NCBI RefSeq assembly: GCF_030063305.1
Contig: NZ_JASISV010000002.1
Coordinates: forward strand, 868,001-932,000
Length of the DNA stretch: 64,000 nucleotides
Direction: 5' to 3'
DNA from: Salinibacterium sp. G-O1
GTDB lineage: Bacteria > Actinomycetota > Actinomycetes > Actinomycetales > Microbacteriaceae
A model generated the notes under the pieces. It searched no databases, was not told the DNA's origin, and worked only from the letters and a program-made list of their open reading frames with translations. Below, piece after piece: positions 1 to 64,000 of this stretch; within the stretch, counting starts at the first letter, position 1, and each line of letters opens with the position of its first letter. Both the position numbers and the translations under genes were made by a program.

Positions 1-614
1 GCAAGTTCGGGCCTGCCCCGACGCAGGTACGCGTCGAGAGCGTCGCGCGCCGGCACCCCGAACGGCACGACCCGTTCCTTGGCACCCTTGCCGAGCACTC
101 GCACGGTCAGCCTGCCCTGATCGACGTCGCCGATCGCCAGCCCCGTCAGTTCGCTGACACGCAGAGCCGAGGCATAGAGCAACTCGACGATGGCGAGGTC
201 GCGCAGCGCCACTGGGTCGTCTGAGCTGGCACGGCCAGCGACCGTCGCGAGAATCGCATCCATCTGGTCGCGGTTCAGCACCCTCGGCAGGTGATGGTCT
301 GATTTCGGCGCCTTGAGCCTGGCTGCGGCATCCGTCGCCGTGGCGTCAGTTCGGGCTAGCCAGGCGGTGAGACTTCGCGTGGACGCTGCCCGTCGAGCGA
401 GAGTGGCCCGGGAAAGACCTTCCTGCGACGAGCTCCACAGCCAGTCGCGCAGCAGTTCGAGGTCGAGGTCCGCGGCCTCGGTCGCGCCCCGCTCGGTGGC
501 GAACGCCGTCAGCCGACCGAGATCAGACCGGTATGACCGCACGGTGTGCTCGCTGAAACCCCGCTCGGTCGCGAGGTGAGCGACGAAGCTTTCGACGGTG
601 AGCTGGAGGGTCAT
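1..614 (-). CDS. xerC: Tyrosine recombinase XerC (C-terminus outside window)
   Basis: Site-specific recombinase that, with XerD, resolves chromosome dimers at dif. The 204 visible residues run from ATG at 614 off the left edge. Residues 1-85 form the SAM-like core-binding domain and the catalytic domain starts near 110. The first catalytic arginine is R152 in ALRVSELTGL and the beta-hairpin lysine lies in GKGAKER (about residues 176-181). The HxxR, second His/Trp and Tyr nucleophile lie beyond the window. The start overlaps the stop of the upstream phosphoesterase gene as ATGA, implying translational coupling. The dprA/xerC neighbourhood is the usual actinobacterial one, so this is the housekeeping XerC and not a phage integrase. 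Confidence 0.93.
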   Translation of the reverse strand, partial: MTLQLTVESFVAHLATERGFSEHTVRSYRSDLGRLTAFATERGATEAADLDLELLRDWLWSSSQEGLSRATLARRAASTRSLTAWLARTDATATDAAARLKAPKSDHHLPRVLNRDQMDAILATVAGRASSDDPVALRDLAIVELLYASALRVSELTGLAIGDVDQGRLTVRVLGKGAKERVVPFGVPARDALDAYLRRGRPEL

Positions 615-1546
615 GCCGACCCCGAGCTCTCCTCTTCGGCCATGTTGAAGGTCGAGGTCTTCGACGAGAAGGCTTCTAGGCGCTCTTCGGGCGTCATCGC
701 CTCGAGCTGGGGCAACGCCGACGCCGGGAAGCCGGACACCTCGGTTGTGTCGCCCACGGGGATGATGGAATGAACGAGCTGCTCCTCGTAGACATGCACC
801 ACGTTTACCGACTGTCCGAAGTCGACGCCGGAGAGCAGGCGGTCTTCTGCGCTGAGGTCGAGGGTGTAGCAGGTGGCCGACGCCACAGACACGGGTATTC
901 CGGCGAAGGTGCTGTGGGTGGAGTAGTGTAGATGCCCGGCAAGGATGGCCCGTACATCCGTTCCCTTGAGCACTTCCGCCAGTCGTGGCTGGTCGTGAAG
1001 CTCAAGCATTCCCATCGCCTCGAGCATCGGAGTGGGAATGGGCGGATGATGGATCGCGAGGATGGTGCCGTGCTTGGCCGGGCTCGCCAGCACGTCGGCC
1101 AGCCAGTCGAGCTGGTCGTCGGTGACCTCCCCGTGGTGGTATCCGGGGACGGTGGTGTCGAACGAGATGATGCGCAGTCCGTCGATGTCGTACACCCGGT
1201 CCTGCGGCGCATCAGACTCTTCGTCGAAGAGCAGTCGCGAGTATTCGAAACGCTCGTCGTGGTTGCCCATCACCCAGATCACTTGGGCGTTCATGCGGGC
1301 GGCGGCCGGCTCGACGATCTCTCTGAGTCTCTCGTAGGCGTCGGGTTCACCCAGGTCGGCCAAGTCGCCGGTGAACACGATCGCCTGCGGCTTCGCGCTC
1401 GAGCGTTCGAGCTGCGCCATCGCCAGCCCAAGGTGCTCGATGGTGTTGACCTGCCCGTAGAGTGGGCGGCCCCCACTGAGCAGGTGGGTGTCGCTGATGT
1501 GCGCGATGACATGGGATGCCGCTGGATACTGCCCGAGTTGGATCAC
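611..1546 (-). CDS. cpdA: Class III cyclic-nucleotide phosphodiesterase-like metallophosphoesterase
   Basis: A 311-residue calcineurin-like phosphoesterase of the CpdA/Icc/Rv0805 type, which hydrolyse 3',5'-cyclic nucleotides with a two-metal centre. All metal motifs are visible: DTH at 19-21, GDLAD at 60-64, GNHD at 94-97, HHPP at 166-169 and GHLH at 204-207. The GTG start at 1546 sits six bases after a TAGTCT hexamer, so its mRNA is probably leaderless. It lies between dprA and xerC and overlaps xerC by four bases. The family is clear; cAMP as the substrate is inferred from similarity, and other phosphodiesters are possible. Confidence 0.82.
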   Translation of the reverse strand: MIQLGQYPAASHVIAHISDTHLLSGGRPLYGQVNTIEHLGLAMAQLERSSAKPQAIVFTGDLADLGEPDAYERLREIVEPAAARMNAQVIWVMGNHDERFEYSRLLFDEESDAPQDRVYDIDGLRIISFDTTVPGYHHGEVTDDQLDWLADVLASPAKHGTILAIHHPPIPTPMLEAMGMLELHDQPRLAEVLKGTDVRAILAGHLHYSTHSTFAGIPVSVASATCYTLDLSAEDRLLSGVDFGQSVNVVHVYEEQLVHSIIPVGDTTEVSGFPASALPQLEAMTPEERLEAFSSKTSTFNMAEEESSGSA

Positions 1547-1552
1547 ACGCCC

Positions 1553-1558
1553 AGACTA
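1553..1558 (-). promoter_or_regulatory. -10 element of a leaderless promoter (phosphoesterase gene)
   Basis: On the minus strand TAGTCT is followed by exactly six bases and the GTG start at 1546, the geometry of a leaderless transcript. The TAG of the hexamer is also the stop codon of dprA. Confidence 0.5.
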
Positions 1559-2821
1559 TTCCGCCGATCCGACAGGCTGGGGTTTCTCGGTGGCTGTGGC
1601 GCGTTTTATCCACCCCCGCTCGTTCTCACGTGCGGCTCCATCGAGTTGCATCCGACCAAGTTCGGCCCGCACCTCGGCGATGGCGAGACCGGATCTGGCC
1701 GCGATGTCGCTCACAACACGAGGTGATCGCACACTCATGGCGTCTGTGACCCGCGTGCTGGTGGGATTGCTGCTCGCTGATGGGGATTCTGGGGACGCAA
1801 TCTGGTCAGCATGCTGGGCCCGATCGTCGAGTGGTGCGAGCTCTGCCATCTCGTCGGCGTTCGTCACGCACATTACGTTGCCCTCACGAATCAGCTTGTG
1901 GCACCCCGCAGACGCCGCACTCGTTACCGGACCCGGTACCGCGCCGACGGGTCTCGACATGGTCAGCGCGTGATTCGCCGTGTTGAGCGAGCCGGACCGC
2001 CAGCCCGCTTCGATCACGATGGTCGCGAGACTGGCCGCAGCAATCAGCCTGTTGCGCTGGAGAAATCGCCAGCGGGTGGGCTGAGAGCCGCACGGTAGCT
2101 CAGAGATGGCCATGCCGTGCTCCACGATCCTGCCGAGCAGGGCGTCATGGCCGCTGGGGTAGAAGCGATCCACTCCCCCGGCTAGGAAGGCGATGGTCTG
2201 CCCGTGGCTGGCCAGCGCCGCGCGATGCGCCATTCCGTCGATTCCGTACGCCGCTCCCGAAACGATGGCGTAGCCCCGATCCACGAGTCCGGCAGACGCC
2301 TCCATCGTGACGTGCTCGCCGTACCCCGTGGCGGCTCTCGCCCCCACGAGCGCGATTGATCGCCCCAGCGACGCGAAGGCTTCCTCGGTGCCCCTCGTCC
2401 ACAGTGCGAGCGGGCCGGATGGCCCAAGATCCGCGAGCCCGGCGGGCCACAATTCATCGCCAGGAACCCGCAGTCGCACCCCGAACCGTGCGGCCTGGCG
2501 GAGAGCAATGATGGTGGGTCCGGACACCAGCCTGGGAGTCCAGCGGGCGAGCGCCGTGGCGATGTCTTCATCGCTGATATTCGTTGATGCGAGACGACCA
2601 TGGATCGTCTCCACGGGCCAGTGATCGATGATCGCGGTGAGCGCAGCGGGCGCACCGAGCACGGCGATCATCTCGCCCGCGATGCTGTCGCCTGGCTCCG
2701 TGATGCCACTCCACGCGGCACGGGCGAATCGCTCCCTGATCTCAGGCAGATCGAGGTCGGCCCCGGCCACCGATCGCACCAACTCGGCGACCTCCGCTTC
2801 TTTCAGTCCAAACATGCTCAA
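1556..2821 (-). CDS. dprA: DNA processing protein DprA/Smf
   Basis: Binds incoming single-stranded DNA and loads RecA during natural transformation; widely kept outside competent species too. The Rossmann-like core is complete: a VGARAATGYG nucleotide-binding turn, SGAAYGIDGMAH, the GGVDRFYPSGH loop, and a RNRLIAAAS stretch followed by EAGWRSGSLNTA. A C-terminal winged-helix region follows. Start: TTG at 2821 overlaps the comM stop as TTGA and has AGGAGG 11 bases upstream; ATG at 2815 is the alternative, two codons in. From TTG the product is 421 residues. The longer open frame upstream only runs antisense-free through comM and is not used. Coupled to comM. Confidence 0.93.
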   Translation of the reverse strand: MSMFGLKEAEVAELVRSVAGADLDLPEIRERFARAAWSGITEPGDSIAGEMIAVLGAPAALTAIIDHWPVETIHGRLASTNISDEDIATALARWTPRLVSGPTIIALRQAARFGVRLRVPGDELWPAGLADLGPSGPLALWTRGTEEAFASLGRSIALVGARAATGYGEHVTMEASAGLVDRGYAIVSGAAYGIDGMAHRAALASHGQTIAFLAGGVDRFYPSGHDALLGRIVEHGMAISELPCGSQPTRWRFLQRNRLIAAASLATIVIEAGWRSGSLNTANHALTMSRPVGAVPGPVTSAASAGCHKLIREGNVMCVTNADEMAELAPLDDRAQHADQIASPESPSASSNPTSTRVTDAMSVRSPRVVSDIAARSGLAIAEVRAELGRMQLDGAARENERGWIKRATATEKPQPVGSAE

Positions 2822-4353
2822 CTCGAGATCGCCCTCCTGAGGTAGAGCGCCTGGCCGACGTGCGCTTCGGTGGGTGCCGTCGCCCCGTCCAGGTCGCAGA
2901 TCGTCCACGCAAGACGCAAGACGCGGTCGTAGCCGCGCATGGTTATCCCTCCGCGTTCGAGCGCGCGGTCGATGGATGCGGTGGTCGAGACACCCAGTCG
3001 CGTTGCCGGGCCGCGCAGCCACGTGCCCGGCACCTCTGAGTTCACCGACCACGGGGTGCGCGCGAGTCGCTCTGCCGCGACAGCCCGGGCGTCCACCACC
3101 CTGCGCCGCGCCTCGGCACTGGAGGTGTGTGAACCCTCGGCCGACAACCGAAGCTGGGCGGCCGTGATGCGCTGCACCCTGAACTGGATGTCAATGCGAT
3201 CCAACAACGGACCCGACAGTCTGCCGACGTACTTTCTGCGCGAGTTCGGCGGGCAGGTGCACTCCGAGTCGCGAGCGCCGTACTGGCCGCACGGGCAGGG
3301 GTTCGCCGCCATCACGAGCTGGAAGCGCCCAGGAAAATGCGCGACGGCGTTCGCGCGATGGATGCTGATCACCCCCGACTCGAGTGGCTGGCGCAGGGCA
3401 TCCAGAACCGTGCGGGAGAACTCGGGAGCCTCATCGAGAAACAAGACGCCGTGGGATGCCCGTGCCGCAGCCCCCGGTCGAATCTGCCCGCTGCCGCCGC
3501 CGACCAGCGCGGCTGCGGTTGCGGTGTGGTGGGGGCTCTCGAGCGGCGGTCGCAGCGTGAGGGAGCCGCCGACCGGCAGCCCGCAGAGCGAGCGGATCGA
3601 GCTGACCTCAAGGGCGGCCTCGGCATCGAGGTCCGGCAGCAGCCCGGGCAACCTCGACGCGAGCATGGTCTTGCCGGCGCCGGGCGGCCCGAGCAGGAAC
3701 ACGTGGTGTCCTCCCGCGGCAGCGACGACCATCGCCTCGACGGCGTCGACGTTACCGGCGACGTCGGCGAGATCTCCTGAGTCGGCCGTCAGCTCCTGCG
3801 GAGCCGGTCGCAGGATCGCGTCGACCGGTTCCGGCGCGAACTCACCACCGTGCCAGATCGCGGCATCGCGCAGGGAGGCCACCGGGACGATCCTGACGCC
3901 GGGCACGAGAGACGCTTCGTCGGCGTTGCCGGTCGCAACCATCACCGTGCTGAACCCGGCCCGGAATGCCGCAAGCACGCACGGGAGGATGCCGTCGATC
4001 GGCCGCAACCGACCGTCAAGCCCGAGCTCGCCGATGTGGAGCACCGTGTCGATCGATTCGGACCGGATGGATCCTGCTGCCGCAAGGGCCGCGAGAGCGA
4101 TCGCGAGATCGAATCCCGAACCGTGCTTCGGAAGGGCGGCAGGTGACAGGTTCACGGTGATTTTACGGTTGGGCAGCGCGCATCCAGAGTTAATGGCCGC
4201 TGAGCGCACACGGTCTTTCGCCTCGCCGAGCGCCGCGTCGGGGAGCCCGATCAGCACGAAAGCGGGGAGGTTGCTCGAAATATCTGCTTCGATCTCGACC
4301 ACGGCTCCCCGCAGGCCGAGCAGCGACACCGACCAGGTGCGGCCGATCGCCAT
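2818..4353 (-). CDS. comM: ComM/YifB family AAA+ ATPase (Mg-chelatase-like)
   Basis: Helicase-like AAA+ protein that promotes branch migration during recombination of transforming DNA. The 511 residues match the usual family length. An N-terminal Lon-protease-like fold (SVSLLGLRGAVVEIEADIS) precedes a Walker A motif GPPGAGKTML, a Walker B LFLDEAPEF, an ANPCPCG motif followed by a second Cys pair (CTC), and a C-terminal Mg-chelatase domain. ATG at 4353 lies 16 bases after the yraN stop; upstream in-frame sequence lacks family similarity. Downstream dprA overlaps, so the two form a unit. Confidence 0.94.
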   Translation of the reverse strand: MAIGRTWSVSLLGLRGAVVEIEADISSNLPAFVLIGLPDAALGEAKDRVRSAAINSGCALPNRKITVNLSPAALPKHGSGFDLAIALAALAAAGSIRSESIDTVLHIGELGLDGRLRPIDGILPCVLAAFRAGFSTVMVATGNADEASLVPGVRIVPVASLRDAAIWHGGEFAPEPVDAILRPAPQELTADSGDLADVAGNVDAVEAMVVAAAGGHHVFLLGPPGAGKTMLASRLPGLLPDLDAEAALEVSSIRSLCGLPVGGSLTLRPPLESPHHTATAAALVGGGSGQIRPGAAARASHGVLFLDEAPEFSRTVLDALRQPLESGVISIHRANAVAHFPGRFQLVMAANPCPCGQYGARDSECTCPPNSRRKYVGRLSGPLLDRIDIQFRVQRITAAQLRLSAEGSHTSSAEARRRVVDARAVAAERLARTPWSVNSEVPGTWLRGPATRLGVSTTASIDRALERGGITMRGYDRVLRLAWTICDLDGATAPTEAHVGQALYLRRAISS

Positions 4354-4369
4354 CAGTGCCGCCGCGCCA

Positions 4370-4726
4370 TCAGAACACCCGCTCGAGATGGTCGACTTCC
4401 ACGTCACCCACGGCGGGCACAATGATGCCCACCGCGTCGATCCGGATGCGGTCGTGGTTGCCGGGGTGCGCCTCGCACCACGCGGCAGCGAGCCGCCGCA
4501 AACGAGCAAGCTTGCTCGCCGTGATCGCCTCGAGTGGATGCCCGAACGCCACGCTCGACCGGGTCTTCACCTCGACGAACACGAGTTCGGTGCCGTCTTG
4601 CGCCACGAGATCGATCTCGCCCTGCGGGCACCGCCAGTTGCGGTCGACTATCGACAACCCCGCAAGCTCGAGGTACCTCGCTGCCATCGCTTCACCGCGG
4701 GTGCCGAGGTCATCTTTCGCTGCCAT
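4370..4726 (-). CDS. yraN: YraN family endonuclease-like protein (UPF0102)
   Basis: A 118-residue protein of the YraN/UPF0102 family with a restriction-endonuclease-like fold and undetermined cellular role. The fold's conserved acidic and lysine residues are visible in the GEIDLVAQDG and VFVEVKTRS stretches (D, ExK). ATG at 4726 was chosen because the family's N-terminal LGTRGEAMAARYLE follows at once; the longer frame upstream is non-homologous. It sits directly upstream of comM, its customary neighbour, which suggests a link to DNA processing or uptake. Confidence 0.9.
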   Translation of the reverse strand: MAAKDDLGTRGEAMAARYLELAGLSIVDRNWRCPQGEIDLVAQDGTELVFVEVKTRSSVAFGHPLEAITASKLARLRRLAAAWCEAHPGNHDRIRIDAVGIIVPAVGDVEVDHLERVF

Positions 4727-4815
4727 GCCACGAGAGTGGCGGGTTCGGCGGAGCCGTGACCGACGCGAGACGGATCGGGGCACAACGCCCGCGGCAATCG
4801 CCTGTGGAGGAGTCG

Positions 4816-5139
4816 CTACTCGTCGAGCGCGAGTTCCTTCGGCAGCTCGAGCTCTTTCGCGGATAATTCTTCGACGTTCACGTCTTTGAAGGTGAGCACA
4901 CGCACGCTCTTCACGAAGCGGTCTGAGCGGTAGACGTCCCACACCCAGACGTCGTTCATGGTCAGCTCGAAGTAGAAGTCGTGCTCGGTATCCTGGCGCA
5001 CAAGCTCGACCTCGTTGGCGAGGTAGAACCGGCGCTCGGTCTCGACGACGTAGCGGAACTGGCCAACCACATCGCGGTACTCCTTGTACAGCGCAAGCTC
5101 GACCTCACGGTCGTAGTCTTCGAACTCGTCTTCATCCAT
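4816..5139 (-). CDS. DUF2469 family actinobacterial protein
   Basis: A 107-residue acidic protein (MDEDEFEDYDREVELALYKE at the N-terminus) of the DUF2469 family, found almost only in Actinobacteria and nearly always next to rnhB and yraN, as here. No catalytic motif is visible and no function is established. It has alternating charged and aromatic residues and no signal peptide or membrane segment, so it is probably cytoplasmic. A TAGACT hexamer, sharing the rnhB stop codon TAG, lies nine bases before the ATG, so a very short leader or leaderless mRNA is possible. Confidence 0.9.
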   Translation of the reverse strand: MDEDEFEDYDREVELALYKEYRDVVGQFRYVVETERRFYLANEVELVRQDTEHDFYFELTMNDVWVWDVYRSDRFVKSVRVLTFKDVNVEELSAKELELPKELALDE

Positions 5140-5151
5140 GCTGCGTCGAGT

Positions 5152-5820
5152 CTAATCGCTCGAAGCGGCGGGGCTGGAGCTTCTGTCATGGAGCCACGTG
5201 TGCCGGTGAAGATCGGTCGCGCCGAGGCTCGCAATGGCCGCGAAATGCTCCGCGGATCCGTAGCCCTTGTTGCCCTTCCAGCCGTACCCCGGCGTGGTCT
5301 CGTCTGCGGCAATCATCAGAGCGTCGCGGTGCACCTTCGAGATCACGGATGCCGCGGCCACCGACGCGCAGTCGCGGTCGGCCTTGACCTGGGTCCGTAC
5401 CCGCAGCGGCGTCGAGAGTGCCGGCGTCAGCCAGTCGAACGACCCGTCGAGCAGCACCACGCAATCGAGAATGGATGCCCCGCTCTCATGCAGCGCGGCC
5501 AGCGCTCGTTTGCCCGCCAGCCCGAGGGCCGCCATGATGCCAAAGGCGTCGACCTCCGAGGCTGTTGCGAGGCCAACGGCGGAGTGCAGCGACCAGTCAG
5601 CGGCGAGCGGAGCCAGGCTCTCTCGCCGCTTCTCGCTGAGCATCTTCGAGTCTCTGAGGCCGACCGGCTGCGCGCCGACGCCGGGGCCGACCACTGACAT
5701 CCCGACCGCGACGGGGCCGGCGATGGCACCGCGCCCGACCTCATCACAGCCGATCACGAACCTGGCACCGCTGCCATGCAGCTCGCGCTCGAGATCGAGC
5801 GTCGGGTCAGCGACGACCAT
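5152..5820 (-). CDS. rnhB: Ribonuclease HII
   Basis: Cleaves RNA in RNA-DNA hybrids and starts removal of single ribonucleotides from DNA. The 222-residue product shows the RNase HII opening IGCDEVGRGAIAGPV (catalytic D and E), LRDSKMLSEKRR, and LLDGSFDW, then KADRDCASVAAASVISKVHRD and GYGWKGNKGY. ATG at 5820 overlaps the lepB stop by one base (TAATG), so translation is coupled to lepB. Length and motifs are complete. Confidence 0.95.
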   Translation of the reverse strand: MVVADPTLDLERELHGSGARFVIGCDEVGRGAIAGPVAVGMSVVGPGVGAQPVGLRDSKMLSEKRRESLAPLAADWSLHSAVGLATASEVDAFGIMAALGLAGKRALAALHESGASILDCVVLLDGSFDWLTPALSTPLRVRTQVKADRDCASVAAASVISKVHRDALMIAADETTPGYGWKGNKGYGSAEHFAAIASLGATDLHRHTWLHDRSSSPAASSD

Positions 5821-6578
5821 TACGGTGCAGCGATGCCGCTGCCGACATCGCGGAACGTCACGGGGTAGTTGTCGAGCCATGTCCAGCGATCGACGGGCCA
5901 GCTGATGAGAAGGGCACGACCGACGAGGTTGCTGATCGGCACGAAGCCGCCGGTCGGATCGTCGCGGTGGTACGCGGAGTCTGCCGAGTTGTAACGGTTG
6001 TCCCCCATCACCCAGAGTTTTCCCTCGGGCACCGTGACCTCGAAGTCGTCGCGCGTGGCCTTGCTGATTCCGTTCGGCAGCAGAATGTACGGCTCTTCGA
6101 GCGGCACGCCGTTGACGGTGATCTGGCCGAAATCGTTGCAGCACTTCACGACATCGCCGGGCAGGCCGATGACCCGCTTGATGAGGTGATCGTTGCTGTC
6201 TGGTGCGCTCAGCCCGACGAAGCCGAGCACGGCATCCACCGCGCCCACGAAACCGTTGACGGGAATTTCGGAGCTGGGGGGCAGCCAGTTGCCGGGATCG
6301 CGGAACACCACGACATCTCCGCGCTCGATGGGGATGAGCACCGGTTCGAGCTGGTTGACGATGATGCGGTCCTGCTGGATGAGCGTGCTGTTCATCGAGT
6401 CTGACGGGATGTAGAACGACCGGATCAGGAAAGTCTTGATCAGGAACGAGATCAGAAGCGCCGCAATGAAGATGACCAGGATGTCGCGGACGAAGATCTT
6501 CCATCCACGGCCACGGCCGCGGCGCGGCCGCATTTGGTCGGAACCGTCGGCGACGGCCCCCTGCACTTCACTTGTCAT
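5820..6578 (-). CDS. lepB: Signal peptidase I
   Basis: Membrane-bound serine protease that removes signal peptides from Sec and Tat exported proteins. A basic cytoplasmic N-tail (residues 1-29) precedes one membrane segment (about 30-50). The catalytic serine is S61 in PSDSM, and the general-base lysine is K134 in HLIKRVIGLPGD. Box E (VMGDNRYNSADS) is also present. The 252 residues are typical of a single-span enzyme. AGGGG lies just upstream of the ATG. Coupled to rnhB by TAATG; rplS lies upstream beyond two hairpins. Confidence 0.95.
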   Translation of the reverse strand: MTSEVQGAVADGSDQMRPRRGRGRGWKIFVRDILVIFIAALLISFLIKTFLIRSFYIPSDSMNSTLIQQDRIIVNQLEPVLIPIERGDVVVFRDPGNWLPPSSEIPVNGFVGAVDAVLGFVGLSAPDSNDHLIKRVIGLPGDVVKCCNDFGQITVNGVPLEEPYILLPNGISKATRDDFEVTVPEGKLWVMGDNRYNSADSAYHRDDPTGGFVPISNLVGRALLISWPVDRWTWLDNYPVTFRDVGSGIAAP

Positions 6579-6587
6579 TAAACCCCT

Positions 6588-6620
6588 GAGCTCCCAGCAA
6601 GCATATGTTGCCGGGAGCTC
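6588..6620. terminator. Strong hairpin between rplS and lepB
   Basis: A 33-base near-perfect palindrome with 13-bp arms (GAGCTCCCAGCAA against TTGCCGGGAGCTC, one mismatch). It lies downstream of rplS on the minus strand and probably ends or attenuates that transcript before lepB. It has no long U-tract. Confidence 0.6.
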
Positions 6621-6641
6621 AGGAAATGCTCACATCGCACT

Positions 6642-6658
6642 CGACAGCAGCGCTGTCG
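6642..6658 (-). terminator. Small hairpin directly after rplS
   Basis: CGACAGC-AGC-GCTGTCG, a perfect 7-bp stem 14 bases after the rplS stop on the minus strand. It probably acts with the larger hairpin at 6588-6620. Confidence 0.45.
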
Positions 6659-6672
6659 GGCGATGTTCAGTT

Positions 6673-7020
6673 TTAGAAGTCGCGCTTCTCTTTGATCTTC
6701 GCCTTCTTGCCGCGAAGAGCGCGGAGGTAGTACAGCTTGGCGCGGCGAACGTCACCGCGGGTGACGATCTCAATGTGGTCGATCACCGGGGAATGAACCG
6801 GGAACGTACGCTCGACACCGATCTGGAAGCTGACCTTGCGAACGCAGAACGTTTCGCGAACGCCCTCGCCGGAGCGGCCGATAACGACACCCTGGAAGAC
6901 CTGGATACGAGCGCGCGTGCCTTCGATGATGTTGACGTGCACCTTGACGTTGTCACCGGCGCGGAAGTCCGGGATGTTGTCTTTCAGTGACGGTGCATCG
7001 ACTGCGTCGAGAATATGCAT
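6673..7020 (-). CDS. rplS: 50S ribosomal protein L19 (bL19)
   Basis: Large-subunit protein at the 30S-50S interface. The 115 residues carry the family signature: [53 protein letters not shown] and [22 protein letters not shown] at 7020 was chosen over an in-frame codon nine residues upstream because [13 protein letters not shown] matches the usual L19 start. In many bacteria rplS follows trmD; here map is inserted between them in the opposite orientation, so rplS has its own promoter region. Confidence 0.95.
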
Positions 7021-7205
7021 GGAGTTTTCGCTCTCTGCGCCCGCCACAGGTCGAACGCGTGTTCAGGTGTTAAGAATGGAGTGTGTGCCCGTTGAATCTC
7101 AGACGAGAACCAACCGAAACCCCTGTGGCAGAGCCGGATGTGGGCACGAACGATCATTCTCGCACAGTTGACGACCATGCTGCTACTCCACAGGGTCGCA
7201 CGCCG

Positions 7206-7211
7206 TATCAT
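7206..7211 (+). promoter_or_regulatory. -10 element of a probable leaderless promoter (map)
   Basis: TATCAT lies seven bases before the GTG at 7219, with no ribosome binding site between, consistent with transcription starting at or next to the start codon. Confidence 0.45.
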
Positions 7212-7218
7212 CGAGCGG

Positions 7219-7986
7219 GTGATTGAATTACGCACCCCCGCCGAAATTGACCAGATGCGCGCCGCCGGCAGGTTTGTCGCGAGCGTACTCGAAGCCACAG
7301 CCGCGGCATCCACCGTCGGCACGAACCTGCTCACGATCGACAAGCTCGCGCACGACATGATCCGCAAGGTTGGCGCCGAGAGCTGCTACATCGACTACCA
7401 CCCGTCGTTTGGGGCCTCCCCCTTCGGCAAGGTCATCTGCACCTCGGTCAACGACGGAGCCCTGCATGGCCTCCCCCACGACTACAAGCTTCGCGACGGC
7501 GACCTGCTGTCGCTTGACTTCGCCGCATCCGTCGACGGTTGGGTGGCAGACTCGGCGATCAGCTTCGTGGTGGGTACGGCCAGGGCCGAAGACACCGCCA
7601 TCATCGACACCACCTCGCGAGCGCTGGATGCCGGCATCGCTGCGGCCGTTGTCGGCAACAGGATCGGCGACATCTCGGCGGCCATCGGTGCCGTTGCGCA
7701 GGCGGACGGCTACAGCGTCAACACCGATTTCGGTGGCCACGGCGTCGGTCGCACCATGCATGGCGACCCGCACATTCCCAACAACGGTCGCGCCGGTCGC
7801 GGGTTGCCCCTGCGCGCGGGGCTGGTGTTTGCCATTGAGCCATGGCTCATGATCGGCACCGACCGCATCTACACGGACGCCGACGGGTGGACGTTGCGCA
7901 GCGAAGATGGCTCCAGGGCGGCACACGCCGAGCACACCGTCGCAATCACCGAGAACGGCCCCATCGTTCTCACCGCGCGCCGGTAA
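7219..7986 (+). CDS. map: Methionine aminopeptidase, type I
   Basis: Removes the initiator methionine from nascent proteins. The 255-residue product has all five metal ligands in context: two Asp in LSLDFAASVDGWVADSAI, His in FGGHGVGRTMH, Glu in FAIEPW and Glu in AEHTVAIT. GTG at 7219 (IELRTPAEIDQMRAAG follows) is preferred to in-frame codons further upstream, which lie in the intergenic region. It is the only rightward gene among its neighbours, divergent from rplS and convergent with trmD. Confidence 0.94.
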   Translation: MIELRTPAEIDQMRAAGRFVASVLEATAAASTVGTNLLTIDKLAHDMIRKVGAESCYIDYHPSFGASPFGKVICTSVNDGALHGLPHDYKLRDGDLLSLDFAASVDGWVADSAISFVVGTARAEDTAIIDTTSRALDAGIAAAVVGNRIGDISAAIGAVAQADGYSVNTDFGGHGVGRTMHGDPHIPNNGRAGRGLPLRAGLVFAIEPWLMIGTDRIYTDADGWTLRSEDGSRAAHAEHTVAITENGPIVLTARR

Positions 7987-7992
7987 CGGCGC
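7977..7992. terminator. Short hairpin over the map/trmD convergent ends
   Basis: GCGCCG-GTAA-CGGCGC overlaps the map stop codon in the 14-bp gap to trmD. It is a 6-bp stem without a T-tract, so a weak terminator candidate only. Confidence 0.3.
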
Positions 7993-8000
7993 ACAGCGTC

Positions 8001-8678
8001 CTACGGGAGAAGGTCGGGGCGGACTCTGCGGGTGCGTTCTACCTGCTGTTCGTGGCGCCACGCGGCGATCGCGCCGTGGTTACCACTGAGCAACACGGGC
8101 GGAACCTCGAGCTCGCGCCAGGTCGCCGGCTTGGTGTAGCTGGGATATTCGAGCAGCCCGCCCTCGTGGCTCTCCTCGTCGAGGCTGGCGGCGTTGCCGA
8201 TCACACCGGGCACCAGGCGACCGATCGCCTCGATCATCGCCATGACGGCAACCTCGCCGCCGTTCAGCACGTAGTCGCCGAGGCTGATCTCGCGAACTCG
8301 CGCCTTCGATCTCGTGTGGTCGATGACTCGCTGGTCGATGCCCTCGTAGCGACCACAGCCGAACACCAGTCGAGGTTCGAGGGCCAGTTCGCGCGCCGTC
8401 GCCTGGGTGAAGACCTCGCCCGCGGGTGAGGGAAAAATGACGACGGATGTCTCGTCGACGACCGAATCGAGAGCCTCACCCCACGGCTCCGGCCGCATCA
8501 CCATGCCGGCTCCCCCGCCGTACGGGGTGTCATCCACCGTCCGATGCCTGTCGTGGGTGAAGTCGCGCAGGTTGTGAACGTCGACGTCGATCAGCCCGGA
8601 CTGGCGCGCCTTGCCGAGCAGGGAGACATCGAGCACCCCGAAAAATTCAGGAAAGATCGTGACAATGTCGATCTTCAC
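8001..8678 (-). CDS. trmD: tRNA (guanine37-N1)-methyltransferase TrmD
   Basis: Methylates G37 of tRNAs that read CNN codons, preventing +1 frameshifting. The 225 residues show the SPOUT trefoil-knot family pattern: [13 protein letters not shown] opening, [28 protein letters not shown], and [12 protein letters not shown] with the knot residues. GTG at 8678 is supported by GGAG eight bases upstream and by the family's N-terminal sequence. It follows rimM by five bases and ends the rpsP-khpA-rimM-trmD operon. Confidence 0.95.
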
Positions 8679-8683
8679 GGGTG

Positions 8684-9352
8684 TTACTCCGCGCCGGAGG
8701 ATGTCTCGCCGGGCGCGTCGCCCGTCTCGTCGGCGATCTCTTCGAAGAGGCCGAGCGGGGGCGTGACGGTCATGGTGCCAGCATCGATGTCGACCGACGC
8801 GACGATCGCCTTGACGAACGGCACGAGAACATCGCCGGTGGGCGTATCGACGGTGATGAGGTCCTGAGCCGGGAAGTGGTCGATCTTCGAGATCGTTCCG
8901 ACCTTCGCGCCGTCCCTGATCACCGTGAGCCCGACGAGCTGGTGGTCGAACCACGCATCCTCTTCGTCAGACTTCTCGGCGGGGTCGTGTTCGATCCACA
9001 GGATCGCCTTGATCAGGGTTTCGGCCGTCGAACGGTCGAGAATGCCCTTGAAGAAAGCGACGGGCTGGGCGTTGTAGAACTTGAGCTCGATGAGCTCGAG
9101 AGTCTTGCCGTGCCAGTCGGAACTGCTGGGCACCTGCAGGGAGAACACGGCGCCCGGAACGAAACGTCGTTCCGGGGCATCCGTGTACAACTCAACCTTG
9201 ATGGCACCCTTGAGGCCATGCGCCTTCGTCAGGCGACCGACTCTCAATTGCGATTTACTCGGTCGCGCGCTGTTCTGCTCAGCGCCGGAATTCGGCACCT
9301 CGCTGTCGAGCGACTTCGTCTTTTTCGCTGGGGTTACTTTGTGCTCTGACAC
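8684..9352 (-). CDS. rimM: Ribosome maturation factor RimM
   Basis: Assists assembly of the 30S head by binding S19. The body is recognisable from [20 protein letters not shown] (about residue 36 on) through FEDAxF-like [10 protein letters not shown], a PRC-barrel segment ([20 protein letters not shown]) and [10 protein letters not shown]. About 35 charged, low-complexity residues precede the domain and there is an acidic tail, both longer than in E. coli. The GTG start at 9352 lies nine bases after the khpA stop. No internal start suits the domain better. Confidence 0.92.
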
Positions 9353-9361
9353 CGTGACTGA

Positions 9362-9598
9362 CTAAGCGTCGGTGTCGACCACGTCGACGCGCACGCGCTG
9401 GCCGTCGGCGAGAGCCGAAACCAGGGTGCGGAGCGCCTTCGCGGTGCGGCCTGCGCGCCCGATCACACGGCCGAGGTCTTCGGGGTGCACGCGCACTTCG
9501 AGGACATCACCGCGCTGCGAGCTTTTTGCGACGACCTGAACCTGGTCAGGGTGATCGACGATCCCCTTGACCAGGTGTTCGAGAGCAGGAGCGAGCAT
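9362..9598 (-). CDS. khpA: KH-domain RNA-binding protein KhpA
   Basis: A 78-residue single KH-domain protein. The GxxG loop is GRAG in VIGRAGRTAKALRTLV. Homologues (YlqC, KhpA) bind RNA broadly and, in Gram-positive bacteria, work with KhpB in cell-elongation control. It starts two bases after the rpsP stop and precedes rimM, its standard place in this operon. Confidence 0.9.
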   Translation of the reverse strand: MLAPALEHLVKGIVDHPDQVQVVAKSSQRGDVLEVRVHPEDLGRVIGRAGRTAKALRTLVSALADGQRVRVDVVDTDA

Positions 9599-9600
9599 TG

Positions 9601-10083
9601 TTAGGACTTGTCGGCGTCGGCCGCGGCGGCGGGCGCCTCGGTGGCCTCGGCAGCAGGAGCGTCAGCGGTCGACTCGTCGGCTGCTGGGGTCTCGTCGGCA
9701 GCGACGGGAGCCTCAACCTTTTCGACGGGCTTCTCGGCCTTGGGCTTGAGAACCGGCTTCTTCTTCTCGTCAGCCTGGAACACAGCCTTGGCTTCCTTGG
9801 TCTTCACGGTGCTGACAGCGTTCTTGTCGCCCTTGAAGATTCCCCAGTCGCCGGTGAGCTTGAGGATGGCCTCGACCTGCGGGCTCGGCTGTGCGCCAAC
9901 ACCCAACCAGTACTGCGCACGCTCGGAGTCGACCTCGATGAACGAAGGCTCTTCGGTGGGGTGGTACTTGCCGATTTCCTCGATCGAGCGGCCATCGCGC
10001 TTGTTGCGCGAGTCAGCCACAACGATGCGGTAGTACGGTGCACGGATCTTGCCCATGCGCTTGAGACGAATCTTTACAGCCAC
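9601..10083 (-). CDS. rpsP: 30S ribosomal protein S16 (bS16) with long acidic/Ala-rich tail
   Basis: Small-subunit assembly protein. Residues 1-80 are canonical ([39 protein letters not shown]). Residues from about 100 to 160 form a Lys/Pro then Ala/Glu/Asp-rich extension, common in actinobacterial S16 and probably disordered. GTG start with AGGAGA four bases upstream. First gene of the rpsP-khpA-rimM-trmD operon; the 129-bp gap to the EamA gene must carry its promoter, but I could not assign -35/-10 boxes with confidence. Confidence 0.95.
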
Positions 10084-10212
10084 AATTCTCCTGAATTAAA
10101 TGTTATTGGTGGCGAACCGCTAGCCGTGAGCGTGGGGGCACACTCGGCACAAAAGCTCTGATGGATTCCACTCGCGCCGATTAGAGGGTCGGGCTGCGAA
10201 GGACTCGACTCG

Positions 10213-11169
10213 CTATTCTGCCATGGTTTTGTCCGGATCGGTAACGGGTACCGCCGCCGGGGCCTTCCTGGGGCGTCGACGCGACAACGCGACACCCACG
10301 AGACAGACCGTACCGCCCACAATTGCCAGCGGTGGCGGCACCTCACCGAAGACGATGAGCCCGAAGGTGATCACCAGGGGCGGCACCAGATACGTGGTGA
10401 TTCCGAGCTGGCCCGCGGGCATCCTGGACAGCGCGTACCCCCAGGTGCTGAAGGCGACGGCCGTGGGCACGGCCCCGAGATAGAGCACGCCGAGAATGGC
10501 GCTGGTTGGGGCATCCTGCACCTCTCGCAGCAGGTCGCCGGTGAACGGCAGGCACGCGACCATGCCGATGACGCACCCAAGCCAGGTGACCTGAGCGTTC
10601 GGAATGCGCCTCAGCGTGGGCTTCTGCAGCAGCACACCGATGGCGTAGGCGAGGGCAGCGGCCAGGCACCAGAGCACCCCGGTGCCGTCGCCGAAGCGCA
10701 CACCCCCGTCGTTCGACGCCGCTGAACCGATGCCAATCAGGATGACGCCGACGAGCGCGACCCCGGCCCCGATGGCGAGCCACTTCGGAATGCCCTCACG
10801 CAGGAAGACGCCAGCGCCGAGGGCAACGAGGATCGGCCCGATGTTGACCAGCATCGAGGTGGTGCCAGCGTCGAGGGTGTGTTCGGCGATGTTGAGGGCG
10901 ACGTTGTATGCCCCGAACCACAGCACCCCGAAGCCCGTGATCTGCAGCCACTCGCGGGCGGACGGCCTCACCCACCTGCCGCGGAGCAGCACGACCACTC
11001 CCAGCAGCACGGCCCCGACCACCAGTCGGCCGAGCGCAAGCGCACCCCCGGAGATGAACTCGCCGGTGCCACGGATCACGATGAAGGCGCTGGCCCACGC
11101 GAGCACGGTCACCACAATGGCGACGATCACGCCGCGGCCCGGCCCTGCCGAGGTGTTGTCGATACTCAC
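10213..11169 (-). CDS. EamA/DMT-family transporter
   Basis: A 318-residue integral membrane protein of the drug/metabolite transporter superfamily, with two EamA repeats and about ten hydrophobic segments. Examples are VIVAIVVTVLAWASAFIVIR at the start and PPLAIVGGTVCLVGVALS near the end. Members export amino acids, metabolites or drugs; nothing here fixes the substrate. GTG start at 11169 lies six bases after TAGCCT, a probable leaderless promoter. It separates the rpsP operon from an F420-type oxidoreductase and looks like a single-gene unit. Confidence 0.85.
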   Translation of the reverse strand: MSIDNTSAGPGRGVIVAIVVTVLAWASAFIVIRGTGEFISGGALALGRLVVGAVLLGVVVLLRGRWVRPSAREWLQITGFGVLWFGAYNVALNIAEHTLDAGTTSMLVNIGPILVALGAGVFLREGIPKWLAIGAGVALVGVILIGIGSAASNDGGVRFGDGTGVLWCLAAALAYAIGVLLQKPTLRRIPNAQVTWLGCVIGMVACLPFTGDLLREVQDAPTSAILGVLYLGAVPTAVAFSTWGYALSRMPAGQLGITTYLVPPLVITFGLIVFGEVPPPLAIVGGTVCLVGVALSRRRPRKAPAAVPVTDPDKTMAE

Positions 11170-11175
11170 CTCGTC

Positions 11176-11181
11176 AGGCTA
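11176..11181 (-). promoter_or_regulatory. -10 element of a probable leaderless promoter (EamA gene)
   Basis: Minus-strand TAGCCT followed by exactly six bases and GTG at 11169. Confidence 0.5.
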
Positions 11182-11255
11182 GCCTCAACCGCCGACCGCT
11201 CAGCGCGCCGAGGAACACGATGGCCGAAAGCCGCCGAGCGCTGGCAGTAACGCGC

Positions 11256-12050
11256 TCAGCGGTTCTGGGCGTCGCGCCAGGCCAGCCAGCGTTTCACGGC
11301 AGCCAGGTCGTAGTCGGGGCCCGAGATGTTCAGGGTGAACAGGGTAACGCCGTGTGCCCTCATGGCGTCGGCAGCTGCCTCGTCGGCGCCCCTCAATTCG
11401 TTGGAAATCTCGATCTCACTGACGTCGCGACCGACCGCGGCACCGTGCTCGGCAAGAATCCCGAGCTTGCGCTCGAGGTCGTGCGGGGCCGTGAAGCTGT
11501 GCCAAATATCGGCGTGCTGTGCCACGATCCGCAGGGTCTTCTTCTCGCCGCCACCGCCGATCAGCACGGGAATCTTGCGCGTGGGGGCGGGGTTGAGGGC
11601 GGCCCAGCGCTGCTCGATTCTTGGCATGGCCTCGGCGAGGGCATCCAACCGCTGAACCGCCGTGCCGAACTCGTAGCCGTACTCGTCGTAGTCGCGCTCG
11701 AACCAGCCGGAGCCTGTGCCGAAAATGAATCGCCCCGTGCCGGTGTCGCCCGCACTGATGTGGTCGATCGTTCGAGCCATGTCGGCCTGCAGGTCGGCGT
11801 TTCGGTAGCTGTTGCAGTTCACGAGCGTTCCGAGCTGCACCCGGCTGGTGAGCTCGGCCCAGGAGGCGAGCTCGGTCCACGCCTCGAAATGCAGCCCGTC
11901 CGGGTCGCCGCTGAGCGGAAAGAAATGATCCCAGTTGAACAGGATGTCGACGCCAAGCTGCTCGAGTTCCTGCACTACGGCGCGGATCTTCGGGTATTCG
12001 GCGTGCTGGGGTGCAACCTGCACACCCAGGCGAACAGGTCGAGTCGTCAT
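11256..12050 (-). CDS. LLM-class F420-dependent oxidoreductase
   Basis: A 264-residue luciferase-like monooxygenase-fold protein, in the branch that generally uses coenzyme F420 (TIM barrel, FGTGSGWFERDYDEYGYEFG and VLIGGGGEKKTLRIVAQHAD motifs). Reaction unknown; related proteins reduce or oxidise small organics by hydride transfer. ATG at 12050 follows TAGTCT by six bases, a leaderless arrangement. It lies just downstream of ffh on the same strand but appears to have its own promoter. F420 use is inferred from subfamily likeness; FMN is possible. Confidence 0.82.
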   Translation of the reverse strand: MTTRPVRLGVQVAPQHAEYPKIRAVVQELEQLGVDILFNWDHFFPLSGDPDGLHFEAWTELASWAELTSRVQLGTLVNCNSYRNADLQADMARTIDHISAGDTGTGRFIFGTGSGWFERDYDEYGYEFGTAVQRLDALAEAMPRIEQRWAALNPAPTRKIPVLIGGGGEKKTLRIVAQHADIWHSFTAPHDLERKLGILAEHGAAVGRDVSEIEISNELRGADEAAADAMRAHGVTLFTLNISGPDYDLAAVKRWLAWRDAQNR

Positions 12051-12056
12051 ACCTTC

Positions 12057-12062
12057 AGACTA
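12057..12062 (-). promoter_or_regulatory. -10 element of a probable leaderless promoter (LLM gene)
   Basis: Minus-strand TAGTCT followed by exactly six bases and ATG at 12050. The hexamer lies just downstream of the ffh reading frame start of its 3' end region (ffh stop 12070). Confidence 0.5.
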
Positions 12063-12069
12063 TGGCCGA

Positions 12070-13614
12070 TCAGCGGCCGAGAAATTTCTGGAGGCTGGCG
12101 AGTTCTTCTTCGCTCGGGCCACCGGGCGTGGAACCCAGACCAAAACCGGAGCCCGCTGCCGCCGCCGGCTTTGGCGCAGCCAATGCAGCGTTCTCGGCAG
12201 CGCGCTTTGCCGGGTTACCCGACTTCGAGCCCTTTTTCTTCTGCTGTTGCTTCGCCCCACCGAACTTCTGGCCGGGAATCGGGCCCATGCCCGGAATCTG
12301 CGGCGTGCCACCGCGGGCAACGGTCTTCATCATCTTCGCCGCCTGCTCGAAGCGGTTGACGAGAGCGTTGACCTCGGTGACGGTCGTGCCGGAACCACGC
12401 GCGATACGAACACGGCGTGAACCATTGAGAAGCTTCGGAACCCGGCGCTCCTGCAGGGTCATCGACTGGATGATCGCCTCGGTGCGGGTGATCTCGGACT
12501 CGTCGAAGTTCTCGAGCTGGTCGCGCATACCCTTCGCGCCAGGCAGCATCCCGAGCATGCTCTTAATCGAGCCCATGTTCTTGAGTTGCTGCATCTGGGC
12601 GAGGAAATCCTCGAGGGTGAAAGTGTCTGTCGCGAACTTCTCCGCGACCTTGCGCGACTCCTCCTCGTCGAAATTCTTCTGCGCCTGCTCGATGAGGGTG
12701 AGGATGTCACCGAGATCCAGGATGCGGCTTGCCATGCGATCGGGGTGGAACGGCTCGAAGTCGTCCAGCGACTCCCCCGTGCTGGCGAAGAGGATCGGGC
12801 GACCCGTGACGCTCGCGACGGATAGCGCGGCACCGCCCCTGGCGTCACCGTCGAGCTTGGAGAGCACGACACCCGTGAAGTCGACACCGTCCTGGAAGGC
12901 GCGAGCGGTGGTGACGGCATCCTGACCGATCATGGCGTCGATGACGAAGAGAACCTCGTCGGGATCGACCGCCTTACGGATGTTGGCGGCCTGCTTCATC
13001 AGCTCGGCGTCGACACCGAGACGGCCGGCCGTATCGACGATGACCACGTCGTACTGCTTACGGTTGGCCTCCTTGAGGGCGTCCTTGGCGACCCGAACCG
13101 GATCACCCTTGCCATTGCCAGGCTCGGGAGCGTAGACGGCGACCCCAGCCTGCTCGCCCACCACCTGCAGCTGCGTGACGGCGTTTGGGCGCTGGAGGTC
13201 GGCCGCGACCAGCATCGGGGTGTGACCCTCGGACTTGAGCCACTTCGCGAGCTTGCCGGCGAGCGTGGTCTTACCAGCACCCTGAAGGCCGGCGAGCATG
13301 ATGACCGTGGGGCCAGACTTGGCGAACTGGATGCGACGGGTCTCGCCACCGAGGATCGTCACCAGCTCGTCGTTGACGATCTGCACCACCTGCTGGGCGG
13401 GGTTCAGCGACTTCGAAACCTCATCGCCCAGAGCGCGGTCGCGCACGCGGCCCGTGAATTCTTTGACGACTTCGAGCGCAACGTCGGCGTCGAGCAGCGC
13501 GCGGCGGATCTCGCGGACCGTTCCGTCGATATCTGCGGGGCTGAGCTTGCCCTTGCCGCGCAGGTTCTTGAACGTATCGGCGAGACGATCAGTGAGGTTT
13601 CCGAAAAGTGCCAT
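12070..13614 (-). CDS. ffh: Signal recognition particle protein Ffh
   Basis: GTPase that binds signal sequences and the SRP RNA and delivers ribosomes to FtsY. The 514 residues comprise the N domain, the G domain (GLQGAGKTTLAGKLAKWLK, DTAGRLGVD, SKLDGDARGG) and a Met-rich M domain (FTLEDFLAQMQQLKNMGS, LNGSRRVRIARGSGTTVTEV). A lysine- and Gly/Ala-rich tail (KQQQKKKGSKSG) extends the C-terminus. ATG at 13614; a TAAACT hexamer nine bases upstream suggests a very short leader. Confidence 0.96.
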   Translation of the reverse strand: MALFGNLTDRLADTFKNLRGKGKLSPADIDGTVREIRRALLDADVALEVVKEFTGRVRDRALGDEVSKSLNPAQQVVQIVNDELVTILGGETRRIQFAKSGPTVIMLAGLQGAGKTTLAGKLAKWLKSEGHTPMLVAADLQRPNAVTQLQVVGEQAGVAVYAPEPGNGKGDPVRVAKDALKEANRKQYDVVIVDTAGRLGVDAELMKQAANIRKAVDPDEVLFVIDAMIGQDAVTTARAFQDGVDFTGVVLSKLDGDARGGAALSVASVTGRPILFASTGESLDDFEPFHPDRMASRILDLGDILTLIEQAQKNFDEEESRKVAEKFATDTFTLEDFLAQMQQLKNMGSIKSMLGMLPGAKGMRDQLENFDESEITRTEAIIQSMTLQERRVPKLLNGSRRVRIARGSGTTVTEVNALVNRFEQAAKMMKTVARGGTPQIPGMGPIPGQKFGGAKQQQKKKGSKSGNPAKRAAENAALAAPKPAAAAGSGFGLGSTPGGPSEEELASLQKFLGR

Positions 13615-13646
13615 GGTGCAGCCAGTTTAACTGCTGCCGAGCACCC

Positions 13647-13652
13647 TAGGCT
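13647..13652 (+). promoter_or_regulatory. -10 element of a probable leaderless promoter (LLM gene)
   Basis: TAGGCT followed by exactly six bases and ATG at 13659; no Shine-Dalgarno sequence is present. Confidence 0.5.
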
Positions 13653-13658
13653 CGCCAC

Positions 13659-14546
13659 ATGCGCTTCGGTATCGTCATCCTTCCCCAGGAACCATGGGCC
13701 AGTGCCCGCCGCACCTGGGCTGACGCGGAATCCCTGGGCTTCGACCACGCCTGGACCTATGACCACTTGTCGTGGCGCAGCCTCGCCGACGAGCCATGGG
13801 GCGCGACGATTCCGACACTCGTCGCGGCCGCCACTGTCACGTCGACCATCCGCATCGGCACGTTCGTCTCCTCGCCTAACTTTCGACATCCCGTGACCTT
13901 CGCCAAGGATGTCGCAACGCTCGACGACATCGCCGGCGGCCGTGTGTTGCTGGGAATCGGGTCGGGCGGAACCGGCTTCGACGCCTTTGTACTCGGCCAA
14001 CCCGAGCTCACCCCGGGCCAACGGCACGCACGCTTCGTTGAGTTCGTCGACGGGCTCGACGAACTGCTGCGCTTCGAGGTGCCGGGGTCGGGCGGAATCA
14101 CCCGCCACGGCGAGTGGTTCGAGGCCGTGAACGCGCGGATGGTCGGGATGCCCGCGCAGAAGCCGCGGGTGCCCTTCGTGATCGCCGCCAACGGGCCGAA
14201 AGGCCTCGGGGTGGTCGCGAAGCACGCCCAGGGTTGGGCGACCACCGGGCCGGACGGCCTCGTCGGTCAGCAGTGGTGGTCGGGCGTCGCCGCCCTCGCA
14301 CGCCGGCTGGATGCTACGGCCGATGCTGCTGGCCGGGACCCGGCCACGATCGACCGGTACCTGTCTCTCGATTCGGGCGGCCAGTTCGCGCTGGAAAGCG
14401 TGGGCGCCTTCGAAGAACTGGTCGGCCGCGCCACCGAGCTCGGCTTCACCGACGTCATTACTCACTGGCCGCGCGCCGCTGGCATATACGCCGGCACAGA
14501 GAGCGTGCTGCACGAGGTCGCATCACGGCTCCCCTCGCTACGCTGA
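13659..14546 (+). CDS. LLM-class F420-dependent oxidoreductase
   Basis: A 295-residue TIM-barrel oxidoreductase of the luciferase-like family (MRFGIVILPQEPW, AESLGFDHAWTYDHLSWR, GRVLLGIGSGGTGFDAF). The GxGxGxxG-like turn and DHLSW segment resemble F420-dependent members. Substrate unknown. It is read divergently from ffh over a 44-bp gap and stops four bases before the carbonic anhydrase gene, but each gene appears to have its own leaderless promoter. Second of three such enzymes in this window. Confidence 0.82.
   Translation: MRFGIVILPQEPWASARRTWADAESLGFDHAWTYDHLSWRSLADEPWGATIPTLVAAATVTSTIRIGTFVSSPNFRHPVTFAKDVATLDDIAGGRVLLGIGSGGTGFDAFVLGQPELTPGQRHARFVEFVDGLDELLRFEVPGSGGITRHGEWFEAVNARMVGMPAQKPRVPFVIAANGPKGLGVVAKHAQGWATTGPDGLVGQQWWSGVAALARRLDATADAAGRDPATIDRYLSLDSGGQFALESVGAFEELVGRATELGFTDVITHWPRAAGIYAGTESVLHEVASRLPSLR
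14539..14544 (+). promoter_or_regulatory. -10 element of a probable leaderless promoter (carbonic anhydrase gene)
   Basis: TACGCT followed by exactly six bases and ATG at 14551. It lies inside the last codons of the upstream oxidoreductase gene. Confidence 0.45.
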
Positions 14547-14550
14547 AGCC

Positions 14551-15069
14551 ATGCCTCTTATCGTTCCGTTCAACGGCAACACACCCGCGATCGACACGTC
14601 AGCCTGGGTCGCCCCTAACGCCACGCTCATCGGCGCTGTGACGCTCGCCGCCGGTGCGAGCGCGTTCTTCGGCACCGTGCTGCGAGCCGACAGCAACACC
14701 ATCACGATCGGCGAGCGAACCAACCTCCAGGACAACGTGGTGGTACACGTCGACGGTGACGCTCCCCTCCGCATCGGCTCGGGAGTGAGCGTCGGCCACA
14801 GCGCGGTCGTGCACGGCTGCACGATCGAGGACGACTGTCTCATCGGCATGAACTCGACCGTACTGAGCCACGCCGTCATTGGCGCTGGCTCGCTCGTGGC
14901 TGCTGGCGCGGTCGTGCTCGAAGGCACAGTCGTGCCGCCAGGCTCACTCGTGGCAGGCGTACCCGCGAAGGTGCGGCGTGAGCTCACGGACGACGAGCGC
15001 GCAGGTATTAGGGCCAACGGCGACCACTACGCGGCTCTCTCACAGCGCTACGCGGTCGACGGGGTCTAA
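14551..15069 (+). CDS. Gamma-class carbonic anhydrase-like hexapeptide protein
   Basis: A 172-residue left-handed beta-helix protein of the gamma carbonic anhydrase/YrdA group. Hexapeptide repeats run from about residue 15 to 140, and the three zinc histidines are placed as expected in VVVHVDG, VGHSAVVHGC. Some family members hydrate CO2, others have no measured activity. ATG at 14551 was chosen because the family begins MPLIVPFNGNTP and because the longer frame upstream lies inside the preceding gene. Convergent with ftsY. Confidence 0.85.
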   Translation: MPLIVPFNGNTPAIDTSAWVAPNATLIGAVTLAAGASAFFGTVLRADSNTITIGERTNLQDNVVVHVDGDAPLRIGSGVSVGHSAVVHGCTIEDDCLIGMNSTVLSHAVIGAGSLVAAGAVVLEGTVVPPGSLVAGVPAKVRRELTDDERAGIRANGDHYAALSQRYAVDGV

Positions 15070-15113
15070 CCCGTGCACCACAGCGAGCGCACTGTCGGCG
15101 TCGCGCTTCCGGG

Positions 15114-15983
15114 CTAGCCGACCAGCCCCTGCACGAACACGTGCGGGGTGAAGCCCGTCAGGTCGCCGATGCCCTCACCCTGGCCGACCAGTTTGATCGG
15201 GATGCCCGTCTTCTCCTGCACCGCAAGCACGAAGCCGCCCTTGGCCGAGCCGTCGAGTTTGGTCAGCACGAGCCCGGTAACACCGGCGTGCTCGATGAAG
15301 GCCTGCGCCTGTGATAGACCGTTCTGTCCAGTGGTCGCGTCGAGGACGAGCAGCACCTCGGCGATCTCGGTCTGCTTTTCGACGACGCGGCGGATCTTGC
15401 CGAGCTCGTCCATCAGCCCGCTCTTGGTCTGAAGCCGGCCCGCCGTGTCGATCAGCACGATCTCGATGCCCTCGCGCTGGGCGCGCTCCACGGTTTGGAA
15501 GGCGACGGATGCCGGATCCTGCCCCTGCTGCTGCGGGCGCACGATCTCGGCTCCCCCGCGTTCGGCCCACGTCGCCAGTTGTTCGACGGCGGCCGCCCTG
15601 AAGGTGTCTGCAGCACCGACGACGACCGTGCGGCCGTAGTTGGTGAGGAACTTCGCGAACTTCCCGATGGTCGTCGTCTTGCCCACGCCATTGACCCCGA
15701 CGACCAGCACGACGGCCGGGCGGTTGCTCAGGTGCAGGGTCGGGTCGAGCTTCGCGAGGCGTTCCTCGAGGGTCTCGCGCAGCATCCTTTTGAGGTCTGC
15801 CGGATCTGTCGTGCGGAACTTCGCGACGCTCGCGCGCAGCTCATCGACGACCGACTCGGTGATGTCCGGCCCGAAATCGGCGGAGATGAGCGCATCCTCG
15901 AGGTCATCCCACGTGGTGTCGTCGATGGTGGGGCGAGCGAACATGCCCTTGAGTGCGCTGGAGAGGGACCACGGTGATGCCAT
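15114..15983 (-). CDS. ftsY: Signal recognition particle receptor FtsY
   Basis: SRP receptor GTPase that docks translating ribosomes at the membrane. The 289-residue form consists of little more than the NG domain: P-loop GVNGVGKTTT at 96-105, DTFRAAAVEQL, DTAGRLQTKSGLM, TKLDGSAKGG, and the closing GQGEGIGDLTGF. The acidic A domain of E. coli FtsY is absent, so membrane contact probably relies on a short N-terminal helix. ATG at 15983 follows TACCCT by six bases, so the mRNA is probably leaderless. It is separated from smc by three unrelated genes. Confidence 0.95.
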   Translation of the reverse strand: MASPWSLSSALKGMFARPTIDDTTWDDLEDALISADFGPDITESVVDELRASVAKFRTTDPADLKRMLRETLEERLAKLDPTLHLSNRPAVVLVVGVNGVGKTTTIGKFAKFLTNYGRTVVVGAADTFRAAAVEQLATWAERGGAEIVRPQQQGQDPASVAFQTVERAQREGIEIVLIDTAGRLQTKSGLMDELGKIRRVVEKQTEIAEVLLVLDATTGQNGLSQAQAFIEHAGVTGLVLTKLDGSAKGGFVLAVQEKTGIPIKLVGQGEGIGDLTGFTPHVFVQGLVG

Positions 15984-15989
15984 CCTGCA

Positions 15990-15995
15990 AGGGTA
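15990..15995 (-). promoter_or_regulatory. -10 element of a probable leaderless promoter (ftsY)
   Basis: Minus-strand TACCCT followed by exactly six bases and ATG at 15983. Confidence 0.45.
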
Positions 15996-16067
15996 TAGCG
16001 GGGTGGACGTGAGCGTTGCACAGAACGATGGGTAGCGCATCCGGTGGCGCGTTGTCATGCTTGGGTC

Positions 16068-16883
16068 ATGTTCGGGAGACTGCTCGCCACCGTTGCCGCT
16101 GTCGCGCTCATCTCCGGCTGCACGAGCTCAACCCCGCCCCCAGAGGTGGAAAGCGAAGGGTCGCCGGCGGTCGGGCTCGTGGGCCTGTGGCGAGTGGCAG
16201 GCGCCGAGGGTGAAACGGCAAACACCTGGCTGCGTCTCACCGCGGGCGAATTCCAGCTCTCGCGAGACTGCGGCATCATTTCGGGATCCTGGCGCGGAGC
16301 AGGCGGCCTCATGCTCGCATCGGTCTACGGCGCCAGTGGGCTGTGCGCCAGCGCCTCGCTGCCCGAGGTGCCCTGGTTGGAGTCAGCGGAGGGCTACGCA
16401 CCCACCGAGGGCGGGTGGGAGTTGACGGATGCCGCGGGCTCACCCGTCGCAGAACTCATCATCGACGGCGCACCTGACCTCCTCCCTGACGGGGCCGAGT
16501 TTTTCGCCCAGCCCCCGGAGGTCACGGACGAAACCCGCGCGTATTTCGCCGACGCCGTGCCGTTGCCGGCAGACCTCGCCGTGGGCTCGATCGCAGGGCG
16601 GTGGTTGCCGGAGGGTGTCAGCGTATCCACGGGAGCCAAGGTCGACTTTGCAGTCGACGGGACGTGGACGGGGTCAGACGGGTGCAACGTCAGCGGAGGT
16701 CGCTGGGCTGCCGGATCCGGTGGCGGATTTCTCGCGTCATCCGGACTCTCCACCCTGATGGCGTGTGACGGTGCCCCGGTGCCGGGCTGGGTGTCGCAGG
16801 CGCAGCTCGCGGGTCTCGACGGCGAGGTTTTGGTGCTGCTCGACCGCGGCGGGGTTGAGCTCGGGCGGCTCGTGAAGGCCTAG
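16068..16883 (+). CDS. Secreted lipoprotein, META/HslJ-like repeats
   Basis: A 271-residue predicted lipoprotein. A short signal peptide ends in the lipobox LISGC, with the cysteine near residue 18. The mature part holds two repeats that begin with a G-L-W or G-R-W motif and contain a CGIISGSW or CNVSGGRW segment, resembling META (HslJ-like) domains. Paired cysteines suggest disulfides. Function unknown; META proteins are often linked to envelope stress. ATG at 16068 places the signal sequence at the N-terminus; a CATGCT hexamer six bases upstream fits the leaderless pattern of the neighbours. Confidence 0.7.
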   Translation: MFGRLLATVAAVALISGCTSSTPPPEVESEGSPAVGLVGLWRVAGAEGETANTWLRLTAGEFQLSRDCGIISGSWRGAGGLMLASVYGASGLCASASLPEVPWLESAEGYAPTEGGWELTDAAGSPVAELIIDGAPDLLPDGAEFFAQPPEVTDETRAYFADAVPLPADLAVGSIAGRWLPEGVSVSTGAKVDFAVDGTWTGSDGCNVSGGRWAAGSGGGFLASSGLSTLMACDGAPVPGWVSQAQLAGLDGEVLVLLDRGGVELGRLVKA

Positions 16884-16943
16884 CCTTGCTGCGTCGCAGT
16901 TGTGCCGATCTGGGAGACTGGGTGTTCACCCCGGGGAGAAACA

Positions 16944-17513
16944 GTGACATACGCCTTCATCCGTCATGGCCAGACCGACTGGAACCGCGACGGGCTCTTT
17001 CAGGGCTCGAGCGACATCCCGCTCAATGATGTCGGCCGCCAGCAGGCCCTGGATGCCGCGGCCACCCTGCGCGATTCCCCCTGGACGGCGATCGTGTCGT
17101 CGGGGCTGCAGCGCGCGCGCGAAACCGCCGAGATCATCGCCGGGGAGCTGGGCATCGAGCTCGGCCCCGCCTACCCGAAGCTCGCCGAGCGCGACTACGG
17201 AGAGCTTGAGGGCACCTCAGCCGACGCAGCCATCGCACGCTGGCCGTCCCGTGAATACCCTGGCGCCGAAAACATCGCGTCGGTGGTCGAACGTGGCCGC
17301 GCCGGAGTGGCGCGCATCGCCGCCGACTACCCCGGACAGGACGTCGTCATCGTGTGCCACGGCACGATCATCCGGTACACGCTCTCTGATTTCGCCGGGC
17401 GCAAGGTCGATGGGATCCTCAACGGTTCGATCTCGACGTTCAGGCTCGACGGAGATCACTGGAACGTGCTGAGCGTCAACGGGCAGGCGCTCGCCGTCGC
17501 CGATCGAATCTAG
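16944..17513 (+). CDS. Histidine phosphatase family protein (phosphoglycerate mutase-like)
   Basis: A 189-residue branch-1 histidine phosphatase. The phosphohistidine motif is FIRHGQTDWNRDG near the N-terminus, with the second catalytic histidine in VIVCHGTIIRY and the conserved glutamate in LAERDYGELEG. Similar proteins dephosphorylate small phosphate esters, and a true cofactor-dependent mutase would be longer. GTG at 16944 has GGGGAG five bases upstream. It converges with smc and the two stop codons overlap on a CTAG. Confidence 0.88.
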   Translation: MTYAFIRHGQTDWNRDGLFQGSSDIPLNDVGRQQALDAAATLRDSPWTAIVSSGLQRARETAEIIAGELGIELGPAYPKLAERDYGELEGTSADAAIARWPSREYPGAENIASVVERGRAGVARIAADYPGQDVVIVCHGTIIRYTLSDFAGRKVDGILNGSISTFRLDGDHWNVLSVNGQALAVADRI

Positions 17514-20500
17514 CTCGCCGCAGCAGCCACCCGCTGGCCGACGACAGCACTGATGCCGTCGGCGCGCATGCTCACGCCGTACAGGGCGTCCGCGATCTCC
17601 ATGGTGCGCTTCTGGTGCGTGATGACGATGAGCTGGGATGTCTCGCGCAGGTCCTGGAAGATGGTGAGCAGCCGCCCGAGGTTGGCGTCGTCGAGCGCAG
17701 CCTCGACCTCATCCATGATGTAGAACGGGCTGGGGCGCGCCTTGAAGATCGCGATCAGCAGCGCCACAGCGGCCAGGGATCGCTCGCCACCGCTGAGCAG
17801 CGACAGTCGCTCGATCTTCTTGCCCGCCGGCTTCACGCTGACCTCGATGCCGGTCGTGAGCAGGTTGTCTGGATCGGTCAGCTGGATGCTGCCGGTGCCA
17901 CCGGGGAACAGGATCGGGAAGACCTCGTTGAAGGCGACGCGGGTGTCTTCGAACGCTGAGCCGAAGATGTCCTGCATCTTCTCGTCGATCTCGTCGATGA
18001 TCGTGAGCAGGTCTTTGCGGGTGTTCGTGAGGTCGGTGAGCTGCTCGGTGAGGAACTTGTGGCGCTGCTCCAGCGCCTCGAACTCCTCGAGCGCGAGCGG
18101 GTTCACGCGGCCGAGCTGAGCGAGCTTGCGTTCGGCCGCAGCCAGGCGCGCCTGCTGCTCGATGCGCACGAACGGCTTCCCGGGCGCCGCTTCCTCCTCC
18201 GCCACCACCTTCCGAAATGACGGAGTTGAGGGTGAATCCGAGTCGGCATCGCCCGGATTCCCGGGCGCGGCATCCGCAGGTTCCGTCATTTCGGAAGGTG
18301 CGGAGGGCGCGTTGTCGTCCGGGATGGGCACCTGCGGGCCGTACTCGGCGACGAGCACGTCCTCGACGAGCCCGAGCTCCTCGCCGGAGCGTTCGAGCAG
18401 TGTCGACAGGTGCAGCTTCTTCTCGTAGATCTGCATCTCGAGTCCGTGCACGTTCTCGCTGATCGCGAACAACCGCTCGCGAAGCGAACCCTCCTCGCGA
18501 CGCAGCTTCGCCAGTTCCTCGTTCTGGGCCGATCGTTCTGACTCGCGCGCGGCGAGCTGAACTCGCGCCTCCGATACCGAACGGTCTGCGGCGTCGAGCA
18601 CGGTGGGAAGCGCCGCGATGACCTCAGTGGCCGCCGCGACCTGCCGTTGCCGGATGACCGTAAGTCGCGCCTGCTCCTCGGCGGCGGCGCGCTCGGCGAT
18701 GAGCTGCGCGGCGAGAGCCTCTGCCCTGGCCCGCTCGGCCCTGACCCGCTCCCGGATAGTCTCCAGCTGGATGCGCAGCTCAAGCTCTGCGGCACGCGCC
18801 GCCTCCACCTCGCCGAGCACGCCCTCGCGGGCCGAAACGTCGAGCATGGGCCGCGGGGTGGATGCGTAGTCGTCGTGGGCGGCGCTCGCGCGCTCCACGG
18901 CGGATTCGGCATCCTGAACCTTCTCGGCTGTCACCTCGAGGCCGTAAGAGAGTCGATCCCACTCGGCCTGGGCAGCATCGAGCTGGATGCGGAACCGGGC
19001 CAGCTGCTCGGACTGCGCGGCGAGGGCGGCGTCGTGCTCTCGCAGGGTGGTGAGTGCCGTGGATGCCTCGTTTTTGGCGGTCTCGAGCGCGCCCCGCCGC
19101 TCGGCCAGGGCGAATCTCGTGCGCTCGATCTGGGTGGTGACAACCTCAAGTTTCGCGGCTGCAGCATCACGCTCGGCGACAAGCTCGAGCCTCGAACGCT
19201 TCGCTCCGGAACCGCCCCGCAGCACGTATTGCGTGAGGACGTCACCCGCGCGCGTGACGACCGTGGCATCTGTGATGTCGGCGAAGGCGGCGCGCGCCAC
19301 CTCCAGGTCGTCGGCGACGTAGACGCCGGCCAGCAGCCCGAGCACACCGTTCGGTGCCGTCACAACCTCGACGGCGGCACGCACCCCCGGCAGCTTTCGT
19401 GGCGGCGCTGCGTCCGCGGTCGCCGCGAGCACCACCTCGACACGACCGAAGTCTTTGGCTGCGGAATGCTCGAGAGCCGAGAATGCGCTCTCCGCATCAT
19501 CCGCCAGCACGGCGTCGGCGAGGGAGCCGAGAGCCGCGGCGATGGCCGCCTCGAACCCGGGCTCGATCTTGACATGTTCGGCGACGAGGCCGCGGATGCC
19601 GGCCAACTTCGCGCCAACCAGCGCACTGGAGCCGTCTTTCTGATCGACGGCGAGCGACAGCGCCGAGTTGCGTGCGGCGAGCGCATCGCGTTCCCGCTCG
19701 GCCGCGTGCAGCTCGTCGCGGAGGGTCTCGATCTCGCCCTGGGTCTGTGCCACCAGCGATTCGGCTGCCTCATACGCGGCGTCGAGCGAGCCGTCACCCT
19801 CCTCGGCCGTCGTTGCCGTCGATTCGAGGGCGTCGAACTGGGTGCGCGAGGCATCCCGACGCTGCTCGGCCTGTTCGAGGGCGTTCTGCTGACGCAGCAG
19901 CTCACCGCGGGCGGCGGCCAGGGTGGAGCGTGCGACATCCACACGGGACGCGAGCCCGGCGAGCTCGAGTTCGTGGCGCGAAACGAGTGCGCTTTGGGCC
20001 GAGATCTCTTCATCCAGCGAATCCAGGGACGCCTTTGCCGTGGCTGACGCTGCCGCGGCGATGCCCACCGCTACCTCAGCATCCGCGACACCGGCAGCAA
20101 GCCGCTTCGCCTCATCCTGAGCCTCGACCACCGAAGCCTGGCTGACGGAGTTGCCCAGCGACGGCCCATCGCCCTGCTGGCCAAGCAGCGCCAGCCGCTG
20201 GTTCGCGAGCGTGTACAGGTTTCGCAGACGCTCCTGCGCAGACTCGAGGCCGAAAGCGGTGCGGCGGGCGAGGTCCACGGCGTCGCCGACCTGCGCGTGC
20301 TCCAGCCGGCTCTCGCGCAGCTTCGCCTGGTCGAGCTGCTCCTGCAGCACGATGCGCTCGGTCTTGCGCTCAGACTCACTGCGGCTGAAGTCGGTGATCG
20401 CGGCGCGAAGCTCGACCACCTCGTCCGCCAGAAGCCTGGCTCGGGCATCCCGAACGATCGAAGCAATGGATGCCGCCTGCTTCGCGATCTCCGCCTGATG

Positions 20501-21118
20501 CCCCAGTGGCTTCAGCTGGCGCCTGATCTCGCCGGCGAGGTCAGAAAGGCGCAGGAGGTTGGCCTGCATGGCGTCGAGCTTGCGAATGGTCTTCTCTTTG
20601 CGGCGGCGATGCTTCAGGATGCCGGCGGCCTCCTCGATGAAACCGCGCCGTTCCTCGGGGCTGGCCCGCAGCACAGCGTCGAGCTGGCCCTGGCCGACGA
20701 TGACGTGCATCTCGCGGCCGAGGCCGCTGTCGCTCAGCAGCTCCTGCACGTCGAGCAGGCGGCACTGGTCGCCGTTGATCGCGTACTCGCTTCCGCCATT
20801 ACGGAACAGCGTGCGGCTGATCGTGACCTCGGTGTACTCGATCGGCAGTGCGCCGTCGGAGTTGTCGATGGTGAGGATGACCTCGGCCCGACCGAGCGGG
20901 CCTTTCGTCGCCGTCCCCGCGAAGATGACGTCCTCCATCTTGCCGCCGCGGAGGGTCTTGGCGCCCTGCTCCCCCATGACCCAAGCGAGGGCATCCACCA
21001 CATTGGACTTGCCGGAGCCGTTCGGGCCCACCACACACGTCACGCCCTGTTCGAACGCGAAAGTGGTCGGCTGCGCGAAAGACTTGAACCCCTTCAGGGT
21101 CAGGCTCTTCAGGTACAA
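17510..21118 (-). CDS. smc: Chromosome segregation ATPase SMC
   Basis: Condensin subunit that extrudes and aligns DNA loops at the origin. The 1202 residues show the N-terminal head with Walker A GPNGSGKSNVVDAL, coiled coils (about 170-500 and 650-1010), a hinge (about 500-640), then the C-terminal signature LSGGERSLAAVALL and Walker B FYIMDEVEAALDD. The start codon is TTG at 21118 with AAAGGG upstream. Unusually, residues about 940-971 just before the C-terminal head are Pro/Ser/Asp-rich and encoded by a 95-bp palindromic repeat element; a coiled-coil break is expected there. Confidence 0.95.
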   Translation of the reverse strand: MYLKSLTLKGFKSFAQPTTFAFEQGVTCVVGPNGSGKSNVVDALAWVMGEQGAKTLRGGKMEDVIFAGTATKGPLGRAEVILTIDNSDGALPIEYTEVTISRTLFRNGGSEYAINGDQCRLLDVQELLSDSGLGREMHVIVGQGQLDAVLRASPEERRGFIEEAAGILKHRRRKEKTIRKLDAMQANLLRLSDLAGEIRRQLKPLGHQAEIAKQAASIASIVRDARARLLADEVVELRAAITDFSRSESERKTERIVLQEQLDQAKLRESRLEHAQVGDAVDLARRTAFGLESAQERLRNLYTLANQRLALLGQQGDGPSLGNSVSQASVVEAQDEAKRLAAGVADAEVAVGIAAAASATAKASLDSLDEEISAQSALVSRHELELAGLASRVDVARSTLAAARGELLRQQNALEQAEQRRDASRTQFDALESTATTAEEGDGSLDAAYEAAESLVAQTQGEIETLRDELHAAERERDALAARNSALSLAVDQKDGSSALVGAKLAGIRGLVAEHVKIEPGFEAAIAAALGSLADAVLADDAESAFSALEHSAAKDFGRVEVVLAATADAAPPRKLPGVRAAVEVVTAPNGVLGLLAGVYVADDLEVARAAFADITDATVVTRAGDVLTQYVLRGGSGAKRSRLELVAERDAAAAKLEVVTTQIERTRFALAERRGALETAKNEASTALTTLREHDAALAAQSEQLARFRIQLDAAQAEWDRLSYGLEVTAEKVQDAESAVERASAAHDDYASTPRPMLDVSAREGVLGEVEAARAAELELRIQLETIRERVRAERARAEALAAQLIAERAAAEEQARLTVIRQRQVAAATEVIAALPTVLDAADRSVSEARVQLAARESERSAQNEELAKLRREEGSLRERLFAISENVHGLEMQIYEKKLHLSTLLERSGEELGLVEDVLVAEYGPQVPIPDDNAPSAPSEMTEPADAAPGNPGDADSDSPSTPSFRKVVAEEEAAPGKPFVRIEQQARLAAAERKLAQLGRVNPLALEEFEALEQRHKFLTEQLTDLTNTRKDLLTIIDEIDEKMQDIFGSAFEDTRVAFNEVFPILFPGGTGSIQLTDPDNLLTTGIEVSVKPAGKKIERLSLLSGGERSLAAVALLIAIFKARPSPFYIMDEVEAALDDANLGRLLTIFQDLRETSQLIVITHQKRTMEIADALYGVSMRADGISAVVGQRVAAAAS
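18206..18300. repeat. Palindromic repeat element, copy 1 (in frame inside smc)
   Basis: Perfect 19-bp inverted repeats CACCTTCCGAAATGACGGA (18206-18224 and, reversed, 18282-18300) enclose a 57-bp GC-rich core. Through smc the arms encode PSEMTE and PSFRKV. Its size, arm layout and the CCTTCSGAAAT core match the copies at 21228 and 29581. The arm sequence has diverged at the inner end (GACGGA rather than TCAGGA). Confidence 0.8.
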
Positions 21119-21227
21119 GACGCCGCCCTTTCTGTGGTCTCGGATGCTGGGTATACGGTACCGGAACGCCGGCCGCTCCCCGTGCAGGCGGGGCCGACGC
21201 CGCCAGCAGATGCTCCACGCCGTCCAA

Positions 21228-21327
21228 CCTTCGGAAATTCAGGAAATGCGGTGCGGCAGACGAGATCGCCGCGGTGCTTCCGGCAGTCACTGCGCGGTGC
21301 GCGGCGGACTTCCTGAATTTCCGAAGG
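21228..21327. repeat. Palindromic repeat element, copy 2 (between smc and GH42 gene)
   Basis: Perfect 18-bp inverted repeats CCTTCGGAAATTCAGGAA at 21228-21245 and 21310-21327 enclose a 64-bp GC-rich core. It lies in the 396-bp intergenic region between the divergent smc and beta-galactosidase genes, upstream of both promoters. The rest of that region holds the smc ribosome binding site and the beta-galactosidase promoter and operators. Confidence 0.85.
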
Positions 21328-21404
21328 CGGTCAAACGCGGCTGACATCGTGCGGTGTAAACGGTTGCCTGCGGGGAGCACGGGACAACGATATTCCCGGC
21401 TTGC

Positions 21405-21432
21405 TTGACAGGGTTGAGAAGCGCTCGATAAT
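21405..21432 (+). promoter_or_regulatory. Strong sigma-70-type promoter for the beta-galactosidase gene
   Basis: Consensus -35 TTGACA at 21405-21410, a 16-bp spacer and -10 GATAAT at 21427-21432. It is by far the best vegetative promoter match seen in the window. The first operator starts at its -10 box. Confidence 0.75.
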
Positions 21433-21449
21433 CTGTGCACGTTCCCAGA
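21432..21449 (+). promoter_or_regulatory. LacI-type operator O1
   Basis: Imperfect palindrome TGTGCACGTTCCCA (21434-21447) overlapping the -10 box and start site. It is a near copy of the downstream site at 21477. Confidence 0.65.
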
Positions 21450-21476
21450 CATTGGCGTCGAACCCCCTTTTTCGCC

Positions 21477-21500
21477 AATTCTGTGCACGTTCACAGAATT
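21477..21500 (+). promoter_or_regulatory. LacI-type operator O2
   Basis: A 24-base palindrome with perfect 9-bp arms, AATTCTGTG and CACAGAATT, around CACGTT. The core TGTGCACGTTCACA is the form bound by many actinobacterial LacI-family sugar repressors. It ends 14 bases before the GTG start and just ahead of the ribosome binding site AAAGGAG. Confidence 0.7.
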
Positions 21501-21514
21501 GCAAAGGAGCCTTC

Positions 21515-23539
21515 GTGAACATCCCCCGCACCGGACCCGTCACGTCGGTCAGTTCCCTCACCAACGGGATGGTATTTGGCTGCGACTACAACCCGGAGCA
21601 GTGGGGTTCCGACGTCTGGCGGGATGACGTCCGGTTGATGCGCGACGCGGGAATCGGCCTGGTCGCGCTTAACATCTTCGGTTGGTCGAACATTCAGCCC
21701 CGAGAGGGCGAGTTCGATTTCGCGGACCTCGACGAGATCATCGATCTTCTCCACGCGAATAATATCCGCGTGAACCTCGGAACCGGCACCGCGTCGGCCC
21801 CGCCGTGGCTGAGCACGGCGCATCCCGAGATCCTTCCCATGGCGGAAGACGGCACGACGCGGTATCCGGGCGGACGGCAGGCATGGTGCCCGAGTTCGCC
21901 AGTCTTCCGGGAGTACGCCCTCCACCTCGTCGAGGCCGTGGCATCCCGCTATGGCGCGCATCCCGCCGTTGCGCTGTGGCACGTCTCGAACGAGCTCGGG
22001 TGCCACAACGCTCTCTGCTACGACGACGACAGTGCTGTCGCGTTTCGCACGTGGCTCCGTCATCGCTATGACACCATCGACGCCCTCAACGAGGCGTGGG
22101 GCACCTCCTTCTGGAGCCAGAGGTACGGCGCCTGGGACGAGATTCTCCCGCCCCGCGCAGCCCTTTCGTTGCGCAATCCCGCCCAGCGCCTCGATTTTCA
22201 GCGATTCAGTTCAGACGAACTTCTCGACTACTACCGCAGCGAGTGCGCGGTGATCCGCCGCCACAGCGCCGCCCCGGTGACCACCAACTTCATGGTGACC
22301 GCCCACATTCGAAACCTCGACTACTGGACGTGGGTCGACGACGTCGATCTCGTTGCGAATGACCACTACCTCGACCATCGACTGCCCAACCCGACCGCCG
22401 AGTTGTCGTTCGCCGCCGATCTGACACGCGGGCTGGCCAAAGGCGAGCCCTGGCTGCTCATGGAGAGCAGTGCTGGAGCAGTCAACTGGCAGCCACACAA
22501 CCTGCCGAAGCAGCCCGGCGAGATGACCCGCAACTCGGTGTCACATATCGCGCGTGGTGCCGACGGCGTGTGTTTCTTCCAATGGCGCGCGTCGCCACAG
22601 GGTGCGGAAAAATTCCACTCCGCTCTCATCCCACACGCGGGAACGGATAGCGAGGTCTGGCGGGAAACTGTCGCGCTTGGGCGCCTGATGACTGACCTTG
22701 CCGAAGTCGCCGGCACCCGCGTCGAGTCTCACGTCGCGATCCTCTTCAGTTGGGAGGCGTGGTGGGCAGCCGACGGCGAAGCTCGTCCCAGCCAGGCGGT
22801 TAACTATCTTCAGCAGGTTCATGCGGTGTACAGCGCACTGCGAGAGCTCGGTGTCACCGTCGACGTCGTGTCGCCCTCAGCTTCACTCGACGGCTACCGA
22901 CTGGCAGTGGTCCCGAGCCTCCACCTCGTCTCTGACGATGATGCGACGCGACTCACGTCGTGGGTCGAGGCTGGCGGGCACGCTGTCGTCACCTTCAACA
23001 GCGGCATCGTCGATGACTGCGACCGCGTCCGCCTTGGCGGCTATCCGGGCGCGTTCCGGGACATGCTCGGTGTGAGGGTTGAGGAATTCGTGCCGGTCCT
23101 CCCAGGCGACGTCGTCCATCTCGACAGCGGAGCGACCGCTGGGCTCTGGACCGAGCGCCTCACACTGACCACGGCCGACGCGATCTCGCGGTACACCGAC
23201 GGCCCCGTGCCCGGGCTGCCAGCCGTGACTCGCAACATGTTTGGTGCCGGCGAGGCACGCTACATCGCCACAGCCCTCGACGAGACCGCGCTGCGTGAGC
23301 AGTTTCGCGTGGCGCTCGTGGAGGCGAATGTCGCGATTCGTGCGCTCGGTGGTTCGGGCGCAGTGGAGGTCGTTCGGCGGGCGTCGGCTGATCGCTCGTA
23401 CGTGTTTGTGATCAACAACTCGAGCGAGGAGGTCACGATCCCCGTCGTGGGGCATGACCTCGTCACCAAGGTGGACATTTCGCAATTCCTCCGTGTGCCG
23501 GCAGGCGCGGCGCGAATCGTCCGGGAGACAGCGGCATGA
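21515..23539 (+). CDS. Beta-galactosidase, glycoside hydrolase family 42
   Basis: Retaining beta-galactosidase that splits beta-galactosides and galacto-oligosaccharides; no signal peptide, so cytoplasmic. The 674 residues comprise a TIM barrel beginning GCDYNPEQW, the acid/base glutamate in WHVSNELGCH and the nucleophile in WLLMESSAGAVNW. A trimerisation domain follows (VAILFSWEAWWA). GTG at 21515 has AAAGGAG five bases upstream. Preceded by two LacI-type operators, so it should be repressed without its sugar. No transporter or LacI gene lies beside it. Confidence 0.93.
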   Translation: MNIPRTGPVTSVSSLTNGMVFGCDYNPEQWGSDVWRDDVRLMRDAGIGLVALNIFGWSNIQPREGEFDFADLDEIIDLLHANNIRVNLGTGTASAPPWLSTAHPEILPMAEDGTTRYPGGRQAWCPSSPVFREYALHLVEAVASRYGAHPAVALWHVSNELGCHNALCYDDDSAVAFRTWLRHRYDTIDALNEAWGTSFWSQRYGAWDEILPPRAALSLRNPAQRLDFQRFSSDELLDYYRSECAVIRRHSAAPVTTNFMVTAHIRNLDYWTWVDDVDLVANDHYLDHRLPNPTAELSFAADLTRGLAKGEPWLLMESSAGAVNWQPHNLPKQPGEMTRNSVSHIARGADGVCFFQWRASPQGAEKFHSALIPHAGTDSEVWRETVALGRLMTDLAEVAGTRVESHVAILFSWEAWWAADGEARPSQAVNYLQQVHAVYSALRELGVTVDVVSPSASLDGYRLAVVPSLHLVSDDDATRLTSWVEAGGHAVVTFNSGIVDDCDRVRLGGYPGAFRDMLGVRVEEFVPVLPGDVVHLDSGATAGLWTERLTLTTADAISRYTDGPVPGLPAVTRNMFGAGEARYIATALDETALREQFRVALVEANVAIRALGGSGAVEVVRRASADRSYVFVINNSSEEVTIPVVGHDLVTKVDISQFLRVPAGAARIVRETAA

Positions 23540-23581
23540 ACGCGCCCACCACCCTCCTCATCAGGATTCCCCTGATCACCC

Positions 23582-23602
23582 CCGCGGTCACCGTGACCGC
23601 GG
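23582..23602. other. Perfect 21-bp palindrome between GH42 and esterase genes
   Basis: CCGCGGTCAC-C-GTGACCGCGG, with 10-bp arms around a single base, 43 bases after the beta-galactosidase stop. It may end that transcript or bind a regulator of the esterase gene; no T-tract follows. Confidence 0.5.
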
Positions 23603-23662
23603 TAGCACATCGGTCTGCGTCGTCCGTTATCGATGCACTACATGGAAGGAAGTACGTGTCGC

Positions 23663-26140
23663 ATGAATGATCATCAGAATATCCGGATACGACGATCCCG
23701 AAAGATGCTCGCGCTGGCGCTCAGCGCGCTGGTGGCATCCGCGGGTTTGGTCAGCGTGGCCGCGCCAGCTGCCGCCGACAATCCTGTCAGCATCAACGTC
23801 GACCTTGAGGGAACATGGAAGTTCATCAAGGGAGACAACCCCGCGTACGCGACCCCCGCGTTCGACGACAGCGCCTGGCTGGACCTCACCGTCCCGGAGG
23901 ACGGCGCGCAGTGGGCCTCCTACAACGGCTACGGCTGGTACCGGCTCAAGTTCACCCTTCCGACCGAGGCTGCAGGAACCAACCTGGTCGCATCGCTCGG
24001 CTTCATTGACGACGCCGACGAGGCATACCTCAACGGCGTGAAGATCGGCAGCTCTGGTCGATTCTCACCCGCCGACAGCCAGTGGTTCGAGAAGCGCCTG
24101 TACACCGTGCCCGGGAACGTTCCGGTCTTTGGCGGCGAAAACGTGATCGCCATCAAGGTTCAGGACCAAAGTGGTGGTGGCGGAATCTACAGGGGCCCGC
24201 TCGCCATCTACTCCAAGGACCAGGTGAGGCAGAACGTCTACGAGATCCCAGGGGCGCGCGTGTCAGCCTCGGTCGAGGCACAGGTGCAAGCGGTGCTCGA
24301 TGTTCAGAAGGCCGCGCTCGCCGCGGGCGACGTGAACGGTTACCTGGCGACCCTCGGCTCGAGCTACGTTCACGACGGCAGGGACGCCGATCGCCGAGCT
24401 CGCGAGCTCACCACGTGGATGGCCGCGTCCGGTGGCACACTCACCCTGAGTGACGGGGAGGTCGAGGTGGTCCAGGATGGCAACGGCAACCTCGTCGTCG
24501 ACACCAACCGATCGATCACCGGCACCAAGAACGGCGCTCCGTTCGAATTCCAGCCGACCGCTCAGACCTTCCTCCAGTTCGACCCCAGCACACTGCTCGA
24601 GGTCGGCAACCACTCCAGGTTCTTCCGCGAGAACGTCGAGTCAGTTGTCGAGGGAAACAAGCTGCGCGAGTTCGTCACGTACCTTCCCCCGTCGTACTTT
24701 GACGAGCCGAACCGCCAGTACCCGGTGGTGTACATGCTGCACGGCATCAACGGCGGAAGCCGCGAATGGGAGCCGCGCGACATGGACGACAAGCTGGATG
24801 CACTGTGGGCCGGTGGCCTCGCCGAGACGATCGTGATCATGCCCGACGGCGAATCGCTGTGGTACGTGGACTCGACGGCCGTGAAGTGGCGGACCATGTT
24901 CTACACCGAGATGATGCCCCTGGTGGATGCTGAGTACCGCACACTCGCGGACCCCAGCTTCCGCGGGCTCAGCGGTGTCTCCATGGGAGGCTTCGGCGCC
25001 TGGTCGATCGGTCTCGAGAGCCCAGACAAGTTCTCGTCGATCGCGTCCCACATTGGAGCTATCGGCTCCACCCAGGGTGGCAAGCCGCGCCCGTACGACA
25101 AGGTCAACACCATGACGACGGAGGAGCTCAGTCACTACGACTTCTTCTTCGACGCATGCGAGTTTGATGAGTACTCATTCGACAACGCCGCACGCACGAT
25201 GGCCACCCGCCTGACTGCGAAGAACGTTGACTTCACGTGGGCCGTGTATCCGACAGGCACTCACAACGACGCCTGCTGGGTGCCGCACCTGGTCGACTCG
25301 TTTGGGGTTCACTCGACGCACTTCCGTGACAGGGGCCTTCAAGAGGACTACGTCGCTCCGGTCATCACGATTGACGATGGTGACGCCGAAGCAACGTCGT
25401 TCGGCTGGTACAACGCGCCAGTCGCCCTGACGGTGAACGTCACCGACGAGACGGATGCCGCCCCCACGGTCGAGTACTCGCTCGATGGTGGGTCGTGGAC
25501 TCCGTACGTCGATGCCGTGACCGTCGGAGAGGGAGAACACACCCTCTCGGTGCGCGCGACAGACGCCGCGGGCAACCAGTCCGAGGCAGCCGTCACGACG
25601 AAGGTCGATCTCGGCGCCCCTGTGTCGAGTGCCGTGGTGAGCGGATACAGCCGCACAGTGGTTCTGGACGCCACGGACGCGCTGAGCGGCATCGCCTCCA
25701 TCGAGTACAAGATCGGTTCCGGAAACTGGACGGTCTACTCCGCCGGCTTCACGCTGGGTAACGGCGCCACGACGGTCACGTTCCGCGCGACCGACAAGGC
25801 GGGCAATGTCGGGGTCGCCAACACTGTGGCCGTTCCCGCATTCGCCAGCCTCGAGAAGAGCAAGGTGAAAACCAAGCTCGCGAAAAACAACATCTCGGTT
25901 TCCGAGGTGGGTGTCGTCGAGATCACCGTCAAGTCGGATCTGGATGCCGCTGCGGTGGGATCGGTGACCGTCAAGGTCGGCAGCCAGGTGTTGCCAGCCA
26001 GCCAGTTGGTGAACGGTGCGACGGTCGTCACACTGCCAAGCCTCCCCGTTGGTACCCACACGATCACGGTGACATACGACGCTTCGTCGTCGCTCACCCT
26101 GCTCCCGAGCGAAGACACGATCAAGCTCAAGGTCAAGTAG
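23663..26140 (+). CDS. Secreted multidomain esterase (PF00756-type) with sugar-binding and Ig-like modules
   Basis: An 825-residue exported protein. A signal peptide (about 1-38, ending APAAADN) leads into a beta-sandwich resembling the N-terminal domain of GH2 or sialate esterases (LEGTWKFIKGD to PLAIYSK, about 45-200). An NTF2/SnoaL-like segment follows (205-310). Next is an alpha/beta-hydrolase esterase (VVYMLHGINGGSREW) with nucleophile S440 in GLSGVSMGGFGAW and a GTHNDACW histidine. Two OmpL47-like repeats (EYSLDGGSWTPY, EYKIGSGNWTVY) and an Ig-like domain close it. No LPXTG anchor is seen. Probably deacylates carbohydrate esters or polymers outside the cell; substrate unknown. ATG at 23663 has GGAAGGAAG ten bases upstream. 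Confidence 0.85.
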   Translation: MNDHQNIRIRRSRKMLALALSALVASAGLVSVAAPAAADNPVSINVDLEGTWKFIKGDNPAYATPAFDDSAWLDLTVPEDGAQWASYNGYGWYRLKFTLPTEAAGTNLVASLGFIDDADEAYLNGVKIGSSGRFSPADSQWFEKRLYTVPGNVPVFGGENVIAIKVQDQSGGGGIYRGPLAIYSKDQVRQNVYEIPGARVSASVEAQVQAVLDVQKAALAAGDVNGYLATLGSSYVHDGRDADRRARELTTWMAASGGTLTLSDGEVEVVQDGNGNLVVDTNRSITGTKNGAPFEFQPTAQTFLQFDPSTLLEVGNHSRFFRENVESVVEGNKLREFVTYLPPSYFDEPNRQYPVVYMLHGINGGSREWEPRDMDDKLDALWAGGLAETIVIMPDGESLWYVDSTAVKWRTMFYTEMMPLVDAEYRTLADPSFRGLSGVSMGGFGAWSIGLESPDKFSSIASHIGAIGSTQGGKPRPYDKVNTMTTEELSHYDFFFDACEFDEYSFDNAARTMATRLTAKNVDFTWAVYPTGTHNDACWVPHLVDSFGVHSTHFRDRGLQEDYVAPVITIDDGDAEATSFGWYNAPVALTVNVTDETDAAPTVEYSLDGGSWTPYVDAVTVGEGEHTLSVRATDAAGNQSEAAVTTKVDLGAPVSSAVVSGYSRTVVLDATDALSGIASIEYKIGSGNWTVYSAGFTLGNGATTVTFRATDKAGNVGVANTVAVPAFASLEKSKVKTKLAKNNISVSEVGVVEITVKSDLDAAAVGSVTVKVGSQVLPASQLVNGATVVTLPSLPVGTHTITVTYDASSSLTLLPSEDTIKLKVK

Positions 26141-26153
26141 GCCAACCCTGAGA

Positions 26154-26197
26154 GCGCGGGTCGCGGCTCTGCTTACGGGCAGAGTCGCGGCCCGCGC
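26154..26197 (+). terminator. Terminator after the esterase gene
   Basis: A 19-bp GC-rich stem (GCGCGGGTCGCGGCTCTGC pairing with its near-complement, two G-U pairs) with a 6-base loop, starting 14 bases after the stop codon. ATTCGTTTGT follows. Confidence 0.75.
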
Positions 26198-26332
26198 ATT
26201 CGTTTGTGGCCGGTCGGGCAGTCCGAACCGTCGCGGGGCACATTTCGGTCACGGTCTGTCGGAACGCGGTGCCGCGGTAGTAATCTGGTCGGCTGCCTTC
26301 CGCCGCATCCAGCCGTGAGGAGAACGACCGCC

Positions 26333-27403
26333 ATGACCGCCTTCACCATCGACGACGTGACGATCCCGGACAACATTTCGGCCACCGACGCGAAGGACTT
26401 CATCGACGCCGTCGAGGTCGGCAACACCGTCGAGGCGACCGGCTACGGCACGACGGATCTCAACTACGAGCCAGTTGAAGAACTGCCGCGTTTTCACGAC
26501 CCTCACCAGCCGTCCCGGATGCTCGTCGCCCGGCTCGGCGGCCGCATCGTCGGCCGTGGGATCTACGAGACGCAGGCCGGGGATCAGGCCGACTCCGCGT
26601 GGATCATCGCCGAGGTGCTGCCCGAATTCCGCCGGCAGGGAATCGGCACGGCGCTGTCTGACACGCTCGAGGCGATCGCCGCGTCCGAGGGCAAGAAGAA
26701 GGCCCTTGTCTTCACACCGCTCCCGTCGTTGTCCCCGCACCAGCTGCCGTCGCCGACGGGGTTCGGATCGGTCGACGCCGACCACGCCGATACCAAATTT
26801 CTGCTGTCGCGCGGCTATCGGCTGGAACAGATCGAGCGCGCGAGCAGGCTCACCCTTCCCGTAGATGGGCTTGCCGCTCTCGTGGCCGATGCCGAACGCA
26901 GGAGCGGCGCGGAGTATCTGACGCACTGCTGGGTGGGCCGCACCCCCGAGCGCTGGCTGGAAGGCATCGCTCACCTGTCCACCCGGATGAGCACGGATGC
27001 CCCCACGGCCGGCCTTGAGGAACCAGAAGACGTCTGGACCGTTGAGCGTGTCGTCGAGGCCGACGACCGCCACGAGCGGCTGAATCCGCGAACCTATGTC
27101 GTGGCCGCCGTCGAGCACCTCCCGAGCGCCCGCCTGGTCGGATTCACGGTGCTGTCCGTTCCGCCGCAGGTCGGCAGGGCCGCCGACCAGTATGCGACCC
27201 TCGTGGTTCGGGAGCATCGCGGGCACAGGCTCGGCATGCTGCTGAAGGTCGCGAATCTCGCCCACCTCGAACGAGTTGCGCCGGGGCATCCATCGGTCAT
27301 CACCTTCAACGCCGAGGAGAACCGCCACATGCTCGACGTCAACGAGGCAGTCGGGTTCGTGCCGATCGCGAGCGAAAGCGCCTGGCGCAAAGATCTCGGA
27401 TGA
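26333..27403 (+). CDS. Double-domain GNAT N-acetyltransferase
   Basis: A 356-residue protein with two GNAT folds, like mycothiol synthase and other actinobacterial two-domain acetyltransferases. The first domain has the acetyl-CoA loop EVLPEFRRQGIGTAL (about 95-110). The second has VVREHRGHRLGMLLK (about 290-305) followed by FNAEENRHMLDVNEAVGF. Substrate unknown; mycothiol synthase is possible, but the sequence between domains looks different from what I would expect for MshD. ATG at 26333 has GAGGAGA upstream. It is a single gene between a terminator and a leaderless promoter. Confidence 0.8.
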   Translation: MTAFTIDDVTIPDNISATDAKDFIDAVEVGNTVEATGYGTTDLNYEPVEELPRFHDPHQPSRMLVARLGGRIVGRGIYETQAGDQADSAWIIAEVLPEFRRQGIGTALSDTLEAIAASEGKKKALVFTPLPSLSPHQLPSPTGFGSVDADHADTKFLLSRGYRLEQIERASRLTLPVDGLAALVADAERRSGAEYLTHCWVGRTPERWLEGIAHLSTRMSTDAPTAGLEEPEDVWTVERVVEADDRHERLNPRTYVVAAVEHLPSARLVGFTVLSVPPQVGRAADQYATLVVREHRGHRLGMLLKVANLAHLERVAPGHPSVITFNAEENRHMLDVNEAVGFVPIASESAWRKDLG

Positions 27404-27426
27404 CCGTCACCGCGCGCGCGGTTAGC

Positions 27427-27432
27427 TAGGGT
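27427..27432 (+). promoter_or_regulatory. -10 element of a probable leaderless promoter (DUF4279-like gene)
   Basis: TAGGGT followed by exactly six bases and GTG at 27439; no ribosome binding site. Confidence 0.5.
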
Positions 27433-27438
27433 TGTCGC

Positions 27439-27906
27439 GTGGTCATCGACGGAAAAGCGAGTCTCTCGATCAAGAGCCTCACGCACACGGCAGCGGCCGT
27501 GACAAAGATCCTCGGCCTCGAGCCGACCGCCACGGCGGAACTGGGCGATCCTGTCGGCCGCGTTCGGCCGGGCTCCGACGGAAAGCCGTCAATGCGCGAG
27601 CGCACCCATTCGATCTGGGTGCTCGACTCCCCCGAGACCCTGTCGTCTGAGGAGTCCGACTTCTCCAGCGTGCACGGGCTCATCGACACCCTTCAGACCA
27701 AGCGCAAGGCCCTCGAAAAGCTGCGCGAGCACTACTTCGTCGAGATCGCCTGGAACGGCTACTCCGACCGGATGCAGGCCGGATTCCTCATCCCCTCAGA
27801 CCTGCTCGCGGCGATGGGTGCTCTCGGCATCGACTTCCACGGCCAGGTGTTCTTCAAGCAGACGGGCACGGGCGAGGCCCCGTCCGAGGCCCTGTCAGAC
27901 GACTAG
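27439..27906 (+). CDS. DUF4279-like hypothetical protein
   Basis: A 155-residue cytoplasmic protein that resembles the DUF4279 family: an ACT-like N-terminal half (SLTHTAAAVTKILGLEPTAT), a conserved WVLDSPE segment, and FVEIAWNGYSDRMQAGFLI with LGIDFHGQVFF near the end. No function is established. GTG start. Its stop codon coincides with the first base triplet of a 53-bp copy of the mutM 3' end, meaning that it probably once converged directly with mutM. Confidence 0.6.
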   Translation: MVIDGKASLSIKSLTHTAAAVTKILGLEPTATAELGDPVGRVRPGSDGKPSMRERTHSIWVLDSPETLSSEESDFSSVHGLIDTLQTKRKALEKLREHYFVEIAWNGYSDRMQAGFLIPSDLLAAMGALGIDFHGQVFFKQTGTGEAPSEALSDD

Positions 27907-27955
27907 CGCACCCTCTGGCAGTGGGCGCAGAAGTGCGACCCACGGTTCATGAATG
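27903..27955. repeat. 53-bp direct repeat, left copy (duplicated mutM 3' end)
   Basis: Identical over 53 bases to 28928-28980, where it encodes the last residues of MutM. The two copies are 1025 bp apart and flank the lipoprotein island. Confidence 0.9.
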
Positions 27956-28030
27956 CGGAGTCTCGATCGAGACGGCCGACGGGGTCGCCGTCGGTGACGA
28001 CATCGACGCTCTCTCAGCGCGAAATCCCGC
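27956..28030 (+). pseudogene. Fragment of a lipoprotein paralogue
   Basis: In frame with 27921 this stretch reads GVSIETADGVAVGDDIDAL, closely similar to GGVIVETTDGVVVGDEIAKV in the intact lipoprotein at 28245. It lacks any N-terminal part and abuts the duplicated mutM fragment, so it is best read as the remnant of a decayed paralogue. The rest of 28031-28121 shows no recognisable coding signal. Confidence 0.6.
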
Positions 28031-28109
28031 CAAAACGGGCAGCTACGTCAACACCGCGACTGGTGTATTGCAGTCCCGTAACGAGCCGCGCTACGGTCGC
28101 AGGCAGCGA

Positions 28110-28115
28110 TACAGT
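28110..28115 (+). promoter_or_regulatory. -10 element upstream of the lipoprotein leader ORF
   Basis: TACAGT followed by exactly six bases and ATG at 28122, the leaderless geometry seen elsewhere in the window. Confidence 0.4.
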
Positions 28116-28121
28116 CAGGCC

Positions 28122-28244
28122 ATGACAAGAATGCGACACTCCCTCGTTTTCGCCGGTTCGCGACGCGGCGAGGCAGCTCTGCCAACGGTGAGCCGCTGGG
28201 TCACTGTTACCCCAGCGCCCAACGCCGACCGACGGGACGCGTAG
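28122..28244 (+). CDS. Short leader ORF coupled to the lipoprotein gene
   Basis: A 40-residue reading frame (MTRMRHSLVFAGSRRGEAAL at its start, Arg-rich) with a leaderless-type -10 box. Its TAG stop touches the ATG of the lipoprotein gene. It could be a leader peptide that delivers ribosomes to the next start, or the decayed signal-peptide region of the lost paralogue. No similarity recognised. Confidence 0.3.
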   Translation: MTRMRHSLVFAGSRRGEAALPTVSRWVTVTPAPNADRRDA

Positions 28245-28931
28245 ATGTCGCGTTTTCGACTGCCCCTCGCGCTCTCGGCGATCTTGTGTGCGCTCGTACT
28301 GGTGGCGTGTTCGGCCTCTCTGGATCCCACATCAACGGCGAGCCCGAACAGTCAGGTCACTCCATCACCCTCGGCGGAGCAAGAGCCCGCAACGGCTGCA
28401 AAACTGACGCTGTCGTCGACCTCATTCACGATCGTCAATTCCGATGGAAGCAGAGGAGCCACATTCAGCTTCTTCGATTCTGTAGATCCCGTGGTTGCCG
28501 CTCTCACCACGGCCTTCGGATTCGAGCCTGTTCTCACGGATGTACCTGATGTCTCTGAGGGATATCCGTACAGATTCTTCGACTGGGGAAAATTCCGTCT
28601 TCACGATGATTCTGCTCAGGCCGAGGCCATAGGGCCGTTGATGTTCAGGTTTTCGGTTGCGACGACAGAGCCTCAGACCGGCGGCGTGATTGTTGAGACG
28701 ACGGACGGCGTGGTTGTGGGAGACGAAATTGCCAAGGTTTCACAGTTGTATCCGGATGTGACGCCTGAACTTCTTTCGGACGGACAGGAGTACTACAGCT
28801 TCGAGACCGATGTCGTTTTCGCCTCCGATGCCGACGGAACCCAAGTCCCATACCGGGTTTTGGTGCGAGCAATTGCCGGCCAGGAGGTTGATTTGATCTT
28901 TGCTCCCGATGGAGGACCTGGTCGTTTCTAG
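28245..28931 (+). CDS. Hypothetical secreted lipoprotein
   Basis: A 228-residue predicted lipoprotein with signal peptide and lipobox LVACS (cysteine near residue 22), then a Thr/Ser/Pro-rich linker (23-50) and a globular domain of unknown family. The domain contains a GGVIVETTDGVVVGDEI segment, which is repeated in the remnant upstream. Base composition looks less GC-rich than the flanking core genes. Its stop codon is formed by the CTAG that starts the right copy of the 53-bp repeat, so the gene 3' end is exactly at the duplication boundary. Probably acquired horizontally. Confidence 0.7.
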   Translation: MSRFRLPLALSAILCALVLVACSASLDPTSTASPNSQVTPSPSAEQEPATAAKLTLSSTSFTIVNSDGSRGATFSFFDSVDPVVAALTTAFGFEPVLTDVPDVSEGYPYRFFDWGKFRLHDDSAQAEAIGPLMFRFSVATTEPQTGGVIVETTDGVVVGDEIAKVSQLYPDVTPELLSDGQEYYSFETDVVFASDADGTQVPYRVLVRAIAGQEVDLIFAPDGGPGRF

Positions 28932-28980
28932 CGCACCCTCTGGCAGTGGGCGCAGAAGTGCGACCCACGGTTCATGAATG
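28928..28980. repeat. 53-bp direct repeat, right copy (authentic mutM 3' end)
   Basis: Perfect copy of 27903-27955. Here it is the functional end of mutM, including the stop codon and the last zinc-finger residues. Confidence 0.9.
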
Positions 28981-29950
28981 ATTCGCGGATGATCGGCCGA
29001 CCACATCGCGGGCATGACTCCCCCTGCCGACCGTACGCGTTCAGCGAGTGGGCGAAGTAGCCGGACTGCCCGTTCACATTCAGGTACTGCGCGTCGAAGC
29101 TCGTTCCTCCCTCGGCGAGTGCTTTGCGCAGCACGAGGCGCACCTCGGCGAGCAGCAGTTTCGCGCGGGCTCGGCTCAGTGTCCCGGTCGGCTGGTCGTA
29201 GTGCACCCGCGCGGCCCACAGCGCCTCATCCGCATAGATGTTGCCGATGCCGCTGATCAGGGTCTGGTCGAGCATCGCCCGCTTGACCGTGGTGTTCTTG
29301 CGGGCGAGCCGCGTCAGAAACAGGGCGTCGTTGAACCGCTCATCCAGAGGATCTCGCGCGATGTGCACCACCTTCGATGGCACAGAGTCCCCGCCATCCA
29401 CGGAGGGCACGAGACCGTCAATGGCCATGGAGCCGAAGATGCGCTGGTCGACAAAGTTGAGCCGTAGCGGCCCGTGCTCGGGATGGCGCAGGTCGACGCG
29501 GATTCTCGTGCGCGCGTCATCCGTCGCCGTGTCCCGCAGCAGCACCTGGCCGCTCATGCCGAGGTGAGTCACGAGCGCCTCCGTTGGAAATTCAGGAGAT
29601 CCGCTCACGCCCGGCGACGGCGGTGCCGCGAACGCGCGGCCCTGCCCGGGTGCAACGGGAGCCGCGTCCGGGATTTCCTGAATTTCCGAAGGGGGTGGGG
29701 ACGACCGCGGTGGGGGCGGGAGTGCCAGGGGCGACTGCGGCGGGGGCGACAGCGGGATCCACATGAACTTGCCGCGACGCAGGGGCGCGAGCATGGTGCG
29801 TCCGGTGAGGCGGTCGATGAAGTCCTCGGCGGGGCCATCGTGGCGGCGCAGGGAGCGCTCATCGAAGACGGTGACGGATTCCACGCGCGCGCCGGTGACG
29901 GCGGGCTCGAGTCCCGCGCGCACCACCTCGACTTCGGGCAGCTCGGGCAC
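28928..29950 (-). CDS. mutM: Formamidopyrimidine-DNA glycosylase, with Pro-rich insertion
   Basis: Bifunctional glycosylase/AP lyase that removes 8-oxoguanine. Catalytic P2 and E3 (PELPEVEVV), K61 in RRGKFMW, the H2TH region (LISGIGNIYADEALW) and the zinc finger CPRCGRP ... FCAHCQ are intact. The protein is 340 residues, roughly 50 longer than usual. The excess is a Pro/Ser/Ala-rich insert at about 69-123 between the MWIPLS strand and EALVTHLGMSGQ, much of it encoded by a palindromic repeat. GTG start at 29950, two bases after the rnc stop. Confidence 0.94.
   Translation of the reverse strand: MPELPEVEVVRAGLEPAVTGARVESVTVFDERSLRRHDGPAEDFIDRLTGRTMLAPLRRGKFMWIPLSPPPQSPLALPPPPRSSPPPSEIQEIPDAAPVAPGQGRAFAAPPSPGVSGSPEFPTEALVTHLGMSGQVLLRDTATDDARTRIRVDLRHPEHGPLRLNFVDQRIFGSMAIDGLVPSVDGGDSVPSKVVHIARDPLDERFNDALFLTRLARKNTTVKRAMLDQTLISGIGNIYADEALWAARVHYDQPTGTLSRARAKLLLAEVRLVLRKALAEGGTSFDAQYLNVNGQSGYFAHSLNAYGRQGESCPRCGRPIIRESFMNRGSHFCAHCQRVR
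29581..29692. repeat. Palindromic repeat element, copy 3 (in frame inside mutM)
   Basis: Inverted repeats of 22 bp: GGATTTCCTGAATTTCCGAA-GG at 29671-29692 and its imperfect complement at 29581-29602 (three mismatches). They enclose a 68-bp GC-rich core. Through mutM the arms encode PSEIQEIP and GSPEFP. The arm shares GGAAATTCAGGA with copy 2. Confidence 0.8.
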
Positions 29951-29952
29951 GG

Positions 29953-30642
29953 TCAGGTGGCGGGTGTCTGCAGCAGGGTCCAGGCCTGGAGGGCCGCGGC
30001 CATCTCCGCGTGCTTCTTGCTGGAGCCATCCCCGGCGGCGATCGGGTCTGTGCCCAGCAGCACCGTCGCGTGAAAACGCTTCGAATGATCGGGGCCGCTG
30101 TCAGAGACCTGGTAGCTCGGAAGACCTCGTCCGAGTCTGGCCGCCAGCTCCTGCAGGCTGGTCTTCGGATCCATGGATGCGCCGAACCGGTCAGGGTTCT
30201 CCAGCAGCGGGCGGATCAGACGCAGCACGAGAGCGGTTGCGGCCTCTCCCCCGAGGTCGAGGTAGGTGGCCCCGATGAGAGCCTCGAGAGTGTCGGCGAG
30301 GATCGACGACTTGTCGCGACCTCCGGTGAGCTCCTCTCCGCGACCGAGACGGATGTACGCCCCGAGGCCGATCGAGCGCGCGACTTCGGCGAGGGCGACG
30401 CTGGACACCAGGCTCGCGCGGCGCTTGGCAAGCTCACCCTCGTCCAGCTGCGGATTCTCCGTGTAGAGCATGACCGTGACGGCCTGGCCCAGGATCGAGT
30501 CGCCGAGGAACTCGAGGCGCTCGTTGTGGGCGAGCCCGCCGTTCTCGTACGCGAAAGACCTGTGGGTCAGCGCTAGTTCAAAGAGTCCGGGCGCGACAAT
30601 GACGCCGAGTACGGACGATAGTTCGTCAGTGTTCGGCGTCAT
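29953..30642 (-). CDS. rnc: Ribonuclease III
   Basis: Double-strand-specific endoribonuclease for rRNA and mRNA processing. The 229 residues contain the signature HNERLEFLGDSILG (about 39-52), the second catalytic acidic motif DTLEALIGATYLDLGG and a C-terminal dsRNA-binding domain (DPKTSLQELAARLG, GDGSSKKHAEMAAA). ATG at 30642 lies 33 bases after rpmF. It forms the conserved DUF177-rpmF-rnc-mutM order. Confidence 0.95.
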   Translation of the reverse strand: MTPNTDELSSVLGVIVAPGLFELALTHRSFAYENGGLAHNERLEFLGDSILGQAVTVMLYTENPQLDEGELAKRRASLVSSVALAEVARSIGLGAYIRLGRGEELTGGRDKSSILADTLEALIGATYLDLGGEAATALVLRLIRPLLENPDRFGASMDPKTSLQELAARLGRGLPSYQVSDSGPDHSKRFHATVLLGTDPIAAGDGSSKKHAEMAAALQAWTLLQTPAT

Positions 30643-30675
30643 GATCGGCTACGCGTAGTGAAGCAGACCGATTCG

Positions 30676-30879
30676 TTATACGTCGGCGACCTTGCGGCCC
30701 TTGTACTCCATGTACAGGGCGGTGCCGGTCGAGTCTTCAACGACCTTCGCGCGGTGCGGGAGGCTGTAAACGGTCTTGCCGTTCTCGATGGTCTTGACAA
30801 GCGTGGGGGCGGTGGCCTTCCACTGGGCGCGGCGCATGCGGGTCGATGCCCGCGACATTTTGCGCTTCGGTACAGCCAT
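30676..30879 (-). CDS. rpmF: 50S ribosomal protein L32 (bL32)
   Basis: A 67-residue ribosomal protein starting [20 protein letters not shown], typical of L32. The zinc-binding cysteines found in some L32 forms are absent, so this is the Zn-independent type. It starts three bases after the DUF177 stop and is coupled to it. Confidence 0.95.
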
Positions 30880-30881
30880 GG

Positions 30882-31433
30882 CTAACTCTTCTCTTCGTCT
30901 GTGGTGATGGTGTCGTTCAGGTTGTCGAGCCCGGCAAGCGCCGCCCATCGTGGATCGACGGGAGCCTCATGCTCATGACCCGGGTTGTCCAGAAGCCGCA
31001 CCCCACACTCTGGGCACAGGCCGAGGCAATCTTCCTGACAGACCGGTTGGAACGGCAGTGACAGCACTACCGCATCCCTGACCACTGGTTCCAGGTCGAC
31101 GTGGTCGTCGTGAACCATATAGTCAAAAGCTTCGTCAAAAGAATACGCGAAAAGCTCCTGGAATTCGACCCGAACCGGAAGCTGCACGTCTGTGAGGCAC
31201 CGAACGCACTCTCCTTCGGCCGTAGAACGCAGTTTTCCGGAGATAAGAATGCCGTCGTGCAGCGACTCAAAGCGGGCGTCGATGTGCATCTTCGCGCCGG
31301 TTTTCACACCGATGACGGCATTTCCGAAGCCTTCTGGCACGTCGAAGTCGAGGTCTTTCTCGCGCATCTCGCCCGGGCGGTGCATGAGGTCGTAGACCGC
31401 AACGGTGTATGGGGTCTGAATGAGATGTGACAC
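30882..31433 (-). CDS. DUF177/YceD family protein
   Basis: A 183-residue YceD-like protein, almost always found before rpmF and implicated in 23S rRNA biogenesis. Cysteines in GECVRCL and in [14 protein letters not shown] suggest zinc binding. GTG at 31433 was chosen because [15 protein letters not shown] matches the family opening and because TAGAAT lies eight bases upstream. The much longer open frame upstream is antisense to the aminotransferase and not coding. Confidence 0.9.
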
Positions 31434-31441
31434 GAGAGACG

Positions 31442-31447
31442 ATTCTA
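31442..31447 (-). promoter_or_regulatory. -10 element upstream of DUF177
   Basis: Minus-strand TAGAAT eight bases before the GTG at 31433, giving no or almost no leader for the DUF177-rpmF-rnc-mutM operon. Confidence 0.45.
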
Positions 31448-31501
31448 CGCTTTCGGGCAGGATGGCGCTCCCAGGCGCCGGGGACGGGTCGAGCGGGCCC
31501 G

Positions 31502-32818
31502 CTACAGGCCCTTCTCGACCTCCGTGAAGGCTTCGTCGTAGATCGACAGCGCGTGCGCAACCTGGTCGGCTGTGACGATGCACGGCGGCACCACGTGAAT
31601 GCGGTTGTCGGCGGCGAAGGGCAACAGCCCGCGGGCCATCAGCGCCTTCTTCAGCTGCAGGATGACCCCACCGGAAACCGCCTGACGCGACTCGCGGTCG
31701 TCCACAAGGTCGAGGGCCCAGAAGACCCCAAGACCGCGCACGTCGCCGATGAGCTCGTGCTTCTGCGCGAGCTCGGCCAGCCCCGGTGCGAGGTGATCGG
31801 TTCCGATGGTGCGGGCATTCTCGATCACGCCGTCGGCATCCATCGCGTCGATCGAGCCGACGATCGACGCCATGGCCAGCGGGTGGCCGGAGTAGGTGAG
31901 CCCGCCGGGAAAGACCTGAGTCTCGAACTCGTTGGCGATCGAATCGGACATCAGCACGCCGCCCACGGGCACGTACCCCGAGTTGACGCCCTTCGCGAAC
32001 GAGACGAGGTCTGGCACCACGTCGAAGCCCTGCCAGGCGAACCACTCGCCCGTGCGTCCGAACCCGCACATGACCTCGTCCAGGATGAGCAGGATGCCGT
32101 ACTTGTCGCACAGCGCGCGCACGCCGGGAAGGTAGCCAGCGGGCGGCACGATCACCCCTGCGGTGCCTGGCACAGTCTCGAGCAGGATGGCGGCGATGGT
32201 GGATGACCCCTCGGAAACGATCACGCGCTCGAGGTGCTGCAGCGCACGCTCGCACTCCTGCTCCTCGGATGTCGACCAGAACTCGGAGCGGTACTCGAAC
32301 GGGCCGAAGAAGTGCACGTGGCCCCGGGCGAACTCGTTGGGCATGCGGCGCCAGTCGCCGGTGGCCACGATCGCGGCTCCCGTGTTGCCGTGGTACGAGC
32401 GGTAGGTGGAGAGGACCTTGTCACGGCCGGTGGTGAGGCGCGCCATCCGGATGGCGTTCTCGTTAGCATCCGCACCACCATTGGTGAAGAAGACTTTGCT
32501 GAAGTGCGAGTCGGCTTTGGCGACGATGCGCTGCGCTGCCTCGCCTCGCGCGAGGTTGGCAGCGGCGGGGGCCACGGTGGTCAGGATGTCGGCCTGCGCC
32601 TTAATCGCGTCGACGATGGCCGGATGCTGGTGACCCATGTTCGTGTTCACGAGCTGGCTGGAGAAGTCGAGGAAGGTGTTGCCGTCGAAGTCCCACACCT
32701 CACAACCCTTGCCGCCGGCGATCACCATCGGTGTGAGCGCACCCTGGGCGGACCAGGAGTGGAAGACGTGCGCCCGGTCGAGATCGTAGGCGCGTGTACC
32801 GTCAGCAGAAGTCATCAT
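31502..32818 (-). CDS. Class III PLP aminotransferase (probable beta-alanine or related omega-aminotransferase)
   Basis: A 438-residue class III aminotransferase. The PLP lysine lies in LVSFAKGVNSGYVPVGG, the cofactor Asp in ILDEVMCGFGRTG, and the NGGADANENAIRMAR motif binds phosphate. As last gene of a ureidopropionase/hydantoinase operon it probably transaminates the end product, beta-alanine from uracil or 3-aminoisobutyrate from thymine. Taurine- and GABA-type enzymes have similar sequences. Starts at ATG 32818 or the adjacent ATG 32815, after AAGGA. A hairpin separates it from the binding-protein gene. Confidence 0.83.
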   Translation of the reverse strand: MMTSADGTRAYDLDRAHVFHSWSAQGALTPMVIAGGKGCEVWDFDGNTFLDFSSQLVNTNMGHQHPAIVDAIKAQADILTTVAPAAANLARGEAAQRIVAKADSHFSKVFFTNGGADANENAIRMARLTTGRDKVLSTYRSYHGNTGAAIVATGDWRRMPNEFARGHVHFFGPFEYRSEFWSTSEEQECERALQHLERVIVSEGSSTIAAILLETVPGTAGVIVPPAGYLPGVRALCDKYGILLILDEVMCGFGRTGEWFAWQGFDVVPDLVSFAKGVNSGYVPVGGVLMSDSIANEFETQVFPGGLTYSGHPLAMASIVGSIDAMDADGVIENARTIGTDHLAPGLAELAQKHELIGDVRGLGVFWALDLVDDRESRQAVSGGVILQLKKALMARGLLPFAADNRIHVVPPCIVTADQVAHALSIYDEAFTEVEKGL

Positions 32819-32836
32819 TGATCCTTATAGAAAGCG

Positions 32837-32866
32837 GTGGAGGGCCGGCCGAAGCCGACCCTCCAC
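32837..32866 (-). terminator. Intra-operon hairpin between binding protein and aminotransferase genes
   Basis: A 13-bp stem (GTGGAGGGCCGGC with its complement, one mismatch) around CGAA, 12 bases after the binding-protein stop on the minus strand. It may cut readthrough or protect the 3' end of the upstream message. Confidence 0.55.
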
Positions 32867-32878
32867 ACTGTATTACGG

Positions 32879-34045
32879 TTACTGGCCGCCCTCGGTGAGC
32901 ACGACGTCGATCGGAGCGTATTCGCCATCGACGACGACGCCCTCATCTGCGAGCTCGGCGAGCGCGGTCTCGATGTACTTGTTCGAGTACGCGGAGGTGG
33001 CGGGCTCGCCGGTGATGAGGTTGATGCCGTCCTGGTTGACGGCCGCCAACGCACCCTTGATCGTCTTGCTCCATGCTGAGGCGTCGATGACACCGAAGTC
33101 ACCGCCGGCCCAGATGAGCTTGTTGACCTCGTTCATCTGCCACGTCTGGTGGACGGGACCGACCGGGAAGGCTGCTTCGGCGTTGATCGCGGCGTTGTAC
33201 GTGATCGACGCGGCCTCTTCTGGGTTGTCGCGAGCGAAGATCCAGCCCTTCGTGACGGCCTTGAGGAAGCGGACGGCGGCATCGGCATATGCCGGGTCGT
33301 CGAGCCTGGCCGTGTCGGCCCAGATCGCATCCTGAAGCATGGCGCCATCGGTGTCTTCGTACGAGACGACGTCGAAGTCTTCGGGCTGGTAGAGCTTGCC
33401 TGTGGTCGGGTTGACGACCTCAAGAATCTGCGCCCACTCGTTGTAGGTCATCGCCTGGGCGGCGTCGACGTCACCATCAAGCAGGGCGTTCATCGAGAAG
33501 TCCTGCGTTGTGATGGAGACCGACGAGGCGTCGAGCCCGTCGGCGGCCATCGCTGCGAAGATCTCCCACTCGTTGCCGAAGCCCCACGATCCGATGCGCT
33601 TGCCCTCGAAGTCCGCGACGTCCGTAAGCCCGTCGCCCTTGAACGACACCTGGAGCGTGCCCGACTTCTGGTAGACCTGCGCGATGTCCGTGAGCTCTGC
33701 ACCCGTTGCCTCGAGTGTGCCGAGAACCTTGGGAACCCACGCCACGGCGAAGTCGACGTCGCCTGCCACGAGGGCATCCTGCGGAACGATATCGCCGCCG
33801 GAGGGGATGATGTCGACGTTGTCGAAACCTTCCTCCTCGAAGTAGCCCTGGTCGAGAGCCACGTAGTATCCCGCGAACTGCGCCTGCGGCAGCCACTGCA
33901 GCTGGAGGCTTATATCGGTGATCGGCTCAAAGTCGCCCGAATCCGTGCTGGTGTCGGTTGCCGGTGCCGTGCACGCGCTGAGCGCGATCGCGGCGATGGC
34001 TGCGACTGATGTGACGGTCAGGCCACGCCTGGTGCTGTGTCTCAT
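32879..34045 (-). CDS. ABC transporter substrate-binding lipoprotein (NMT1/THI5 family)
   Basis: A 388-residue lipoprotein (signal peptide ending ALSACTAP) with the NMT1/THI5-like fold (LQLQWLPQAQFAGYYVALDQ, GDVDFAVAW, IGSWGFGNEWEIF). Relatives bind hydroxymethylpyrimidine, riboflavin, sulfonates or related nitrogen compounds. Beside a hydantoinase and a ureidopropionase, a pyrimidine or hydantoin ligand is most likely. ATG at 34045 with AAAGG upstream is preferred over a codon 26 residues earlier because it places the signal peptide at the terminus. Confidence 0.87.
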   Translation of the reverse strand: MRHSTRRGLTVTSVAAIAAIALSACTAPATDTSTDSGDFEPITDISLQLQWLPQAQFAGYYVALDQGYFEEEGFDNVDIIPSGGDIVPQDALVAGDVDFAVAWVPKVLGTLEATGAELTDIAQVYQKSGTLQVSFKGDGLTDVADFEGKRIGSWGFGNEWEIFAAMAADGLDASSVSITTQDFSMNALLDGDVDAAQAMTYNEWAQILEVVNPTTGKLYQPEDFDVVSYEDTDGAMLQDAIWADTARLDDPAYADAAVRFLKAVTKGWIFARDNPEEAASITYNAAINAEAAFPVGPVHQTWQMNEVNKLIWAGGDFGVIDASAWSKTIKGALAAVNQDGINLITGEPATSAYSNKYIETALAELADEGVVVDGEYAPIDVVLTEGGQ

Positions 34046-34092
34046 GCTGTTACCTTTCGTGATGGATGGTGCTGGGTGCTGCTGGATGCCGG

Positions 34093-34878
34093 TCACACCG
34101 GCTTTCGCCTCGACACGAGCCACTCGAGCAGCGACGTGACGAGGAAGAATACGAGGCCGATGGCGATGCCGCCGGCCACATAGGCGAACGCGAGTGACGC
34201 ACGCCCCGACTTGGCGTAGGTGGCGATCGCGGTGCCGATGCCATCGGCTGGCCCGCCGAAGTATTCGGCGACGAGGGCCGCGATCACGGCGATCGAGCTC
34301 GCGATGCGCAGCCCGGTCATCAGGTAGGGCAACGCTGTGGGCAGCGTCAGCACGCGGAACGTCTGCAACCCGGTTGCGCCAGACGACCTCAGCACATCGC
34401 GGTGCACCGGTCGGGTCTGCCGCAACCCCCGCAGCACGTTCACGAACACGGGAACGAACGCGGCTATCGCCGCCACAGACTGACGGCCGAACTGGCTGGA
34501 TGCCCCGAACATCGTGTTGAGGATGGGAGTGAGCGCCACGATCGGCACCACCGCGATCGCGGCAACAAGCGGGGCGAGCATGCCGTCGATGGGCTTGGAT
34601 GTCGCGGCGAGCGCCGCGAGCACGATGGCCGCGATCGCCCCCGCCGCCAGGCCCACGAGTGAGTTGGATGCCGTGATGCCCATGTCTTCGATGATGATCC
34701 CGGAGCGAAGCACGAACTCATTGATGATCGCGATGGGGCTCGGCAGCGCGCGCGGTGCCACCTTCAGGACATCGACCGCGACAACCCAGATGACGAGGAT
34801 CACGACGCCAACGGTGATCGGAGCGACCACCCGCACCCAACCGGGTGCGGGGCGCAGCTCTGCGCCTGATGTCGTCAT
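34093..34878 (-). CDS. ABC transporter permease (pyrimidine/hydantoin operon)
   Basis: A 261-residue BPD_transp_1 permease (SsuC/TauC-like) with about six membrane segments and an EAA-loop-like motif ([20 protein letters not shown]). It overlaps the ATPase stop by four bases (ATGA). It pairs with the second permease at 35663 as a heterodimeric channel. Confidence 0.88.
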
Positions 34879-35666
34879 CGTTCGTTCGCCCGCTCGACGG
34901 GGGTGCCGTGCAACGCCTCGCGCACCGCGGTGACCCGCTCGAAGTATGCCGGCGACTCCCTCAGCGCCTCGTCGCGGGTGTCGCCGAGTCCCGTGGTGAG
35001 AATGTCGGTGATGCGCCCCGGGCGGGGGCTCATCACCACGACACGATCGGAGAGGAACACCGCCTCCGGGATCGAGTGCGTCACGAAGACGACCGCAGCG
35101 CCGGTGTCAGCGGCGATACGGGTGAGTTCGCCCTGCAGGTACTCGCGGGTCATCTCGTCGAGCGCACCGAACGGCTCATCCATGAGCAGCAGCCGTGGTT
35201 GTTCGGCGAGAGCCCGCGCGATGGCCACGCGCTGCTGCATCCCGCCGGAGAGCTGATCCGGGTACCGGTCGACGAATTCGGTGAGTCCCACCAGCTCGGC
35301 AAGCTCAGCGACCCGGGCGGCCCTGGCGGGCTTGGCCATGCCGTGCAGTTCGAGCGGGAGCGCGATGTTGCCGGCGACCGTGCGCCACGGCAGCAGGCCG
35401 GCCTGCTGGAACGCGATTCCGTAGTCCTGATCGACGCGAGCCTTGCTGGCGGGCTTACCGAAGATCTCAAGCGTGCCCGAGGAGGCAGGGTCGAGGTCTG
35501 CGATCAGACGAAGGAGGGTCGACTTGCCACAGCCGGACGGGCCGATGAGTGAGACGAATTCGCCAGCATCGACCGTCAGCTCTACCTCGGTCAGGGCAAC
35601 GACATCCCCGTCTTTGGTCGGAAATACCTTGCCAACACCCTCGGCGCGTACAGCGAACTCGGTCAT
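34875..35666 (-). CDS. ABC transporter ATP-binding protein (pyrimidine/hydantoin operon)
   Basis: A 263-residue nitrate/sulfonate/taurine-type ATPase. Walker A is [12 protein letters not shown], the signature [15 protein letters not shown] and Walker [13 protein letters not shown]. It overlaps both flanking permease genes by four bases, so the importer subunits are made at similar levels. Confidence 0.92.
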
Positions 35667-36556
35667 GCGGTTGCCTCTCCCCTGCGATAGTTCTTGAGGC
35701 CGAAACCGATCAGTGCGACCGATCCGGCCGCGACGAGCCCGAGGGCGATCGAACCGAACGTCGGCCCCCAGGGTGCTGCCGGGTCACTCGAGCCCTGGCC
35801 AGCGAGTTGGATGAGCATCCGCCCGATCCCGCCCCGCATGCCGATCGACACCTCGGCGACAACGGCACCGACCACGGCACTGGCGGCGGCGAGCCTCAGA
35901 GCCGGCAGCAGGTGCGGCACGGCGGCCGGCAGTCGCAGCCGAAGCAGGGTGGGCCAATACCCCGCGGCGTAAGTACGCATCAGGTCGAGGTGGATGCGGT
36001 CTGGCGCCTCGAGGCCCCGCAGCACCCCGACGGCCACCGGGAAGAACGCGAGATACGACGCGATCAGGGCGACGGAGAGCCACTGCGGCCAGGGAGTTCC
36101 GCCGCGATCGATCTGGGTGCCGATGCTGTTGACGATGGGCGCGAAAGCGATGAGCGGAACCGTCTGGCTCACCACGATCCACGGCAGCAGGCCCCACTCC
36201 GCGAGCCTCCAGCGCTGCATGACCAGGCCGAGAAGTGCGCCGACGGAGACGCCGATGAGCCAGCCGACCGCCGCGATGCCGAGGGTCAGCAGACCAGCGG
36301 TGACCACGGGCACGATGAGGGGCGGGGTGTCGCCACCGCTCGTCGACTGGAACAGCCTCGCCACCATCTCCCAGATGTGCGGCATGGCGCGGTCGTTGGT
36401 GCGCGGAAGCAACATGACGCCGGAGCCGGTCTGGCCCGTGATGGCGCCCACGACGAAGCCCTCGGCCGGCCCCAGAAACTTGTACACCTCCCAGATGACC
36501 ATGATGGCCACCACACCCAGCACGCCCCATGCGATTGCGGCACGCTGTCGGGTCAT
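35663..36556 (-). CDS. ABC transporter permease, second subunit (pyrimidine/hydantoin operon)
   Basis: A 297-residue permease of the same family as 34093, with the EAA-like motif LMRTYAAGYWPTLLRLRLPA and six or seven membrane segments. It starts four bases inside the upstream oxidoreductase gene (ATGA). Two different permeases with one ATPase is usual for THI5-type pyrimidine importers. Confidence 0.87.
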   Translation of the reverse strand: MTRQRAAIAWGVLGVVAIMVIWEVYKFLGPAEGFVVGAITGQTGSGVMLLPRTNDRAMPHIWEMVARLFQSTSGGDTPPLIVPVVTAGLLTLGIAAVGWLIGVSVGALLGLVMQRWRLAEWGLLPWIVVSQTVPLIAFAPIVNSIGTQIDRGGTPWPQWLSVALIASYLAFFPVAVGVLRGLEAPDRIHLDLMRTYAAGYWPTLLRLRLPAAVPHLLPALRLAAASAVVGAVVAEVSIGMRGGIGRMLIQLAGQGSSDPAAPWGPTFGSIALGLVAAGSVALIGFGLKNYRRGEATA

Positions 36557-37584
36557 GCCTTAGCCACGATGTGCTCACGCAGGGCAGGCATGACGATCTC
36601 GCCGTACTGCCGAAGGGTCTCTTCCTTGTTGTCATGCTGCAGGTAGCCGGCGAACTGGTCGACCCCGAGCTCCTTGAGCGCCTTCAGCTTCTCGATGTGC
36701 TGCTCGGCAGTGCCCAGCACGCAGAACCGGTCGACGATCTCATCCGGCACGAAGTCGGCGTGCGTGTTGCCCGCCAGGCCGTGCTGGTTGTAGTCGTAGC
36801 CTTCGCGCGCCTTGATGTAGTCGGTGAGAGCCGCGGGAACGTTCGAGCCCTCCCCGTACTTCGCCACGATGTCGGCGACGTGGTTTCCCACCATCCCGCC
36901 GAACCACCTCGTCTGGTCGCGCATGTGCTTCATCGCGGTCTCGTCGGAGGAGTCACCGATGTACATCGGCGCCGCGACGCAGAACTTGATCGCCATCGGG
37001 TCACGGCCGGCCTTCTCCGCGGCATCCCGAACCGTCTTGATCATCCACTCTGCGATATCGAGATCGGCCAGCTGCAGGATGAACCCATCCCCGACCTCGC
37101 CGGTGAGCTTGAGCGCCAGCGGCCCATACGCGGCCACCCACACCTCGACCTCAGAGCCGCGCGACCACGGGAAGCGCAGCTCGGCCCCGTTGTATTCGAC
37201 GGAGCGGCTGTTGGCCAGCTCGCGGATCACGTGGATCGACTCACGCAGGATTTTCAGCGTAGTCGGGGCTCCGTTGGTGACGCGCACCGCTGAATCACCC
37301 CGGCCGATGCCGATCACGGTGCGGTTGCCATACATCTCGTTGAGCGTCGCGAAGACGGATGCGGTGACGGTCCAGTCGCGGGTCGCCGGATTCGTGACCA
37401 TGGGTCCCACGATCACGCGTTTGGTCTCGGCCAGGATCGCACTGTAGATCACATACGGTTCCTGCCACAGCAGATGTGAGTCGAACGTCCACACGTACTC
37501 GAAGCCATACTGCTCCGCGAGTTTCGCGAGGTGAACTGTGCGTGATGCCGGTGGGTTGGTCTGGAGAACTGCTCCGAATTCCAT
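36553..37584 (-). CDS. LLM-class F420-type oxidoreductase of the hydantoinase operon
   Basis: A 343-residue luciferase-like protein (MEFGAVLQTNPPASRTVHLA, LAEQYGFEYVWTFDSHLLW, VIGIGRGDSAVR). It resembles a subfamily that, as I recall, TIGRFAMs describes as F420-dependent and encoded beside dihydropyrimidinases. No dihydropyrimidine dehydrogenase is encoded in the operon, so it could supply or replace a redox step on the pyrimidine ring; this is inference. ATG at 37584 with GGGAAAG upstream. Overlaps the downstream permease by four bases. Confidence 0.8.
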   Translation of the reverse strand: MEFGAVLQTNPPASRTVHLAKLAEQYGFEYVWTFDSHLLWQEPYVIYSAILAETKRVIVGPMVTNPATRDWTVTASVFATLNEMYGNRTVIGIGRGDSAVRVTNGAPTTLKILRESIHVIRELANSRSVEYNGAELRFPWSRGSEVEVWVAAYGPLALKLTGEVGDGFILQLADLDIAEWMIKTVRDAAEKAGRDPMAIKFCVAAPMYIGDSSDETAMKHMRDQTRWFGGMVGNHVADIVAKYGEGSNVPAALTDYIKAREGYDYNQHGLAGNTHADFVPDEIVDRFCVLGTAEQHIEKLKALKELGVDQFAGYLQHDNKEETLRQYGEIVMPALREHIVAKA

Positions 37585-37597
37585 GGTGCCGCTTTCC

Positions 37598-39016
37598 CTA
37601 GATGAGGTACTGCGAGAGGCTGCGTTTGACGAACTGGCCGTCGCCCTTGGCGCCCAGGTACTGGTTGTCGTCGACGATGACCTTGCCGCGCGAGAGCACG
37701 GTGTCGACGTGACCGTCGATCTCGAAACCCTCCCAGGCCGAGTGATCCATGTTCATGTGGTGGGTCTTTTCGAACCCGATCGAGGTGTGGCCGTTCGGGT
37801 CGTAGATGACGATGTCGGCGTCGGCACCGGGCTGGATGACGCCCTTCTTGCCGTACAGCCCGAACATCCGGGCCGGGGTGGTCGCGGTGATTTCCACCCA
37901 CCGCTCGAGCGAGATCTGGCCATCGACCACACCCTGATAGAGGAGGTCCATGCGATGTTCCACCGAGCCGATGCCGTTGGGAATCTTGCGGAAATCGCCG
38001 AGCCCCAGGTCTTTCTGACCCTTCATGCAGAACGGGCAGTGGTCGGTGGAAACCATCTGGATGTCGTTGGTGCGAAGTGACTGCCACATCGCGTGCTGGT
38101 GGCCCTCCTCCTTCGACCGCAGTGGCGTCGAGCACACCCACTTGGCGCCGTCGAATCCGGGTGCGCCAAGCTGTTCCTCCAGCGAGAGGTACAGGTATTG
38201 CGGGCAGGTCTCACCGAACACGTTCTGACCCTTGTCGCGGGCGGCAGCAAGCTGCTCGACGGCCTGCTTCGCAGAGACGTGCACCACGTAGAGCGGCGCG
38301 CCCGTGAGGTGCGAGATCATGATCGCGCGGTGCGTCGCCTCCTCCTCCATCTGCCAGGCGCGGGCGATGCCGTGGTAGTACGGCGCGGTGTTGCCCTTGT
38401 CGATGAGTTGCTGGGCGAGCACGTCGATGACGGGCCCGTTCTCGGCATGCATCATCGTCATCATGCCGGTGTCGGCAGACACCTGCATCGCCTTCAGGAT
38501 CTGGGCGTCATCTGACATGAAGACACCCGGATAGGCCATGAACAGCTTGAAGCTCGAGATTCCTTCGTCAGGAAGCGAGCGCATCGCGGCGAGGGAATCG
38601 TCGTTCACGTCACCGATGATCTGGTGGAACGCGTAGTCGATCGCACAGTTGCCTGACGCCTTCTGGTGCCACGTCGACAGCCCGTCCATCACCCGCTGGC
38701 CGAAGGTCTGCACAGCGAAGTCGATGATCGTGGTGGTGCCGCCCCAGGCGGCAGCCCTGGTGCCCGTCTCGAAGGTGTCTGACGCCGCGGTGCCGCCGAA
38801 CGGCAGCTCCATGTGGGTGTGCGCGTCGACACCACCGGGAATCACGTACTTGCCCGCGGCGTCGATGACCGCATCCACGTTGCCGGCGACGTCAAACCCG
38901 AGCAGGCTCGAGCCGGGTGCCAGCACCGCCGCGATGGTCTCGCCGTCGACGAGCACGTCGGCAAGCGACCGTCCCGTCGAGGTGACCACAGTTCCGTTTT
39001 TGATGAGCGTCTTCAT
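37598..39016 (-). CDS. Dihydropyrimidinase / D-hydantoinase
   Basis: Opens the ring of dihydropyrimidines or hydantoins to N-carbamoyl amino acids. The 472-residue cyclic amidohydrolase has metal ligands H66 and H68 (DAHTHME), the carboxylated lysine K157 (SSFKLFMAY), further histidines in MMHAENG and YVVHVSAK, and Asp in VSTDHCPF. ATG at 39016 has GGAG seven bases upstream. Its product would feed the upstream-encoded amidohydrolase. Confidence 0.93.
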   Translation of the reverse strand: MKTLIKNGTVVTSTGRSLADVLVDGETIAAVLAPGSSLLGFDVAGNVDAVIDAAGKYVIPGGVDAHTHMELPFGGTAASDTFETGTRAAAWGGTTTIIDFAVQTFGQRVMDGLSTWHQKASGNCAIDYAFHQIIGDVNDDSLAAMRSLPDEGISSFKLFMAYPGVFMSDDAQILKAMQVSADTGMMTMMHAENGPVIDVLAQQLIDKGNTAPYYHGIARAWQMEEEATHRAIMISHLTGAPLYVVHVSAKQAVEQLAAARDKGQNVFGETCPQYLYLSLEEQLGAPGFDGAKWVCSTPLRSKEEGHQHAMWQSLRTNDIQMVSTDHCPFCMKGQKDLGLGDFRKIPNGIGSVEHRMDLLYQGVVDGQISLERWVEITATTPARMFGLYGKKGVIQPGADADIVIYDPNGHTSIGFEKTHHMNMDHSAWEGFEIDGHVDTVLSRGKVIVDDNQYLGAKGDGQFVKRSLSQYLI

Positions 39017-39033
39017 TGATTGCTCCAGTTCGG

Positions 39034-39882
39034 TTACGGCTTGGGGATGCTCGTGTACGAGTCGGGGCGACGGTCGCGGTAGAACTGCCAGTCGTCGCGC
39101 ATCTGCTGCACCATGTCCATGTCGAGGTCACGGATGAGGATCTCCTCCTCGGAACCTGACCCGCGTTCGCCCACGAAGTTGCCCCGCGGGTCGATGACCT
39201 GGCTGGTGCCATAGAAATCGACAGCCATCTCGCCGTACTCGTTGTCTTCCCGACCGACGCGGTTCGGCTGAAGCACGAAATATCCGTTGGCGACGGCCGC
39301 GCATGGGCCCTCGACCTCCCACAGCCGGTTGGAGAGACCCGGCTTGGTGGCGTTCGGGTTGAAGACCATGTGAGCTCCGTTGAGCCCGAGCTCGCGCCAT
39401 CCCTCGGGAAAGTGGCGGTCGTAGCAGATGTACAGGCCGATCTTTCCGACCGAGGTGTCGAAGACGGGATAACCCATGTTGCCGGGGCGGAAGTAGAACT
39501 TCTCCCAGAAACGGTCGAGATGCGGGATGTGGTGCTTGCGGTACTTGCCGAGGATCGTGCCGTCGGACTCCACCACCACAGCCGTGTTGTAGTACACGCC
39601 CGTGATGTCTTCCTCGTAGATGGGCAGGATCATGACGATGCCCAGCTCTTTGGCGAGAACCGCGAATCGCTGCACGATCGGCCCATCCGCCTGCTCGGCG
39701 TACCGGTAGTACTTCTTGTCTTCGGTGATTCCAAAGTACGGCCCGTAAAACAGCTCCTGGAAGCAGATGACCTGGGCGCCATCGGCCGCCGCATCGCGGG
39801 CGAACTGCTCGTGCTTGGCGATCATCGACTCTTTGTCGCCAGTCCAGGTGGTTTGTGTGATGGCAGCGCGTACAACGGTCAT
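39034..39882 (-). CDS. Nitrilase-family N-carbamoyl-beta-alanine amidohydrolase (beta-ureidopropionase)
   Basis: Hydrolyses N-carbamoyl-beta-amino acids to the amino acid, ammonia and CO2. The 282 residues show the nitrilase triad E43 (CFQELFYGPYF), K116 (KYRKHHIPH) and C153 (YICYDRHFPEGWRE). FWEKFYFRPGN is typical of the ureidopropionase/carbamoylputrescine branch. ATG at 39882 with GGAGG eight bases upstream. It is the first gene of the operon; the 210-bp divergent gap to the F420-0 importer must hold its promoter, though no clear boxes or operator could be assigned. Confidence 0.88.
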   Translation of the reverse strand: MTVVRAAITQTTWTGDKESMIAKHEQFARDAAADGAQVICFQELFYGPYFGITEDKKYYRYAEQADGPIVQRFAVLAKELGIVMILPIYEEDITGVYYNTAVVVESDGTILGKYRKHHIPHLDRFWEKFYFRPGNMGYPVFDTSVGKIGLYICYDRHFPEGWRELGLNGAHMVFNPNATKPGLSNRLWEVEGPCAAVANGYFVLQPNRVGREDNEYGEMAVDFYGTSQVIDPRGNFVGERGSGSEEEILIRDLDMDMVQQMRDDWQFYRDRRPDSYTSIPKP

Positions 39883-40092
39883 GGATGAAACCTCCGGGTC
39901 TGCCCCTCATCATCGAGGGCGCACGTTTCCCCATTGTTTCTGTTTGTGACCGGCACGTAAATAGACTGGGCAATACAGACCCGTTCGACCGGGATGGCGT
40001 GGAGTGCTGCCCTCGGATGCGGGCTGCCGGTCGTTTCGCGTGAATTACACCGCAATCAACCAAACCGCGCCCGCGCAACCAGGAGGCTTCCC

Positions 40093-41064
40093 TTGCCCAC
40101 AATTCGCGGCTCGCTCGCACTTTTCGCAGTCACAACGCTGGCTCTCGCCGGCTGTGCGGCCACGTCCGTGGAACCGGCCGCCGAGCCCACGGCCGCCGAT
40201 TCGCCGGTGTCTGTCACGAACTGCGGCACCTCGGTCGTGTTCGATTCGGCGCCGCAACGGGTGGTCACGATCAAGTCGTCCACCACCGAGACCCTGCTCG
40301 CGCTCGGTCTCGGCGACCGCATCGTCGGCACCGCCTTCCAGGACGGCCCCGTGCCGGACGAGTGGGCTGCCGACGCGAAATCCCTCACCTCGATCTCCGA
40401 CAAGGTGCCGAGCGAAGAGGTGGTGCTCGAGATGCAGCCAGACCTGGTCTACGCGGGCTGGGAGTCGAACTTCTCGGCCGAGGGCGCCGGCGAGCGCTCA
40501 GAGCTCGCGACGCTCGGGGTGGCCACCTACGTCGCCCCGGCCGCCTGCCAGAGCTCGGGCCAGCCGCCGAGGCTCAGCTTCGACGACATCTTCGGCGAGA
40601 TCACCGAGGTCGCATCCATCTTCCGGGTGGATGCCACCTCCCTCCTGGAATCGCAGCAGGAGTCGCTTGATGCCATCGAGGCCGTGGGCGACGGCCGCAG
40701 CGCGTTCTGGTACTCCTCGGGCGCTGACACCCCGTACGCCGGCGCCGGGATCGGTGCGCCGCAGCTGGTGCTCGATACGGTCGGGCTGACGAACATCGCC
40801 GCCGACGTGAAGTCCACCTGGGCGCCCTACAGCTGGGAGTCGGTCGTCGACGCCGACCCCTATTTCATCGTGCTGGTGGATGCCACGTGGAACACCGTCG
40901 CGTCGAAGATCACCAACCTCGAAACCAATCCAGCAACGGCCAACCTCGACGCCGTGAAGAACAAGCGGTACCTGCTGGTGCCCTTCGCGGCGAGCGAGGC
41001 CGGTGTGCGCACGGTCGAGACCGTGGCATCCATTGCAAAGCAGATCACGGAGCTCGATGGCTAG
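40093..41064 (+). CDS. ABC transporter substrate-binding lipoprotein, F420-0 importer type
   Basis: A 323-residue FecB/BtuF-like lipoprotein. The TTG start at 40093 lies six bases after a perfect AGGAGG; the signal peptide ends LALAGC. The fold shows VVTIKSSTTETLLALGLGDRIVG and QPDLVYAGWESNF. Such proteins usually bind iron complexes or cobalamin, but this one resembles the binding protein of a three-gene cassette that TIGRFAMs proposed to import coenzyme F420-0 in actinomycetes, including a Salinibacterium relative. Ligand assignment is inference. Overlaps the permease gene by eight bases. Confidence 0.72.
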   Translation: MPTIRGSLALFAVTTLALAGCAATSVEPAAEPTAADSPVSVTNCGTSVVFDSAPQRVVTIKSSTTETLLALGLGDRIVGTAFQDGPVPDEWAADAKSLTSISDKVPSEEVVLEMQPDLVYAGWESNFSAEGAGERSELATLGVATYVAPAACQSSGQPPRLSFDDIFGEITEVASIFRVDATSLLESQQESLDAIEAVGDGRSAFWYSSGADTPYAGAGIGAPQLVLDTVGLTNIAADVKSTWAPYSWESVVDADPYFIVLVDATWNTVASKITNLETNPATANLDAVKNKRYLLVPFAASEAGVRTVETVASIAKQITELDG

Positions 41065-42070
41065 GCGCCTTCCGCTCGCCGTCGCGGCGCCCGTGCTGGG
41101 CGCTGCCCTGGTGGCCTCGATCGTTGTCGCGGTCACGATCGGTCCAGCGGACATCCGCTTCGACGAGGTGTGGGCGTCGATCGCCAGCCACCTCGGATTC
41201 GGCGTCAGCCCGCTGCCGCTGCTGCGGGACGGCATCGTGTGGGAGCTTCGGTTGCCGCGCGTGCTCACCGCTGCTGCGGTCGGCGCTGGGCTTGCCATCG
41301 CGGGAGCCGTGATGCAGGCGATCACCCGGAATCCGCTCGCCGATCCCTACCTGCTGGGGCTGTCATCCGGGGCATCACTCGGAGCGGTCGCCGTGCTGCT
41401 GCTCGGCGCCGCAGTGCTGCTGCCGCTCGCCGCCTTCCTGGGCGCCATGGTGGCCCTGGGGCTCACGCTCCTGCTGGCCAGCTCCCTCGGCGCAATCACC
41501 CCGAGTCGCACAGTGCTGGCGGGGCTGGCCGTCTCGGCGCTGGCCTCGGCAATCACCAGCCTCGTGATCTTCTGGACCGTGACCGGCGACTCATATCGCG
41601 AAATCCTCGGCTGGCTGCTCGGATCTCTCGCCGGGGCTCGCTGGCCCGCCGTCACCATCGTCGTGATCGCCATCGTCATTGCGGGAATTCCGATCATGCT
41701 CACCGGACGGTTGCTCGACGCGTTCGCGTTCGGCGATGTGTCGGCAGCCTCCCTCGGGGTGAACGTCAGCGCGACCCGCTGGGCACTGCTGGCGGCCTCG
41801 GCGCTGCTCACGGGAGCGATGGTGTCGGTGAGCGGCTCCATCGGCTTCGTGGGGCTGATCCTGCCGCACGCTGTTCGGCTCATCGCGGGGCCCGCTCACC
41901 GCGCGCTGCTTCCGCTGGCCGCGCTCGTGGGGGCCATCTTCCTCGTCTGGGCAGACACCGTCGCCCGCACCGCGTTCGAGCCGCGCGAGCTGCCGGTCGG
42001 CATCGTGACCGCGATCATCGGAGCGCCGATCTTCGCGCTGCTGCTGTCGCGGAGACGGAGGCTGACATGA
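41057..42070 (+). CDS. FecCD-type ABC permease, F420-0 importer type
   Basis: A 337-residue permease of the FecCD/BtuC family with about nine or ten membrane segments. Typical features are LRLPRVLTAAAVGAGLAIAG, QAITRNPLADPYLLGLSSGA and GFVGLILPHAVRLIAG. ATG at 41057 lies inside the end of the binding-protein gene. Forms the homodimeric channel of a Type II importer. The proposed F420-0 role rests on the three-gene context. Confidence 0.85.
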   Translation: MARRLPLAVAAPVLGAALVASIVVAVTIGPADIRFDEVWASIASHLGFGVSPLPLLRDGIVWELRLPRVLTAAAVGAGLAIAGAVMQAITRNPLADPYLLGLSSGASLGAVAVLLLGAAVLLPLAAFLGAMVALGLTLLLASSLGAITPSRTVLAGLAVSALASAITSLVIFWTVTGDSYREILGWLLGSLAGARWPAVTIVVIAIVIAGIPIMLTGRLLDAFAFGDVSAASLGVNVSATRWALLAASALLTGAMVSVSGSIGFVGLILPHAVRLIAGPAHRALLPLAALVGAIFLVWADTVARTAFEPRELPVGIVTAIIGAPIFALLLSRRRRLT

Positions 42071-42861
42071 CGGGGAATTCCGCAGCGGACGGGCTCGAGG
42101 CATCCAGAATCAGCATTCGTGCTGGCAACACCGTGCTCATCGACGGAGTCGACTGCACGATCCCGTCCGGCACCGTCAGCGCCCTGATCGGACCGAATGG
42201 TGCCGGCAAGTCGACACTGCTGCGCACCCTCGCCGCCGTGCAGCAACCGGCGACAGGAACCGTGGCGTTTGATGGCACCGACCTGTTCGCGATGCCCCGC
42301 CGCGAGCGCGCCAGGCTCGTGGCCTTCGTCGAGCAGGATGCCACGACCGACACGGCAATGACGGTCACCTCGGTCGTCGGGCTCGGGCGTCTCCCCCACC
42401 AGTCGCTGTTTCGTGATGACACCGGCGACTCCGCCACGATCGTCGCCGCGGCACTGCACACCGTGGAGATGTCAGGGTTCGCCGACCGCGAGTTCGCGAG
42501 CCTCTCGGGCGGCGAGCGCCAGCGGGTGATGCTCGCGAGGGCTCTCGCGCAGCAGCCGACCCTGCTGCTGCTTGACGAGCCCACCAACCATCTCGACATC
42601 GGCGCGCAGCTCGAGGTGCTGGGGCTGCTCGGCCGGCTCGCGGCGAACGGCACCACGGTGCTGGCAGCGCTTCATGATCTCGGTCTTGCCGCCTCATACT
42701 CCGATCACGTGATCGTGCTGCGTGCCGGCACGGTAGTTGCCGCCGGGCGCACGGCCGAGACGCTCACGCCCGAGCTCATCCGGGAGGTCTACGGCGTGCA
42801 CGCCACGGTGCTGCACAACCCGACCACGGGCCGCCCGGTGATCGCGCTCAGCCCGCTGTAA
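42067..42861 (+). CDS. FecE-type ABC ATPase, F420-0 importer type
   Basis: A 264-residue ATPase with Walker A GPNGAGKSTLLR, signature LSGGERQRVMLARALAQQ and Walker B LLLLDEPTNHLD. It overlaps the permease stop as ATGA. It is the last gene of the cassette; the convergent gntR ends 12 bases further on. The cassette proteins are not next to cofE here, so the link to F420 is by sequence family only. Confidence 0.85.
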   Translation: MTGNSAADGLEASRISIRAGNTVLIDGVDCTIPSGTVSALIGPNGAGKSTLLRTLAAVQQPATGTVAFDGTDLFAMPRRERARLVAFVEQDATTDTAMTVTSVVGLGRLPHQSLFRDDTGDSATIVAAALHTVEMSGFADREFASLSGGERQRVMLARALAQQPTLLLLDEPTNHLDIGAQLEVLGLLGRLAANGTTVLAALHDLGLAASYSDHVIVLRAGTVVAAGRTAETLTPELIREVYGVHATVLHNPTTGRPVIALSPL

Positions 42862-42873
42862 GCCGGTCGTGGG

Positions 42874-43665
42874 TCAGTCGACGACGCTCAGGCTTACCGA
42901 GGATCCGTCGTTCTGCAGTCGGAACTCGAACCGGCTGCGGTCGCCGCGGTGGTAGGCCACGAAGTGTTCCATGGGCGCCCCCTTCGCATCGCGGCTCACG
43001 CTGCGAAGCATCATCAGCGCGCTGCCGCTCGCGATCTGCAGAAGCTGCGCCTGTTCCGGCGAGGCGATGACCGCCTCTGCCGACCGGACGCCGCTTGTCG
43101 CCGCGATACCGAAATCGGCGAGCACGCCGTACAGCGAGTTTTCCGACATGTCGACGCCGAGCGTGTGGGTTCCGGCGGCGTCCGGCATCCACGTGGTCGT
43201 CAACGACCAGGGTTCGCCATCAACCCACCTGAGACGCTCGAGCACCACAACGGGACTGCCCGCCGGGATTTCCAGGACACGCGCCACCTCGTCATCAGCG
43301 GATTCGCGCTCGTGCCTCAGGATGTCGCTGTGGACGTGACCGCCGCGACTGGTGACCTCGTCGTAGAGTCCGGACAGCGTGTGAACGAGGCTCTCGGCAA
43401 CCTTCGGGCGGGCCACAAACGTACCTTTGCCCTTGACCCGTTCGACGACGCCCTCAACCTGCAACTGGGCAAGGGCCTGACGCACCACGGTGCGCGAGAT
43501 CCCGTACAGCTCGCAGAGGCGATGCTCCCCGGGCAGCGAGTCTCCCGGGTCCAGCGAACCGTCCTCAATGAGATTCAGGATCAGCTGGCGCAGCTGGTCG
43601 TACATGGGAACGGCAGAGTATCGATCGATTCCGGCGTCAGTCGGCAGTGCGAATTCTGTGGTCAT
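42874..43665 (-). CDS. GntR/HutC-family transcriptional regulator
   Basis: A 263-residue repressor with a winged-helix domain at about 20-85 (GDSLPGEHRLCELYGISRTV, VRQALAQLQVEGVVERVKGK) and a C-terminal UTRA effector domain that in this subfamily binds a sugar or sugar phosphate. It is co-transcribed with rbsD and rbsK (one-base gap). The TGTNNTTACA elements upstream of rbsK, the aldolase, the epimerase/rbsA pair and the FGGY kinase are the likely operators, making it the local regulator of the second sugar system. Confidence 0.87.
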   Translation of the reverse strand: MTTEFALPTDAGIDRYSAVPMYDQLRQLILNLIEDGSLDPGDSLPGEHRLCELYGISRTVVRQALAQLQVEGVVERVKGKGTFVARPKVAESLVHTLSGLYDEVTSRGGHVHSDILRHERESADDEVARVLEIPAGSPVVVLERLRWVDGEPWSLTTTWMPDAAGTHTLGVDMSENSLYGVLADFGIAATSGVRSAEAVIASPEQAQLLQIASGSALMMLRSVSRDAKGAPMEHFVAYHRGDRSRFEFRLQNDGSSVSLSVVD

Positions 43666-43666
43666 G

Positions 43667-44071
43667 TCAGTACGCCACGCCCGCCTGCAGGATGATGTTC
43701 GCGAATGGCGTGTACTCCCCGGAGCGCACGAACGCTCGCGCGTCGCGCGTCATGGCCTTGAACTCGACGTGCGGAATCATGGTGATCTCGACCCCCAGGT
43801 CGTGGAATCGTCGCTGCAGCTCGGCGAGCATCTCCGGGCTCCTCTCCGCGATTTCGGCCGAGACTGTTGCGCCCTCGACGGCGAGTTCGGCCAGCACCGT
43901 GTCGAGCACATCGAGGAAGGCCGGGGCCCCTGGCCGAAACGCGAGGTCGATTCGATCGGCGCCGACCGGGATCGGGAGCCCGGCGTCAGTGACGACGATG
44001 AGGTCGGTGTGACCGGTCTGCGAGATCACCCGCGACAGCGCCGGGTTGATGGTCGTCTGTGTACTTCTCAT
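43667..44071 (-). CDS. rbsD: RbsD/FucU-family sugar mutarotase
   Basis: A 134-residue RbsD-type protein that interconverts pyranose forms (or anomers) of an imported sugar before phosphorylation or isomerisation. The catalytic histidine is in SQTGHTDLIVVTDAGLPIP and the C-terminus has EYTPFANIILQAG. Overlaps the kinase stop as ATGA. The sugar is not fixed by the sequence; ribose is the family default. Confidence 0.85.
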   Translation of the reverse strand: MRSTQTTINPALSRVISQTGHTDLIVVTDAGLPIPVGADRIDLAFRPGAPAFLDVLDTVLAELAVEGATVSAEIAERSPEMLAELQRRFHDLGVEITMIPHVEFKAMTRDARAFVRSGEYTPFANIILQAGVAY

Positions 44072-45057
44072 CGGGAATCCGCCTTGCCTGCCGGTGTCGG
44101 CATTGAACCGGTCTTCAGCAGCGCATCAACGTCGGTGCGGTGCGGGAGGCTAGGAGACGCCCCGCGCTGGGTGACTGTCAGCGCTCCGGCCGCGCCGGCC
44201 CGGCGGATGGCATCGTGCAGCGGCATCCCGAGAGCGATGCTCGCTCCAAGGTATCCGGCGAAGCTGTCGCCCGCAGCGGTCGTGTCAATCGATGTGACGG
44301 GGATGGAGGGAAAGGCGGTCACCTCGTCAGCGGTCACCAGCAGTGCACCCTCGGCAGCGAGGGTAATGATCGCCGCCCTCACCCCGCGTTCGAGGAACCA
44401 GGCGCCGGCCCGCGTCGCGCTCTCGACATCAACAACGTCGATGCCGGTCAGGATGCCGGCCTCAGTCTCGTTTGGCGTCACGATGTCGACGTCTGCCCAG
44501 ATCGCCTCATCGAGAGCGATTGCGGGGGCTGGGTCGAGAACGACCGTCAAGCCATCCTCTCGAGCCCTGCGAATGGCATAGCCGGACAGCGGCGCCGGAA
44601 TCTCGAGCTGCGTCAACAGCACGGACGATTGTGCAGAGCACGCATCAAAGGCCTCGTCTATTTGTGCGGTGCTGAGGTGTTCGTTGGCCAGCGGAACCAT
44701 CACGATGTCGTTCTCGCCGGAATCGTCCACGCGGATGTGAGCGATGCCGGTGCGTTGCCCCTCGATGGCGCGAACATGGTCGATGCTGACGCCCGAGTCG
44801 CGCAACCCATCGATGATGAGGTCATGGAAGAGGTCAGTGCCGACGCAGGCGAGGAAGTGAGCGTTCGCCCCCGCTAGCCCGACCGCAACCGCCTGATTGG
44901 CGCCCTTGCCGCCCAGGACGAGGGTGAACTCGTCGCCGTGGATGGTCTCGCCGCGCGCAGGAAGCCGGCGTGAGAAGGTGGTGAGGTCTGCTGTGACACT
45001 TCCCACAATGATGACGCCGGTGCGAGCCCGTGCATCTTCATCTGACTGATTGCCCAT
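44068..45057 (-). CDS. PfkB-family ribokinase-like sugar kinase
   Basis: A 329-residue ribokinase-like kinase. It has the GGKGANQAVAVGLAGA substrate signature and the anion-hole/catalytic motif DTTAAGDSFAGYLG; the alanine replaces the usual glycine of DTTGAGDSF. ATG at 45057, with GGGGAG six bases upstream, is preferred to a codon ten residues earlier. First gene of the rbsK-rbsD-gntR operon and divergent from the aldolase gene. Substrate could be ribose or a ketose or deoxy sugar. Confidence 0.82.
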   Translation of the reverse strand: MGNQSDEDARARTGVIIVGSVTADLTTFSRRLPARGETIHGDEFTLVLGGKGANQAVAVGLAGANAHFLACVGTDLFHDLIIDGLRDSGVSIDHVRAIEGQRTGIAHIRVDDSGENDIVMVPLANEHLSTAQIDEAFDACSAQSSVLLTQLEIPAPLSGYAIRRAREDGLTVVLDPAPAIALDEAIWADVDIVTPNETEAGILTGIDVVDVESATRAGAWFLERGVRAAIITLAAEGALLVTADEVTAFPSIPVTSIDTTAAGDSFAGYLGASIALGMPLHDAIRRAGAAGALTVTQRGASPSLPHRTDVDALLKTGSMPTPAGKADSR

Positions 45058-45098
45058 TCGGCGACTCCCCTTCGAGCACTTTGACATCTGCGCTTGCC

Positions 45099-45134
45099 TG
45101 TCATTACATTAGCGGGGAAGCACATGTAACGACA
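45099..45134. promoter_or_regulatory. Paired GntR operator in the rbsK/aldolase divergent promoter
   Basis: TGTCATTACA (45099-45108) and, inverted, TGTAACGACA (45125-45134) lie within larger inverted arms CCTGTCATTACAT and ATGTAACGACAGG (one mismatch). They serve both divergent promoters. Confidence 0.65.
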
Positions 45135-45176
45135 GGTCGGCTGTGATGGCGTCGACACACCCTGAACGGAGACGCC

Positions 45177-45836
45177 ATGGACACCACCCCCCGGATCTAT
45201 GTGGACAGCGCGGATGTCACGGCGGTAAGTGAGTTGCTGGCGACACGACTGGTGTTCGGCGTGACCACAAACCCGACGATCCTCGAACGCGGCGGCCAGC
45301 GGCTTGCCAATCTGCCGTCGCTCTATGCGCGGTGGGTCGACGAAGGCGCGAACGAGGTCTTCTTCCAAGCCTGGGGCACCACGGCCGAGTCGATGCTTCA
45401 CAACGCGCAGACGCTTGCCGCGCTGGGTGAACGAGTCGTCGTGAAAGTACCTGCGACGCGCGATGGGTTCATCACCACGCGCGCCCTCGTCGCGCGCGAC
45501 GTTCCCGTTCTCATCACCGCGGTCTACTCCGTGGCGCAGGCGCTCGCCGGCGTCGCCTATGGCGCCCGCTACCTCGCGCCCTATTTTGGTCGGCTCGGCG
45601 ACAACGGGCGTGACGCTCTCGGCCTGATCACCCAGATGCAGAAGGTGTGCGAGGGTTCGGCCACCAACGTGCTCGCGGCAAGCCTTCGATCACCCGACGA
45701 CATCGTCGCGCTTCGGCTCGCCGGCGTCCGGCACTTCACCGCGGCTCCCGACGTAATCTTCGCAGCCCTGCACGACGACATCAGCGAGCAATCGGCTGCC
45801 GATTTCGAGGCGGCCGTGGAGCGTATCTCACCCTGA
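45177..45836 (+). CDS. Transaldolase / fructose-6-phosphate aldolase-like protein (TalC type)
   Basis: A 219-residue short transaldolase of the TalC/FSA group. IYVDSADVTAVSELLATR and FGVTTNPTILERGG form the start of the barrel, and the Schiff-base lysine is in VVVKVPATRDG. It would cleave or form a ketose phosphate with dihydroxyacetone or glyceraldehyde-3-phosphate. ATG with GGAG five bases upstream. Shares a divergent, GntR-site-bearing promoter with rbsK, so it is assigned to that regulon. Confidence 0.83.
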   Translation: MDTTPRIYVDSADVTAVSELLATRLVFGVTTNPTILERGGQRLANLPSLYARWVDEGANEVFFQAWGTTAESMLHNAQTLAALGERVVVKVPATRDGFITTRALVARDVPVLITAVYSVAQALAGVAYGARYLAPYFGRLGDNGRDALGLITQMQKVCEGSATNVLAASLRSPDDIVALRLAGVRHFTAAPDVIFAALHDDISEQSAADFEAAVERISP

Positions 45837-45851
45837 CCGGCCCTCGCCGGC

Positions 45852-46532
45852 TCAGGGAAGCTGGCTTGCCGTCCTAAGCCATTTCTCCACACCAGCGATG
45901 TGCACGGTGGCCAGTGCCTGCGCCAGTTCCGCGTCTCCACTCTCCAGTGCATCGACGATCGCATCGTGTTCAGCGAGGGTTCGCGCCACGGAGCCCGCCT
46001 CTGTCAGTCCGCGCCACAGGCGCGCACGAATGGTGCTGCTGGTGAGGGTGTCGATGAGGCTGGCAAGGTAGCTGTTGCCAGACAACCCAACGATGTCGCG
46101 ATGAAACTGCACATCGTGTCGCACGAGGTTCTCGACATCCGTCTCGGGATCGACCGAGGCAACATCCTCGCGAAGCTTCGATACGCCGGTCGCGTCAATC
46201 GTGCGCGCGGCCATGGCGGTTGCCGCGGGCTCCAGCATCCTGCGCACCTCGAATATCTCGAGTATCGAGGCGTCGTCGTGCAGATCGATCACGAACGAGA
46301 TCGCTTCCAGGAGCAACTGCGGCTCGAGGCTGGTGACATAGGTGCCGTCACCGCGGCGCACATCCAGCACGCGGATGACCTCGAGCGCTTTCACTGCTTC
46401 ACGCATTGAGCTGCGTGAGAGCCCGAGCCGTTCGCTGAGCTCCTTCTCCGGTGGAAGCCGGTCCCCCGGCGCCAGCTCACCACTGACGATCATCGCCTTG
46501 ATTTTCTGAATCGCCTCGTCGGTCACAGCCAC
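45852..46532 (-). CDS. FadR-family (GntR/FCD) transcriptional regulator of the L-fucose genes
   Basis: A 226-residue regulator with a winged helix (PGDRLPPEKELSERLGLS, SRSSMREAVKALEVIRVL) and an all-helical FCD ligand domain with metal-site-like residues (VRHDVQFHRDIVGLSGN, LAEHDAIVDAL). GTG at 46532 is chosen because TACACT lies seven bases upstream; an ATG 11 codons earlier overlaps that box. It diverges from the fuconolactonase gene over a palindrome that recurs upstream of the dehydratase gene. Probably senses a fuconate-type acid. Confidence 0.86.
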   Translation of the reverse strand: MAVTDEAIQKIKAMIVSGELAPGDRLPPEKELSERLGLSRSSMREAVKALEVIRVLDVRRGDGTYVTSLEPQLLLEAISFVIDLHDDASILEIFEVRRMLEPAATAMAARTIDATGVSKLREDVASVDPETDVENLVRHDVQFHRDIVGLSGNSYLASLIDTLTSSTIRARLWRGLTEAGSVARTLAEHDAIVDALESGDAELAQALATVHIAGVEKWLRTASQLP

Positions 46533-46539
46533 GGCACAC

Positions 46540-46583
46540 AGTGTATGCGGTTGTGGGCCAAACATCCGATGTCACGGCACAAT
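46540..46583. promoter_or_regulatory. Divergent promoter with FadR-type operator
   Basis: The operator ACATCCGATGT (46563-46573, 5-bp arms around one base) lies between the fadR -10 box (minus TACACT, 46540-46545) and the fuconolactonase -10 box (CACAAT, 46578-46583, six bases before ATG). The 13-mer AACATCCGATGTC recurs, inverted, at 49175-49187. Confidence 0.7.
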
Positions 46584-46589
46584 GGGACC

Positions 46590-47456
46590 ATGCGCCTCAT
46601 CGACACCCACCTGCATCTGTGGGACCCGAATCGGTTCGACTACGCGTGGCTCGACGCCGTGCCCGGCTTGCGGCAAACGTTTGGGCTTGCCGAATTGGCG
46701 GACGCATCGATCCCCGCCGAGGGCGAACTGCGAGAGTACGTGTTCATGCAGGCCGATTGCGCGCCGGCACAGGCCGTCGCGGAGGTGGACTGGGTCGCCG
46801 AGCTGGCGGAGGATGCCCCGATCCGCGGCATCATCGCGTTCGCTCCCGTGGAAGATGAATCCGGACTGGACGCCTCGCTCGAGCATTTCGCGTCCCGCCC
46901 GCTGGTCAAAGGGGTCAGACGGCTGCTGCAGTCCGAGCCCGCGGGATTCTCGCGATCTGAGGCGTTCCTTGCGGGCGCTCGCCGGCTCACGGGAGCCGGC
47001 TTGACCTTCGACGCCTGCGTCACAGCCGACCAGCTGGAGGATGTCGCGGTGCTCGCCCGCGCGGTACCCGACCTGCGAATCGTGCTCGATCACCTCGGCA
47101 AGCCCACCATCGGTGAGGCGGGAACGGCTGACCGGGATGGCTTCGACCGCTGGCGCGCCGACCTCGGCAATGTTGCGGCTGAACCAAATGTGTGCGTGAA
47201 GCTCTCCGGGCTGCCCGCACAGGCGACGGCATCCTGGACCACGGCGCTCCTCACCCCGTACCTCGACGCCGCACTCGACGCATTCGGGGCTGAGCGAACC
47301 ATGTTCGGCAGCGACTGGCCTGCATCATCAGGCCAGTCCAGCTACCAGCGTTGGATCGAGTTTGTGCAGGAGTGGCTGGAAGGTGCCGTCGACGACGAAG
47401 ACGCGCAGCGCATCCGGTTCATGAATGCGCAGCGCGTCTACCGTCTGCCGAGCTGA
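46590..47456 (+). CDS. L-fucono-1,5-lactonase-like amidohydrolase
   Basis: A 288-residue COG3618 amidohydrolase (MRLIDTHLHLWDPNRFDYAW). The metal HxH is in DTHLHLW, with the later ligand region VLDHLGKP and the final Asp in FGSDWPAS. Relatives hydrolyse L-fuconolactone, rhamnonolactone or galactarolactone. Given the fuconate dehydratase and FucU nearby, the fuconolactone step is the best fit. Apparently leaderless; convergent with the SDR gene. Confidence 0.82.
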   Translation: MRLIDTHLHLWDPNRFDYAWLDAVPGLRQTFGLAELADASIPAEGELREYVFMQADCAPAQAVAEVDWVAELAEDAPIRGIIAFAPVEDESGLDASLEHFASRPLVKGVRRLLQSEPAGFSRSEAFLAGARRLTGAGLTFDACVTADQLEDVAVLARAVPDLRIVLDHLGKPTIGEAGTADRDGFDRWRADLGNVAAEPNVCVKLSGLPAQATASWTTALLTPYLDAALDAFGAERTMFGSDWPASSGQSSYQRWIEFVQEWLEGAVDDEDAQRIRFMNAQRVYRLPS

Positions 47457-47468
47457 TACTCCTGCCGC

Positions 47469-48236
47469 CTACTGGCCGGGCGGGCGCAACCTGAGTTCCT
47501 GCATTCCGCCGTCAACGGCAATCGACGTTCCCGTCGTCGAACCAGAGAGCGGGCTGACGAGGTAGGACACGGCACCGGCGATCTCGTCCGCCGCCACCAA
47601 GCGTCCGTGGGGCTGGCGAGCCTGAAGAGCTGCGCGTTCCGCCTCGGGGTCGGCTGCGGCATCCAGCAGGCGCGCCACCCACGGAGTGTCTGCGGTGCCG
47701 GGATTCACCACATTCACCCGGATTCCTTCCCGAACATGGTCGGCGGCCATGGCACGCGTCAGCGAGAGCACGGCGCCCTTGGTTGCCGTGTACAGGGCGC
47801 GCTGCGGCAGACCCGCCGTCGCCGCGATGGATGCGATGTTGCAGACCGAGGCCGCGGGCGAGCGACGCAGCCAGGGCAGCGCGGCAGCGGTCGTGCGCGC
47901 AATGCCAGTGACGTTGACGCTCAGCACCCTGGCCCACTCGTCGTCATCGTTGGCGGCGATGTCGCCGGCCGCCCCCATCCCGGCGTTGTTGACCAGAATG
48001 TCGATGCGACCGAACTGTTCGGCAACAGCATCCACAGCGGTAGTCACCGAAACTCGATTAGAGACATCGGCAGCGAATGCCGCGTGGGCCGGGTTGGCGT
48101 CGGCGGGGTTCAGGTCGAAGACCGCCACCTGCGCGCCCTCGGCGTGAAGCCGGTCGGCGATGGCCGCCCCGATGCCCGACGCGCCGCCGGTCACGATCGC
48201 GACCAGACCGTCGAGGGGGCGAGTGGACTCAGACAT
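47469..48236 (-). CDS. SDR-family dehydrogenase (probable 2-keto-3-deoxy-L-fuconate dehydrogenase)
   Basis: A 255-residue classical short-chain dehydrogenase. NAD-binding VTGGASGIGAAIADRL, NNAG in ILVNNAGMG, and the catalytic Ser, Tyr and Lys in NIASIAATAGLPQRALYTATK. It would oxidise 2-keto-3-deoxy-L-fuconate at C4; L-fucose dehydrogenase is an alternative role for this family. ATG at 48236 overlaps the end of the hydrolase gene by eight bases, so the two are coupled. Confidence 0.8.
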   Translation of the reverse strand: MSESTRPLDGLVAIVTGGASGIGAAIADRLHAEGAQVAVFDLNPADANPAHAAFAADVSNRVSVTTAVDAVAEQFGRIDILVNNAGMGAAGDIAANDDDEWARVLSVNVTGIARTTAAALPWLRRSPAASVCNIASIAATAGLPQRALYTATKGAVLSLTRAMAADHVREGIRVNVVNPGTADTPWVARLLDAAADPEAERAALQARQPHGRLVAADEIAGAVSYLVSPLSGSTTGTSIAVDGGMQELRLRPPGQ

Positions 48237-49095
48237 TGGTTTCTCCTGAATGTGCGACGAACTCCTGACGCTGACGACCGAGGCCGTCGACCTCAATCTC
48301 GCAGACGTCTCCGGGCTTCAGGTACGGGAATCGCCCCGACAGTGCAACGCCCTCGGGCGTTCCCGTCAGCACGAGATCCCCCGGTTCCAGAACCAGGTAC
48401 TGGCTGAGGTGCCACAACACGAAGTTCACGTCGAAGATCAGGTCACGGGTGGACGAATCCTGTCGCGGCTCACCGTTGACCCAGCTGCGCAGTCGAAGAT
48501 CCGTGGCGTCAACCTCATCCGGTGTGACAAGCCAGGGTCCGGTGGGGTTGAATCCAGCAGCACACTTGCCCTTCGACCACTGGCCGCCAGACTCCTCGAT
48601 CTGGAAGGTGCGCTCGGAAACGTCGTTGGCCGTGACGAATCCGGCGATGTAGTCACCTGCGACAGCGGGCGACTCGAGATACGACACACGCTTGCCGATC
48701 ACAACGCCGAGCTCGACCTCCCAGTCGGTCTTGACGCTGTTCTTCGGGATCTCGACGGTGTCGTACGGCCCCACGACGGTGTTGGGCGTCTTCATGAACA
48801 TGATCGGGATGGTCGGCGGCGCCGAGCCAGATTCGGCGGCGTGCGCCGCGTAGTTCATACCGATGCACACGACGGCGCTCGGTCGCGCAATGGGTGCTCC
48901 CACGCGCATCTCGCCAGCGCCCTCGAGGATCGGGAGACTGCCCGTCGCCAACGCTGACGCGACAACCTCCTGCGGGTCTGACGCCAGGAACGCACCGTCG
49001 ATGTTGCTCGTGATGCTGCGAAGATCCCGGTATCGGTCACCATCCATGACGACGGGGATCTCGCTGCCGACGTCGCCGAGGCGTGCGAATTTCAT
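48229..49095 (-). CDS. FAH-family hydrolase (probable 2,4-diketo-3-deoxy-L-fuconate hydrolase)
   Basis: A 288-residue fumarylacetoacetate hydrolase-family protein: AVVCIGMNYAAHAAESG, then metal-site acidic residues in WEVELGVVIGKRV, GFVTANDVSERTFQ and GDLVLTGTPEGVAL. In the oxidative fucose route it would split the 2,4-diketo acid to pyruvate and lactate. ATG at 49095 has AGGAG five bases upstream. Divergent from the dehydratase gene across a FadR-type operator. Confidence 0.82.
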   Translation of the reverse strand: MKFARLGDVGSEIPVVMDGDRYRDLRSITSNIDGAFLASDPQEVVASALATGSLPILEGAGEMRVGAPIARPSAVVCIGMNYAAHAAESGSAPPTIPIMFMKTPNTVVGPYDTVEIPKNSVKTDWEVELGVVIGKRVSYLESPAVAGDYIAGFVTANDVSERTFQIEESGGQWSKGKCAAGFNPTGPWLVTPDEVDATDLRLRSWVNGEPRQDSSTRDLIFDVNFVLWHLSQYLVLEPGDLVLTGTPEGVALSGRFPYLKPGDVCEIEVDGLGRQRQEFVAHSGETNV

Positions 49096-49163
49096 AATTC
49101 TCCTGCTCTGCCGGCTCGCATCTGAAATCGACACTCCCGTCGGGGGCGTCGTAGCCGTCCACG

Positions 49164-49193
49164 TTGACAGTATAGACATCGGATGTTTACACT
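49164..49193 (+). promoter_or_regulatory. Fuconate dehydratase promoter with FadR-type operator
   Basis: -35 TTGACA (49164-49169), 18-bp spacer and -10 TACACT (49188-49193). The operator ACATCGGATGT (49176-49186) lies inside the spacer, as expected for a repressor. It is the inverted copy of the fadR/lactonase operator. Confidence 0.7.
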
Positions 49194-49218
49194 TCGAGGG
49201 CTGAACGCAAGGAGCCCC

Positions 49219-50499
49219 ATGAGCCGCATCGTCGCCCTCGACACCACCGATATCCGTTTCCCCACCTCCCTGTCCCTGGATGGTTCGGACGCGATGAACC
49301 CGGATCCCGACTACTCCGCCGCGTATGTGCGCATCGTGACGGACGCCGACGACGGCATCGACGGGCACGGATTCGTCTTCACGATCGGCCGCGGGAACGA
49401 CGTTCAGGTCGCCGCCATCGACTCCCTCGCCGCCCACCTGGTCGGAATGGATGTCGAGCACTTTCTCGACGACATGGGCGCCGCGGCGCGGCATCTTGTC
49501 TGGGATTCCCAACTGAGGTGGCTGGGGCCCGAGAAGGGCGTGATGCACATGGCCATCGGCGCCGTGATCAACGCCCTCTGGGACATCAAATGCAAACGAG
49601 CGGGATTGCCGCTGTGGCAGTTGCTGTCGCGAATGTCGCCCGAGGAGATCGTTGCGCTCGTCGACTTCCGTTACCTCACCAACGCGCTCACCCCCGATGA
49701 GGCCCTGCAGATCCTTCGGGCTGCGGAAGCTGGTCGCGACGAGCGCGAAGCCGCTCTTCTCGACACGGGCTACCCGGCATACACGACGACCCCCGGATGG
49801 CTGGGCTACTCCGACGAAAAGCTCGCGAGACTGTGCCGCGAGGCAATCGCCGATGGTTTCGTGCAGATCAAGCTCAAGGTGGGCGCGAACCTGGACGACG
49901 ACATTCGACGCCTTGGTGTGGCTCGCGACACCGTTGGGCCAGACTTTCCGCTCGCGATCGATGCCAACCAGCGCTGGGAGGTTGCCGAGGCCATCGAGTG
50001 GGTCGGGGCGTTGGCACAGTTCGACCTGGCCTGGATCGAAGAGCCGACCAGCCCCGACGACATCCTCGGCCATGCCGAGATCGCCCGTGGCGTGCACCCG
50101 GTGCGGGTCGCCACCGGCGAGCACGCAGCCAATCGCGTCATGTTCAAACAATTTCTTCAGGCGGAAGCGATGCATGTCATGCAGATCGACGCCGCCCGCG
50201 TCGGCGGTGTCAACGAGAACGTCGCGCAGCTGCTGTTGGCAGCAAAATTTGGCGTGCCGGTCTGCCCGCACGCTGGAGGAGTCGGGCTGTGCGAGGCCGT
50301 GCAGCACCTTTCGATGTTCGACTTCGTTGCGGTCAGCGGCAGCCGCGAGGGCCGCATGATCGAGTTCGTCGATCATCTCCACGAGCACTTCGTGGTGCCC
50401 ACCGATGTGCGCAAGGGTGCCTACATGCCACCGCTCGCCCCCGGCAATGGCATGGAAATGCACGAATCGAGCCGTTCCGAGTTCACCTATGCCAACTAA
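49219..50499 (+). CDS. L-fuconate dehydratase (enolase superfamily)
   Basis: Dehydrates L-fuconate to 2-keto-3-deoxy-L-fuconate. The 426-residue protein has the fuconate dehydratase opening [20 protein letters not shown]. Its catalytic residues fall at K218 and K220 (QIKLKVG), metal ligands D248, E274 and E301, and base H351 (CPHAGGVG). As I recall, this numbering equals that of the characterised Xanthomonas enzyme. ATG at 49219 with AAGGAG four bases upstream. Overlaps the aldo/keto reductase gene by 11 bases. The strongest functional anchor in the sugar island. Confidence 0.93.
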
Positions 50500-51460
50500 C
50501 GCGATCACAGGGTTGCCCTTCACTCCGTACGCCTATGGCGCGGCGAACCTGGGAAACCTGTTCCGGGAGATCTCCGACGACGACGCCGAGGAGATTCTGC
50601 ACACCGCCTGGGATGCCGGCGTCCGATATTTCGACACAGCGCCGCACTACGGGCTGGGACTGTCGGAGCGTCGGTTGGGTGCCTTCCTCGCAACGAAACC
50701 GCGCGACGAGTTCGTCATCTCCACGAAAGTGGGTCGGTTGCTGCGCCCCAACCCCGAGGGTGCCGGCTCGCTGGACACCGAGAACGACTTCTGTGTGCCC
50801 GCGACCCTCAAGCGCGTCTGGGACTTCTCAGCCGAGGGAATCCAGACCTCGCTCACAGAATCGCTCGAGCGTCTCGGATTAGACCGGGTCGATGTGCTCT
50901 ACCTGCATGACCCCGAGAAGCACGACGTCAATGCAGCGATCGACGAGGCGCTTCCTGCCCTTGTGTCGCTGCGCGAGGCGGGAACCGTCAGCGCGGTCGG
51001 CGTGGGATCCATGTCGACCGAAGCCCTGCTCGCGTGCGCTACGCACAGCGATGTTGACCTGCTCATGATCGCCGGTCGCTACACGCTGGCCGAGCAGCCC
51101 GCGGCAGCCGACGTGCTTCCCGTGTGCCACGACAAGGGAATCGGGGTCGTTACCGCATCCATCTTCAACTCGGGCCTGCTGTCAACCGAAAACCCGTCGG
51201 CAGGCGGTCGCTACGACTACGGGTCTGTGCCGCCCGAGCTGTGGGAGCGCGTGCTCGCCATCACGGACGTGTGCCGCTCCTTCGATGTTCCCCTGCCAGC
51301 AGCCGCGCTCCAGTACACACTGCGCGACAGTGCGGTGCGCTCGGTCGTCGTGGGAGGCAGCCGCCCCACGCACCTGCGCCAGAACGCCGAGTATATGAAT
51401 TCACCGATCCCCGAGGAGCTCTGGACGGCCCTGGCCGACCGCGGGCTCATCCCGGCCTGA
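50489..51460 (+). CDS. Aldo/keto reductase, probable L-fucose (D-threo-aldose) 1-dehydrogenase
   Basis: A 323-residue aldo/keto reductase ([18 protein letters not shown] with the catalytic Asp and Tyr, then [11 protein letters not shown] with the Lys and [10 protein letters not shown] with the His). The group includes D-threo-aldose 1-dehydrogenases that oxidise L-fucose to L-fuconolactone with NAD(P). ATG at 50489 starts inside the dehydratase gene, implying coupling. It would supply the substrate of the lactonase at 46590. Confidence 0.85.
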
Positions 51461-51482
51461 CGCAACGAGAGAGGACGCGAGA

Positions 51483-51899
51483 ATGCTTGAAGGAATTCAC
51501 CCACTGCTCAGCGGCGAACTGCTGCTGCACCTGGATGCGATGGGCCACAGTGACGCGGTAGTCATCGCCGACGCACACTTCCCGGCTGCGGCCCTCAGCA
51601 GCCGGATCGTCGTACTGCCCGGCACGACAACGCCGGAGGTCCTGGCCGCGATCCGTACCGTCATCCCGCTGGATGATGACCCCTCTGTTGACCTGATGAC
51701 ATCGGCGGATGGCGCGATTCTTGACGTGCAGAACGAACTCATGGTCGCGGCGGGAACCACCAGCGCGACGACGCGATTCATCGACAGGTTCGCCTACTAT
51801 GAGGCCGCCCGAGATGCGTTCCTCATCGTGCGCACGGGCGAGACCCGCAAATATGGCAACGCGCTTCTTCGCAAGGGCGTCGTGGGGCACCCACAATGA
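51483..51899 (+). CDS. fucU: L-fucose mutarotase FucU
   Basis: A 138-residue RbsD/FucU protein: MLEGIHPLLSGELLLHLDAM, then GHSDAVVIADAHFPA with the catalytic His and Asp, and an ARDAFLIVRTGETRKYGN C-terminal segment typical of FucU. It equilibrates alpha- and beta-fucose for the dehydrogenase. Last gene of the rightward fucD-AKR-fucU operon; GAGAGGA precedes the ATG. Convergent with the epimerase gene. Confidence 0.88.
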   Translation: MLEGIHPLLSGELLLHLDAMGHSDAVVIADAHFPAAALSSRIVVLPGTTTPEVLAAIRTVIPLDDDPSVDLMTSADGAILDVQNELMVAAGTTSATTRFIDRFAYYEAARDAFLIVRTGETRKYGNALLRKGVVGHPQ

Positions 51900-51922
51900 T
51901 CCGGGACCCAAAGGCTCGCGAA

Positions 51923-52792
51923 TCAGTGCATGGCGATCGAGTCAACACCATGAATGCGGTCACGGATGAAGCGATTCGCGTGCGCCGCGAGGTCATCCGA
52001 GTCTTCCCAGAGGTTGCGCCAAATCGCCAGCGTGTTGCTGAGGTCGGCGTTCACGACCGCGGAGGAGAACGACTCGAAGACCACAGGGCCGTCGTAACCG
52101 ATGCGAGCGAGGCCCCGGAAGAACCCGTCGAAGTCGACGGTGCCGGAGCCCAGGTACCCACGGTGGCTCTCGCCGATGTGGACGTAGCCGAGCCGATCCC
52201 CGGCGTCGAGGACGGCGCCGAACTGATCGGATTCTTCGATGTTCATGTGGTACGTATCCAGGTGAACGGAGACATTGTCGCTCCGAAGCCGATCCAGGTA
52301 GGTGACCGCACCGCGCGCGGTGTTGAAGACGTTGGACTCGTACCTGTTGACGACCTCCAGCGAGAGGCGGATGCCGCGCTCGGCGGCCTTGCGCGCCACC
52401 CTGTCGATGGCTGCCGCGCTCGCCGCCGTGCCGGCCTCCGTGGGAGGCGCTGGGTACTTGCGCATGGCCGAGTAGATCACGCCACACAGGGTGTCACCGC
52501 CCATCGTCGCGACGTGGTCGAGGCATTTCTCGAGTTCGGATTCGCCGCGCGCGACGATCGATGGGTCGGTGCTCGACAGGTCGGTGTGCTCCGTAAGACC
52601 CAGCGACGCTGTGACCGCCAGGTCGTTGTCTCGCAGGATGTGCGCGGCCATGCTCGAGTCGAAATGGTCAGGATCCATGAGCGGAATCTCGATCAGGTCG
52701 AACCCGGCCGCCTTGGTTCGTTCGATGGCGTTGCGCACCCCGCTCTCGTCGAACGTGCCGGTGAATACGAGTGCGTGAGCGCCTATGAGCAT
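51923..52792 (-). CDS. Ketose 3-epimerase-like TIM-barrel protein (tagatose/psicose 3-epimerase family)
   Basis: A 289-residue xylose-isomerase-like TIM barrel. It matches D-tagatose/D-psicose/L-ribulose 3-epimerases in FDLIEIPLMDP, CGVIYSAMRKYP, LSLEVVNRYE (metal Glu), VHLDTYHMNIEE (metal Asp and His) and HIGESHRGYLGSG; the last metal Glu is in VFESFSSAVV. It inverts C3 of a free ketose. GAAGGT precedes the ATG. Divergent from rbsA across a GntR-type site, so assigned to that regulon. Confidence 0.85.
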   Translation of the reverse strand: MLIGAHALVFTGTFDESGVRNAIERTKAAGFDLIEIPLMDPDHFDSSMAAHILRDNDLAVTASLGLTEHTDLSSTDPSIVARGESELEKCLDHVATMGGDTLCGVIYSAMRKYPAPPTEAGTAASAAAIDRVARKAAERGIRLSLEVVNRYESNVFNTARGAVTYLDRLRSDNVSVHLDTYHMNIEESDQFGAVLDAGDRLGYVHIGESHRGYLGSGTVDFDGFFRGLARIGYDGPVVFESFSSAVVNADLSNTLAIWRNLWEDSDDLAAHANRFIRDRIHGVDSIAMH

Positions 52793-52838
52793 GTTTTTAC
52801 CTTCGATAAGAGAGCGATTCCCTGACTTGTGATCAAGA

Positions 52839-52848
52839 TGTTATTACA
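52839..52848. promoter_or_regulatory. GntR operator between epimerase and rbsA genes
   Basis: TGTTATTACA, same element as at 45099 and 59140, in the 182-bp divergent region. A plausible rbsA promoter (TTTCAC 52853-52858, 17 bp, TACATT 52876-52881) lies just beside it. Confidence 0.55.
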
Positions 52849-52974
52849 CGTCTTTCACTATCCAGGATAATTAGATACATTGAGATACAAGTTACGCTGG
52901 CCCGGCCCTCAACCGCCCATCGGACCTCCCCCAGCAACAACCCCGGCACAACCTCCAACGAAGCAGGTAAACGA

Positions 52975-54480
52975 GTGACTGAACCCATCCTCAAAGTCGA
53001 GGGGATCAGCAAAAGCTTCCCCGGCGTGAAGGCCCTCGACAACGTTCACCTTGAGGTTCACCCCGGCGAAGTTCTCGTCCTCGTGGGCGAGAACGGTGCT
53101 GGCAAGTCTTCCCTGATGAAGATCCTTTCCGGCATCTACACCAAAGACGCCGGCCGGATCTTCTTCGAAGGCAAGGAAGTCGAGATCGCGAGTCCGCTGC
53201 ACGCGCAGCACCTCGGCGTGACGATCATCCATCAGGAAATGAACCTGATGTCAGACCTGACTGTCGCCCAGAACATCTACATCGGCCGGGAGCCGATGAT
53301 CGGCCCCTTCCTCTCGGAAGCGAAGCTGAATAAGACTGCAAGCGATCTGCTCGAGCGGCTGAACATCAACCTCAACGCAAAGCAGCACGTTGGCGAACTC
53401 ACCGTCGCCAAACAACAGATGGTCGAGATTGCCAAGGCGCTGTCGTTCAACGCCAAGGTGCTCATCATGGATGAGCCAACCTCCGCCCTCACCGACACCG
53501 AGGTGGAGGTGCTGTTCACCCTCATCGAGCAGCTGAAAGCCTCTGGCACTGCCATCATCTACATCTCGCACCGGATGGATGAGCTCAAGCGGCTCGCCGA
53601 CCGAGTGACAGTGCTTCGGGATGGTTCCTACATCGGATCACTGAACAAGGACGAGATCGACATCCCGAAGGTCATCGAGATGATGGTCGGCCGTCACATT
53701 GATGAGGGCACCAGGCCGGCAATTCGGGACAAAACGTCGAACGAGACTGTGCTGCGCGTGCGCGGACTGTCGACCAAGTCATTGCTGAGGGACGTATCGT
53801 TCGATCTTCACCGCGGTGAGATCCTCGGCTTCGCTGGCCTCATGGGTGCCGGGCGGACAGAGACGGCGCGAGCCATCATCAAGGCCGATCCGACCACGGG
53901 CGGAACCGTCGAATATGAGGGAAAGGTCGCGCGGATCAAGCAGCCAGCGGATGCCGTTCGGCTCGGCATCGGTTACCTGTCCGAAGACCGCAAACTGCTG
54001 GGGCTGATGCTCGAGCAGGATGTCACCTTCAACACGATCCTCGCGTCGCTGCCTACCTTCACCGACAGCATCGGCATCGTGCGGGATGGGAAAGCGAAAA
54101 CCATCGCCCGCGACAAGGTCTCGGAACTTCGCATCAAGACCCCTTCCATCGGCCAGATGGTGAAGCTTCTCTCGGGCGGAAACCAGCAGAAGGTCGTCAT
54201 TGCGAAGTGGCTCGTGCGCGACTGCGACGTGCTGATCTTCGACGAACCGACGCGAGGTATCGACGTCGGTGCCAAAGAAGAGATCTACGCGCTTCTTCAG
54301 CTGCTTGCGGCCGAAGGCAAGTCCATCATCGTCATCTCATCCGAGCTCCCAGAGATCCTGCGCGTTGCCAATCGCGTCATCGTCATGGCCGGCGGACGAA
54401 TCACCGGGGAACTCCACAACGAAGAAGCCAGTCAGGAGAAAATCATGCACCTTGCAACACACGGCGGTGGCGACGAATGA
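52975..54480 (+). CDS. Sugar ABC transporter ATP-binding protein (RbsA-like, double ATPase)
   Basis: A 501-residue fused ATPase of the ribose/galactose class. Domain 1 has Walker A GENGAGKSSLMK and Walker B LIMDEPTSALTD. Domain 2 has the degenerate P-loop GLMGAGRTE, signature LSGGNQQKVVIAKWL and LIFDEPTRGIDVG. GTG start at 52975. The stop is followed within 45 bases by the permease start, and the binding protein comes last. Confidence 0.93.
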   Translation: MTEPILKVEGISKSFPGVKALDNVHLEVHPGEVLVLVGENGAGKSSLMKILSGIYTKDAGRIFFEGKEVEIASPLHAQHLGVTIIHQEMNLMSDLTVAQNIYIGREPMIGPFLSEAKLNKTASDLLERLNINLNAKQHVGELTVAKQQMVEIAKALSFNAKVLIMDEPTSALTDTEVEVLFTLIEQLKASGTAIIYISHRMDELKRLADRVTVLRDGSYIGSLNKDEIDIPKVIEMMVGRHIDEGTRPAIRDKTSNETVLRVRGLSTKSLLRDVSFDLHRGEILGFAGLMGAGRTETARAIIKADPTTGGTVEYEGKVARIKQPADAVRLGIGYLSEDRKLLGLMLEQDVTFNTILASLPTFTDSIGIVRDGKAKTIARDKVSELRIKTPSIGQMVKLLSGGNQQKVVIAKWLVRDCDVLIFDEPTRGIDVGAKEEIYALLQLLAAEGKSIIVISSELPEILRVANRVIVMAGGRITGELHNEEASQEKIMHLATHGGGDE

Positions 54481-54524
54481 GCCTTCAGACCGATTCCGGA
54501 CCGTCCACGAAAGGGAAAAAAGAC

Positions 54525-55511
54525 ATGACAGTCGCCGCTGAAAAACAGGGCGGAGGAGTTCTGGCCTTCGTCAAGAAGCAGGCGCAGCAGTCGCTCGCGT
54601 TCGGCACCCTGATCATCCTGGTGGTCTTCTTCTCGATCGCGAGCCCCGCCTTCCTCACCTGGCCGAACATCTCGGGTGTTTTGCTGGCGACAGCCGTGAT
54701 CGGCATCCTCGCGCTCGGCACGACCTTCGTCATCATCACGGGCGGCATCGACCTCTCGATCGGTACAGGCATGACGCTTGCGGCCGTCATGACGGGTGTC
54801 TTCATCGTGAACATCGGCCTCCCGGTGTGGCTGGGAGTGCTCGGTGGCGTGCTGACCGGCGGTCTGATGGGATTCGTCAACGGGGTCAATATCGCTTTCC
54901 TCCGCCTTCCTCCCTTCATCGCGACGCTGGCCATGATGTTGATCGCGCAGGGCCTGTCGCTCATCATCTCCGGCGTTCGCCCGATCTACTTCTCGGGCAT
55001 CGCCGACGACTTCAAGCTGATCGCACTGGGCACCCTGATCCCCGGGCTCCCCAATGCCGTGCTCATCACGATCGTCGCAGCGCTCATAGCCTTCGTCGTG
55101 CTGGGAAAGACGATCCTGGGGCGCTACACGTTCTCTATCGGCTCGAACGAGGAGGCAACGCGACTGTCCGGCGTCAACACCCGCCGATGGAAGGTCATGA
55201 TTTACACCTTCGCCGGGCTCTTCACGGGAGTTGCCGGAGTCGTCATCGCCTCGCGACTCGACTCAGCCCAGCCTCAGTTGGGCGTCGGCTACGAGCTGCA
55301 GGCCATTGCAGCAGTCATCATCGGTGGTACCTCGCTCCTGGGCGGGCGAGGCTCCATCCTCGGAACCGTGATTGGCGCGCTCATTATGAGCGTGGTGATC
55401 AACGGCCTGCGAATCATGTCGATCCAGACCGAATGGCAGAACGTTGTCGTCGGAATCGTCATCCTGATCGCCGTCTACTTCGACACGCTCCGCAACCGCG
55501 CGAGCGCGTGA
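54525..55511 (+). CDS. Sugar ABC transporter permease (RbsC-like)
   Basis: A 328-residue permease of the RbsC/AraH class with about nine or ten membrane segments (TTFVIITGGIDLSIGTGM, GGTSLLGGRGSILGTVIGAL). ATG at 54525 has GAAAGG upstream; ATG at 54477, overlapping the rbsA stop as ATGA, would add 16 low-complexity residues and cannot be excluded. Part of a GntR-regulated importer. Confidence 0.9.
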   Translation: MTVAAEKQGGGVLAFVKKQAQQSLAFGTLIILVVFFSIASPAFLTWPNISGVLLATAVIGILALGTTFVIITGGIDLSIGTGMTLAAVMTGVFIVNIGLPVWLGVLGGVLTGGLMGFVNGVNIAFLRLPPFIATLAMMLIAQGLSLIISGVRPIYFSGIADDFKLIALGTLIPGLPNAVLITIVAALIAFVVLGKTILGRYTFSIGSNEEATRLSGVNTRRWKVMIYTFAGLFTGVAGVVIASRLDSAQPQLGVGYELQAIAAVIIGGTSLLGGRGSILGTVIGALIMSVVINGLRIMSIQTEWQNVVVGIVILIAVYFDTLRNRASA

Positions 55512-55582
55512 CGAAGGCCCAGCACCAACCTGTCCAACCGTCGGCGGCACCCGCCGTCACCGATAAATAAAATGGAGTACCA

Positions 55583-56572
55583 ATGAAATACGGTAGAAAA
55601 CTCGCTTTCGCCGCAATCACAGTCGCCGCTCTCTCGGTAGCCGCCTGCTCGTCAGGTGACACGTCAGGAGGAACCTCAGACGGCTCAGGATCGGGCGACC
55701 AGCCCTACATCGCGCTTGTCTCCAAGGGCTTCCAGCACCAGTTCTGGCAGGCAGTGAAGCAGGGCGCAGAGGAGAAGGCCGCAGAGCTCGGTGTGACAGT
55801 CACCTTCGACGGTCCGGCCTCCGAGACGGAGGTGGATGCTCAGCTTCAGATGCTGCAGACCGCCATCGACAAGAAGCCGATCGCGATCGGCTACGCATCG
55901 CTCGACCCCAAGGCGTGCATCCCCCTCTACGACGCCGCCAAGGCTGCTGGAATCCCCATCGTCGAATTCGACGCTCCGTGCGACAGCGACTATTCGCAGA
56001 ACCTTTCCGCGACTGACAGCAAAGTAGCTGGCGCTCTCGCAGCCGAGCACATGGCTGATCTGATCGGTGGTTCCGGCGAGGTAGCCATCGTCGGCCACAG
56101 CCAGATTAACTCCACCGGTGTGGAGCGTCGGGATGGCTTCGTCGACAAGATCGAAGCTGACTACCCGGACATCAAGATCGTCGACATCCAGTACGGCGAC
56201 GGTGACCACCTGAAGTCGGCCGACATCGCCAAAGCGATGATCGCCGCGCACCCGAACCTCAAGGGGCTCTACGGAACCAACGAGGGTTCGGCCATCGGTG
56301 TCGTCAACGCTGCGACCGAGCTTGGGCTGGAGCCAGGCAAGCTCACCATCATCGGCTTCGACTCCGGTGCAGCGCAGATCAATGCGATCAAGAGCGGCCT
56401 CATGGCCGGTGCGATCACCCAGGACCCGATCGGCATCGGAAAGTCCGTTGTTGAGGCTGCCTTCAAGGCATCCAAGGGCGAGAAGCTCGACAAGTTCACC
56501 GACACCGGCTCGTTCTGGTACGACTCCACCAACATCGACGACCCCAAGATCGCCGCGGTGCTCTACCAGTAG
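55583..56572 (+). CDS. Sugar ABC transporter substrate-binding lipoprotein (RbsB-like)
   Basis: A 329-residue periplasmic-binding-protein type I lipoprotein: lipobox VAACS (Cys near 22), Ser/Gly-rich linker, then YIALVSKGFQHQFWQAVKQG, PIVEFDAP and TIIGFDSGAAQINAIKSG. It binds the imported sugar; ligand not deducible from sequence. GGAG five bases before the ATG. A strong bidirectional hairpin follows. Confidence 0.9.
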   Translation: MKYGRKLAFAAITVAALSVAACSSGDTSGGTSDGSGSGDQPYIALVSKGFQHQFWQAVKQGAEEKAAELGVTVTFDGPASETEVDAQLQMLQTAIDKKPIAIGYASLDPKACIPLYDAAKAAGIPIVEFDAPCDSDYSQNLSATDSKVAGALAAEHMADLIGGSGEVAIVGHSQINSTGVERRDGFVDKIEADYPDIKIVDIQYGDGDHLKSADIAKAMIAAHPNLKGLYGTNEGSAIGVVNAATELGLEPGKLTIIGFDSGAAQINAIKSGLMAGAITQDPIGIGKSVVEAAFKASKGEKLDKFTDTGSFWYDSTNIDDPKIAAVLYQ

Positions 56573-56592
56573 GACCCACCAGTAAAACCATG

Positions 56593-56622
56593 GGAGCCCC
56601 TCACCATCCGGTGAGGGGCTCC
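56593..56622. terminator. Bidirectional terminator between rbsB and the PTE-family gene
   Basis: A perfect 13-bp stem GGAGCCCCTCACC-ATCC-GGTGAGGGGCTCC between two convergent genes, 20 bases after the rbsB stop. Confidence 0.85.
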
Positions 56623-56628
56623 TCTGGG

Positions 56629-57591
56629 TTACACCGTGTCGAGAAAGTGCGCAGGGTTGGTGACGGTGAGCTGGTGGACCGTCTCGGCGCCGACTAAGTC
56701 GCGCAGGCGTGGCAGGTAGCGATCACCCAGGTAGGCCAGCCCCGGCATGCCGCCGTACGAGATGTATCTTGTCGCTCGAGCGACATCGCCCCCGAGGAGA
56801 ATGCGGTGCTCTCCCCCGCCGACTATCACCCGCTCGGTGAGCTTCAGCAGTTGTTCGTCGGCGAACAGATTCATTCTGGCGGCCCCATCGTAGCCCAGCC
56901 ACGCACCGCGATCGACGAGCTCGAGATGCAGACCCGCATCGAGCACGCGGTCAGCGTGGGCGAGGACTACGCGGTCTGCCGCGACCCCCTGCGCTTCGAG
57001 GATGTCGAGCATCTCGTGGGCAGCCGTGCAGAATTCCAGATGGACCATCACCGGGCGTGAGGTCTCACGATGAGCCGATGCGACGGCATCCAGCGTCTGC
57101 CGCTCGAAGCGGGAGATCGCCCAGTAGTCGATGCCGGCCTTGATCACTCCGGCACGCACCGGCTCTCCCGCAGGCGACTGCGCGATGGGCGCGTGAGGGT
57201 CGAGGGCGCGCTGACCATCGCTGACGGGCATCCCCTGCTCGATGTCGGCGATAAACAGTGCAGCGCGCGCGTCGGCGTCCAGCGCTCTGAGTGGATGATC
57301 GGAGCAGTAATGCGCATCGCGGTGCGCACCGGTAGTGGCGACGATGCGGAGCTGGGTGGCGGCGCTAATGCGTGCCAGAGCGGCAGGGTCGCGCCCCAGA
57401 CCCACAGGCGTCGCGTCGATCATCGCGGCAAAGCCGCTCTGCCTGAGCAGCAGCGCCTCCGACTGCGACGCCGCCTCGTCGGTGAGCTCATCCCCGACGA
57501 GCAAGGGGCTGATCTGGAAAAGGTGCTCGTGATAGTTCGTTGCACCGAGGTCTGAGGCCGGTATGTCCCCGAGCACCGTGCGGATGGCCAC
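56629..57591 (-). CDS. Phosphotriesterase-family metal-dependent hydrolase (probable sugar lactonase)
   Basis: A 320-residue PTE-family amidohydrolase with a full binuclear site: H21 and H23 (NYHEHLF), bridging K151 (GVIKAGIDYW), H184, H212 and D269. Members beside sugar kinases hydrolyse (phospho)furanose lactones, so a lactone in this sugar pathway is more likely than an organophosphate. GTG at 57591 shares one base with the stop of the kinase gene, with GGGGAG upstream. Confidence 0.82.
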   Translation of the reverse strand: MAIRTVLGDIPASDLGATNYHEHLFQISPLLVGDELTDEAASQSEALLLRQSGFAAMIDATPVGLGRDPAALARISAATQLRIVATTGAHRDAHYCSDHPLRALDADARAALFIADIEQGMPVSDGQRALDPHAPIAQSPAGEPVRAGVIKAGIDYWAISRFERQTLDAVASAHRETSRPVMVHLEFCTAAHEMLDILEAQGVAADRVVLAHADRVLDAGLHLELVDRGAWLGYDGAARMNLFADEQLLKLTERVIVGGGEHRILLGGDVARATRYISYGGMPGLAYLGDRYLPRLRDLVGAETVHQLTVTNPAHFLDTV

Positions 57592-59084
57592 TAGCGGCTG
57601 CTCCCCGTGTACCAGGGCTCCAGTGCACGATAGGCATCGGTGAATTCCGCGTGGCGCCGAACGTAGTTTCGGTGACGATCGAGGTCTGGTGTGAATTCCG
57701 CGATTACTTCGCTCAGGTCGCGAGCGGCCCCGAAGTCGGTGAGTCCGAGCCCGACTGCTCCCGTTACGGCAGCGCCGAGGCTGTTTGCCTCGCTGACCAC
57801 CGTGCGGCGCCGCACTGGCACACCCCACACATCGGCGAGCAGGCGCAGCAGTGGGTCGCTGGCGGCGGCCCCTCCGACGGCATCGATGCGGTCGATGGTC
57901 GCTCCCGCTTCCGCGAACGCCTGGATGCAGCTGAAGAGGTTGAAGGCAACGCCCTCGAGAACCGCGCGGGTGAGGTGCGCGCGTCCGTGGTGACGGCTGA
58001 GGCCGACGAAGGCGGCACGGGCATCCGGATTCCACCACGGCGACCGCTCGCCGAGCAGGTAGGGCAGGAAGTACAGGCCGTCAACGTCGTCGGCGACGTC
58101 TTCGCTTTCCGCGACCAGCCCGCTCACTCCGGGATTCGCGGGATCGGCCGAGAGCACCTCGCTGATCCAGGCGATGGATGCTCCACCCGCCTGCATTGTC
58201 GCCGTGGGCACGAACATCCCGGGAACAACGTGATCGAACGTGAAGGTGCGCATCGCCGGGTCATGCACCGGGGCTTCGCTGGCGAAGGAGATCCAGGATG
58301 ACGTCCCGAGGCACACGTACGCGCCGTCAGACGGCGAAACGACCCCGGATCCAACTGCGGCAATCGGGCCGTCGCCGCCGCCCATGACCACTCGCACCGA
58401 ACGTGAGAGCCCCAGAGCCTCCGCCGCTGACGCGCTGAGAGCGCCAACGACGTCGGTCGATTCGCGGATCTCAGGGAAGAGCGCCCGATCCAGTCCAGCG
58501 GCGGCAAGCACATCGGCTGACCACTCCCCCGTTTTCTGGTCATAGGCGTTCGTGCCGGACGCGTCAGATCGATCGGTCGCGAGGGTTCCGGTCAGCCGGT
58601 GTACGACGTAATCCTTGGCCAGAGCGATGTGGCGCACGCGAGCGAAGGTCTGCGGCTCATTGTCGCGAACCCACATGACCTTCTCTACGGAGTACGTGGG
58701 GTCGATCCGGTGCCCGAGGAGCCCGTACGCGTATTCGGCTCCGAGCGCGGCCTTCAACTGTGCGGCCTGCTGGGAACTGCGGCTGTCTGCCCAGATGATC
58801 GCGGGACGCACCGGCTCGTAGGCTGCGTCGAGCAACACTGCACCCATCATCTGGCCGCTCACAACGAGTCCGGCCACCGATCCGGGGTCTGTTCCCGAGC
58901 TTTCAGTGAGCTGCCGCGTGGCCGACACGACGGCGTTCCACCAGTCCGCCGGGTCCTGCTCGGCGATGCCTCCCGTGGCGAAATGTGCCCCGTACGACAC
59001 CGTCACCGACGCGAGGAGTCGGCCTTCATCGGTATGGAGCGAAGCCTTGTTGCCGGTGGTGCCGAGGTCGTGGGCGATGAGCAT
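57591..59084 (-). CDS. FGGY-family carbohydrate kinase (xylulokinase-like)
   Basis: A 497-residue FGGY kinase (MLIAHDLGTTGNKASLHTDE, VSGQMMGAVLLD, IIWADSRSSQQ, GLYFLPYLLGERSPWWNPDA, DAVGGAASDPLL-like IDAVGGAAASDPLL). It phosphorylates a ketose or polyol; D-xylulose fits if the pathway is D-arabinose to D-ribulose to D-xylulose. Its upstream region carries a pair of GntR sites. Followed at once by the PTE-family gene. Confidence 0.87.
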   Translation of the reverse strand: MLIAHDLGTTGNKASLHTDEGRLLASVTVSYGAHFATGGIAEQDPADWWNAVVSATRQLTESSGTDPGSVAGLVVSGQMMGAVLLDAAYEPVRPAIIWADSRSSQQAAQLKAALGAEYAYGLLGHRIDPTYSVEKVMWVRDNEPQTFARVRHIALAKDYVVHRLTGTLATDRSDASGTNAYDQKTGEWSADVLAAAGLDRALFPEIRESTDVVGALSASAAEALGLSRSVRVVMGGGDGPIAAVGSGVVSPSDGAYVCLGTSSWISFASEAPVHDPAMRTFTFDHVVPGMFVPTATMQAGGASIAWISEVLSADPANPGVSGLVAESEDVADDVDGLYFLPYLLGERSPWWNPDARAAFVGLSRHHGRAHLTRAVLEGVAFNLFSCIQAFAEAGATIDRIDAVGGAAASDPLLRLLADVWGVPVRRRTVVSEANSLGAAVTGAVGLGLTDFGAARDLSEVIAEFTPDLDRHRNYVRRHAEFTDAYRALEPWYTGSSR

Positions 59085-59139
59085 GGTGTCAGACTCCGTT
59101 CGTGAGTGGCCCGGTCACGACAACGCCACAGTGCGTACA

Positions 59140-59172
59140 TGTTATTACACGTAGATCCTACGTGTAAGTACA
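59140..59172. promoter_or_regulatory. Paired GntR operator upstream of the FGGY kinase
   Basis: TGTTATTACA (59140-59149) and, inverted, TGTAAGTACA (59163-59172) share a perfect internal inverted repeat TTACACGTAG-ATC-CTACGTGTAA (59145-59167). It lies between the isomerase stop and the kinase start. Confidence 0.7.
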
Positions 59173-59189
59173 GGAGCTGCGTCCCCGGC

Positions 59190-60824
59190 CTAGAGCGAAA
59201 CGTCGCCGATCAGATGCACCTCGACTCCAAGCCGGTCGAAGGCGGCGGCTTTTGCCAGCAGCGCCCTATCGGCCGTCTCGGCATCGGGTGCGTAGACCAC
59301 CTGAGCGTGGTTCGCCTTGTGGCGTGCCATGAACTGATCGCGCGAGACGCCGTGCAAAACGACGTGCGCGATCGGCCACTCCGGGTTCGTCGCGTCCTTG
59401 CGTCGCTGCGTCTCCTCGGCAGGCAAGTCCACGACGGTTCCACGGAAGATGTCGAGGTGCAATCGGCCTTCCGCGATGAACACCCGGCTGATGACGACCT
59501 CGCCCGGTTTGGAGACACCGTTGATCGTCGACCCTCCCGCGGGAAAGAACACTGCGCCCTGGCGCCATCCCTCTGCCTTATCCCAACCGCCCAGATGCGA
59601 CGCCGGCACTGAACCGGAAATCTCGTACACCCACACGAACTGGCCGTCGAAATCCTCACCCCATCGCACGTCATGCAGAGTGTTGTCTGGCACCAGCCCC
59701 ATGGCGGTCCAGACCCGGTCGGTAACGAGAGCGTCGACCGCGACGCCCTCGTCGGCTTCATTGAAGTGCGGGAACGCTCGCCCTTCGTGCAGGACGCGTG
59801 AACCGTCCCGGGATGTCACCGGCGGACGCTCGGTCGTGTTGAGCAGCCCCTCGGCGAGATCCGACGCAGGAACCAGATCTTTCAGACCCTGCTGGTACTG
59901 GATGCCGACGGCGTCGAGTCCGAAATCGTCGGCGATGCGCAGCGTTGCGATGTACATCTTGTACTGCCACATCAGCTGCGCCACCGTCAGCTCGGTCGCT
60001 TCGTCTGTTCCGAGCCGGAAGGTCATCCCGCGATCTGTCAGCCACGTGCCGACCGCTGCCGCTTCCTCATCAGTGACTGTCAGCATCTCGGCGTACAGCG
60101 CTGACTGCGACAGCCGCTCCTTGTACATGCCCAGCGCGTTCAGCAACTCATCGTCGATGATCGCGTTGTACATCCCCATGCAGCCCTCATCGAAAACGCC
60201 GATGATGGCCTTGTCTGCCAGAAGCTGGTCGGCCAGCGCGTAGCCAAGTTCCCGCTCGGGACTGTGCGGCAGGTCAGGAAGGTCACGAACGTGCGATGCG
60301 TCGTGCGTGATGCTGCCGGTCTGGGTCCACTGGGTGAGACCGTCGATGAACCAGTCGTCGGTAAAGTCCACGCTCCACAGCGACGAGTACTTCTTGTCCA
60401 TCTTCGTCAGGCCAGCGTTCAGGCCGAGCAAGCCGACCAGCCCCGGCCAGTCCCCCGCGAAGTTGGCGACGGTGAGGATGGGACCCTGGTGAGTGCGAAG
60501 TCCAGCAAGAACGTGGTGGCTGTACTGCCACACCGCCTCCGCCACGATCAGTGGAACGTCGGTCGGGATGGTCTTGAAAACTTGGAGCCCCATGCGCTGG
60601 CTTGAGATGAACCCGTGCCCCGTGGCAGGGTCGACGCCGTTGGCGCGGATGACGTTCCATCCCAGATTCGCGAGCGCCGCGGTGACATCCGATTCCATCT
60701 GCGCCTGTGTCGGCCAGCCCGCGGCGTTGGCCGACTCGCGCAGGTCGCCGCTCGCGATGAGATACGCGGTCTTCGGCGGAGCGGTCGGGCGTGTGGAGGG
60801 TGCTGGCAGGATGTACGTGCTCAT
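59190..60824 (-). CDS. L-fucose/L-arabinose isomerase-family protein
   Basis: A 544-residue protein with the FucI/AraA-type fold: N-terminal YLIASGDLRESANAAGWPTQ, GPILTVANFAGDWPGLVGLL, FDEGCMGMYNAIIDDELLN, and a C-terminal domain ending HKANHAQVVYAPD. Such enzymes convert aldoses such as L-fucose, D-arabinose or L-arabinose to ketoses. ATG at 60824, with AAAGGA seven bases upstream, is favoured over in-frame codons further up. Belongs with the kinase and epimerase in the second sugar system. Confidence 0.8.
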   Translation of the reverse strand: MSTYILPAPSTRPTAPPKTAYLIASGDLRESANAAGWPTQAQMESDVTAALANLGWNVIRANGVDPATGHGFISSQRMGLQVFKTIPTDVPLIVAEAVWQYSHHVLAGLRTHQGPILTVANFAGDWPGLVGLLGLNAGLTKMDKKYSSLWSVDFTDDWFIDGLTQWTQTGSITHDASHVRDLPDLPHSPERELGYALADQLLADKAIIGVFDEGCMGMYNAIIDDELLNALGMYKERLSQSALYAEMLTVTDEEAAAVGTWLTDRGMTFRLGTDEATELTVAQLMWQYKMYIATLRIADDFGLDAVGIQYQQGLKDLVPASDLAEGLLNTTERPPVTSRDGSRVLHEGRAFPHFNEADEGVAVDALVTDRVWTAMGLVPDNTLHDVRWGEDFDGQFVWVYEISGSVPASHLGGWDKAEGWRQGAVFFPAGGSTINGVSKPGEVVISRVFIAEGRLHLDIFRGTVVDLPAEETQRRKDATNPEWPIAHVVLHGVSRDQFMARHKANHAQVVYAPDAETADRALLAKAAAFDRLGVEVHLIGDVSL

Positions 60825-60913
60825 CTTGGTTCCTTTCATCCGGCGTGGGGTTCGAGGCTCAGAGCACAAAACTCGCAGAACATCCTCGGCTGCGCCGAGA
60901 TCCACGGTACCCG

Positions 60914-63139
60914 CTATTCGACCGCCACCAGCCACCGTGCGGCGAGCGATCTCGGAGCGAAAGTTGCCAGAAGGCTGGGGCCCACGCCCGCCGCGCTCCT
61001 CAGCGACCGGATGACCGTGTGCACGTCCGCTGGATCGGGAGCGCCATCGTGCTCGGCGAACGCCTCGGCCTCGATCGCACCGCGCAGCCTGGCGAGAGCA
61101 TCCACTCCCTGCAGCGTGACGTGTCGCCGGAGGTCGTCATCCAGTTGGCGCGGGGTGCGCGCTCTGTCCAGGTCGAGACCGAGATCGTCTGCGGTGTCTC
61201 GCAGCTCTTCCCACGCTGCCGCCGCCGATCCGCCAGCCACCTGCCGAAGCCGTCGTGCTCGGCGCACACCCCGCATCACGGCGGGTGAGACGAGCAGAGC
61301 GAGCACAACGGCGACCACGAGTATCCACCATTGAGTCGTGCTCGCCGGGGCGCTGGAGCCGATCGATTGCGGGTCATTTCGATCCGGACGACCGTCCGAA
61401 GGGAGGTTCGGTCCCACCGTGGCACCGGCGGTGGGGGCGGTGCCAGGAACCGACTCGTCGACGTCCGGAGTGGCGGGGTCATCCACGGAGAGCGGCGCGA
61501 ATTCGGGCACGAAACCGCGACCGGGGGTCGGCTCGAAGCGCACCCAACCGACGCCGGCGAAATACAGTTCGGGCCAGGCGTGGAGGTTGAAGGTCGTCAC
61601 CGTGTATTCGGTGGTGCCGTCATCCTGAAGCGAGGCCTGGCCGGGCGTGAACCCGACGGTCACCCGCGCCGGAATCCCGAGGGTGCGGGCCATGGAGGCC
61701 ATGGCCGACGAGAAGTGAACGCAATACCCAGATTTGGCGGCGAGGAACGGCTCGAGCACGCTCGCGCCCGAGCCGTCGTAGTTGTTGTCGACCGGCGCCT
61801 CCTCCGAGTAGACGAAGTCGCCGCTCCGGAAGTAATCCTGAAGCGCGACCGCCTTCTCGAAGTTGCTGGCATTGCCTGCCGTGACTTCGAGCGCTGTGCT
61901 TCCCACGACGGCGGGCATGTCGTCCGGCACCACGAGATAGCGCTCGAAGCCAGGCTCGACGGTGGTACCCGCGGCAATGAGCTGTTCTATGGATGGCGCG
62001 ATCCGGGTGCTCTCGACTGTGTAGTTCTGGCCGCGAGCGCTCGAACGCTGGGTGCGAACAGTCAGCGCATCGGGATCCCACGTCCACGCCCCGACCAGCC
62101 CCCTGATGCTCGCCGGAGCGTACGGTGTCGGCAACCAGCGGCTCAGGATATTCAGCACGGAGATGTCGGTGGTGACCTCAGTGACAGGCACGTCCTCGCC
62201 GAGGCCGGGAGCCGCACCGATGTCGCGGACATTGTTTTCGGGCGCGATCGTCGGATCTGAGTTTTCCCACGTGCGCCCCGTGAAGTCATCGAGCGCCGTG
62301 AGCCTGAGGTACTGCCCGTCCGAGTCGGTGGAGGTGTAGCGCAGCGCGAGCGTGGGGGTGCCGCGGCGAAGGTCATCCCCCAGGGTGAGGATGGGGTTGA
62401 GTCCCGTGGAGAACCCGACCGAGGCCCCATTTCCCCCCGCTGGCCCCACCGGCGGTAGCACTACCGGCACGATCAACCCTGCCGCGATGGCGGCCGCCCC
62501 GATGCCGATCGCCAAACGGCGACCCGAGCGCTGCGATCGCACGAGCAGGATGGCCAACCACGCCGCCGCGGTCAGCACGAAAAAAAGGCCGCCGCTGAGC
62601 GAGGGGCGCACAAAGCTGGGCACCAGCAGCAAAACCAGCAGAGGGACCCCGGTCAGGGTGGGCGCCCTGACCACGAAGGCGAGACCGTCCATCACGACCG
62701 CGATGACCGCGATACCGAGACACAGCAGGAACAGGATGCCCTCGTTGGCATTCGCTGGAATCGACTGCGCCGAGATGGATATCACCCCCGCGGTCTGGAG
62801 CTCGCCGAAACGCTCGAAGGTCTCCGGGGTGGGGATCAGCGCCAGGATCGACTCAGCCGGGGCGAACATCAGCGTCATCACGAGGAATGCCGTGGCCGCT
62901 GCCGCGACGCTCGGCCAGACACGACGAACCGCAAACGAGCGCACGGTGGCGGCCGCCGCAAAGACGATCAGCGCCACAGTCATGATGGCGAACCACCATG
63001 CGACATCGGCGATGAGTGAGGTGAGTCCGGCGGCCGCCGCACCCACCCCGAGCAGCATGAGCCCGCTCACCAGCCAGCTCGAAGCGACGCTCGGCGCCAC
63101 GCGGGCGTCGGCGCGGTCCGCGACCCTAGCGGCCGACAT
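60914..63139 (-). CDS. Transglutaminase-like membrane protein (TgpA/DUF3488-DUF4129 type)
   Basis: A 741-residue membrane protein: about seven N-terminal membrane segments, an extracellular transglutaminase-core domain with C473 (SGYCVHFSSAM), the following His (FNLHAWPELYF) and an acidic FEPTPG, then one more membrane segment and a cytoplasmic DUF4129-like tail. ATG at 63139 overlaps the DUF58 gene by 14 bases. Partners of this kind, with a MoxR ATPase, are common in actinobacteria; the substrate is unknown. The standard Asp of the triad may be replaced by Glu. Confidence 0.85.
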   Translation of the reverse strand: MSAARVADRADARVAPSVASSWLVSGLMLLGVGAAAAGLTSLIADVAWWFAIMTVALIVFAAAATVRSFAVRRVWPSVAAAATAFLVMTLMFAPAESILALIPTPETFERFGELQTAGVISISAQSIPANANEGILFLLCLGIAVIAVVMDGLAFVVRAPTLTGVPLLVLLLVPSFVRPSLSGGLFFVLTAAAWLAILLVRSQRSGRRLAIGIGAAAIAAGLIVPVVLPPVGPAGGNGASVGFSTGLNPILTLGDDLRRGTPTLALRYTSTDSDGQYLRLTALDDFTGRTWENSDPTIAPENNVRDIGAAPGLGEDVPVTEVTTDISVLNILSRWLPTPYAPASIRGLVGAWTWDPDALTVRTQRSSARGQNYTVESTRIAPSIEQLIAAGTTVEPGFERYLVVPDDMPAVVGSTALEVTAGNASNFEKAVALQDYFRSGDFVYSEEAPVDNNYDGSGASVLEPFLAAKSGYCVHFSSAMASMARTLGIPARVTVGFTPGQASLQDDGTTEYTVTTFNLHAWPELYFAGVGWVRFEPTPGRGFVPEFAPLSVDDPATPDVDESVPGTAPTAGATVGPNLPSDGRPDRNDPQSIGSSAPASTTQWWILVVAVVLALLVSPAVMRGVRRARRLRQVAGGSAAAAWEELRDTADDLGLDLDRARTPRQLDDDLRRHVTLQGVDALARLRGAIEAEAFAEHDGAPDPADVHTVIRSLRSAAGVGPSLLATFAPRSLAARWLVAVE

Positions 63140-64000
63140 GCGATCGGCCTGACTGGAACTCGACGGCCTCCCACGCTGCAGCGTGGTCGTCATCTGAGCG
63201 CACCGGGATGACGATCCATCCGGCATCCGTGAGTCGCTTCGTTGTGACGGGGATTGCCTTCGATAGCCGAGAACCAACAGCGGGGTCGAGGGACCCGAGC
63301 CCGGATGCGCCCTGCACCATGAACACGACGGCGACGTCTCCGGGGCGGCGCTGGCGCATCATCCATTCGACGGTCTGTGAGTCTGGATTTCCCACGATCG
63401 CGACAATCGGCCCGTTGCTGCCGCGCCCCTTGTCAACCGACCTGCTCATGTCCAGTGCGCTCGTGGACGTGATCGTGAGCCGAAGCTCGGCCAGCTCCGT
63501 GAGCAACTCCTCGTCGTGACGGGTGCGGCCGGGTGCGGGATGGCGACCCAGTTGGGGTGGTCCGGACTCCTGCACTTTCACGAGAAACCCGTAACGCCGA
63601 AGGTGCACGGCGACGGAGGCAAGCATGCTCACTGCCCACTCGAATGAGTCGCTGTCGAGGTAACCCGTGCGCTCGTCGCCCGAAAGGTCGTCGTAACCGA
63701 TACCCCTCGTGTCGAGGATGACGCCGGCCTCAGGGAACGAGCGATGCTCCTCCTGCCGCACCATCAGGTCGCCGTGGCGAGCGGTGGCACGCCAGTGCAC
63801 CCGGCGCATGGCATCACCGGTGCGGTACTCCCTGGTGATCGAGTCGTCAGCGTCGCCCGCCGAGCGCCTCTGCACGATCCGCGCCTCGCCGTCGCCCGCA
63901 GACACGCTAAGTGAGGTTTCGGGAAGCGCAACCACCTCAGGGGTGACGACAACCTCTTGCGCCTGACCGACGGAATACGTCGTGGAAGCAAACCCGAACG
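63126..64000 (-). CDS. DUF58-domain protein (N-terminus outside window)
   Basis: The frame is open to the right edge. The DUF58 core is visible as REYRTGDAMRRVHWRATARH followed by GDLMVRQEE, and a vWA-like fold continues to a C-terminal VVFMVQGASGL. Upstream of an internal GTG at 63935 the frame reads FGFASTTYSVGQAQEVVVTP, which is the family's beta-domain, so the gene starts beyond the window. Usually encoded with a MoxR ATPase and the transglutaminase protein found next. Confidence 0.85.
   Translation of the reverse strand, partial: FGFASTTYSVGQAQEVVVTPEVVALPETSLSVSAGDGEARIVQRRSAGDADDSITREYRTGDAMRRVHWRATARHGDLMVRQEEHRSFPEAGVILDTRGIGYDDLSGDERTGYLDSDSFEWAVSMLASVAVHLRRYGFLVKVQESGPPQLGRHPAPGRTRHDEELLTELAELRLTITSTSALDMSRSVDKGRGSNGPIVAIVGNPDSQTVEWMMRQRRPGDVAVVFMVQGASGLGSLDPAVGSRLSKAIPVTTKRLTDAGWIVIPVRSDDDHAAAWEAVEFQSGRSHVGR

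Follow-up and report, generated by a model that had tools for sequence, protein, structure and literature searches.

Dispersed palindromic elements of Microbacteriaceae and their association with a winged-helix, Vsr/EDxHD-type nuclease

A 64,000-nucleotide stretch of the genome of Salinibacterium sp. G-O1 (hereafter, the window) raises the question of how palindromic DNA comes to be read as protein within conserved bacterial genes: three palindromes occur in it, two of them inside smc and mutM. The original prediction, made from the letters of the window, regarded them as three copies of a single mobile element of the REP or MITE kind that uses protein linkers as landing sites. We consider it probable that they are non-autonomous elements whose spread and maintenance depend on a homing-type nuclease resident in the genome and acting in trans.

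Window copies and arm families

All three elements were confirmed where they had been predicted; being palindromic, they are assigned to no strand. The first (18206-18300) lies in smc (17510-21118, minus strand) and consists of a 57-bp core between arms of 19 nt, of which the left, CACCTTCCGAAATGACGGA (18206-18224, plus strand), is 100% complementary to the right (18282-18300, minus strand), its reverse complement. The second (21228-21327) is intergenic, between smc and a beta-galactosidase-like open reading frame, and has a perfect arm of 18 nt. The third (29581-29692) lies in mutM (28928-29950, minus strand); its arms are separated by a gap of 80, and the left arm is degenerate, with CCGTTGG in place of CCTTCGG. 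The arms are perfect in two copies, as had been claimed, and two copies are indeed carried in frame: the reading frame of smc stays open through its element, which is read as PSEMTE...PSFRK, and that of mutM continues through PSEIQE...PEFPTE. Beyond the window, the same genome (G000) offers a third in-frame host, a gene encoding an FGGY carbohydrate kinase, with an element of family B (see below) inside the span of the Pfam domain.

The description of a single three-copy element had to be given up, the copies falling into two arm families built on one common plan. Family A, to which the smc copy belongs, has TTCCGAAATGACGGA arms, and family B (TTCGGAAATTCAGGA arms) includes the intergenic and mutM copies, which carry CCTTCGGAAATTCAGGA arms, unlike the smc copy. 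As for the shared core, its length is kept between copies but its sequence is not conserved. Within the window, an 11-base arm word with two mismatches allowed was found 18 times (18.6 expected), which is chance level; the signal of the window resides in the exact arm word and in its pairing.

A search of the whole genome with the arm consensus, as originally proposed, yielded many further copies. In G000 (3.14 Mb), the pattern CCTTCSGAAAT has 35 exact matches and its reversed form, used as a control, has none; pairing the arms in the loci read gave 25 A/B elements, 13 of family A and 12 of family B. The latter figure includes a doubtful call at C3:284 and does not include three further B elements (C1:225900, C2:591213, and C1:1292932), each of which has a degenerate arm and was left unpaired by the script. 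A third family, C, defined by CAAATGAAGGAG arms, is represented by 46 exact arm matches (control, 0) and 26 elements, which brings the genome total to about 50, distributed over three arm families. The non-autonomous elements are about 85-110 bp in size. The flanks of the 25 A/B elements are skewed in composition, with a C fraction of 0.51 on the left and a G fraction of 0.47 on the right (window, 0.33 and 0.32, respectively). Searching a named genome collection with the complete A/B palindrome pattern gave 40 stretches, 35 of which bear titles of Microbacteriaceae or of genera that presumably belong there; in the other five, the arms match over only 5-12 bases, in a chance-like manner.

A nuclease gene between palindromes

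Each arm family is found on both sides of a gene that encodes a winged helix joined to a Vsr/EDxHD-type nuclease (probably Pfam MTES_1575/DUF559). The B nuclease gene of G000 occupies C2:580845-581687. B nucleases sit between B elements and A nucleases between A elements, the two types being about 29-33% identical, and further paralogues in the genus carry other arms (e.g. CAAATGAAGGAG, CGAAATGCAGGAG, CGAAAACGCAGGAGAT, and TGAAGAACTCAGGCAG). The gene lies between complete palindromes, not between single ends, in a unit of about 1.05 kb. In 14 loci inspected by eye (13 distinct, L075 being the same as L132 in sequence), a palindrome was seen both upstream and downstream of the nuclease gene.

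A strict two-sided test required an arm word of at least 8 common to the upstream and downstream inverted repeats. It was applied to 55 loci (50 of 77 matches plus five from one genome of another genus), of which L189 fell below the score limit; with flanks of 400 bases, 37 of the remaining 54 loci passed and 17 failed, compared with 0 of 2000 random 850-bp window positions. L189 (C1:32607) is a fragment in the source genome, a partial nuclease homologue at which the palindromes were not found. Loci from other genera (25 genomes, 15 genera), examined with flanks of 450 bases, passed the strict test in 13 of 25 cases and failed it in 12; all 25 had an inverted repeat upstream, downstream, or both, but so did 604 of 2000 random positions. 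Arm sequence also tracks the nuclease. A fixed rule assigned an arm type to 64 of 82 loci, the other 18 being dropped, and among 63 distinct nucleases arm difference and nuclease identity are negatively correlated (Spearman -0.51; 0 of 2000 permutations as low), the arm difference being 2.7 of 8 positions at 25-35% identity and 0.6 at 45-65%. At the level of the loci compared, we regard the association of nuclease and palindromes as shown.

This association bears on whether the elements are ordinary REPs or REPINs moved by a RAYT, or MITEs of a classical transposase, a possibility that we consider very improbable. The plan is indeed REPIN/RAYT-like, with inverted conserved ends and a length-constrained spacer, as in the GI group of REPINs, for which PMC3116915 gives 71 bp between the ends. 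The gene between the paired elements, however, encodes a nuclease of another fold, and it is this nuclease that arm sequence follows. The RAYT/TnpA-REP partner originally suggested did not materialize: the source genome gave 0 matches to the Y1 transposase family (PF01797), with a control that was positive in 5 of 14 known genomes, and the partner is, instead, the nuclease. Unless a RAYT acted in an ancestor, this explanation can be set aside.

The nucleases consist of an AbiEi-like winged helix and a C-terminal Vsr/EDxHD-type nuclease domain, in which the E, D, H, and D positions, residues of the active site in such enzymes, are kept in 63, 63, 60, and 63 of 63 proteins, respectively. A Foldseek search with the nuclease returned nothing at an E value of 0.001 or better, the top match being I-Bth0305I (1.4e-3), and the VIA-align table of the Foldseek matches has a fold match to I-Bth0305I and Vsr; the catalytic domain has the fold of EDxHD/Vsr-like nucleases. 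Against MTES_1575 (PF18741), the first member scored 28.9 bits (curated cut-off, 38.2), and all 13 members matched with E values of at most 0.01 (best, 2.1e-9). With at most nine candidates scored per genome, a profile of the 13 nucleases matched 168 of 249 Microbacteriaceae genomes and 63 of 85 genera at 1e-30, and, among 246 sampled genomes of the phylum, only two at 1e-25, namely the source genome and another of the same family.

A repressor could be imagined here: the AbiEi-like winged helix would bind phased arms cooperatively and repress its own gene, the dispersed copies would serve as additional operators or as titration sites, and the role of the nuclease domain would lie elsewhere. 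We consider such a regulon unlikely. The nuclease gene is followed by another element on its downstream side, copies occur inside smc, mutM, and the FGGY kinase gene, copies vary among related genomes, and the active-site positions are retained in nearly all members. The C-terminal part is a nuclease here, which sets these proteins apart from the AbiEi antitoxin.

Nuclease and dispersed arms also occur together, which speaks for action in trans. Among 27 genomes of the same genus, perfect B arms distant from the nuclease gene are present in 13 of 14 genomes with a B nuclease (in G303, G307, G082, and G309 as a sole such arm), and B arms are present in one of the 13 without it, where they are the mutM remnant. 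A arms distant from the gene occur in four of five genomes with an A nuclease, the exact A arms of the fifth, G312, merely flanking the gene, and in two of the 22 genomes without it. The corresponding Fisher values (1e-5 for B and 0.004 for A) are only descriptive because the genomes are related. One of the two genomes with A arms and no A nuclease is G000 itself, which has 13 A elements with perfect arms yet no match to an A nuclease. At its A locus, the two flanking genes are separated by no more than a short stretch, whereas in the relative G319 the whole unit lies between them; loss of the unit can thus leave elements behind, and arms can, as far as these loci indicate, persist without the nuclease for a time.

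Conserved arms, drifting cores, and helical spacing

Twelve orthologous sites, including both flanks of the B unit, were compared between G000 and G319. Their arms agree at 31-37 of 38 positions, a figure favoured by the fact that the sites were found via their arms, and their cores are 52-73% identical (57-66% after shuffling). Six sites have cores of equal length, and at 11 the lengths are within one base, including an unusual 64/64 pair; the one discrepant pair measures 54 and 74. The mutM element of G319 likewise has near-identical arms, including the odd left end, around a different core. The unrelated appearance of orthologous cores prompted us to consider core exchange (cassette swapping), which we rejected on the evidence of a single genome pair at 94% identity, in which the core is mostly conserved with a few point changes. 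Such changes indicate that cores drift in the ordinary way and are not swapped, with arms and spacing kept.

Spacing was measured from the inner GG to the inner CC, every left arm being matched to the nearest right arm. The 202 unique elements thus measured, of seven arm types, have spacings of 42 (1 element), 46-47 (4), 55-60 (133), 68-70 (51), 78-80 (10), and 89-90 (3) bp, and a scan of spacings from 30 to 110 found none outside these classes, with, for instance, 48-54, 61-67, 71-77, and 81-88 bp empty. In other words, 201 elements lie near 47, 58, 69, 80, or 90 bp, and the element at 42 is the only one out of step. The mutM copy of the window has the base spacing plus two helical steps. Fitting a line to the modes of four types (148 elements) gives 10.52 bp per step, and a free period fit for two types gives 10.95, which is between B-DNA and A-form. 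Among arm pairs listed for whole genomes, 62 of 64 fall in the bands; the exceptions are a pair at 93 in G314 and one at 83 in G319, the latter belonging to an element in which the right arm occurs three times (at 58, 83, and 108).

To lessen the influence of relatedness, elements were also grouped by locus and counted once per cluster. Of 101 clusters from six types, 85 are at the base spacing and 16 at +11 to +13, +23, or +33, and 14 of these 16 deviate by at most 2 bp from a multiple of 10.5 (P 0.001). Without this correction, 29 of 30 fall in the bands (P 4e-12), a value to be read in the knowledge that the bands had been noticed before testing. From centre to centre, the arms are about seven turns apart in most elements and eight, nine, or ten in others. 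A step of about 10.5 bp suggests that the arms are probably recognized in double-stranded form and from one side of the helix, and the plain reading would be that both are bound together in this form, in a loop.

The same measurements weigh on the idea that the palindromes act as hairpins of RNA or single-stranded DNA (e.g. as terminators or mRNA stabilizers). Complementary arms are what such hairpins need, and some agreement between the two sides beyond the arm motif is present at certain positions in families B and C, which hairpin or family structure could give. In family A, however, there is no side agreement outside the arms, and in the Lacisediminihabitans profunda type it is weak, being confined to two of ten outer positions (z 2.1 and 2.8). 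Core length, moreover, is stepped by about a helical turn, and positions 17000-31000 of the window contain no Rfam match at the gathering level. Hairpin function as the explanation of these elements seems to us scarcely credible.

Presence, absence, and dispersal

The polymorphism expected of a mobile element was found. Comparison of 27 Smc proteins from the genus places the insert in a linker of variable length that follows VLVAEYGP; this linker contains an A element in G000 and G319, a B element in G316, and neither peptide in the other 24 proteins. We take the A and B elements in this one linker for separate insertions. The mutM gene was matched in 27 genomes and read at 20 loci, of which two (G000 and G319) have a full B element, one (G315) has half of one, another has a different repeat, and 16 have none. 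Uniform conservation of the inserts at the same sites, with no other copies in the genome, was therefore not what we observed, and the notion of protein linkers as tolerated landing sites is supported.

Other sites vary as well. G319 has a degenerate B element at the corresponding place in its FGGY kinase gene; the intergenic copy of the window was not seen after the smc start in this closest relative, nor was the A element at C1:730873 of G000 at the matching place. For elements specific to G319 (C2:167410, C2:198944, and C4:192880), the G000 stretches picked by synteny did not match. Elements of L. profunda on different contigs have cores 79-84% alike within unrelated flanks, and the C elements of G000 include four doublets, 157-184 bp apart, with cores 87-96% alike. 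No exact empty site at high identity was found in the genomes compared, so that no insertion was caught in the act, and no target-site duplication, which had been named as a further sign of movement, was seen by eye at the elements inspected. The mobile REP/MITE-like reading thus survives in its dispersed copies and in their presence/absence, and not in its RAYT or its target-site duplications. Taken together, the comparisons strongly suggest that the elements are mobile.

Against this background, a domesticated host function has to be weighed, in which nuclease and phased sites would serve chromosome architecture, repair, or defence (e.g. arms that mark or bait self DNA) and dispersal would be old and slow. 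The B unit is placed after the glyS end in several genomes, as read from translations, orthologous sites keep arms and spacing though their cores are saturated, and homologues are as common in the family as noted above (168 of 249 genomes), all of which would fit a retained function. Yet many genomes of the same genus have few A/B arms or none (none in 10 of 27), and the A unit has been lost from G000. We hold domestication to be decidedly unlikely.

Under dispersal by the resident nuclease, the reading we prefer, we infer the following route of binding, cutting, and copying. The nuclease gene resides between two palindromes of its own family, and its product would act in trans on the dispersed copies. 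The AbiEi-like winged helix and the nuclease domain would bind both inverted arms in double-stranded form and hold them together from one face of the helix, mostly seven or eight turns apart from centre to centre, and the nuclease would then cut or nick near the element ends. Cooperative binding to inverted repeats is described for AbiEi of S. agalactiae (PMC7319586). Once released or copied, the unit would be taken up at a new location, preference being given to sites flanked by C-rich sequence on the left and G-rich sequence on the right and to positions at which additional residues are tolerated. The core would be a mere spacer that is copied along with the unit and then drifts, arms and spacing being kept. 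We are inclined to think that these elements represent a new class of mobile DNA, in which a homing-type nuclease of the Vsr/EDxHD fold, fused to an AbiEi-like domain, disperses its bipartite targets in trans; the class would be marked by lineage-specific arms, whole-turn spacing, and a looped double-stranded complex, and would have spread over much of Microbacteriaceae, writing peptides into important proteins.

The closest known counterparts are REPINs and RAYTs, which share with the present elements the short dispersed units, the two conserved inverted ends, and a spacer whose length outweighs its sequence; for one REPIN group, PMC3116915 treats the spacer as constrained. REPs, too, are known inside replication and repair genes, as mentioned in PMC3733652 and PMC3116915. 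In both systems, the enzyme gene is flanked by the same repeats, but the enzymes differ: RAYTs, in the description given in PMC3733652, are HUH transposases that recognize single-stranded REP DNA, and the enzyme here is a winged-helix, Vsr/EDxHD-type nuclease. Several spacings at helical steps are a further difference. As the enzyme is not of the HUH type and PF01797 is not matched, the present system would appear to work like REPIN/RAYT without being a member of it. With MITEs, the elements share terminal inverted repeats. EDxHD homing endonucleases (I-Bth0305I) and Vsr differ in that the gene is here enclosed by palindromes of which dispersed copies lacking the gene also exist. Rickettsia palindromic elements (RPEs) are palindromic inserts carried in frame in protein genes, as are the inserts in smc, mutM, and the FGGY kinase gene; no partner enzyme is known for RPEs, whereas the present elements have a partner nuclease to which their arms correspond. 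To our knowledge, no established family combines dispersed palindromes and a nuclease of the Vsr/EDxHD type, and our search of the open-licence literature found no earlier description of nuclease-linked palindromes.

If correct, the preferred reading would provide the REPIN/RAYT plan with a second enzyme, unrelated to the first, point to a function for the large, unnamed DUF559/MTES_1575 nuclease group, and offer a test bed for joint specificity change of a short repeat and its enzyme. The helical spacing rule renders the mechanism testable in vitro. The reading would also account for the odd insert peptides (PSEMTE... and PSEIQE...) in conserved proteins of these bacteria.

A elements and the A nuclease unit

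The genome that contains the window (G000) is without the A nuclease unit (a winged-helix and Vsr/EDxHD-type nuclease gene between two palindromes of its own family) at C1:661704-664551 (loci L292 and L293), and relatives have the unit at the same locus. Despite this absence, 13 A elements with perfect arms persist in G000.

In the same-genus genome G316 (C27:48954-49105), three further arm-like copies come after an A element at 22-bp steps and look as if arm ends had been amplified in tandem. The tandem pair of A elements at locus L034 (2686-2922), 151 bp apart and with nearly equal cores, is a local duplication.

The B nuclease frame and the MutM linker

At locus L013 (274-1995, minus strand), the B nuclease frame reads through the downstream palindrome without a stop; with the frame open in this way, part of the element may encode the nuclease C-terminus.

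The mutM gene of G312 (locus L093) carries a different insert at the same MutM linker, an in-frame LPHPSV-type peptide repeat.

The smc–mutM interval and other repeats

The distance from smc to mutM is ~4 kb in the closest relative, G319, versus ~8 kb in the window, and the intervening sugar-hydrolase stretch (window 21400-28900) may therefore be absent in G319. Two 18-bp direct repeats (TCTGTGCACGTTCNCAGA; window 21432-21449 and 21480-21497), located upstream of the beta-galactosidase-like ORF, are possibly operators. An inverted repeat of 21 nt with a 4-nt loop (window 56585-56630) is perhaps a terminator.
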